Below are positions 1 through 33,482 of a stretch of 33,482 bases of DNA, in pieces. Position 1 is the stretch's first letter. The number at the start of each line of letters is the position of its first letter. The position numbers were made by a program, and so were the translations under genes. Source of the DNA: an uncultured Altererythrobacter sp. (GTDB lineage: Bacteria > Pseudomonadota > Alphaproteobacteria > Sphingomonadales > Sphingomonadaceae); NCBI GenBank assembly GCA_938009055.1, contig CALLIO010000281.1:1-33482 (forward strand), read 5' to 3'. The notes below the pieces were generated by a model that saw only the letters and a program-made list of their open reading frames with translations, searched no databases and was not told where the DNA came from.

Positions 1-609
1 GACATCAATGCCGTCGCGCTTGCCACGCCATCGCAAGGTCCGGCGGGCCAGCAATTTTGGTATCTCAATTCAAACAGTCAGATCGCCGGATATGCGCTCG
101 ACAAAGCGCTCAAACAAGCCGGCAAAACGGGCTATATCGACTATTTCCAATCCCGCATCTGGTGCCCTCTTGGTAATGGCGCAGCGAAAATGTGGCTCGA
201 CCGCGAAGGCGGCTCCCCGCACTATTTCGCAGGATTGTTTGCGACAGGCCGCGATTGGGCGCGGGTCGGCGAATTGCTGCGCCAGCAAGGCAAGGCTGGC
301 GACAAACAGGTCATCTCAGCCCAAAGCCTTGAGGCAATTCTTGCCCCCTCTGCAGCCAATCCGAATTACGCTGCACACATCTGGCTGGGCAAAGAGTGGA
401 CAGCGCAGCGCCAATATTCTCCTGCCCCCATGCCGGCGGTCATCCATACACAGCCATATCTGGCCGATGATGTGATCTTCTTCGACGGATTTGGCGGACA
501 GCGGGTTTACGTGGTTCCTTCCGCCTCTTTGACAATTGTGCGAACCGGGCTGGTAAGCTTCACTTATGACGATGCGGTAATCCCAAACGCCTTGTTAGCG
601 GCTCTTTAG
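1..609 (+). CDS. Serine hydrolase, beta-lactamase (class C)-like family, C-terminal part (5' truncated by window)
   Basis: Frame 1 is open from base 1 (DINAVALATPSQGPAGQQFWYLNSNSQIAGYALDKALKQAGKTGYIDYFQSRIWCPLGNGAAKMWLDREGGSPHYFAGLFATGRDWARVGELL...) to TAG at 609; serine-hydrolase-like C-terminal pattern. Confidence 0.75.
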   Translation, partial: DINAVALATPSQGPAGQQFWYLNSNSQIAGYALDKALKQAGKTGYIDYFQSRIWCPLGNGAAKMWLDREGGSPHYFAGLFATGRDWARVGELLRQQGKAGDKQVISAQSLEAILAPSAANPNYAAHIWLGKEWTAQRQYSPAPMPAVIHTQPYLADDVIFFDGFGGQRVYVVPSASLTIVRTGLVSFTYDDAVIPNALLAAL

Positions 610-613
610 GATA

Positions 614-634
614 GCTAATCGCTGTGCGGACAAT
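614..634 (-). promoter_or_regulatory. Candidate shared operator (site A): reverse complement ATTGTCCGCACAGCGATTAGC
   Basis: 18/21 identical to site C (8758-8778) upstream of another operon of the cluster; lies between the 609 stop and the 719 start. Confidence 0.5.
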
Positions 635-718
635 GCTTCCGGGCGGCCAGTAATACCCCAAATATCGACTTAAAAGCATCTCCACGATGAACGTTTCGAG
701 TTTCTAAGGCACTGCGCA

Positions 719-1921
719 ATGAAGCAATTGAAAACCCAAATTGTAATTGCCGGAGCCGGGCCAGTTGGCGCGGTTACTGCCTATTATCTTGCGCAAAAAG
801 GCATCGATGTTGTCTTGCTGGAGGCAGGTGGCAGCAATGCTCAGGATTTGCGCGCCTCAACCTTCCATCCGCCGACATTGGAGATGCTTGACGAACTGGG
901 CATCACTCAAAAACTGATCGACAAGGGACTGAAAGCGCCCATTTTTCACTTTCGCGAGCGCAAGACGGGCGAGGTCATCGACTTTGACCTCAGTGAAATT
1001 TCGGATCGGACCAAATTCCCGTTCCGGATTCAGTGTGAGCAATATCACCTTTCCTCCATGCTTTCCTCTGAACTAGAGAATAGCGAGAAGGCGCAAGTTC
1101 TGTTCAATCACCGCGTGGTTGGTTTCCACCAAAACAGCGGCGGTGTGGAAGTCTATGCAGAAGCGCCGGAATCGATCATCAAAATCGAGGCCGATTATCT
1201 GATTGGCGCAGATGGTTCGAACAGCATCATTCGCAAATGGCTGGAAACCGATTTTATCGGCTTCACCTATCCTGAAAAGTTCCTGTGCTTCAGCACTGAG
1301 GAACCGATTGAGGAGACAATCCCCAATCTCAGCTACGTCAACTACGTCTCTGATCCCAAGGAATGGCTGGTGCTGTTGCGGGTCCCGAAACTATGGCGCG
1401 TGCTGGTTCCGGCGACCGAAGAGCAAAGCGATGCATTCCTGACCTCTGACACTCATAAGTCCGAAGTCTTTGACCGACTCATTGGCAATGGAGCCGGCGT
1501 GGAAACCAAACACCGGACAATTTACCGCGTCCATCAAAGGGTCGCCAAGAAATTCGTCCATGACCGGGTCATCATCATTGGCGATGCGGCGCATTTGAAC
1601 AATCCCATCGGCGGCTTCGGCATGAACAGCGGCATCCATGATGCGGTCAATCTATGCGAGAAGCTTGAGCGGATTTACTCTGGTTCGGATGCTGACGAAT
1701 TGCTGGGCAAGTTCGAACGCCAGCGGCACAAGACAACGCATGACTTCATTCAGGCGCAGACGATCCGCAATATGGAATATCTCTCCCAAGGGGACAGTTC
1801 CGAGCATCAATTGCGCAAGTCAGAGATGGAACGCAATCGGAATGATGTTGAACTGCGCCGCTCCTACCTCTTGCGTCAATCGATGATCGAAAGCCTTGAA
1901 CAGCAAAAAGCCATCGTGTGA
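719..1921 (+). CDS. FAD-dependent aromatic-ring-type monooxygenase (PHBH/UbiH/MhpA-like fold)
   Basis: N-terminal Rossmann motif IVIAGAGPVGAVTAYYLAQKGIDVVLLEA and FAD motif VIIIGDAAHLNNPIGGFGMNSGIHDAVNL. Confidence 0.85.
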   Translation: MKQLKTQIVIAGAGPVGAVTAYYLAQKGIDVVLLEAGGSNAQDLRASTFHPPTLEMLDELGITQKLIDKGLKAPIFHFRERKTGEVIDFDLSEISDRTKFPFRIQCEQYHLSSMLSSELENSEKAQVLFNHRVVGFHQNSGGVEVYAEAPESIIKIEADYLIGADGSNSIIRKWLETDFIGFTYPEKFLCFSTEEPIEETIPNLSYVNYVSDPKEWLVLLRVPKLWRVLVPATEEQSDAFLTSDTHKSEVFDRLIGNGAGVETKHRTIYRVHQRVAKKFVHDRVIIIGDAAHLNNPIGGFGMNSGIHDAVNLCEKLERIYSGSDADELLGKFERQRHKTTHDFIQAQTIRNMEYLSQGDSSEHQLRKSEMERNRNDVELRRSYLLRQSMIESLEQQKAIV

Positions 1922-1954
1922 CATGCTAGGGGCTAGCGAGCAGGAGCCTGTGAC

Positions 1955-2722
1955 ATGCCGTTAAAGCCCAGACCATTCCCCGATGCACAAGGCCACAGAG
2001 CCTTGTTCGGCGTGCTTGGCCCTTCGACCAACACAATCGTCCAGCCCGACTTTGACGATATGCGCCCGGTCGGTGTTACCAATCATTATAGCCGCATTGT
2101 CGTCGATGATGCGCAGGCAATCTCTGACGAAAGTTTTATGGCTGGCACGCTGGAAATCTCGCGCAATACGCTCGATGCGGTGCGCGGCGTATTGACCTGC
2201 AATCCTGACTTTCTGGTCATGGGGATGTCCGCTGTCACATTCTACGGCGGCGCAAAGGGCGCGCAGGAATGGCGTGAGAATATTGAGAGCGAAGCGGGCC
2301 TAAAGCTGTGCACCGGCTCCCAATCTTTGATTGAGGCCTTCAACGCCTATGGCGGGATCAAGCGGATCGCTGTGCTTTCGCCCTATTTCCCTTCGGCCAA
2401 TGCGCAAGTTTCCCATTTCATGTCCGATCACGGGATCGAAGTGGTGCGCGATATCTGTCTGCGCTGTCCCAGCTGGACAAGCATTGCGCAAGTGAGCACC
2501 GCAACCCTGCGCGATCAGCTCAAAACGCTGGATGGCGATGATGTCGATGCGCTGGTTCAGGTCGGCACGAATTTGTCGATGACACGGCTGGCCGCAGCTG
2601 CCGAAATGTATCTCGGCAAGCCTGTGATTGCGATCAACACTGCGACCTATTGGAATGCGCTGAGGCAAAATGGGATCAGCGACAAAATCGCCGGTTTCGG
2701 CAGGCTGCTTGAAGAGTTTTGA
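1955..2722 (+). CDS. Maleate cis-trans isomerase / Asp-Glu racemase superfamily protein (atypical active site)
   Basis: FGVLGPSTNTIVQPDFDDMRPVG start, IAVLSPYFPSAN, GKPVIAINTATYWNALRQNGI end, as in the maleate isomerase/arylmalonate decarboxylase family; canonical Cys positions appear substituted. Confidence 0.75.
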   Translation: MPLKPRPFPDAQGHRALFGVLGPSTNTIVQPDFDDMRPVGVTNHYSRIVVDDAQAISDESFMAGTLEISRNTLDAVRGVLTCNPDFLVMGMSAVTFYGGAKGAQEWRENIESEAGLKLCTGSQSLIEAFNAYGGIKRIAVLSPYFPSANAQVSHFMSDHGIEVVRDICLRCPSWTSIAQVSTATLRDQLKTLDGDDVDALVQVGTNLSMTRLAAAAEMYLGKPVIAINTATYWNALRQNGISDKIAGFGRLLEEF

Positions 2723-2741
2723 TGCCGGCGAAGGATTGGAA

Positions 2742-3602
2742 ATGAGCGCAGCCCTCATCCGCGAACGCGCCTTGTCCGATGATATATTGGTCGCGCCGGG
2801 CGTCTACGACATGATGTCGCTGCTCCTCGCAAATCGCCACGGCTTTGGGGCGCATTATCTTTCTGGATATTGGAACGCGGCAGCGACAATGGGCGAGCCC
2901 GATCTCAGCATCGCTGGCTATCGCGATTTCATCACGCCGTTTGCTCGCATGGCAGAAAAAAGCACCGCGCCGCTTATTGCTGATGCCGATACGGGCTTTG
3001 GCAGTCTGGCTAGCCTCGATCATTGTGTGAGAGGATATCAGCGTGCTGGCATCGCGGCGATCCAGCTTGAAGATCAGCCCTTTCCAAAGAAATGCGGTCA
3101 TTTTGATGGGGTGCCCGTGGTTCCGGCAGCTGAAATGTGCGCGCGGATCAAGGTTGCCGTCGAAGCGCGCGAAGAGGGTGATATGGTCATCATAGCTCGC
3201 ACTGATGCATGCGGCGCAGAAGGATTAGCGAGCGCAATTGATCGGCTGCACTCTTATGCTGAAGCGGGTGCTGATTGGCTCTTTTTAGAAGCACCGCCCT
3301 CTCGCGAGGATATGGCCCATGCGGCCGGGTCGCTCGAATTGCCTTTGATGATAAACGCAGCCCATGGCGGAAAGACACCGATCCTGAAGCCGTCTGAATA
3401 TCAAGCGCTTGGCGTTTCAGTGGTAATCTATCCTGCGGGCGCGCCGCTCAGCGCTTCTGCCGCAGCTGAAAAGTTCTTCACCGGCCTCACCCAAGATGAC
3501 GCCAATCCCAATGGCGAGGATTGGTTCGAATTTAGCGAGATGAACGAGCTGATGGGAAAAGAGCGGATAGAGGAATTGCAAAAACGCTTTGGCAGCGCCT
3601 GA
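2742..3602 (+). CDS. Isocitrate lyase / PEP mutase superfamily carbon-carbon lyase (2,3-dimethylmalate lyase / methylisocitrate lyase-like)
   Basis: LIADADTGFGS, AIQLEDQPFPKKCGH (lyase KKCGH motif), IIARTDA. ATG at 2742 preferred over the 2670 ORF start because it avoids overlap with the upstream gene. Confidence 0.85.
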   Translation: MSAALIRERALSDDILVAPGVYDMMSLLLANRHGFGAHYLSGYWNAAATMGEPDLSIAGYRDFITPFARMAEKSTAPLIADADTGFGSLASLDHCVRGYQRAGIAAIQLEDQPFPKKCGHFDGVPVVPAAEMCARIKVAVEAREEGDMVIIARTDACGAEGLASAIDRLHSYAEAGADWLFLEAPPSREDMAHAAGSLELPLMINAAHGGKTPILKPSEYQALGVSVVIYPAGAPLSASAAAEKFFTGLTQDDANPNGEDWFEFSEMNELMGKERIEELQKRFGSA

Positions 3603-3608
3603 GCCGCT

Positions 3609-4526
3609 TTAGTCCATGCGCCCTTCTGCAATCGTCAGATCACGGCCAATTAATGTCGCTGTCTCCCGCAAATCGGCGAGATAACGCGCTGCAACATCCA
3701 CATTGGTCATGGTCGAGGCGAAATAGATGAGGGTCAGCGTGCCCACGACATCGCCATCACCGTTTCTGAAAATCGGTACTGCAATCGAAGAGGTCTTACC
3801 GGCATCGGCCGTGTAAGTGTTGCGATTGTGGACGGCGTAACCCTTGGCGCGAATATCTTCCAGCACGGCATTGTCACCAACCAGCACCAGACCAACGCGC
3901 GAGGTATCATTCTCCGTCATGCGCCAACCCTCGACAATCGCTTCAAGCTCAGTCTCGTCGCAATGGGCGATATAGGCTTTACCGGATGCGCATTCGGAAA
4001 TGGGCAAGGTGTATCCGGCGTAGTAATTGGTGAAGGTCAGGCTGGTCTGGCCATGAGTGGAATCGCGCACCATCATGCTGGTGCCCACGCGCGTCGCCAG
4101 TGAGATCGGCCAATTCACATGCTCGGTTAGATTGACAAGATGATCGCGCGCGACCGTTACCAAAGCATCTTCGGCCTGATAGCCGGTCGACAATGTCTGG
4201 ACGAGCGCGGTTGCGCGATACCGTTTGCGCGATGGTTCGCGCTCGATCATGCCTTCATGGATCAATGTTTGAACGATGCGGCACGCTGTTGGATAAGGGA
4301 CTTCAGCAGCGCGCGAAATCTCCATCATCGAAATCGGCCCGATCCGGTTCACCGCCTGGATCACAGACAAGCCCCGGCTTATCGCTCTGATGGGTACGCC
4401 GCGATCTAGTTTTGATTCAGCCACATTCGCCTCGCTGGCAGATCCTGAACTTTCATTTTTATCTTCGCCAAAGTCGCTTTGCAACGGATCGGTAGACACG
4501 GTCTCTTCGCCAAATGAATAGTCCAT
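3609..4526 (-). CDS. IclR-family transcriptional regulator
   Basis: N-terminal HTH (GPISMMEISRAAEVPYPTACRIVQTLIHEGMIER) plus IclR effector domain (SECASGKAYIAH...). ATG at 4526 preferred over 4562 to avoid a larger overlap with the SDR gene. Confidence 0.9.
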   Translation of the reverse strand: MDYSFGEETVSTDPLQSDFGEDKNESSGSASEANVAESKLDRGVPIRAISRGLSVIQAVNRIGPISMMEISRAAEVPYPTACRIVQTLIHEGMIEREPSRKRYRATALVQTLSTGYQAEDALVTVARDHLVNLTEHVNWPISLATRVGTSMMVRDSTHGQTSLTFTNYYAGYTLPISECASGKAYIAHCDETELEAIVEGWRMTENDTSRVGLVLVGDNAVLEDIRAKGYAVHNRNTYTADAGKTSSIAVPIFRNGDGDVVGTLTLIYFASTMTNVDVAARYLADLRETATLIGRDLTIAEGRMD

Positions 4527-4533
4527 GCTTGCC

Positions 4534-5373
4534 TCAATGCATCTCTTCGCCGCCAGAGACATTCATCGCTTCGCCTGTCACATAGGCGGCATCATCACTC
4601 GCCAGCCATGCGCAGGCAGCGGCAATATCACTGGGAAGGCCGGTTCGCCCTGACGGGTTTCTCACGCGCATATCGGCGAGATAGTCATCGACATTCGCAA
4701 AGCCCTTATACTCAGCGAAATAGGCGTTCTGCTTTTCGCCCAGCCCTGTTGTCACATGGTTGGGGCACACGGCGTTGACGGTGATCTTCTGGGGCGCAAG
4801 CTCCACTGCGGCCGAACGCGTAAGCCCGATCATCCCGTGTTTGGAGCTGCAATATGGCACCATATGCGGAAATCCGCTCTTTGCCGCTTGGCTCGCGATA
4901 TTGATGATCCGGCCCGGTTTGCCTGCGCCAACCATATGTGCCGCCGCAGCCCTGGTGCAATGAAATGCGCCGGAAAGATTGACGTCGATCACAGCGCGCC
5001 ATTCATCCGCATTTGTATCAAGCAGCGACTTCATAATATAGCCGATCCCGGCATTGTTGATCAACACATCAACCCCGCCAAAATGCTTCGAAGCTGCATC
5101 AACCATTGCCTGACAGCTATCCTCATCGCGCACATCACATGCGACGGTCATCGCCTGTCCGCCGCGCGAGATCAGCTCTTGGGCAACCTCTTCCATTTCC
5201 GCAGTCGAGCCAATGTGGTCAGCGCCCATATGTTCCGCTGGCGCGCCAATGTCAGAGACTACGCAATTGGCGCCTTCGTCGGCGAACCTTTGCAAGATCC
5301 CTTGCCCCAGCCCCTTGTGCCGGCCAGAGCCAGTGACGATCACGGTTTTCCCTGTAAAGCGCGCCATGGTCAC
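4534..5373 (-). CDS. Short-chain dehydrogenase/reductase (SDR)
   Basis: VTGSGRHKGLGQGI, INNAGIG, YCSSKHGMIGLTRSAAVELAPQKITVNAVCP. Confidence 0.9.
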   Translation of the reverse strand: MTMARFTGKTVIVTGSGRHKGLGQGILQRFADEGANCVVSDIGAPAEHMGADHIGSTAEMEEVAQELISRGGQAMTVACDVRDEDSCQAMVDAASKHFGGVDVLINNAGIGYIMKSLLDTNADEWRAVIDVNLSGAFHCTRAAAAHMVGAGKPGRIINIASQAAKSGFPHMVPYCSSKHGMIGLTRSAAVELAPQKITVNAVCPNHVTTGLGEKQNAYFAEYKGFANVDDYLADMRVRNPSGRTGLPSDIAAACAWLASDDAAYVTGEAMNVSGGEEMH

Positions 5374-5675
5374 AGCGCCCCGGTCAGGATGAATTCGGGA
5401 TTGTCGGCAAAATCGCCAAAGGCTGCTGCGACTTTCTGGAAAGCCTCGGTCGAGGTTTGCGCGCCGAACGCATCCATATCATTTACATCGATAATCTCGA
5501 CATATTCATAGCTTGGCGCGCCATCGCTTCCGAGAAGTCCTGCCGACTTGAAGACGGCAAACTCATCCACTGATGACAAAGCATTGACCCCGGGAATATC
5601 GACCGACTTTGCCCATTCTTCATAGGCTGCGATATCCGCATCGGGCTTGAGGTTGAACAGGACAATAATCTTCAT
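5370..5675 (-). CDS. Small dimeric alpha/beta-barrel-like protein, REDY/HapK-like
   Basis: MKIIVLFNLKPDADIAAYEEWAKSVDIPGVNALSSVDEFAVFKSAGLLG...YEYVEIIDVNDMDAFG; resembles the HapK/RedY family from memory. 4-bp overlap with the SDR gene; start at the internal ATG 5675 preferred. Confidence 0.6.
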   Translation of the reverse strand: MKIIVLFNLKPDADIAAYEEWAKSVDIPGVNALSSVDEFAVFKSAGLLGSDGAPSYEYVEIIDVNDMDAFGAQTSTEAFQKVAAAFGDFADNPEFILTGAL

Positions 5676-5744
5676 GGCGTCTTCCCCATTTGGCAAAGCA
5701 ATACGCTACGCAGCGCCGCGTGGGTGATAGCAGGCTTCGGTCAA

Positions 5745-5765
5745 TTTAATCGCACAGCGGATATA
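5745..5765 (+). promoter_or_regulatory. Candidate shared operator (site B): TTTAATCGCACAGCGGATATA
   Basis: 16/21 identical to site C with a perfect TCGCACAGCG core; lies between the HapK-SDR-IclR operon and the divergent 120-aa ORF. Confidence 0.45.
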
Positions 5766-5838
5766 TGGCGGCGCTTTGCGTTACGCCGCGATGCCATGAG
5801 TTAGCACTGCACTGTCAATTGAACGGAGAATTGGGGCC

Positions 5839-6201
5839 ATGAGCGACGACCCGATGGACTGGATATCCCTTGCTGGCAAAAAAGCGAAGGGCAAGCGCCC
5901 AGCTTATTTCGATGCGCCGGAAAACGAGCGGATGTTGTCCATTCTGATGGCGCTCGTCGCTGAAGTGTCGGTGGTCCGGGAACGGCTGGATACGGTCGAA
6001 CGCGTGCTCGATAAAAAGGGCTCGATTAGCCGCGAAGATATCGAAGCCTACACGCCCGACCGCGACGAAGCTTACGAACGCGGCCTTAAGACCCGCGAAT
6101 ACATCGCCCGCGTGATGCGCGGCGTGCAGCAATCGATGGAAGCCATGCAGAAAAGCGAGCCTGATCTTGAACAGGTCAGCAAGGAAATCCGCGACAGCTA
6201 A
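5839..6201 (+). CDS. Hypothetical protein, 120 aa, charged and helical
   Basis: Complete ORF filling the gap between two minus-strand units; Glu/Arg/Lys-rich helical sequence (MLSILMALVAEVSVVRERLDTVERVLDKK...). Confidence 0.7.
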   Translation: MSDDPMDWISLAGKKAKGKRPAYFDAPENERMLSILMALVAEVSVVRERLDTVERVLDKKGSISREDIEAYTPDRDEAYERGLKTREYIARVMRGVQQSMEAMQKSEPDLEQVSKEIRDS

Positions 6202-6209
6202 AGCGCTGC

Positions 6210-7130
6210 TCAGCCCGCCTGCGATTGGTCCAGCAAAGCCTCACCTGTTGCAAAGCCAATGCGGGCATTTTCTGCCAATTCCTCAATCAACTGTTCGAAC
6301 GCACCAATCCGGAACGGTAGCCCGCTGATATAGGGCGTGAGATGCAAGGGCAGCATCCGCCCGCCATATTCCGCCGCCTCTTCCAGCAGCCAGTCGCTCG
6401 CGTCGCGAATTTGCTCGGCATAGCTGTCCATCGAATGCTGTTGCACATTGATGATCTGGCGATCTGATAGTTCATGATTGAGCGGGATATTGGTGATCGG
6501 CCCGCTGGCTGTGTCGAATTGGTAGGGCAGCTCGTCATTGACCCAATCGCACATATAGCGTGCCCCGGCCTCTACCAACAGGCGCGGCGTATTGAAGCTT
6601 TGCGAACGCGCAATGGAAAGCCAACCTTGCGGGCGCTTACCAGTCGCGCTTTCGAGCAGATCAAAACTCTTGGCGATCAGCTCGCTCTCGCGCGTTTCAT
6701 CCATGCCGCCGGCGATTGTGCCGTTCATATCAACCGAATGCGCGATAATCTCGTGCCCGCCTGAAACAATGTCAGCGGCAAGCTGGGGATAGCGCTGCGC
6801 CAAAGCTGCGTTCATCGCTACCGAAACCGCGATACCGCGCTTCTCGAATGCATCAAGCAAGCGGTAAATGCCGATCCGCGTCCCATATTCGCGCGCAGTA
6901 TAATGGCGATAATCGGGATAAGCGGTCTGCATGTGCCCGGGAGCGCGAAACGGATCATCGTTTGGCACCATCGGGAAATATTCAAGGCTGATGACCGGCC
7001 AAACCAGAAGTTCCTTGCCATCATCCCAGGCGATCTTGGGACGAGAAAAGAGATTGCTATAGGGATAGAAATCATGGTCCATCCCCCGTTTGCGCTTAGG
7101 ATATTCGATGTATTCAGGATCAAGGCTCAT
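6210..7130 (-). CDS. Polysaccharide deacetylase (NodB/PuuE-like) family hydrolase, paralog 1
   Basis: LVWPVISLEYFP, HEIIAHSVDMNGTI, GKRPQGWLSIARSQSFNTPRLLVEAGARYMCDWVNDELPY; PuuE-like pattern. Confidence 0.8.
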   Translation of the reverse strand: MSLDPEYIEYPKRKRGMDHDFYPYSNLFSRPKIAWDDGKELLVWPVISLEYFPMVPNDDPFRAPGHMQTAYPDYRHYTAREYGTRIGIYRLLDAFEKRGIAVSVAMNAALAQRYPQLAADIVSGGHEIIAHSVDMNGTIAGGMDETRESELIAKSFDLLESATGKRPQGWLSIARSQSFNTPRLLVEAGARYMCDWVNDELPYQFDTASGPITNIPLNHELSDRQIINVQQHSMDSYAEQIRDASDWLLEEAAEYGGRMLPLHLTPYISGLPFRIGAFEQLIEELAENARIGFATGEALLDQSQAG

Positions 7131-8008
7131 ACGCTTTGCTCCTCAAAACTATCGACAATGGCGCCTGCCGTGGTGATCCATGCCCTGCCGTCCCCCGCAA
7201 TATGTTCAAGCACGCGCTCAAACGCGCCGATCCGGTGCGGCTGCCCGATCAAATAGCTGTGCAGCGGAATGCACATGACTGTGCCTGAATTCGCGCCTTC
7301 ATCAGCCAGTCGGTCATATTGGCGGATCAACGTGTCGGCATATTCGCGCGGCGACATATTGTAGATGAAAAAGCCATAATGGTCATTCACCTCAAGCGAG
7401 TAGGGAATGGCTGTCAGGCTACCTTTGGCGACATTGATTTGGGTCGGTTGATCGTCGTGATAAAGGTCGCATGTGTAATCAAGCCCATACTCTGCCAGCA
7501 GATCAAGCGTGCGCGGCGTATGGGTCAGCGCCGGCGCCAGCCAGCCGCGAATGCGCTGACCAGTGGCGCGCTCGACCGTTGCTATCGAATCCTCGATAAT
7601 TGCACGCTCTTGCGCCTCGTCCATGCCGTAAGAATAGCGGGTGTTGTAAATGCCGTGGCTGAAGAACTCCCAGCCGCGATCCCGCGCATCTGCGACGACT
7701 TCGGGGATGTGATCGCATAGAGCAACCGATAGGCTGACCGAGCCAGGAAATCCGTGACGGCTCATCATCTCTGCCATGCGCCAATGCGATATGCGATTGG
7801 CATGATCACGGTGACTGTATCCAACCACATCGGGATGCGGCTTGGGCCAAGATTTGCGATTCGGATTAGCCGGAGGGTCTAGCTCGTAAAATTCCAGATT
7901 AGGCGCGACCCAAACAGCGCAAGTCTTACCTTCAGGCCAAACCAGTTTGCGCCGCCCGCGATAGGGTTGGTACTCGTACAGCCCCGGATCGCTCTTTTGC
8001 GCGCTCAT
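7127..8008 (-). CDS. Polysaccharide deacetylase (NodB/PuuE-like) family hydrolase, paralog 2
   Basis: CAVWVAPNLEFYELDPP, WEFFSHGIYNTRYSYG, GWLAPALTHTPRTLDLLAEYGLDYTCDLYHDDQPT, IPLHSYLIGQPHRIGAF. 4-bp overlap with paralog 1. Confidence 0.85.
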   Translation of the reverse strand: MSAQKSDPGLYEYQPYRGRRKLVWPEGKTCAVWVAPNLEFYELDPPANPNRKSWPKPHPDVVGYSHRDHANRISHWRMAEMMSRHGFPGSVSLSVALCDHIPEVVADARDRGWEFFSHGIYNTRYSYGMDEAQERAIIEDSIATVERATGQRIRGWLAPALTHTPRTLDLLAEYGLDYTCDLYHDDQPTQINVAKGSLTAIPYSLEVNDHYGFFIYNMSPREYADTLIRQYDRLADEGANSGTVMCIPLHSYLIGQPHRIGAFERVLEHIAGDGRAWITTAGAIVDSFEEQSV

Positions 8009-8691
8009 CCATGAGCCTCCAGCCAGTCGATAACCGTGCTGACCGGTTCAACATCGGCATATTTGATCTGCAAATCGGTGAGATTGGCGAAATGATAACT
8101 CTCGTGCTTATCCGCGCATGTCTCGATCGGAACAATGGTGCGATAGCCATAGCTTAGTGCATCGACAGCAGTCGCCCGAACGCAGCCCGAAGTAGAGCCA
8201 CCGGTCACAATCACTGTATCCACCTTGTGCCAGGTCAGATAGCTTGCCAGCTGCGTTTCGAAAAAGGCGCTGGGCATCCGCTTGGTATAGCACAGATCAT
8301 CGCTGCCAATTTCGCAGCGCGGGTCAAATTCGTGGCGCGGCGATCCATAGCGAATGTTCTGGAGCGAATCTTCTGTATCGGTGCGCGTTCCCCAAACGCC
8401 TGCATCACTCGCATCATTCTTATAGGCCACGCGGCTCCAGATAACCGGCATTCCCTCCGCGCGGGCAAGGCTGGAGATCGTATTGATATATTCGATCTGA
8501 CGCGGATCGGTTTCATACGCAGTTTTGAACATGTCGGTGCGCGTATAAGCCTGCTGGACATCGACATTGACGATCGCAAGCTTTGAACCAAAGCCAAACT
8601 TCTTGCGAGCCGGATTGGCCATCAGCTCCTCGAAAATCTGGCGCGCTGTCCGGCCATCCTCGACCATCTTTGTGCCAATTTGTGCCATCAT
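8005..8691 (-). CDS. Cysteine hydrolase, isochorismatase / N-carbamoylsarcosine amidase-like family
   Basis: LAIVNVDVQQAYTR (Asp), CYTKRMPSAFFETQL (Lys), VIVTGGSTSGCVRATAVDALSYGY (Cys): all three triad positions visible. 4-bp overlap with paralog 2. Confidence 0.87.
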   Translation of the reverse strand: MMAQIGTKMVEDGRTARQIFEELMANPARKKFGFGSKLAIVNVDVQQAYTRTDMFKTAYETDPRQIEYINTISSLARAEGMPVIWSRVAYKNDASDAGVWGTRTDTEDSLQNIRYGSPRHEFDPRCEIGSDDLCYTKRMPSAFFETQLASYLTWHKVDTVIVTGGSTSGCVRATAVDALSYGYRTIVPIETCADKHESYHFANLTDLQIKYADVEPVSTVIDWLEAHG

Positions 8692-8757
8692 AAGCCTCCC
8701 GAGGTTACTCCAACGCTATGCGACGCTGCGCAGCCGCGAAGCAGGTGTATTGCCCTA

Positions 8758-8778
8758 TTTGTTCGCACAGCGATTATC
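8758..8778 (+). promoter_or_regulatory. Candidate shared operator (site C): TTTGTTCGCACAGCGATTATC
   Basis: In the 8692-8827 divergent promoter region; 18/21 match to site A and 16/21 to site B. The same intergenic region has a second palindrome-like ACGCTATGCGA (about 8713-8723). Confidence 0.5.
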
Positions 8779-8827
8779 TGTCCGGGTTCGCTGTATATTC
8801 ACGCCCTGTTTTTTGCGATTGGACCTT

Positions 8828-10201
8828 ATGGCCTCAACGCTGTTCGACAAAATATGGAATCGCCACGCGATCAAGCCGCTGACCGGTCGCAATGCGCTGG
8901 TCGCGATTGATCGGATATTCCTGCACGAACGGACCGGAGCAGTTGCCCTCAATTCATTAAGCGAGGCAGGCCGCAAGCCTATTGATCCGGCCCGTGTCTT
9001 TTGCGTGATGGATCATATCGTCGATACACGGCCAGGGCGCGGCGATGCGACGCTTATGCCAGATGGGCAGGCCTTTATTACGGAGACCCGCTCCGCTGCG
9101 ACAAAAGCGGGCATCAATTTGTTCGATGTTACCGACGCTGACCAAGGCATAACCCATGTTATCTCACCAGAACTGGGTATCGTCTTACCTGGCTCAACCC
9201 TGATCGCACCGGACAGTCATACATGCACACAGGGCGCGTTTGGCGCGCTGGCATGGGGTGTCGGCTCGTCCGAGGCTGAACATGCAATGGCAACGGGCGC
9301 ATTGCGAGTAAAACGGCCAGAAACAATGCGGGTCACGTTTGAAGGCACGCTTGGTGAAGGTGCCAGCGCGAAAGACATGATCCTTGCGCTTATTGCGCAA
9401 TATTCAGCTTCTGGCGGGCGCGGAAAAGTGATCGAGTTTAACGGCCCTGCGGTGCGCGCGCTCGACATGGAAGCCCGCATGACTTTGTGCAATATGGCAA
9501 CCGAATTTAGCGCGATGAGCGCCATCATTGCTCCTGACGAAAAGACTTTCGGTTATCTGCATGGACGGCGTTTCGCACCCAAAGGCGCGTTGTGGGACGC
9601 TGCGATCGAAAGCTGGCACGCGCTGCATTCCGATCCCGACGCCAGTTTCGATGAAGAGATCACAATCGACGCCGGTACCGTCGCGCCGATGATCAGCTGG
9701 GGCACGAGCGCGGATGCCGCGATTGCCATCAATGGCGCAGTGCCGCCAAGTGCCGATGCGCAAATGCTTGATTATATGGCTTTGGAAAGCGGCCAAAAGC
9801 TGGTCGGTCTACCTATTGATGCAGCCTTTATCGGCAGCTGCACCAATTCGCGCCTCAGCGATTTGCGTCGCGCTGCCAAAGTGCTCGACGGGCGTAAAGT
9901 TGCTCAAGGCACCAAAGCTGTCTGCGTGCCGGGTTCCTCTGCGGTCAAACGCGCGGCTGAAGCAGAAGGGCTGCACGAAATCTTTGCGCAGGCTGGCTTC
10001 GAATGGAGAGAGAGCGGCTGCTCCATGTGCTTTTTCGCAGGCGGCGAAAGCTTTGCCGAAGGGTCGCGCGTTGTCAGCTCGACCAATCGCAGTTTCCGCA
10101 ACCGGCAGGGCCACCGCGTCAAAACCCATATCGCCAGCCCCGAAACGGTCGCGGCCAGCGCGATCAAGGGCGCGATCGCCGATCATAGAGAGCTTGCATG
10201 A
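8828..10201 (+). CDS. Aconitase/3-isopropylmalate dehydratase large-subunit family (LeuC/DmdA-like hydro-lyase)
   Basis: FDKIWNRHAI, FCVMDHIVDTRPG, DSHTCTQGAFGALAWGVGSSEAEH, IGSCTNSRLSDL, GCSMCFFAGG (Fe-S cysteines), SSTNRSFRNRQG. ATG at 8828 chosen; the 8567 ORF start overlaps the divergent gene. Confidence 0.9.
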   Translation: MASTLFDKIWNRHAIKPLTGRNALVAIDRIFLHERTGAVALNSLSEAGRKPIDPARVFCVMDHIVDTRPGRGDATLMPDGQAFITETRSAATKAGINLFDVTDADQGITHVISPELGIVLPGSTLIAPDSHTCTQGAFGALAWGVGSSEAEHAMATGALRVKRPETMRVTFEGTLGEGASAKDMILALIAQYSASGGRGKVIEFNGPAVRALDMEARMTLCNMATEFSAMSAIIAPDEKTFGYLHGRRFAPKGALWDAAIESWHALHSDPDASFDEEITIDAGTVAPMISWGTSADAAIAINGAVPPSADAQMLDYMALESGQKLVGLPIDAAFIGSCTNSRLSDLRRAAKVLDGRKVAQGTKAVCVPGSSAVKRAAEAEGLHEIFAQAGFEWRESGCSMCFFAGGESFAEGSRVVSSTNRSFRNRQGHRVKTHIASPETVAASAIKGAIADHRELA

Positions 10202-10806
10202 TGGGCCGCCCGATCACCTCCCTCACATCGCGTGCGGCGCCGCTGCTGTATGCCAATATCGACACCGATCAGATCATCCCATCGCGCGAGATGCGCAGCA
10301 CAGGCAAAACCGGTCTGGCCAAAGGGATGTTTGCTGGATGGCGCTATCTTGCGGGAAGCGACTACGCGCCTGACCCCGCTTTCGTGCTCAATGATCCGCA
10401 ATTCGCCGGTGCTGAAATTCTTCTGGCGAGAGAGAATTTCGGCTGCGGTTCAAGCCGCGAACATGCCGTTTGGGCGCTGGCCGAATTTGGCATTCGCGCA
10501 ATTATCGCGCCCAGCTTCGCGCCGATTTTTGAAAACAATTGCTCGCGCGGGGGCGTGCTGTGCGTGCGATTGCCTGCCGAAGTCATCAATCAAATCGCCG
10601 CTAGCGATGCAAATGTCTCTATCGACCTACCCGATCAAAGCGTTTCCTTACCCGATGGATCACGCTGGACCTTCACAATCGACGAGGAAGCCAAAGCGAT
10701 GCTGATCGGCGGTTTGGATTCAATTGAACTCACTATGCAAAGCGCGGATGACATTCGCCGTTGGCACGATACGGACAAGAACGAGCGCCCCTGGATTTAC
10801 CTATGA
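10198..10806 (+). CDS. 3-isopropylmalate dehydratase small-subunit family (LeuD/DmdB-like)
   Basis: LLYANIDTDQIIPSREM, REHAVWALAEFGIRAIIAPSFAPIFENNCSRGGVL; 4-bp overlap with the large subunit. Confidence 0.9.
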   Translation: MMGRPITSLTSRAAPLLYANIDTDQIIPSREMRSTGKTGLAKGMFAGWRYLAGSDYAPDPAFVLNDPQFAGAEILLARENFGCGSSREHAVWALAEFGIRAIIAPSFAPIFENNCSRGGVLCVRLPAEVINQIAASDANVSIDLPDQSVSLPDGSRWTFTIDEEAKAMLIGGLDSIELTMQSADDIRRWHDTDKNERPWIYL

Positions 10807-11750
10807 GCAATGCAATCACAATCAGCGAAGTTGGTCCGCGCGATGGCCTTCAAAGCATCGACCAGATCATGCCGCTTGCCGCCAAGAAGGCTTGGATCGC
10901 AGCAGAAGCCGCCGCTGGTGTGAGCGAGATTGAGGTCGGCAGCTTCGTTCCGCCCAGCCTCCTGCCACAAATGGCTGATACCGCCGAAGTCGTGGCCTTT
11001 GCGAAAACGATCCCTGATTTGGATGTCGCCGTGCTCGTCCCCAATTTCAAAGGGGCCGAGCGAGCCATTGCGGCAGGCGCCGACAAGATATCGATCCCCT
11101 TCTCCATGTCAGAGACACACAGCCTCAACAATCTGCGCAAGACCCATGAGCAAATGATCGAGGAGATCAAAGCGGTCGCCGATCTGGTTGCACGCCAACC
11201 CGAAGCCTCGCGCCCCTATTTCGAAGTTGGACTGTCCACCGCCTTTGGCTGCACGATGGAAGGCCCGATTGCGACCGAACAAATTGTGCGGCTCGCCGAA
11301 CAATCCATCGCTGCCGGCGCGCAGGAATTGTGCCTTTCCGATACCACCGGATATGCCAATCCTGCCCAAGTGCGCGATCTGGTCAAACGAGTGAAAAGCG
11401 CGGTTGGCGATGACAAGCTCAACAGCTTGCATTTGCACAATACGCGCGGGTTGGGCCTCGCCAATGTTGTCGCGGGGCTAGAGGTTGGCATCACCACTTT
11501 TGATGCCTCGCTCTGCGGTTTGGGCGGCTGCCCATTTGCGCCGGGTGCATCGGGCAATATCGTGACAGAAGATCTCGTCTTCATGCTCAGCGCGATGGGC
11601 GTGGAGACCGGCATTGATCTGGATGCCCTACTTCAGACCCGCACCATTCTGGCAGAGGCTCTGCCTGGCGAGCCGCTCTACGGTTTCACTGCCGATGCCG
11701 GTGTGCCGCTCGGCTTTGAAAGCACACAAAATCTGAAGGCACACGGATGA
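10803..11750 (+). CDS. Hydroxymethylglutaryl-CoA lyase family (DRE-TIM metallolyase)
   Basis: ITISEVGPRDGLQS, LCLSDTTGYANPAQV, LHLHNTRGLGLANV, LCGLGGCPFAPGASGNIVTEDL. ATG at 10803 gives a 4-bp overlap with the upstream gene. Confidence 0.9.
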   Translation: MSNAITISEVGPRDGLQSIDQIMPLAAKKAWIAAEAAAGVSEIEVGSFVPPSLLPQMADTAEVVAFAKTIPDLDVAVLVPNFKGAERAIAAGADKISIPFSMSETHSLNNLRKTHEQMIEEIKAVADLVARQPEASRPYFEVGLSTAFGCTMEGPIATEQIVRLAEQSIAAGAQELCLSDTTGYANPAQVRDLVKRVKSAVGDDKLNSLHLHNTRGLGLANVVAGLEVGITTFDASLCGLGGCPFAPGASGNIVTEDLVFMLSAMGVETGIDLDALLQTRTILAEALPGEPLYGFTADAGVPLGFESTQNLKAHG

Positions 11751-12940
11751 CGCAGCCGAAAACTCCCAGCCCGCTCGCAGGGCTCAAGGTTATAGAGTTT
11801 ACCCATATGGTCATGGGGCCGACCGTGGGCGCAGTCTTGGCCTCGCTTGGGGCTGAGGTTACTCGGGTCGAGCCGATTGGTGGCGACAGGACCCGCCGGT
11901 TGCGGGGGTCGGGCGCAGGATATTTCCCGATGTACAACCGGCATAAATCCAGCATTTGCCTCGATCTGAAGCAAGACGCAGGCAAGAACATTGCACGCAA
12001 GCTGATTGGCGAGGCAGACATTCTGGTCGAGAATTATCGCCCCGGCGCGATGGATCGGCTTGGTCTTGGCTATGAGGATTCGTCCGCAACCAATGAGCGC
12101 TTGATCTATTGCTCGCAGAAAGGGTTTCTGCCCGGCCCTTATGAAAACCGCACCGCGCTCGATGAAGTCGCCCAGATGATGGGCGGCCTAGCCTATATGA
12201 CAGGCCCGCCGGGTCAGCCTTTGCGCGCAGGGGCAAGCGTGATCGATGTGGCTGGCGGCATGTTCGGCGTGATCGGTATTCTTGCAGCCATTGAAGAGCG
12301 CCACCGGACCGGCAAAGGGCAAAAGGTTCAATCATCGCTGTTCGAGACCACCGCCTATCTTGTGGGTCAGCATATGGCGCAATTGGCTGTTACCGGCGAG
12401 CCCGCCCAACCCATGCCAGTGCGCGTGTCGGCCTGGGCGATCTACGATGTGTTTGAGACAAAGGACGAGCCGCTCTTCTTGGGTGTTGTCAGCGATCCGC
12501 TTTGGGCCAAGTTTTGCGAAGCGTTTGGACTAGACGAGCTTTGGGCCAATGAAGCCTTGCGCGAAAACAATGCGCGGGTCGCCGCGCGCGAGCAAATCAT
12601 GCCGCAAGTGCGCGCTTTGATGGGCAGCATGACGCGCGCTGAAATTATCGCTAAGGTCGAAGGCACGGGCATCCCCTTTGCTCCGATTGGCAAGCCTGAA
12701 GATCTGTTCGAAGACGAGCATCTGACCGCATCTGGCGCGTTGGAAAGCGTGACGCTGAGCGATGGCAGCACAACGTCCCTGCCCACCCTTCCGATTGAGA
12801 TGGGCGGACAATTGCTGGCTCGCGACGCGCAATTGGCAGAAATTGGCCGCGATGCGCAGGCAATTCTCGCTGATCTGGGCTATTCCGCTGAAGCCATCGC
12901 AGAACTCGGCGCCAATGGCGTCACGCAAATCGCACAGTAA
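11747..12940 (+). CDS. CaiB/BaiF (family III) CoA-transferase
   Basis: LAGLKVIEFTHMVMGPTVGAVLASLGAEVTRVEP, YNRHKSSICLDLK, ADILVENYRPGAMDRLGLGYE. Confidence 0.92.
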   Translation: MTQPKTPSPLAGLKVIEFTHMVMGPTVGAVLASLGAEVTRVEPIGGDRTRRLRGSGAGYFPMYNRHKSSICLDLKQDAGKNIARKLIGEADILVENYRPGAMDRLGLGYEDSSATNERLIYCSQKGFLPGPYENRTALDEVAQMMGGLAYMTGPPGQPLRAGASVIDVAGGMFGVIGILAAIEERHRTGKGQKVQSSLFETTAYLVGQHMAQLAVTGEPAQPMPVRVSAWAIYDVFETKDEPLFLGVVSDPLWAKFCEAFGLDELWANEALRENNARVAAREQIMPQVRALMGSMTRAEIIAKVEGTGIPFAPIGKPEDLFEDEHLTASGALESVTLSDGSTTSLPTLPIEMGGQLLARDAQLAEIGRDAQAILADLGYSAEAIAELGANGVTQIAQ

Positions 12941-12966
12941 AACCAAGAGCATGGGTGAGACACTAA

Positions 12967-13896
12967 ATGTTCGAATATGATTATGTTCCGATAACTGAGC
13001 GCGGCCCACTGCAATGGCCGGGCAATGCGCGCGTCGCCTTGGTCATTACGATCAATATGGAAACGTGGGACCTGACCAAGGACACCGACCAGCCCTATTA
13101 TGCTGGCGGCCCGGCTTTGCTTCCCAATATGCTAGCCGGGCGCATTCCCGACTATCCCAATTACAGTTGGCGCGAATATGGCCAGCGCGTGGGGGTCTGG
13201 CGGATCATCGACATGCTCGATCAACTGGATGCCAAGGCCAGCTGCACGACCAATGCCGTCACCTTTGAACGGCGCAGCGCGATGACGCAGGCCTGCCTTG
13301 ATCGCGGCTGGGAACTCATCGCCCACAATTACGAGCAAGGCGAATTGCTCACCGATTTTCACGATGATCCAGAGGCCGAGCGCGACATCATCCGCCGCTC
13401 GATTGCCATTTATGAAGAGCATGTCGGCAAGCGGCCCAAGGGCTGGCTTTCTTCCAGCCTGCGCGGCACCCTCAACACGCCGAGCATTTTGGCCGAGGAA
13501 GGCTTCAGTTTTTACTGCGACATTATGAATGACGACCAGCCTTACATGATCCGCACCGATGCCGGACCGCTGGTCGCCGTTCCCTATTCCAACGTCATCA
13601 ACGACTTCACCATCGTGACGCGCAACATGCGCACGTGTGACGAATATCGCGACCTGCTGATTGAGGAATTGTCCGTGCTTCATCAAGAAGGCGCGGCACA
13701 CCCGCGTATCATGAATGTTGGGCTCCATCCGCATGTTTCAGGCCGCGCGCATATGATCCGCGCCCTGCGCGAATTCATCCAGTTTGCCCAAGGTCTCGAT
13801 GGCGTTTGGTGGCCAACCCGCGAAGAATTGGCCGATCATTATTCCGCCAATCACGAAAGCCATATTCCTGGCCAATTGGCAGCAAAGGGAGAATAA
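12967..13896 (+). CDS. Polysaccharide deacetylase (NodB/PuuE-like) family hydrolase, paralog 3
   Basis: ALVITINMETWDL, WELIAHNYEQGELL, GKRPKGWLSSSLRGTLNTPSILAEEGFSFYCDIMNDDQPY; homologous pattern to paralogs 1 and 2. Confidence 0.85.
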   Translation: MFEYDYVPITERGPLQWPGNARVALVITINMETWDLTKDTDQPYYAGGPALLPNMLAGRIPDYPNYSWREYGQRVGVWRIIDMLDQLDAKASCTTNAVTFERRSAMTQACLDRGWELIAHNYEQGELLTDFHDDPEAERDIIRRSIAIYEEHVGKRPKGWLSSSLRGTLNTPSILAEEGFSFYCDIMNDDQPYMIRTDAGPLVAVPYSNVINDFTIVTRNMRTCDEYRDLLIEELSVLHQEGAAHPRIMNVGLHPHVSGRAHMIRALREFIQFAQGLDGVWWPTREELADHYSANHESHIPGQLAAKGE

Positions 13897-13898
13897 GC

Positions 13899-15413
13899 AT
13901 GAGCGATATTTCCATTGGCAGTTTCTCACCAAGCGCGGCCGCTCAAGCCTTTCTCGATAAGGGCAAGCACAAGCTTTTCATCGGCGGCGAATGGGTGGAT
14001 GCAAGCGGGGGCGGACATTTTCCAACCCATGATCCGGCCAGTGGTGATGTCATTGGCCAGATCGCAAAGGGTGGAGCAGGCGATGTCGAAAAAGCTGTTA
14101 CCGCCGCGCGCGAGGCTTTCGAAACCGGACCGTGGAGCGCGATGACGCCGATGGAGCGCAGCGCTATACTTCAGCGCATCGCCGATCTGATGGAAGCCAA
14201 TATTGACGAATTGGCAGAACTGGAAACGCTCGATCAGGGCAAGGCGCTGTATGTAGGGCGCTGGGCCGAAATCCCCGGCGCAATCGCGCAGTTTCGCTAC
14301 TTTGCAGGGCTGGCTCCCGCGATTGAGGGATCCTCCATTCCAACCTCAATCAATTACCAGCCAGAGGGTAAAGAAATCTTCGCCTACACACGCAAGGAAG
14401 CTGTGGGCGTCGTGGGCGCAATCGTGCCGTGGAACAGCCCATTGGTGCTCACAGCGATGAAGCTAGCGCCCGCGCTGGCGGCGGGTTGCACATTGGTCTT
14501 GAAACCAGCTGAAGACACTTCGCTCACCGCGCTTCGGCTGGTGGAATTGATGGCAGAGGCGGGTCTTCCTGCTGGGGTCATCAACCTCATTACCGGACTC
14601 GGCGCCGAGGCAGGCTCGCACCTTGCCTCCCATCCCGACGTGAACAAAATCGCCTTTACCGGATCGACAGCCACTGGCCGCGCGATTGTCGATGCGTCCA
14701 AGGGCAATCTTAAGCGCGTCACCTTGGAATTGGGCGGAAAATCGCCGGTCATCATTATGCCGGATGCTGACCTAGATGCTGCAATCCCGGGCGCAGCCAA
14801 TGCGATCTTCTTCAATGGCGGTCAGGTCTGCATCGCGGGCTCGCGGCTCTATGCGCATTCGAGCGTATATGACCAAGTCGTTGAGGGAATTGTCGCAGCG
14901 GCAAAGTCAATCAAACTCGGCCACGGCCTTGATCCGGAAACCCACATGGGCCCGCTGGTTTCCGCACAACATGCGGCGAAGGTCGCAAGCTATATTGAAA
15001 GCGCAAAAGCAGAAGGCGGAACCGTGCATTGCGGCGGTAATGTCACCGGTCCCAATGCCAGCTTCGTCGAGCCGACCGTCATCACCGGATTGGCACCCGA
15101 TGCGAAGGCGCTTTGCGAAGAAATCTTTGGCCCTGTGCTGGTCATCCAGAGCTTTGATAATACCGATGAAGTCGTCGCAGCAGCGAACAACAGTGAATAT
15201 GGCCTTGCAGCTGGCATCTGGTCCGAAGGGCTCTCCAACGCAACGCGGCTTGCTAGCAGGCTGAATGCCGGAACAGTATGGATCAACAGCCATGCGATGT
15301 ATGATGCCTCGCTCCCCATCGGCGGTACCAAGCAATCGGGTTATGGACGCGATAGTGGTCAAGCAGCGCTTGAAAACTATCTGGAGCTTAAGACCGTCTG
15401 CGCTGTTGTATGA
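13899..15413 (+). CDS. Aldehyde dehydrogenase family protein
   Basis: FIGGEWVDA, GVVGAIVPWNSPL, FTGSTATGRAI, VTLELGGKSPVII, FNGGQVCIAGSRL (catalytic Cys), IGGTKQSGYGRDSG. ATG at 13899. Confidence 0.93.
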   Translation: MSDISIGSFSPSAAAQAFLDKGKHKLFIGGEWVDASGGGHFPTHDPASGDVIGQIAKGGAGDVEKAVTAAREAFETGPWSAMTPMERSAILQRIADLMEANIDELAELETLDQGKALYVGRWAEIPGAIAQFRYFAGLAPAIEGSSIPTSINYQPEGKEIFAYTRKEAVGVVGAIVPWNSPLVLTAMKLAPALAAGCTLVLKPAEDTSLTALRLVELMAEAGLPAGVINLITGLGAEAGSHLASHPDVNKIAFTGSTATGRAIVDASKGNLKRVTLELGGKSPVIIMPDADLDAAIPGAANAIFFNGGQVCIAGSRLYAHSSVYDQVVEGIVAAAKSIKLGHGLDPETHMGPLVSAQHAAKVASYIESAKAEGGTVHCGGNVTGPNASFVEPTVITGLAPDAKALCEEIFGPVLVIQSFDNTDEVVAAANNSEYGLAAGIWSEGLSNATRLASRLNAGTVWINSHAMYDASLPIGGTKQSGYGRDSGQAALENYLELKTVCAVV

Positions 15414-16315
15414 CCGCGCGCGCGCTTCACCACGGCGCCATTTTGTGCGCGACGGCTGCAGTGCCCGATCTCGATATGGCGCTGGCGGATTATCATGACC
15501 GGCTAGGCTTGAAGATTGTTTTCAAGGGCACAGTGCCCGACGCTCAGGCGCTTTCGTGGGATGCACCAGCGATCGCGGGAAACCGCCAGGCTGTGCTCCA
15601 GCCAACATCCGGCGCGCAAAGCTATATTCGCTTGGTCGAACAACCTTTGGCCGATGGTTTTCGCGCGACACAAACCTATGGTTGGGCCGCATTCGAGCTG
15701 AGCGTTGAAGACGCATTTTCCTGGCCGACAGCCTTGGAAGGCAGCGGGTTTGATATCGTCGGCCCTCCCCGCCATATTGCGGGGCTCGATCATTTGATCG
15801 CGATGCAAATGGTCGGGCGCGGGCAAGAGATGATCTATCTCAACGAAGTGCGCGACAACACGCCGACAACTGATTTGCCAAAGGCGCAATCTCCGGTAGA
15901 TCTAACCTTTATCTGCATTTTGGCAGCCAAGGATCGGCAGGCGGCAACAGACTGGTATTGCGAAAAATTGGGCCTCGATGAAAGCGAGACGCACACGATA
16001 CCCTACTCCTCGATCAACCGCGCGTTTGAGCTGCCCGATACACATAAAACCAGCCTGACCATGGTGCATAAGGGGCGCATGCCGATTATCGAGGTGGATG
16101 GATATCCGGACATAGCCCGTGAACGCCCGACAGTCGCAGGGCAATTGCCGCCCGGAAACTCGATTTTGACGCTGGCGGTCGTTGACCTTGATGCAATTCC
16201 TCTCGAGCCGATCACCAATATCCAGCGCGCGGAAAACGCACCTTATGAGGGCAGGCGATCAGCCACATTTAAAGGGTCAGAGGGCGAGCTAATCGAGCTG
16301 GTCGAGATCAGTTAG
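15410..16315 (+). CDS. VOC (glyoxalase/extradiol dioxygenase fold) protein with two VOC-like halves
   Basis: ATAAVPDLDMALADYHDRLGLKIVFKG... and second half CILAAKDRQAATDWYCEKLGLDESETH; ATGA overlap with the ALDH gene. Confidence 0.75.
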   Translation: MTARALHHGAILCATAAVPDLDMALADYHDRLGLKIVFKGTVPDAQALSWDAPAIAGNRQAVLQPTSGAQSYIRLVEQPLADGFRATQTYGWAAFELSVEDAFSWPTALEGSGFDIVGPPRHIAGLDHLIAMQMVGRGQEMIYLNEVRDNTPTTDLPKAQSPVDLTFICILAAKDRQAATDWYCEKLGLDESETHTIPYSSINRAFELPDTHKTSLTMVHKGRMPIIEVDGYPDIARERPTVAGQLPPGNSILTLAVVDLDAIPLEPITNIQRAENAPYEGRRSATFKGSEGELIELVEIS

Positions 16316-16329
16316 AGCCCAATCATCCT

Positions 16330-17841
16330 TCAGACCGTCATCTCGATATAGTCTGAGAGCATCTGCTGGTGCTGGGCATCCAATCTCAGCCCCATCTTGG
16401 TTCTTCGCCACAAGACATCCTGCGCGCTCGATGCCCATTCATTGCGGATCAAATGGTCGACTTCGGCCTGATAGAGCCCGTGTCCAAAATCCCGCCCCAG
16501 ATCAGCGAGACTGGCTGCCTCGCCCAAAAATTGCCGACTGACCGTGCCATATGTGCGGGCATAGCGATTGACTAATTCGAGCGGCAGGAAAGGAAAATCC
16601 TTCGCCAGACCGTCACAAAACTCCGCCGCTTTCGTCACTGGAAAATCGCCGCCAGGCAAAGGCTCATCAGCGGTCCAGCTTCGGCGCGCCAAGTCTGGCA
16701 ACCAATCGGCTAAGAGATCGCAGGCCTCATCAGCAAGCTCGCGGTAGCTGGTAATTTTACCGCCAAATACGGAAAGCACCCCTGCCTCCCCGTTCTCCCC
16801 GCCATCCAGATCCAGACGAAATCCGCGCGTTGCAGCCTCTGCCTTGTCGGCCCCATCGTCGATCAACGGGCGGACACCGGAATACGTCCACACCACTTGT
16901 TCCACTGCAATCTGCTGCTCAAAATATCTGTTCGACGCTTCGCACAAATAGAGCACTTCTTCATCTGATGCCTTGACTTCGCTTAGCAAGCCTTCGTGCT
17001 CAGCTTCCGTGGTGCCGATCAGCGTGAAATCATCTTCATAGGGAATGGCAAAGAATATCCGGCCATCGTCATTCTGACAGAAATACGCCTTGTCGTGCTC
17101 GAACAGCTTTTTCACGATGATGTGCGAACCGCGAACCAACCGGCTTGACGTTGCCGAGGGCATATCATTGCCTGTCAAGATCGCCTCTGCGCTTGGCCCT
17201 GCTGCATTGACCAGAACTTTAGCGCGGCAATGCGTCTGCTTGCCCGATTTATCCTCGGCAATAACGCTCCAATGATCAGCCTCGCGTGCAAAGGAGACGA
17301 CACGGGTTTGCGGGTGAATATGTGCGCCGCGATTGGCCGCATCGCGCGCGTTGAGCACCACCAGCCGTGCATCATCGACCCAGCAATCGGAATATTCCGC
17401 ACCGCTGGCAATATCGCCGCGCAAGACACGCCCTGCCACATCCTTTTTCAGATTGATCGAGCGACTGGTTGGAAGCAGCTTCCTTGCGCCGATATGGTCG
17501 TAGAGAAACAGCCCCAAACGCACCAACCATCCGGGCCGTCCGCCAGGCAAATGCGGCAAAACGAAGCGCATCGGCCACACGATATGCGGCGCGATCGACC
17601 ACAACTTTTCGCGTTCGGACAAAGCATCGCGCACCAGCCCAAACTCAAAGTGCTCCAGATATCGCAATCCGCCGTGGATTAGCTTGGTAGAGGATGAGGA
17701 GGTTCCTGACGCCAGATCATTCGCTTCGAACAATCGAACGCGGACCCCGCGCCCCGCCAGATCGCGCGCTATACCGCAGCCATTGACGCCGCCGCCAATG
17801 ACAATCACATCGTCGGTTTCGTGAGATTCAATGTTAGTCAT
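16330..17841 (-). CDS. glpD: Glycerol-3-phosphate dehydrogenase, FAD-dependent
   Basis: DVIVIGGGVNGCGIARDLAGRGVRVRLFEANDLASGTSSSSTKLIHGGLRYLEHFEFGLVRDALSEREKL; FGGKITSYRELADEA. Confidence 0.93.
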   Translation of the reverse strand: MTNIESHETDDVIVIGGGVNGCGIARDLAGRGVRVRLFEANDLASGTSSSSTKLIHGGLRYLEHFEFGLVRDALSEREKLWSIAPHIVWPMRFVLPHLPGGRPGWLVRLGLFLYDHIGARKLLPTSRSINLKKDVAGRVLRGDIASGAEYSDCWVDDARLVVLNARDAANRGAHIHPQTRVVSFAREADHWSVIAEDKSGKQTHCRAKVLVNAAGPSAEAILTGNDMPSATSSRLVRGSHIIVKKLFEHDKAYFCQNDDGRIFFAIPYEDDFTLIGTTEAEHEGLLSEVKASDEEVLYLCEASNRYFEQQIAVEQVVWTYSGVRPLIDDGADKAEAATRGFRLDLDGGENGEAGVLSVFGGKITSYRELADEACDLLADWLPDLARRSWTADEPLPGGDFPVTKAAEFCDGLAKDFPFLPLELVNRYARTYGTVSRQFLGEAASLADLGRDFGHGLYQAEVDHLIRNEWASSAQDVLWRRTKMGLRLDAQHQQMLSDYIEMTV

Positions 17842-17977
17842 AAACGCGCGGCCATACCCCAAGAGCAGCCAAAAGGGCGTTCAGCCTAGAGTGAAAGAAT
17901 CACAATATCTAATCTTTTGATCAGCGGGCAGGAGCATTGGCTAGTCGGAGCGCAAGAATTTCACGCCCTTTCAGTGT

Positions 17978-19015
17978 TTATGCAGCGAGCGGAGCGGCCT
18001 GCGTCGCATTAATGATCCACTTGCCAAGATCACCGGCTGGCACGTGGGTGACTTCGACATCCAGCCCGCACACAGCATCGAACCGATTGTTGGGTCCGAT
18101 GCTATCACCTTCTTGGACGAGGACGCTCGAGCCTTTTTTGGCTAAAGCTTCGATCCCCCGAACACCGTCTTCATGGCTGGCGGCGAGAACACCGCCAATG
18201 GCCTGGCAGCCGGCGCGCGCGACACTGGCAAACAGCATGTCGGCCGATGGGCGATGTCCTGCAATAGGATCTCGATCAATCAACTTGATGATGGGCGCTT
18301 GGCCATCTTCGATCACGATATGGTGGCTCTTGCCGTAAGCCAGATGCACCGTGCCTGAGACAAGGGGCGCGTCATTTTGCGCCGTGGCGATCTTGCAAGC
18401 GACCGATGGAAGCAGGCGATCAACGGCGCGCTCCGCCATTTCCGCCTCCGCATCGAGCACAATGAGAGTGGGTGGACAGTTTGAAGGCAATGCAGCAATA
18501 ACCTCGCGCATGACTTCGATGCTGTCCGAACTAGCGGCCAGCACCACCACTTTGCCATCAGGTTCATAGCCGCCCATTGCAGCTGCATCATCGCCATCTT
18601 CGCCAGACCCATATTTGGACTGCGCCGCTTTGATGACAATCTCGCCCAGTTTGTTGACGGTCGCGGTGAATTCCTCTTGCGAGGTATGAAGCGGCTTGGG
18701 AAAGCAGTCCACTGCGCCCAATTCCAAAGCCTTTTGCGCGGTGCCTGTGCCTTCTTGAGTCACACTGGAGAGCATGATGACCGGCATTGGCCGCGTTTCC
18801 ATAAGCTCTTCGAGAAATTCCATCCCGGTCATGCCCGGCATTTCCACATCGAGCGTTAGGACGTCAGGCCTAAGCTCCTCGATAACATCGCGCGCGTCAT
18901 CGGCATTGCGGGCCGTGCCGACAACTTCCACGCCCTTGGCTTGATCGAGAATATCGCAAAACAAGGCGCGCATCGCGGCTGAATCATCTACTACAACTAC
19001 GCGGACATTAGACAT
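17978..19015 (-). CDS. CheB-like protein: intact receiver domain plus degenerate methylesterase domain
   Basis: Receiver VVVVDDSAAMR/LTLDVEMPGMTGMEF/AVDCFPKP; C-terminal CheB fold with HRPSADMLFASVA, but VVVLAASSDS replaces IGASTGG and LIVLDAE replaces LIVQHM. Confidence 0.85.
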   Translation of the reverse strand: MSNVRVVVVDDSAAMRALFCDILDQAKGVEVVGTARNADDARDVIEELRPDVLTLDVEMPGMTGMEFLEELMETRPMPVIMLSSVTQEGTGTAQKALELGAVDCFPKPLHTSQEEFTATVNKLGEIVIKAAQSKYGSGEDGDDAAAMGGYEPDGKVVVLAASSDSIEVMREVIAALPSNCPPTLIVLDAEAEMAERAVDRLLPSVACKIATAQNDAPLVSGTVHLAYGKSHHIVIEDGQAPIIKLIDRDPIAGHRPSADMLFASVARAGCQAIGGVLAASHEDGVRGIEALAKKGSSVLVQEGDSIGPNNRFDAVCGLDVEVTHVPAGDLGKWIINATQAAPLAA

Positions 19016-19109
19016 ATTCGTTTCCTGTCATCATGGGGATCAGAACCTGGCGTGTTGACCAGATGACCGCGTATAGATTGCAGAACGCAAACAAACGCCT
19101 GCGCCGCTC

Positions 19110-19136
19110 TAAGGAACACTTACTAGAAGCGGATCA
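19110..19136 (+). promoter_or_regulatory. Candidate sigma28 (FliA)-like promoter for the mcp/che operon
   Basis: TAAG-N15-GCGGATCA versus consensus TAAA-N15-GCCGATAA; 3/4 and 6/8 matches with exact 15-nt spacing, about 80 bp upstream of the mcp ATG. Confidence 0.35.
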
Positions 19137-19218
19137 AACACCTCTTCAGCCGTGACCGCTAGTCCTGAAAATCACAGGGCCGGCAAAGCGGCTTTTCAAC
19201 AAACTATGAGGTTGTTTC

Positions 19219-21060
19219 ATGAGCATTCAGCGGCTGAGCCGACTTGGCGGTATCGCAGTGATTGGTTTTATTTTGTTGGCCGCGATGGTGGCTGCTTGGG
19301 GCATCAATGAAATTCGCTTCGGCGGGGAGATGCATCGCAAGAGTCAGCAGCTCAATGAATTCAACGCCGATATTCTCCCCCCGCCCGAATATCTGGTTGA
19401 GCCCTTCATGGAATCGCTGCTTCTGGCAAAATATCCAGAGGAGTACGCTTTCCATGCTGAAAAGCTTGCCGAACAAAGAGAGGTCTGGGTTGAACGCGCA
19501 GACTATTGGGCGCAGTCCGACCTTGATGCACAGCTAAAAACTGGAGTGGCAGCAACTGTCGCTAATGAAGGGCGTGCATTTTGGAACGAAGTGGACGAAA
19601 GGCTGAAACCTGCCGTCCGAAGCGGCAACACCGAAGCGGTCAACCGTTCCCTCAACCGATTGCTCGCCATCTATCGCGACCACCGCACAGCGATCGACGG
19701 CCTGGTGGCCAATACGGCGCAAATTCAAGGCGAGCTTGAGGCGACAAGCGCTTCGCGGGTTGCTTGGATCAGCCTCTTGCTCGCACTGTCCGGTGTGTTG
19801 ATTGTCGCCTCCACGATCGCTGGCATTCTTTTGATCCAACGCAAGGTTCTCAAGCCGCTTTCAACCACTGCAGACACCATGGCCAGCATGGCCAGCGGTG
19901 ACTTGGAGGTTGGCCAGACAAGCGAGCATCGCCAGGACGAAATCGGCACAATGACGCGCTCGATTGAAGTCTTCCGCGAGGCCTCGCGTGCCCAGCACGA
20001 TAGTGCGGCCAAACAGGAACGCATCGTCAAGCGGCTTTCGGGCGCACTCGAAGAGCTTGCAGACGGCAACCTCACTGTTTCGATCAACGAAGCAATGGAC
20101 CCTGAATACGAAGCTCTGCGCGAAGCCTTCAACTCCTCAGTTGAGCGTTTGGCCGAGATGATCGATCAGGTCCGAACCTCTGCAGGAAGCGTCAACACTG
20201 GCGCTGACGAAATCCGCGCCGCTTCCGATGATTTGGCGCGCCGCAATGAACAGCAGGCCGCCAGCCTTGAGGAAACCGCAGCCGCGATGAGCCAAGTTAC
20301 CGATCTGGTCAAAAAATCCGCTGACAACGCCGCTCAAGCACAAGGATCGATGGCGGAAACCCATCGCGAAGCAGCCGAAGGCGGAGATGTCGTCAAGAAG
20401 GCGGTGAACGCGATGGCATCGATTGAAAAATCAGCCCAAGAGATCACGCAGATTATCGATGTGATCGATGGAATTGCATTCCAGACCAACCTGCTCGCTC
20501 TTAATGCAGGCGTCGAAGCTGCAAGGGCAGGTGATGCTGGCAAGGGCTTTGCTGTTGTCGCCAACGAGGTCCGCGCGCTGGCCCAGCGCAGCGCCGATGC
20601 TGCTCGCGACATCAAAGAGCTTATCAACGCCAGTACCCAGCAAGTGGGCGATGGGGTCAACCTTGTCGATGAAACCGGCGAATTGCTCGAAGCTATTGTT
20701 ACTCGTGTGGCAGCAGTCACCGAACAAGTCAGCGATATTGCCGAAATGGCCGCGACGCAGGCGAACAATCTCGAGCAGGTGAATGGTTCGGTTAGCGATA
20801 TGGACCGGATGACGCAGCAAAATGCCGCAATGGTCGAGGAATCGACAGCCGCAGCGCGCAGCCTTGCAGATGAAGCGGGTGAATTAGGCCGGCTCGTCAA
20901 ACAGTTCCAAGTTCCGGGTGAAGGCCAGGGCTTCTCTCAATTTTCTGGCTCACCTGCCCCGAAAGCAAGCCCTTCGCGTGCGAAGATTACATCCCCTCGT
21001 GTGAGCGGGAACCTCGCCCTTAAGGAAACTCCCGACGACCAGGATTGGAGCGAATTCTAA
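19219..21060 (+). CDS. Methyl-accepting chemotaxis protein (two TM segments, HAMP, MA signalling domain, C-terminal pentapeptide)
   Basis: TM near N terminus and at [67 protein letters not shown] hairpin tip; C-terminal DWSEF. Confidence 0.95.
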
Positions 21061-21084
21061 ACGAACACCAGCGGGAGTGTGCCC

Positions 21085-21345
21085 ATGCAAATAATTGAAT
21101 TGCCATCCCATTGTGACCGGGCGGCGGCAGCCGCGCTGCATCCAGAATTCCTTGCCGCTGCTGGCGAGAAGGCAACCAAAGTGGATGCGAGCAAGGTTGA
21201 GAGATTGGGCTTTGCAGTGATGCAACTGCTCGTCTCTGCAGACCATACTGAAGGGGGCATTGCTCTGAATGCCCCTTCAGAACCCTTCGTTGATACGCTG
21301 CGTTTGGCGGGCCTCGAAACACTGCTTGCTGACGGAGCTGAATGA
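21085..21345 (+). CDS. Small STAS-domain-like protein in che operon
   Basis: KATKVDASKVERLGFAVMQLLVSAD and PSEPFVDTLRLAGLETLL STAS pattern; between mcp and cheA; GGGAG ribosome-binding site 7 nt before ATG 21085. Confidence 0.7.
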   Translation: MQIIELPSHCDRAAAAALHPEFLAAAGEKATKVDASKVERLGFAVMQLLVSADHTEGGIALNAPSEPFVDTLRLAGLETLLADGAE

Positions 21346-23465
21346 TGGATGCGAACGAGATTCAGAACATATTCTTCGTCGAATGCGAGGAATCGCTCGA
21401 GGCAGCAGAGGCGGGGCTTGATGTCTGCAAAGCGGGGACGCAGGATGCAGAAACGATCAATGCGATCTTCCGCGCGGTGCATTCGATCAAAGGCGGCGCA
21501 GGTGCATTCGGATATGCTGCGCTCCAGACCTTTACGCATTCATTCGAGACGTTGCTGGCCGATGTGCGCGAAGACAAAGTTCCGATTGAAGCGGATCTTG
21601 TCAACCAACTGCTGATAGCGCTCGATTGCTTGCGCGATCATGTCGATGCTGCACGATCAGCAACTGTGCCCCCTGATGATAGCGCTATCCTGCAATATCT
21701 AAAGGACGCTCATGAAGCGGTCAGTGCTGCGCCAAAAAAGGCGCAAGCCGACACCAAAGCCAGCGGCGACGATGACATAGACGCTTTGCTCGATGACCTT
21801 TTGGGCGAACCAGAAAAGACCAAAAGCGCTGACAGCCACGATGAGCCGGCGGGCGCGGCGCCCGAATGGTTCCTTCACCTGCGCCCACATGCAGGCGCGA
21901 TGAGCAACGGTGCTGAGCCGCTCTTGCTGCTGCGAGAGGTGAGCGATCTTGGCGGATCATGCCATGACTGTGATCTAAAGCAGGTACCAGTCCTTGACGA
22001 ATTTGACCCGGACTTAGGGCATCTCGGCTGGACATTCCGGATGGATGGCAAGGTAAAGCATGACGACGTCAAGGATGTCTTCGACTTCGCCCAAGAGGAT
22101 TACACGCTCATCTTTGGCAGTAGTGAAGATGACATCAAGACAAAGCTAGATGACCCCCAGACCGCGTCTTCTGATGATGAGGCGGCCAGTGAGGCAAAGC
22201 AAACCGACGGCGACAAACAGCCAGATACAAAAGCGCCCAATGCGCCAGCTGCTGCGGCAACGACTGCGCCTGCTCCAACCGTCGCCACGCAATCAATCCG
22301 AATCGATCTTGGCAAGCTGGATAAGCTGATTGACGGGGTTGGCGAATTGGTGATCGCGCAAGCTATGCTGACCCAGCGTCTGGCTGACCAAGACATTGCC
22401 CATATCGAAGAACTCTCGCTACTCGACACGCTTGTGCGCGATGTTCAAGAGCATGCCATGGCTTTCCGCGCCCAGCCGATTGGATCGGTCTTCAGCCGGG
22501 TCCCCCGATTGCTGCGCGAGCTGTCATCTTCGACCGGCAAGCATGTAAAGCTGAAGGTTCAAGGCGAAAGTACCGAGCTTGATAAGACCGTGATTGAGCG
22601 GCTCGGCGAACCGCTGACGCACCTTATTCGCAACGCTGTCGACCACGGTATCGAAGATGCTGAGGAACGGCGGGCACAGGGCAAGGATCCCGAAGGCACG
22701 CTGACCTTGTCAGCCGAACAAAAGGCTGGCCGTGTCGTCATCAATATCTCGGACGATGGACGCGGTATCAATGCGGAAAAAGTGCGCAAAAAAGCCATCG
22801 CAAACGGCCTGATTACTGAAGATGCCCAGCTGAGCGAGGAAGAGATCAACAATCTCGTCTTTGCCCCGGGTTTTTCGACTGCTGAGCAAGTCTCCAGCGT
22901 TTCAGGGCGCGGTGTTGGCATGGATGTTGTGCGCCAAAATGTGAAAGAACTGGGCGGCCGCATCACAATTGAATCGACGCCAGGTAGCGGCACATCCTTC
23001 ATCCTAGCGCTGCCTCTGACGCTTGCCATTTCTGATGGAATGATTGTGCAAAGCGGCGATCAATCGCTGGTCATCCCGTTGGCCCATGTGGTTGAGAGCC
23101 TGCGACCATTGCCCGCTGACCTAAAGGGCATGGGATATGATCGGCAGATGCTCAATGTGCGCGGACATTTCCTGCCGGTGCTCCCGCTCGATCAGCTGAC
23201 AGGCGCGTCGACAAGAATGGCCGACCCTTGCGAAGGTGTGGTTGTCATTGTCGAAACAGAGCGTTGCGGCCAAGCCGCCTTGCTGGTCGACACCATTACC
23301 GATCAGCGCCAATTTGTGATCAAGAGCTTGGATACGCACTATCACGCTGTCGATGGAGTGGCCGGTGCGACGATCCTTGGCAATGGCCGTGTGTCTCTGA
23401 TTGTTGATGTCGATCATCTGGTCCAATCCGCCGGTCACACCGGCGATTGGCAGGTCGCAGCCTAG
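21342..23465 (+). CDS. cheA: Chemotaxis histidine kinase CheA
   Basis: Hpt FRAVHSIKGGAGAFGY; HLIRNAVDHGIEDAEER; ISDDGRGIN; GRGVGMDVVRQNV; C-terminal CheW-like domain. Confidence 0.95.
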   Translation: MMDANEIQNIFFVECEESLEAAEAGLDVCKAGTQDAETINAIFRAVHSIKGGAGAFGYAALQTFTHSFETLLADVREDKVPIEADLVNQLLIALDCLRDHVDAARSATVPPDDSAILQYLKDAHEAVSAAPKKAQADTKASGDDDIDALLDDLLGEPEKTKSADSHDEPAGAAPEWFLHLRPHAGAMSNGAEPLLLLREVSDLGGSCHDCDLKQVPVLDEFDPDLGHLGWTFRMDGKVKHDDVKDVFDFAQEDYTLIFGSSEDDIKTKLDDPQTASSDDEAASEAKQTDGDKQPDTKAPNAPAAAATTAPAPTVATQSIRIDLGKLDKLIDGVGELVIAQAMLTQRLADQDIAHIEELSLLDTLVRDVQEHAMAFRAQPIGSVFSRVPRLLRELSSSTGKHVKLKVQGESTELDKTVIERLGEPLTHLIRNAVDHGIEDAEERRAQGKDPEGTLTLSAEQKAGRVVINISDDGRGINAEKVRKKAIANGLITEDAQLSEEEINNLVFAPGFSTAEQVSSVSGRGVGMDVVRQNVKELGGRITIESTPGSGTSFILALPLTLAISDGMIVQSGDQSLVIPLAHVVESLRPLPADLKGMGYDRQMLNVRGHFLPVLPLDQLTGASTRMADPCEGVVVIVETERCGQAALLVDTITDQRQFVIKSLDTHYHAVDGVAGATILGNGRVSLIVDVDHLVQSAGHTGDWQVAA

Positions 23466-23467
23466 TC

Positions 23468-24343
23468 ATGCAAAGCCAAACAATCACAAACCCAAGCGAA
23501 CCCCTGATCCCAGGTGTAAGCCCGCAGGTCTATTCAGCCTCTGACTTTCAAAGCGTTGCGCAATTGGTGCGACAGAAGGCTGGAATTGTCCTGAGCGAAG
23601 GCAAGAAGATGCTGGTCTATTCGCGGCTCGCCCCTTTGCTGCGCAAACATCAATGCGCGACGTTTCGTGACTATCTAGAGCTGATTAATGTGGATGCGGA
23701 ACTCTCAACCCGCACGATTGCCGCGCTGACCACCAACCACACCTATTTCAATCGGGAATCGCATCATTACGACCACTTCGCCAGCGAAGTGCGGCCCAAC
23801 CTGCTTGCCGCGGCGTCAAAAGGCGATCCGGTGCGGATATGGTCCGCGGGCTGCTCGAGCGGTCAGGAAGTATGGACCTTGATGATGGTGCTGCTTGGAG
23901 AGCAGAAGCAAACAGGCCGAAAGATCGCAGGGCAAAACATCGTCGCGCTTGCCAGCGACTTGGCCGACCATGCTGTTAAAGCAGGAATACGCGCCAGCTA
24001 CGAAACCGAAGACATGAAGGCCGTGCCCGAAGTGCTGCGCCGGAACTGGTGCCGCGAGGAAGGCCGTGCAACTGAAGTCGGACCAGAGCTTCGCACGCTG
24101 GTGCGTTTTCGCCAGCTCAACCTGCTTGGGCAATGGCCCATCCGCAATCTGTTCGACGTGATCTTTTGCCGCAACGTCATGATCTATTTCGATCACGAAA
24201 CGAAAGAAGAACTGGTCTGGCGACTGGCCAACCAGTTGAAACCGGGCGGCCACCTTTACATCGGGCATTCAGAGCGCGTTTCAGGGCGCGCCTCTGCTCT
24301 TCTCGATCTGATTGGCCCCACTATCTACCGCAGGAGAGATTGA
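23468..24343 (+). CDS. cheR: Chemotaxis protein methyltransferase CheR
   Basis: TTNHTYFNRESHHYDHF, IWSAGCSSGQEVWTL (SAM motif), VIFCRNVMIYFD, LKPGGHLYIGHSE. Confidence 0.93.
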   Translation: MQSQTITNPSEPLIPGVSPQVYSASDFQSVAQLVRQKAGIVLSEGKKMLVYSRLAPLLRKHQCATFRDYLELINVDAELSTRTIAALTTNHTYFNRESHHYDHFASEVRPNLLAAASKGDPVRIWSAGCSSGQEVWTLMMVLLGEQKQTGRKIAGQNIVALASDLADHAVKAGIRASYETEDMKAVPEVLRRNWCREEGRATEVGPELRTLVRFRQLNLLGQWPIRNLFDVIFCRNVMIYFDHETKEELVWRLANQLKPGGHLYIGHSERVSGRASALLDLIGPTIYRRRD

Positions 24344-25380
24344 TGCTGAAAAGAGTTCTCATCGTTGATGATTCTGCGCTCATGCGCAAAGTCCTGCAGG
24401 CCAGACTGGCCAAAGAGGACGATATTGAGGTCGTCGGCTGCGCATGTGATGCGAACGAGGCGCGCACATTGATGAAAGCCTTGGACCCAGACGTTGTCAC
24501 ACTCGATATCGAAATGCCGGGCATGGATGGGCTGTCGTTCCTCAAAAAGATCATGGATTTGCGCCCTACCCCGGTAATTATTGTCTCCGGATCAACACAA
24601 GAAGGCAACAACACGACGGCGCTTGCCCTGCAATTGGGCGCGGTCAGCTGTTACGCAAAAAGCGATCGCTACGGCGGAATCCCGGGCGAAGACGGCGGCA
24701 AATTGGCTGAGCTGGTGCGCGAGGCTGCTCAAGCAAATTTGGGCTCCGGACGTGCTGGGATGAAACAAGCTAAGGGCGACATCAGATCGAAGATCAAGCC
24801 TTGCACAAGGCTGATCGCAATCGGCGCGTCGACCGGCGGTGTCGAAGCCCTGCGAACCTTGCTTTCCGGCTTTCCTGAAGATTGCCCCCCGACCATGATT
24901 GTTCAGCATATCAACGCACGCTTTGCACCGGCCGTTTCGCAATCACTCGATAGCGCTTGCGATGCGCGGGTCATGCTCGCGGAAAGCGACACCGTAATAA
25001 GGCGCGGCCATATCTATCTCGCACCAGGGGGTGATCGCCATATGCGCGTCGCCAAGGCCGGAGCAAAAGGATTGCGGGTGGTTCTGCGCGCCGGGGCGCC
25101 CGTGTCTGGGCACCAACCAAGTGTCGATGCTCTGTTTGAATCGGTTGCTGAAATTGTCGGCTCGGATGCTCTTGGAGTCTTGATGACCGGCATGGGTCAG
25201 GATGGTGCAAAAGGGCTTTTGGCGTTGTCGGAAAAGGGTGCTTGGACAATTGCTCAGGACGAGGCGACCTCAGTTGTATTTGGAATGCCGCGCGCAGCGA
25301 TTGAGCTGGGTGCAGTGAGCGAAGTTCTTCCATTGACCAAGATTGCAGATCAAGTCTGCCTTGCATCGGGTGCACAATAA
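24343..25380 (+). CDS. cheB: Chemotaxis response regulator protein-glutamate methylesterase CheB (canonical)
   Basis: LIVDDSALMR receiver; IAIGASTGGVEALR (Ser), MIVQHINARFAP (His), VLMTGMGQDGAKG (Asp). Start at 24343, TGATG junction with cheR. Confidence 0.95.
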   Translation: MLKRVLIVDDSALMRKVLQARLAKEDDIEVVGCACDANEARTLMKALDPDVVTLDIEMPGMDGLSFLKKIMDLRPTPVIIVSGSTQEGNNTTALALQLGAVSCYAKSDRYGGIPGEDGGKLAELVREAAQANLGSGRAGMKQAKGDIRSKIKPCTRLIAIGASTGGVEALRTLLSGFPEDCPPTMIVQHINARFAPAVSQSLDSACDARVMLAESDTVIRRGHIYLAPGGDRHMRVAKAGAKGLRVVLRAGAPVSGHQPSVDALFESVAEIVGSDALGVLMTGMGQDGAKGLLALSEKGAWTIAQDEATSVVFGMPRAAIELGAVSEVLPLTKIADQVCLASGAQ

Positions 25381-25937
25381 TGGAGCGCAGAGCCCCGCTG
25401 CGTTCGTCAGCTGAACCCACCAAGATCACGATCATGCAAGGCCAGGCGCGCGCCAGCGGTGATACTTCGCTGGAATACACCACGATCCTTGGCAGCTGTG
25501 TTGCGACATGCCTGTTTGATCCGGTCGCCAAGGTTGGCGGAATGAACCATTTTCTGCTTGCCGAGCCTCCCTCCAACAGAGATCCAGAGCATTTTGACGA
25601 ACATTACGGCCTTTTCCTGATGGAGCTGCTCGTCAACGAAACCTTGGCGCTTGGTGCAAAGAAATCGCGGCTGAAGGCACGGCTCTATGGTGGGGCAAAT
25701 ATCCGCGATGGGCTTGCGCCAATCGGCAGCGCAAATGCGGCCTTTGCGCGCAGTTTTCTGCTGAGAGAGTCAATAGAACTGACGCAAGAAGATCTCGAGG
25801 GGCGCCATGCCCGCCGGGTTCATTTCCTTCCGAGCCGAGGGTTGGTCCGTTGTCGCACATTGAACGACGAACCCTTGCCTATGCAGCAACCCCTAAGGCG
25901 GCCGAAATCCGCCGGTGGTGATGTTGAACTATTCTAA
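25380..25937 (+). CDS. cheD: Chemoreceptor glutamine deamidase CheD
   Basis: TTILGSCVATCLFDPVAKVGGMNHFLLAEP; CheD Cys/His region. Confidence 0.92.
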   Translation: MERRAPLRSSAEPTKITIMQGQARASGDTSLEYTTILGSCVATCLFDPVAKVGGMNHFLLAEPPSNRDPEHFDEHYGLFLMELLVNETLALGAKKSRLKARLYGGANIRDGLAPIGSANAAFARSFLLRESIELTQEDLEGRHARRVHFLPSRGLVRCRTLNDEPLPMQQPLRRPKSAGGDVELF

Positions 25938-25956
25938 TCTTTAAGGACGAAAGAGA

Positions 25957-26328
25957 ATGCACAAGGCGACCCGAATACTCACAGTGGATGACAGCCCAAG
26001 CATGCGCGCTTTGCTGATGCAGGCGCTTACGGCTCATGGGTTTGATGTGGAACAGGCCGAGGATGGCGTAGAAGCGCTTGAATGGCTTGCCACCAATGAA
26101 GTCGATCTGGTCATCACCGACATCAACATGCCGCGCATGGATGGGTTCGGATTGATCGAAAATCTGCGCGGCAGCGCGCGTCATACCGACCGGCCTATTC
26201 TGGTTCTCACGACCGAAAGCTCGGACGAGAAGAAAAAGCGGGCGAGAGACGCCGGTGCAACCGGATGGATCGTCAAACCGTTTGACGCAGAAAAGCTGGC
26301 AACTGCGGTTCGCCGCGTGACACACTAA
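25957..26328 (+). CDS. cheY: CheY-like single-domain response regulator
   Basis: ILTVDDSPSMRALLMQAL, DLVITDINMPRMDGFGLI, LVLTTESSDEKKKRARDAGATGWIVKPF. Confidence 0.93.
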   Translation: MHKATRILTVDDSPSMRALLMQALTAHGFDVEQAEDGVEALEWLATNEVDLVITDINMPRMDGFGLIENLRGSARHTDRPILVLTTESSDEKKKRARDAGATGWIVKPFDAEKLATAVRRVTH

Positions 26329-26351
26329 GCAACTAAGAAGGTAGAGACAAA

Positions 26352-26792
26352 ATGGGCCGCGAACTCATTACATTCGAAGTCGCCGGACAATTGTTCGGTA
26401 TCGACATCATGGCCATCCGCGAGATTCGCGCTTGGTCGCCTGTCACCGTTCTTCCGCGCGTGCCGGATTATGTCGCAGGCGTTGTGAATTTGCGCGGGGC
26501 CGTGCTGCCGGTCATTGATTTGCCGGTTCGGCTTGGCTGGTCGCCAACAGAGGCCACACCGCGCAACCCGATAATCGTAACCGAGCACAATGGGCAATCG
26601 CGCGGCCTGATCGTTCATACGGTCAATGATATCGTCTCAATTGAAGCGGAAAGCATTCAAAAGCCCGAAGCCACAACCCAGGATGCGATCAGCGGCTTTC
26701 TTGAAGGTCTGGCGCCGCTTGGTGATGAGATGGTCATGGTAATTGATCTCGATTCTTTGATGACTGACCATGCACAGGATTTGGCCGCGTGA
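26352..26792 (+). CDS. cheW: Chemotaxis coupling protein CheW
   Basis: LITFEVAGQLFGIDIMAIREIRAW, LPRVPDYVAGVVNLRGAVLPVIDL. Confidence 0.94.
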   Translation: MGRELITFEVAGQLFGIDIMAIREIRAWSPVTVLPRVPDYVAGVVNLRGAVLPVIDLPVRLGWSPTEATPRNPIIVTEHNGQSRGLIVHTVNDIVSIEAESIQKPEATTQDAISGFLEGLAPLGDEMVMVIDLDSLMTDHAQDLAA

Positions 26793-27073
26793 CCGCAATG
26801 CTGCCCTTGCAGCCGGCCGCAACTGGCATCGCCGACGAACTCGATGCGCTTGCTGCGCAGATCGAGGATATCGGAGCAGGCCTTTGCGCAGATCCAGAAG
26901 TTGTCAGAAGCCATGCGGTGAGCTTACAGAACATCGACCTTGTTGCCCAAACGGCGAAGGGCTTGGCTCATCTGCTCAGAGCGGATTGCAAAATAGAAGC
27001 GATTTCCAGCCTTGGCCTCGAAGCCTTGCAGGAAAGGCTTTCTGTTTTCACGCCTGGGCAAGAGGAACAGTAG
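26789..27073 (+). CDS. Small (94 aa) helical protein at end of che operon, unknown function
   Basis: GTG start overlaps the cheW stop by 4 bp (alternative ATG at 26798); helical, Ala/Leu-rich. Confidence 0.7.
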   Translation: MTAMLPLQPAATGIADELDALAAQIEDIGAGLCADPEVVRSHAVSLQNIDLVAQTAKGLAHLLRADCKIEAISSLGLEALQERLSVFTPGQEEQ

Positions 27074-27088
27074 GCTGGCAGAGAGATT

Positions 27089-28288
27089 TCAGCGCGAAAT
27101 TTGAGGAATCACTTTCAAGACTTTGCTCTCAGCCCCCGGCTCCTCAGTGAGGAGATAAAGGAAGCCATCAGGACCAGTGCGCACATCGCGGAAACGCACG
27201 TCCAGCTCGCCGAACAGCTCGCGCTGCTCCCCCAGTGAGCCATCGCTGCGCATATCGACATGGCGCACATGTTTAAGCGCCAGTGCTGACAGGAAGAGAT
27301 CGCCTTCCCAATCGGGGAAAGCAGCACCTGAATATTGCGCAAAACCAGACGGAGCTATCGAAGGCGTAAAATGGACCAATGGCTGCTCTGTCCCATCAAG
27401 CGCTTCGAAGGGCGAAACACGTCCGCCTGAATAATCGAGCGCATAGGTCACGGTCGGCCAGCCGTAATTGGCACCGCGCTTTATGTCGTTGATCTCATCG
27501 CCACCCGCTGGTCCGTGTTCGTTTTCCAGCACCCGCCCATCAGCCGCCAAAATGATCCCTTGCGGATTGCGGTGCCCATAAGACCATATTTCGGGCAGCG
27601 CCCCCTCTTGCCCGACAAAGGGATTGTCGTCTGGCACAGAGCCATCAGCGTTGAGCCTGACGATCTTGCCGAAGTGATTGTCCAGCTCCTGCGCCTCCTC
27701 GCGGAAATGGAAGGCATCGCCCACGGGCATCATCAAGGTTCCATCGGGCAGAAAAACAATCCTCGCCCCATAATGGTTGCCCTGAATGCGGCTGGGGGAA
27801 GCGGCGAACAACTGCTTGCCATCGGTTAGCTTGCTATTTGCCAATGTGAAGCGAGTGAGCAAAAGCGTGTTTTCGCCATTCTCGAGCAAGCCTGTGTAGG
27901 ACACATAGACCTGCGCATTGTCCTCAAAATCGGGATGCAAAGCCACATCAAAAACGCCGGCCTGCATGCCATCGCCATAATGAGCGGGCGCAAGCTCGCC
28001 GGCATCATTGAAGTCAAAGGCGGTTTGCTTTGCCCCCTCCCGTCCGACCAGCAAAACCGCGCCCGTGCGCTGCGTTACCAGCATATTGCCATCGGGTAGA
28101 AAGGCGAGTGACCAAGGATGATCGAGCCCTTCTGCAACCGTCTCAATCGTATAATTCACCGGACTTGCCGCGACCCGCCCAGCCAGTTCGCTGGTCTTGT
28201 CCCCTGTTTGAGATGCGCCTTGATCAGAACAAGCGGCCACCAGAATGCAGGAGAGTGAAACAGCCAGAGTGATTGAGAATGTCCGCAT
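27089..28288 (-). CDS. PQQ-dependent sugar dehydrogenase family protein (soluble GDH/YliI-like), lipoprotein
   Basis: Signal plus lipobox SLSCILVAAC; LPDGNMLVTQRTGAVLLV, ALHPDF, ENEHGPAGGDEINDIKRGANYGWP. Confidence 0.88.
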   Translation of the reverse strand: MRTFSITLAVSLSCILVAACSDQGASQTGDKTSELAGRVAASPVNYTIETVAEGLDHPWSLAFLPDGNMLVTQRTGAVLLVGREGAKQTAFDFNDAGELAPAHYGDGMQAGVFDVALHPDFEDNAQVYVSYTGLLENGENTLLLTRFTLANSKLTDGKQLFAASPSRIQGNHYGARIVFLPDGTLMMPVGDAFHFREEAQELDNHFGKIVRLNADGSVPDDNPFVGQEGALPEIWSYGHRNPQGIILAADGRVLENEHGPAGGDEINDIKRGANYGWPTVTYALDYSGGRVSPFEALDGTEQPLVHFTPSIAPSGFAQYSGAAFPDWEGDLFLSALALKHVRHVDMRSDGSLGEQRELFGELDVRFRDVRTGPDGFLYLLTEEPGAESKVLKVIPQISR

Positions 28289-28415
28289 AATCCGTCCCTT
28301 TGGTTTGAAAAACCGCATCCACTATCCGGTTAGCTTGGCGGTTTGTCCACTGCGACCTTTGCGCTTGATTAGATGATCGAAGCATCTAGGCTGCCAAGTC
28401 AAGAGGGAGACACCC

Positions 28416-28847
28416 ATGCGATTTGTCCGCTGGATTGCCGCTTTGCTGCTTGCTGCAGTCGGAACATATGTGCTGGCGGTGATCGCCAATGCGCAATTTG
28501 TCATAGCTGCGCACAATGTGCCGGTCAGCTTCGACGACCGGATGAATATGACTGCATTCGATGTTTCGAATATGTGGCTGTATCTGGTGATTATTCTCAT
28601 CGCTTTGCTGATCGGGTTCCTGATTGCCTCGGCATTGAAGCGCATGTTGCCGCGCCTATCCCGCATCGCCTTTCCCATCGCAGGCGCCGCCGCCATCGGT
28701 GCCACTCTTGGGCTGATGTATTGGCAATTCCAAACCGTGCCGATCAGCGGCGCGCGTTCAGCATTGGGCTTTTTCTCTCAGGTTGTAGCAGGCGCAGCTG
28801 GAGGGTGGATTTTCGCCAAATTCACCAACAGGCGCACAGTCTCCTAA
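28416..28847 (+). CDS. Small integral membrane protein, unknown function
   Basis: Hydrophobic segments WIAALLLAAVGTYVLAVIA, LYLVIILIALLIGFLIASAL, IAGAAAIGATLGLMYW, SQVVAGAAGGWIFA. Confidence 0.7.
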   Translation: MRFVRWIAALLLAAVGTYVLAVIANAQFVIAAHNVPVSFDDRMNMTAFDVSNMWLYLVIILIALLIGFLIASALKRMLPRLSRIAFPIAGAAAIGATLGLMYWQFQTVPISGARSALGFFSQVVAGAAGGWIFAKFTNRRTVS

Positions 28848-28867
28848 CACCCTTCAATGGATCGATT

Positions 28868-30385
28868 TTAGGTCGCAGAATTGGCAACCATGTCGCGCTG
28901 AAGTGTTCGTCCAGCCAGCAGGTAATGCAAAGCTGCCCAGCCATAAATGCAGCTAAAGATGACGATCGACCACTGTAGGCCGCGCGCCTCCGCACTAGAG
29001 CAGGCCTCCATCGCACTCAGCTCCGAGCCACTGAGCAGCGCCTTCGCCTCAGCACCGAGCGAGAGCAAAGGCTTGCAACTCTCCAGCGTCAGGCCCAAAC
29101 CTTGCCCGTCGAGAAACATATCCTTCAAGACCGTCGAAAGCACACCAATGATCGGCGGGCCGAGGCCATAGCCGAGCAAATTTACGACAAACAATGTGAT
29201 CGCAACCGATGTTGCGCGCATCCGGCTGTCGACGACGCCCCCCGATACCGCATACATTGGCCCAAGATAGAAATAGTGGACCATTGCGGCGACCATCAGC
29301 GCGGGCACAGCCAGCCACAGATTTGGCATGAGAAATCCAAATGCATAGAGCGGAACAGATGCTCCCATGCCAATAGCCGGCAGCCAGGAAAGCGCGTTGG
29401 GATGTTTTTGCGACATCTTGTCCGCCAGCCAGCCGGAACTAAAGACGCCGATCGCCGCCATCAAACCCAGCACTACCCCGTAAAGCAAGGATGCCTCTTG
29501 GATAGTAAGGCCATGCGTTCGCAACAGGAATGAAGTGGTAAACTGCCCCACCCCGTATCCCACGAAAGAGGCGAGCGTGGCACCAATCACAATGTGGCGA
29601 TAGGCTGGCTTCTTGGCCAAAACGGCTAACGCCTCTTTGAAGCTTGCTTTCTCCAGACCTTGGAGCGCAGCAGGGTCGGTGTAGCCGCGCGGCGGCTCTT
29701 TCACGGTGCGCCATACGATCAGCGACAGCAGCAAGCCGGGAACGCCGCATACCACAAACGCGACCCGCCAGCCTTCAACTTGGCTCCAATCCAAATCTCC
29801 AAACAGCGAGCCGATACCGATCGCATTGACGAAAGCGCCGTATTGCGCGCCGTCTAGCCCGGCAAGTTGGCCGCCGAAGACCGAGGCAAGCATACCTCCC
29901 AGTGGCACGCCCAAAGCATAGACAGAGACCGCCGTGGCGCGGCGCGATGGGGTAAAATAATCCGCAATGAGAGATTGGGCCGGCGGCGTGCAACCAGCCT
30001 CGCCGATGCTGACCCCGATCCTGAAAAGGAGCAACATCATAAACGACATGGCAAAACCGCACAGGGCGGTGAAAAGGCTCCAAAGCGCAACGGCCAATGT
30101 GATGATGAGCACTCGATTGTAACGCTCGGCCCCGCGCGCAATTGGTATGCCGATAAAGGTGTAAAGCACGGCAAAGGCCGGTCCGCCTAGCAAGCCCATC
30201 TGCCAATCTTCGAGCCCAAAAGTCAGCTTGATCGGCTCGGTCAGAATATTGATGATCGTGCGGTCGATGAAGTTGAAAATGTAGACGACCAGAAGCGCGA
30301 TAAGCACATAAGCGCGATAACCGGGCGTTCCAAACCCTTCGGATGCAGGCGCAGCATTTGTTGGTGCATCCATGGTTGCTTCGGC
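28868..30385 (-). CDS. MFS transporter (spinster-like)
   Basis: FIDRTIINILTEPIKLTFGLEDWQMGLL, GEAGCTPPAQSLIADYFTPSRRATAVSVYALGVPLGGM; about 12 TM pattern. Confidence 0.9.
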   Translation of the reverse strand, partial: AEATMDAPTNAAPASEGFGTPGYRAYVLIALLVVYIFNFIDRTIINILTEPIKLTFGLEDWQMGLLGGPAFAVLYTFIGIPIARGAERYNRVLIITLAVALWSLFTALCGFAMSFMMLLLFRIGVSIGEAGCTPPAQSLIADYFTPSRRATAVSVYALGVPLGGMLASVFGGQLAGLDGAQYGAFVNAIGIGSLFGDLDWSQVEGWRVAFVVCGVPGLLLSLIVWRTVKEPPRGYTDPAALQGLEKASFKEALAVLAKKPAYRHIVIGATLASFVGYGVGQFTTSFLLRTHGLTIQEASLLYGVVLGLMAAIGVFSSGWLADKMSQKHPNALSWLPAIGMGASVPLYAFGFLMPNLWLAVPALMVAAMVHYFYLGPMYAVSGGVVDSRMRATSVAITLFVVNLLGYGLGPPIIGVLSTVLKDMFLDGQGLGLTLESCKPLLSLGAEAKALLSGSELSAMEACSSAEARGLQWSIVIFSCIYGWAALHYLLAGRTLQRDMVANSAT

Positions 30386-30545
30386 CATCAATTTCTCCCA
30401 GCACTTATTCCTTAATGCCACAACATGGGGTTCCAAGCCCCAGCATTGAGATGTTCTTTGTTGTTGAGGTCACCTTCTGCGCATTTGAGCCCAAGGTAAA
30501 GCCCGAAGACCTAGACTGCCTCATTGTTTCAGCCATTCGCACGGC

Positions 30546-31184
30546 CTATTCCATTTCCAGCATTCGGGTAATCGTGGCCGCGAAATGCGCCAGCGTTGAC
30601 TTGTCGTTCCACGTTGGGTGAGCGCGGCTGGTGTCATCCAGCCTTGTCTCACGCGCGCTCAGCACTCCGCCCAGATAAGACTCAAGGAAGATAAAGCGCT
30701 GGTTTTGGATCGTCCGGCTCTTTGCCGGCATCAGCGCGCGCAAATGCTTTAAGCAGCGTTGATACCCAGAATTCCACTGACCTCCCAGTGCATCATCGAA
30801 CAGGTCGCGGTGAGACAAGGTTAGCATGCGCAGGAAGCGGTTGTAAGTGTCTGTTTCGCGGTCTGCCGACAAATTGACCGACGGATAGATCAAAATATCG
30901 ACGATTTGAGAAATGCTGGTCGGATCGTCACCCTCTTCCAAAGCATCGAGTTGCGCGTTGCGGCGATCATCAATGATCTTGGCGCCATCGACGATAAGCT
31001 CGCGGATCAGCGCCTTTTTCGAACCGAAGTGATAACCGACAGCGGCGGGGTTCTTTTGGCCAGCGGCCTTGGCGATATCGCGCACAGTCACGCCGTCGAT
31101 GCCTCGATTGGCAAACAGGCGCTGAGCCTCGGCCTTGAGCCGTTCAACCGAGGGGCTTTGCGATTTTGAAGACAGTTTGCTCAT
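30546..31184 (-). CDS. TetR-family transcriptional regulator
   Basis: RLKAEAQRLFANRGIDGVTVRDIAKAAGQKNPAAVGYHFGSKKALIRELI. Internal ATG at 31184 preferred. Confidence 0.9.
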   Translation of the reverse strand: MSKLSSKSQSPSVERLKAEAQRLFANRGIDGVTVRDIAKAAGQKNPAAVGYHFGSKKALIRELIVDGAKIIDDRRNAQLDALEEGDDPTSISQIVDILIYPSVNLSADRETDTYNRFLRMLTLSHRDLFDDALGGQWNSGYQRCLKHLRALMPAKSRTIQNQRFIFLESYLGGVLSARETRLDDTSRAHPTWNDKSTLAHFAATITRMLEME

Positions 31185-31251
31185 CTCTCTTGCATATAAA
31201 CCACAAGCAATTGCGCCTTGCAATAATACAAATGATTAATACAGTTGCATT

Positions 31252-32301
31252 ATGGCGAATCATTCTGACGAAGACGCGATACCAATCGATCTGCAAGCTC
31301 TAACAGCTTGGATGGACGATATCGGCCTGGAACACGGACCACTTGCTAGCCTGCAGCTTCTAGCGGGCGGGACCCAAAATATACTCTTGCGTTTTGACCG
31401 CGGGGGCAGGGAGTTTGTGCTGCGCAGACCGCCGCTCCATCTGCGAAAAAACTCGAATGACACGATGAAGCGCGAGGCCCGCGTCTTGGAAGCGCTATCC
31501 GGCACTGTGGTGCCGCACCCTCAATTCATCGCCGGCTGCGACGATGAGGAGGTGCTTGGTGCCTGCTTTTATCTGATAGCCTCTATCGAAGGCTTCAATC
31601 CAGCCAATGGCTTGCAGCAACTGCACGCGAGCGATCCAAAGATCCGAGAGCGCATGGGATATTCCTATATCGAAGGAATGGCAGCTCTCGGAGCAGTGGA
31701 TTACAAGGCTGCGGGATTGGAAGGTTTCGGCAAGCCTGACGGTTTTCTAGAACGGCAATCGGGCCGGTGGATGAAGCAGCTCGAAAGCTACGCCGCTTTC
31801 GAGGAGTGGACCGGCTTTAGAGAGCTGCCCGATGTCGAGCGGATCGTCTCTTGGCTTGAGGATCACCTCCCCCAAGATTTCACGCCCGGTATCATCCATG
31901 GTGACTGCCATTTGGCAAACACTATGTTCGCATATGACAGCGCCGAACTGGCAGCCTTTGTCGATTGGGAACTGGCCACCATTGGCGATCCGCTGATCGA
32001 CCTTGGGTGGGTCATGGCAACTTGGGCGGATGATCACACACCTGTTGTGGGCGATATCCAGCCTTGGGATGGCTTTGCGAGCCTCGATGAACTCATAGCT
32101 CATTATGGCAAACACTCGGCGCGCAATTTGGATGCGGCCCCATGGTACGGTGTGCTCGCTTGTTTCAAATTGGGCGCAATATTGGAGGGAACCCATGCCC
32201 GCGCGAGCGCTGGCAAGGCTCCCAAAGAAACCGGCGACCGGTTGCATGCAATGACAATTTCACTGTTTGAGCGCGCGCACCGACTGATCGCGAAGAATTG
32301 A
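31252..32301 (+). CDS. Phosphotransferase family (APH/ChoK-like, acyl-CoA-dehydrogenase-associated type)
   Basis: LAGGTQNILLRFDRGGREFVLRRPP, GIIHGDCHLANTMF, FVDWELATIGDPLIDLGWV. Confidence 0.92.
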   Translation: MANHSDEDAIPIDLQALTAWMDDIGLEHGPLASLQLLAGGTQNILLRFDRGGREFVLRRPPLHLRKNSNDTMKREARVLEALSGTVVPHPQFIAGCDDEEVLGACFYLIASIEGFNPANGLQQLHASDPKIRERMGYSYIEGMAALGAVDYKAAGLEGFGKPDGFLERQSGRWMKQLESYAAFEEWTGFRELPDVERIVSWLEDHLPQDFTPGIIHGDCHLANTMFAYDSAELAAFVDWELATIGDPLIDLGWVMATWADDHTPVVGDIQPWDGFASLDELIAHYGKHSARNLDAAPWYGVLACFKLGAILEGTHARASAGKAPKETGDRLHAMTISLFERAHRLIAKN

Positions 32302-32314
32302 GAGGGAAAAACGT

Positions 32315-33049
32315 ATGAATGATTTGGACTTTTCGCAGAAACGCGTGCTGGTTGTCGGCGGCTCCAGCGGAATTGGAAACGGCATTGCACACGGCTTTCG
32401 CACTCGCGGGGCCGAAGTTCATGTGTGGGGCACGCGCGACTCCGCTGACGATTATTCCATTGAAGAAGGCTCCGATCTCAAAGGCCTGCATTATGCAAAG
32501 GTCAATGTGGCGGATTTCGACGAATTGAGCGCCTACAAACCGCCCTTTGATAACTTGGATGTGCTCGTCCAGTCGCAGGGTTTCGTCCGCTACAAGCAAG
32601 CCGAATATGCCAAGCCCGGCTGGGATGATGTGATGGATATCAACATCAACTCGGTCATGCACACGGCGACCAAATTCAAGCCTATGCTGAGCGCCGCCAA
32701 AGGCTCAATTGTGATTGTGAGTTCGGTCTCTGGCTTAAAAGCCAATATCGGCAACCCCGCCTATGCCGCCTCCAAAGCCGCTGCGATTAGCCTTACCAAA
32801 ACACTCGGCCAATCTTGGGCGCGCGATGGGATAAGGGTGAACGGGCTTGCACCGGGACTGGTTCCAACAAAACTGACAGCTGTCACTACCGAGAATGAGC
32901 AGCGCAGAGAGGCGTCTTTGCGCTCCATCCCGCTGCGCCGAATGGGCACTCCGGAAGATATGGCGGGCGCTGCCATGTTCCTTGCCTCGCCGCTTGCCTC
33001 TTATGTGCAGGGGCACACTCTAATCGCCGATGGCGGGCTCACGCTCTAA
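32315..33049 (+). CDS. Short-chain dehydrogenase/reductase (SDR)
   Basis: VLVVGGSSGIGNGIAHGF, YAASKAAAISLTKTLGQSWARDGIRVNGLAPGLV, ADGGLTL. Confidence 0.93.
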   Translation: MNDLDFSQKRVLVVGGSSGIGNGIAHGFRTRGAEVHVWGTRDSADDYSIEEGSDLKGLHYAKVNVADFDELSAYKPPFDNLDVLVQSQGFVRYKQAEYAKPGWDDVMDININSVMHTATKFKPMLSAAKGSIVIVSSVSGLKANIGNPAYAASKAAAISLTKTLGQSWARDGIRVNGLAPGLVPTKLTAVTTENEQRREASLRSIPLRRMGTPEDMAGAAMFLASPLASYVQGHTLIADGGLTL

Positions 33050-33087
33050 TTTCGCGCTTAGAAAACACAGCTTAGGACACCCAGATT

Positions 33088-33482
33088 ATGCTCTTCGAAT
33101 ATAGCGAAAAAACGCAAGGCCTGATCACCAAACTGCAGGCCTTTGTCGATGCCAATATCCTTCCCGTGGATCACGAGGTTCTTGCATGGAACCACGATCC
33201 GGCCAATCGCTGGAAGCCTTGGCCCGGCCTTGAACTGCTCAAGGAAAAAGCGAAAGCCGCTGGCCTGTGGAATCTGTTCTTGCCTGAGGAATATGGCGAA
33301 TACAGCCCCGGCCTCACGAACCTCGAATATGCGCCCTTGGCCGAGATTATGGGCCGTAATGGTTGGTGCAGCGAGGTCTTTAACTGCTCTGCGCCTGACA
33401 CGGGCAATATGGAAGTCTTCGCCAAATTCGGCACCGATGCCCAGAAACAGCAATGGCTGGAGCCGCTGCTCGCCGGCGAAAT
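33088..33482 (+). CDS. Acyl-CoA dehydrogenase, N-terminal part (3' truncated by window)
   Basis: [31 protein letters not shown]...[73 protein letters not shown], open to the window end. Confidence 0.9.

Follow-up and report, generated by a model that had tools for sequence, protein, structure and literature searches.

The chemotaxis locus in the 33,482-nucleotide stretch of DNA analysed here (the window) encodes two CheB-like proteins, which raises the question of what the second one does. From the sequence alone, it had been predicted to be a pseudo-methylesterase that serves as a decoy, a CheD/CheR regulator or a phosphate sink. Our comparisons across related genomes suggest that this protein, here called psCheB, is an inactive CheB twin retained as a signalling part of the chemotaxis system.

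Catalytic residues of psCheB

The coordinates, minus strand and length originally given for the psCheB gene were correct by an ORF check and are listed with those of its neighbours in Table 1. Pfam recognised Response_reg (residues 6-112, 82 bits) and CheB_methylest (PF01339, residues 157-304) in the protein, the latter at 83 bits against a cut-off of 24, compared with 199.7 bits for the neighbouring canonical CheB. The canonical protein also scored above the NCBIfam CheB cut-off, and psCheB fell far under it in two models (219 vs 293 and 174.6 vs 342 bits).

Table 1. Positions of psCheB, its parts and the adjoining chemotaxis genes in the window
Feature	Position	Strand	Description	Basis
psCheB ORF	17978..19015	-	345 aa, receiver and degenerate CheB effector	ORF and translation, Pfam
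psCheB receiver domain	18650..19015	-	residues 1-122; D10, D11, D56, S83, K107 intact	
psCheB beta5-alpha5-linker	18608..18703	-	residues 105-136	windowed conservation
psCheB degenerate methylesterase fold	17981..18559	-	residues 153-345	Foldseek
psCheB S162	18530..18532	-	nucleophile position (Salmonella S164)	alignments
psCheB D188	18452..18454	-	where catalytic His190 would be	alignments
psCheB D283	18167..18169	-	catalytic-Asp position (Salmonella D286), retained	105/105 relatives
MCP	19219..21060	+	divergent neighbour of psCheB	translation, Pfam
C-terminal pentapeptide of MCP	codons 21043-21057	+	DWSEF	translation
cheA	21342..23465	+	Hpt, dimerisation, ATPase, CheW-like	Pfam
cheR	23471..24343	+		Pfam
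canonical cheB	24343..25380	+	intact Ser-His-Asp	Pfam/NCBIfam, alignment, AF2
cheD	25380..25937	+		Pfam
cheY	25957..26328	+		Pfam
cheW	26352..26792	+		Pfam

CheB hydrolyses its substrate with a Ser164-His190-Asp286 triad (Salmonella numbering). When aligned with Salmonella CheB, psCheB read S-D-D at these positions, and its motifs were changed from IGASTGG to LAASSDS, from QHM to LDA and from LTGMGxDGA to LAASHEDGV, which removes the catalytic His together with the oxyanion glycines and the GMG loop. This alignment upheld the prediction of a degenerate site and refined it: the His and the oxyanion/substrate motifs are gone, Asp283 is retained, and Ser162 is present in the window protein, although nearly all orthologs of the genus have Gly there. 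The two candidates for an alternative active-site His, H254 and H281, showed no conservation in the aligned orthologs. The neighbouring canonical CheB keeps all three catalytic residues, as had been stated.

The triad was likewise absent from all 105 distinct relatives of psCheB, far more than coincidence would produce. In a split of 105 psCheB members from 103 CheBs of the same genomes and outgroups, which was made on catalytic residues and with which the effector HMM scores agreed in all new loci, the Ser164-equivalent was found in 61 psCheBs, the His190-equivalent in 14, both together in 0 and the Asp286-equivalent in 105; Ser-His-Asp was present in every CheB. Circular labelling was rejected as an explanation, because classification by the effector HMM gave 27 further members, all 27 without the triad. 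An alignment artefact was rejected as well: a one-column shift is possible in Novosphingobium (LQAE vs QHM), but His occupies neither column.

Most Sphingomonas psCheBs lack the Ser and retain the His; Novosphingobium psCheBs lack the His and retain the Ser; those of Erythrobacteraceae lack both, with the exception of Ser162 in the window protein. The replacements were Q, N, D, P, R, G, A or E for the His, or D, E, G or A for the Ser. Because the lineages differ in which catalytic residue was lost, catalysis appears to have been the dispensable part. The oxyanion and VFGMP motifs are gone in Erythrobacteraceae and in most Sphingomonas psCheBs, and TGMG is retained in many Novosphingobium members. 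In the H-x-P-S motif of active CheB the His is near-invariant (100/103) and the following residue varies, whereas in the x-R-P-S of psCheB the His position is free and the following residue is Arg in 103 of the 105 (R257-equivalent). As judged from these alignments, the fixed Arg is a new constraint adjoining the old active site, more than would be left by decay. The pseudo-methylesterase status of psCheB is well supported at the level of sequence, and the protein should be described as a CheB-derived pseudo-enzyme rather than filed as a CheB methylesterase.

Distribution and gene neighbourhood

An ortholog of psCheB was found in 12 of 37 genomes of the genus. Scanning named genomes revealed relatives in Erythrobacter, Porphyrobacter, Altererythrobacter, Novosphingobium and Sphingomonas. 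Further members came from 251 genomes sampled across the family. All belonged to Sphingomonadaceae sensu lato (Erythrobacter, Novosphingobium, Sphingomonas); no psCheB was found outside this group in a class-level sample of 289 genomes, where the sole match at 1e-50 (genome G346) proved to be an intact CheB. In phylogenetic trees, including those from which all catalytic columns had been removed, a single branch with SH-aLRT support of 99 set psCheB apart, and by this measure it is a family of single origin. In the receiver-only tree the psCheB grouping costs one extra change, for which a single very long CheB branch (L166) is the probable reason.

In the window, psCheB and the MCP gene are divergent with a gap of 203 bp, and the MCP is followed by cheA, cheR, cheB, cheD, cheY and cheW. 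The family as a whole adjoins an intact CheB in cheA-R-B-D-Y-W clusters, and the great majority of psCheBs lie inside a che cluster; conservation of the degenerate paralog beside che clusters, which had been proposed as a check, was borne out. The divergent transcription from the MCP noted in the original prediction holds in the window but is a trait of particular lineages. Elsewhere, ...cheY-cheW-psCheB is the most frequent arrangement, and in Sphingomonas-type clusters the genes run MCP-A-R-B-D-Y-W-psCheB on a single strand with psCheB last. The psCheB genes of Novosphingobium and Erythrobacteraceae are transcribed divergently from the cluster, sometimes with a recognised MCP in between and sometimes not, and several Erythrobacter genomes have an MCP-psCheB pair away from the che cluster. 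Some Novosphingobium have no recognised MCP beside psCheB, and an MCP as obligatory partner was rejected as a general rule. Of the MCPs in related loci, 47/54 end in a [WFY]xx[WFY] pentapeptide, mostly DWSEF.

Some psCheBs were found apart from such clusters. Three genomes that belong to a single genus (G175, G234 and G280; loci L141, L149 and L153) have a cheY-psCheB pair without cognate cheA or cheB, and locus L112 has a similar pair with no cheA/cheB cluster adjoining. These four orphans share a 3-residue deletion in alpha5 and are probably one lineage. Two other orphans, L042 (genome G030) and L105, are fast-evolving and have lost the RPS motif; G030 has neither FliG nor a cognate CheA, and psCheB is still present. 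In two 2.1-Mb genomes (G276 and G085; loci L144 and L145), psCheB follows a short divergent pair of CheA-like and MCP-like genes, and the intact che cluster (L163) lies elsewhere.

Further observations concern the surroundings of the locus. The genome of the window has a second chemosensory cluster with its own intact CheB (G000:C346 9530-10645, L044; 27% identical), and most genomes of the genus have a cluster of this type, whether or not FliG is present. A set of catabolic genes occupies window positions 719-16315 (FAD monooxygenase, Amdase-like protein, PEP-mutase/isocitrate-lyase-like lyase, HMGL-like lyase, aconitase-family (LeuC/LeuD-like) hydratase, CoA transferase, isochorismatase and three polysaccharide-deacetylase-like proteins); we take this set to resemble a nicotinate/dimethylmaleate-type or related degradation route.

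Receiver conservation and predicted structure

The central prediction, a pseudo-methylesterase with an intact receiver, finds strong support in conservation, phylogeny and selection. D10, D11, D56, S83 and K107 were invariant in a 57-row alignment, and D10, D11 and D56 were present in 105/105 distinct relatives. Intact CheBs of about 19 Novosphingobium-type loci (L092 5444-6463, for example) carry Glu rather than Asp as the first of the receiver's acidic residues. The dN/dS ratio was about 0.02-0.08 in both psCheB domains and 0.11 in one fast orphan pair, rough values that come only from pairs with measurable dS, many saturated pairs being excluded.

In matched genomes, receiver conservation was 84.4% for psCheB against 71.1% for CheB in Novosphingobium, 77.0 against 63.1% in Sphingomonas and 71.3 against 68.9% in Erythrobacteraceae, and the psCheB values were close to those of CheY (84.7, 73.4 and 79.9%, respectively). 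The effector domains showed the reverse, with conservation of 60.3 v 70.7, 56.7 v 66.0 and 40.7 v 60.2% for psCheB v CheB in the same order. When conservation was compared in windows along the protein, the psCheB receiver gained over CheB at beta1-alpha1, alpha4 and the beta5-alpha5-linker, and the windows of loss matched the catalytic motifs. Along residues 105-136 in Novosphingobium, column identities for psCheB/CheB were 94/48, 84/32, 92/63 and 88/53%; in Erythrobacteraceae, the family of the window itself, this over-conservation was weak or absent. These data say that the strongest constraint in psCheB falls on the receiver and that hydrolysis would be immaterial.

The AF2 model of psCheB was confident within domains (mean pLDDT 91.3), and its pTM of 0.67 makes the arrangement between domains low-confidence. 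Foldseek matched the catalytic domain to CheB of T. maritima (3sft, TMt 0.88) and to 1chd (TMt 0.79). The canonical CheB was modelled in the closed arrangement of 1a2o and 6ymz (pTM 0.87, TM 0.89 to 1a2o), whereas the full psCheB model reached a TM of about 0.50 against these structures, with an rmsd of about 9.5. The alignments supplied to AF2 were equally deep for both proteins. The models suggest that the autoinhibitory domain packing may have been lost in psCheB.

Proposed function and known systems

Other chemotaxis systems shorten the CheY-P lifetime with CheZ, with CheC/CheX or through a second CheY. In the 15 psCheB-carrying genomes covered, with positive controls, CheZ was found in 0/15 and CheC and CheX in 1/15 each; absence of CheZ is common among bacteria. 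The psCheB clusters have one cheY, and in the same family most of the alternative clusters without psCheB, which are of the cheY-A-(W)-R-B-Y-D type, have a second, a contrast between different cluster classes with few independent events and with cheY counts blurred by ORF overextension. S. meliloti has no CheZ, and its CheY1 acts as a phosphate sink (PMC8429497). With this precedent, and with the receiver as the most constrained part and hydrolysis immaterial, the simplest reading is that psCheB accepts phosphate from CheA-P in competition with CheY and CheB. We put the probability that psCheB is such a pseudo-methylesterase response regulator, acting as a sink or buffer for CheA phosphate, at about one half. 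The cognate CheA of the cluster would phosphorylate D56, and psCheB-P would be unable to demethylate receptors; as a competing acceptor, psCheB would shorten CheY-P and temper CheB-P. Its phosphorylatable receiver is co-encoded with CheA and CheY, as expected of a sink. The cheY-psCheB pairs of G175, G234, G280 and L112 also favour this reading. However, a sink needs a receiver alone, and an effector under strong purifying selection counts against a pure sink, as does the orphan psCheB in G030. Because the effector is under selection, with its fixed Arg, it must bind something besides the sink role; the CheB fold would persist as a folded module for binding, with the array as the probable partner. 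The natural candidate is the receptor tail, since E. coli CheB binds it via the alpha5-linker, preferentially when open (PMC8609364).

Tail binding could also be the main function. Here psCheB-P would open and dock via the alpha5-linker on the DWSEF tail or on receptor helices, a possibility that we hold only tentatively; equally tentative is the effect it would have, in which access of CheB-P and CheR is blocked and adaptation is tuned without hydrolysis. The pentapeptides of the MCPs fit this proposal, and the E. coli CheB pentapeptide site lies at the alpha5-linker and, according to one proposal, forms only when the protein is open (PMC8609364). In Novosphingobium the alpha5-linker is the site of greatest over-conservation in psCheB, and AF2 closed the canonical CheB but not psCheB. 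Against this, the linker signal fades in Erythrobacteraceae, alpha1 and alpha4 are over-conserved too although they lie outside the tether site, and an open state is unsupported by AF2. The orphans cut both ways: L112, L141, L149 and L153 share their alpha5 deletion, but they probably count as a single lineage, and orphan psCheBs survive without cognate MCPs nearby. Those same orphans would suit a regulator partnered with CheY whose target lies outside the receptor array, either at the motor or in a different kinase pathway; the location in the che cluster would then be only ancestral. We consider this unlikely: cheY-psCheB pairs and the orphans of G030 and L105 point towards it, but most psCheBs sit inside a che cluster, G175, G234 and G280 retain another CheA as a possible phosphate source, and the G030-type protein is fast-evolving without its RPS motif.

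An altered or residual hydrolase using the Ser162 region, D283 and R255 is quite unlikely, even in Novosphingobium members with Ser, GG, TGMG and Asp. It would account for the frequency of the Ser164-, Asp286- and R257-equivalents and for the retained TGMG. Nevertheless, the Asp is the only common candidate catalytic position, His being gone in most members and Ser in the rest; the oxyanion and VFGMP motifs are missing from Erythrobacteraceae and most Sphingomonas members, and the His candidates of the window protein are unconserved. Loss of catalytic motifs and an effector that diverges more than that of CheB might also mark a decaying cheB duplicate, a pseudogene in the making. This is extremely improbable and was ruled out by dN/dS and by open frames throughout the family: neither frameshifts or stops in many relatives nor dN/dS near 1 were seen, and psCheB is conserved across genera, its receiver surpassing that of the active CheB in conservation. 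Among the functions named in the original prediction, the phosphate sink is favoured, the decoy stays a candidate, and nothing pointed to a CheD/CheR regulator. It is conceivable, though doubtful, that both roles are combined clade-wide, the receiver draining CheA phosphate, the effector competing with CheB and CheR for the tail, and psCheB replacing a CheY phosphatase and second CheY.

An annotated CheB is treated everywhere as an enzyme, and the label 'second cheB', as applied in Sphingomonas, Novosphingobium and Erythrobacter, probably misleads. A single-origin family that retained the switch and discarded the chemistry implies that a core adaptation enzyme can turn into a signalling accessory, and psCheB offers a tractable case for signal termination without CheZ in a large, ecologically important group. 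Every domain of psCheB is already known; none of the open-access papers searched described a conserved pseudo-CheB from Sphingomonadaceae.

CheB enzymes (Salmonella 1a2o; P. atrosepticum 6ymz) share with psCheB the two domains, the CheB-type receiver, the effector fold and the che-cluster location. Unlike them, psCheB has no triad, has lost the oxyanion and VFGMP motifs, carries x-R-P-S for H-x-P-S and is not predicted to pack closed. The S. meliloti sink CheY1, which is aided by CheS, is likewise an extra phosphorylatable receiver besides the output CheY in a CheZ-less alphaproteobacterium; the psCheB receiver, in contrast, is borne on a conserved pseudo-enzyme domain, and its sink action is what we infer. 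CheB and CheR tethered by pentapeptides (E. coli NWETF; P. aeruginosa CheB2/McpB) resemble the psCheB system in its DWSEF receptor ends and conserved alpha5-linker, but psCheB has no catalytic outcome and its tail binding is putative. The CheW-like FrzB of M. xanthus, which is reported not to bind its CheA (PMC6952110), belongs to an unrelated protein family but, like psCheB, is a degenerate second Che copy retained for regulation.
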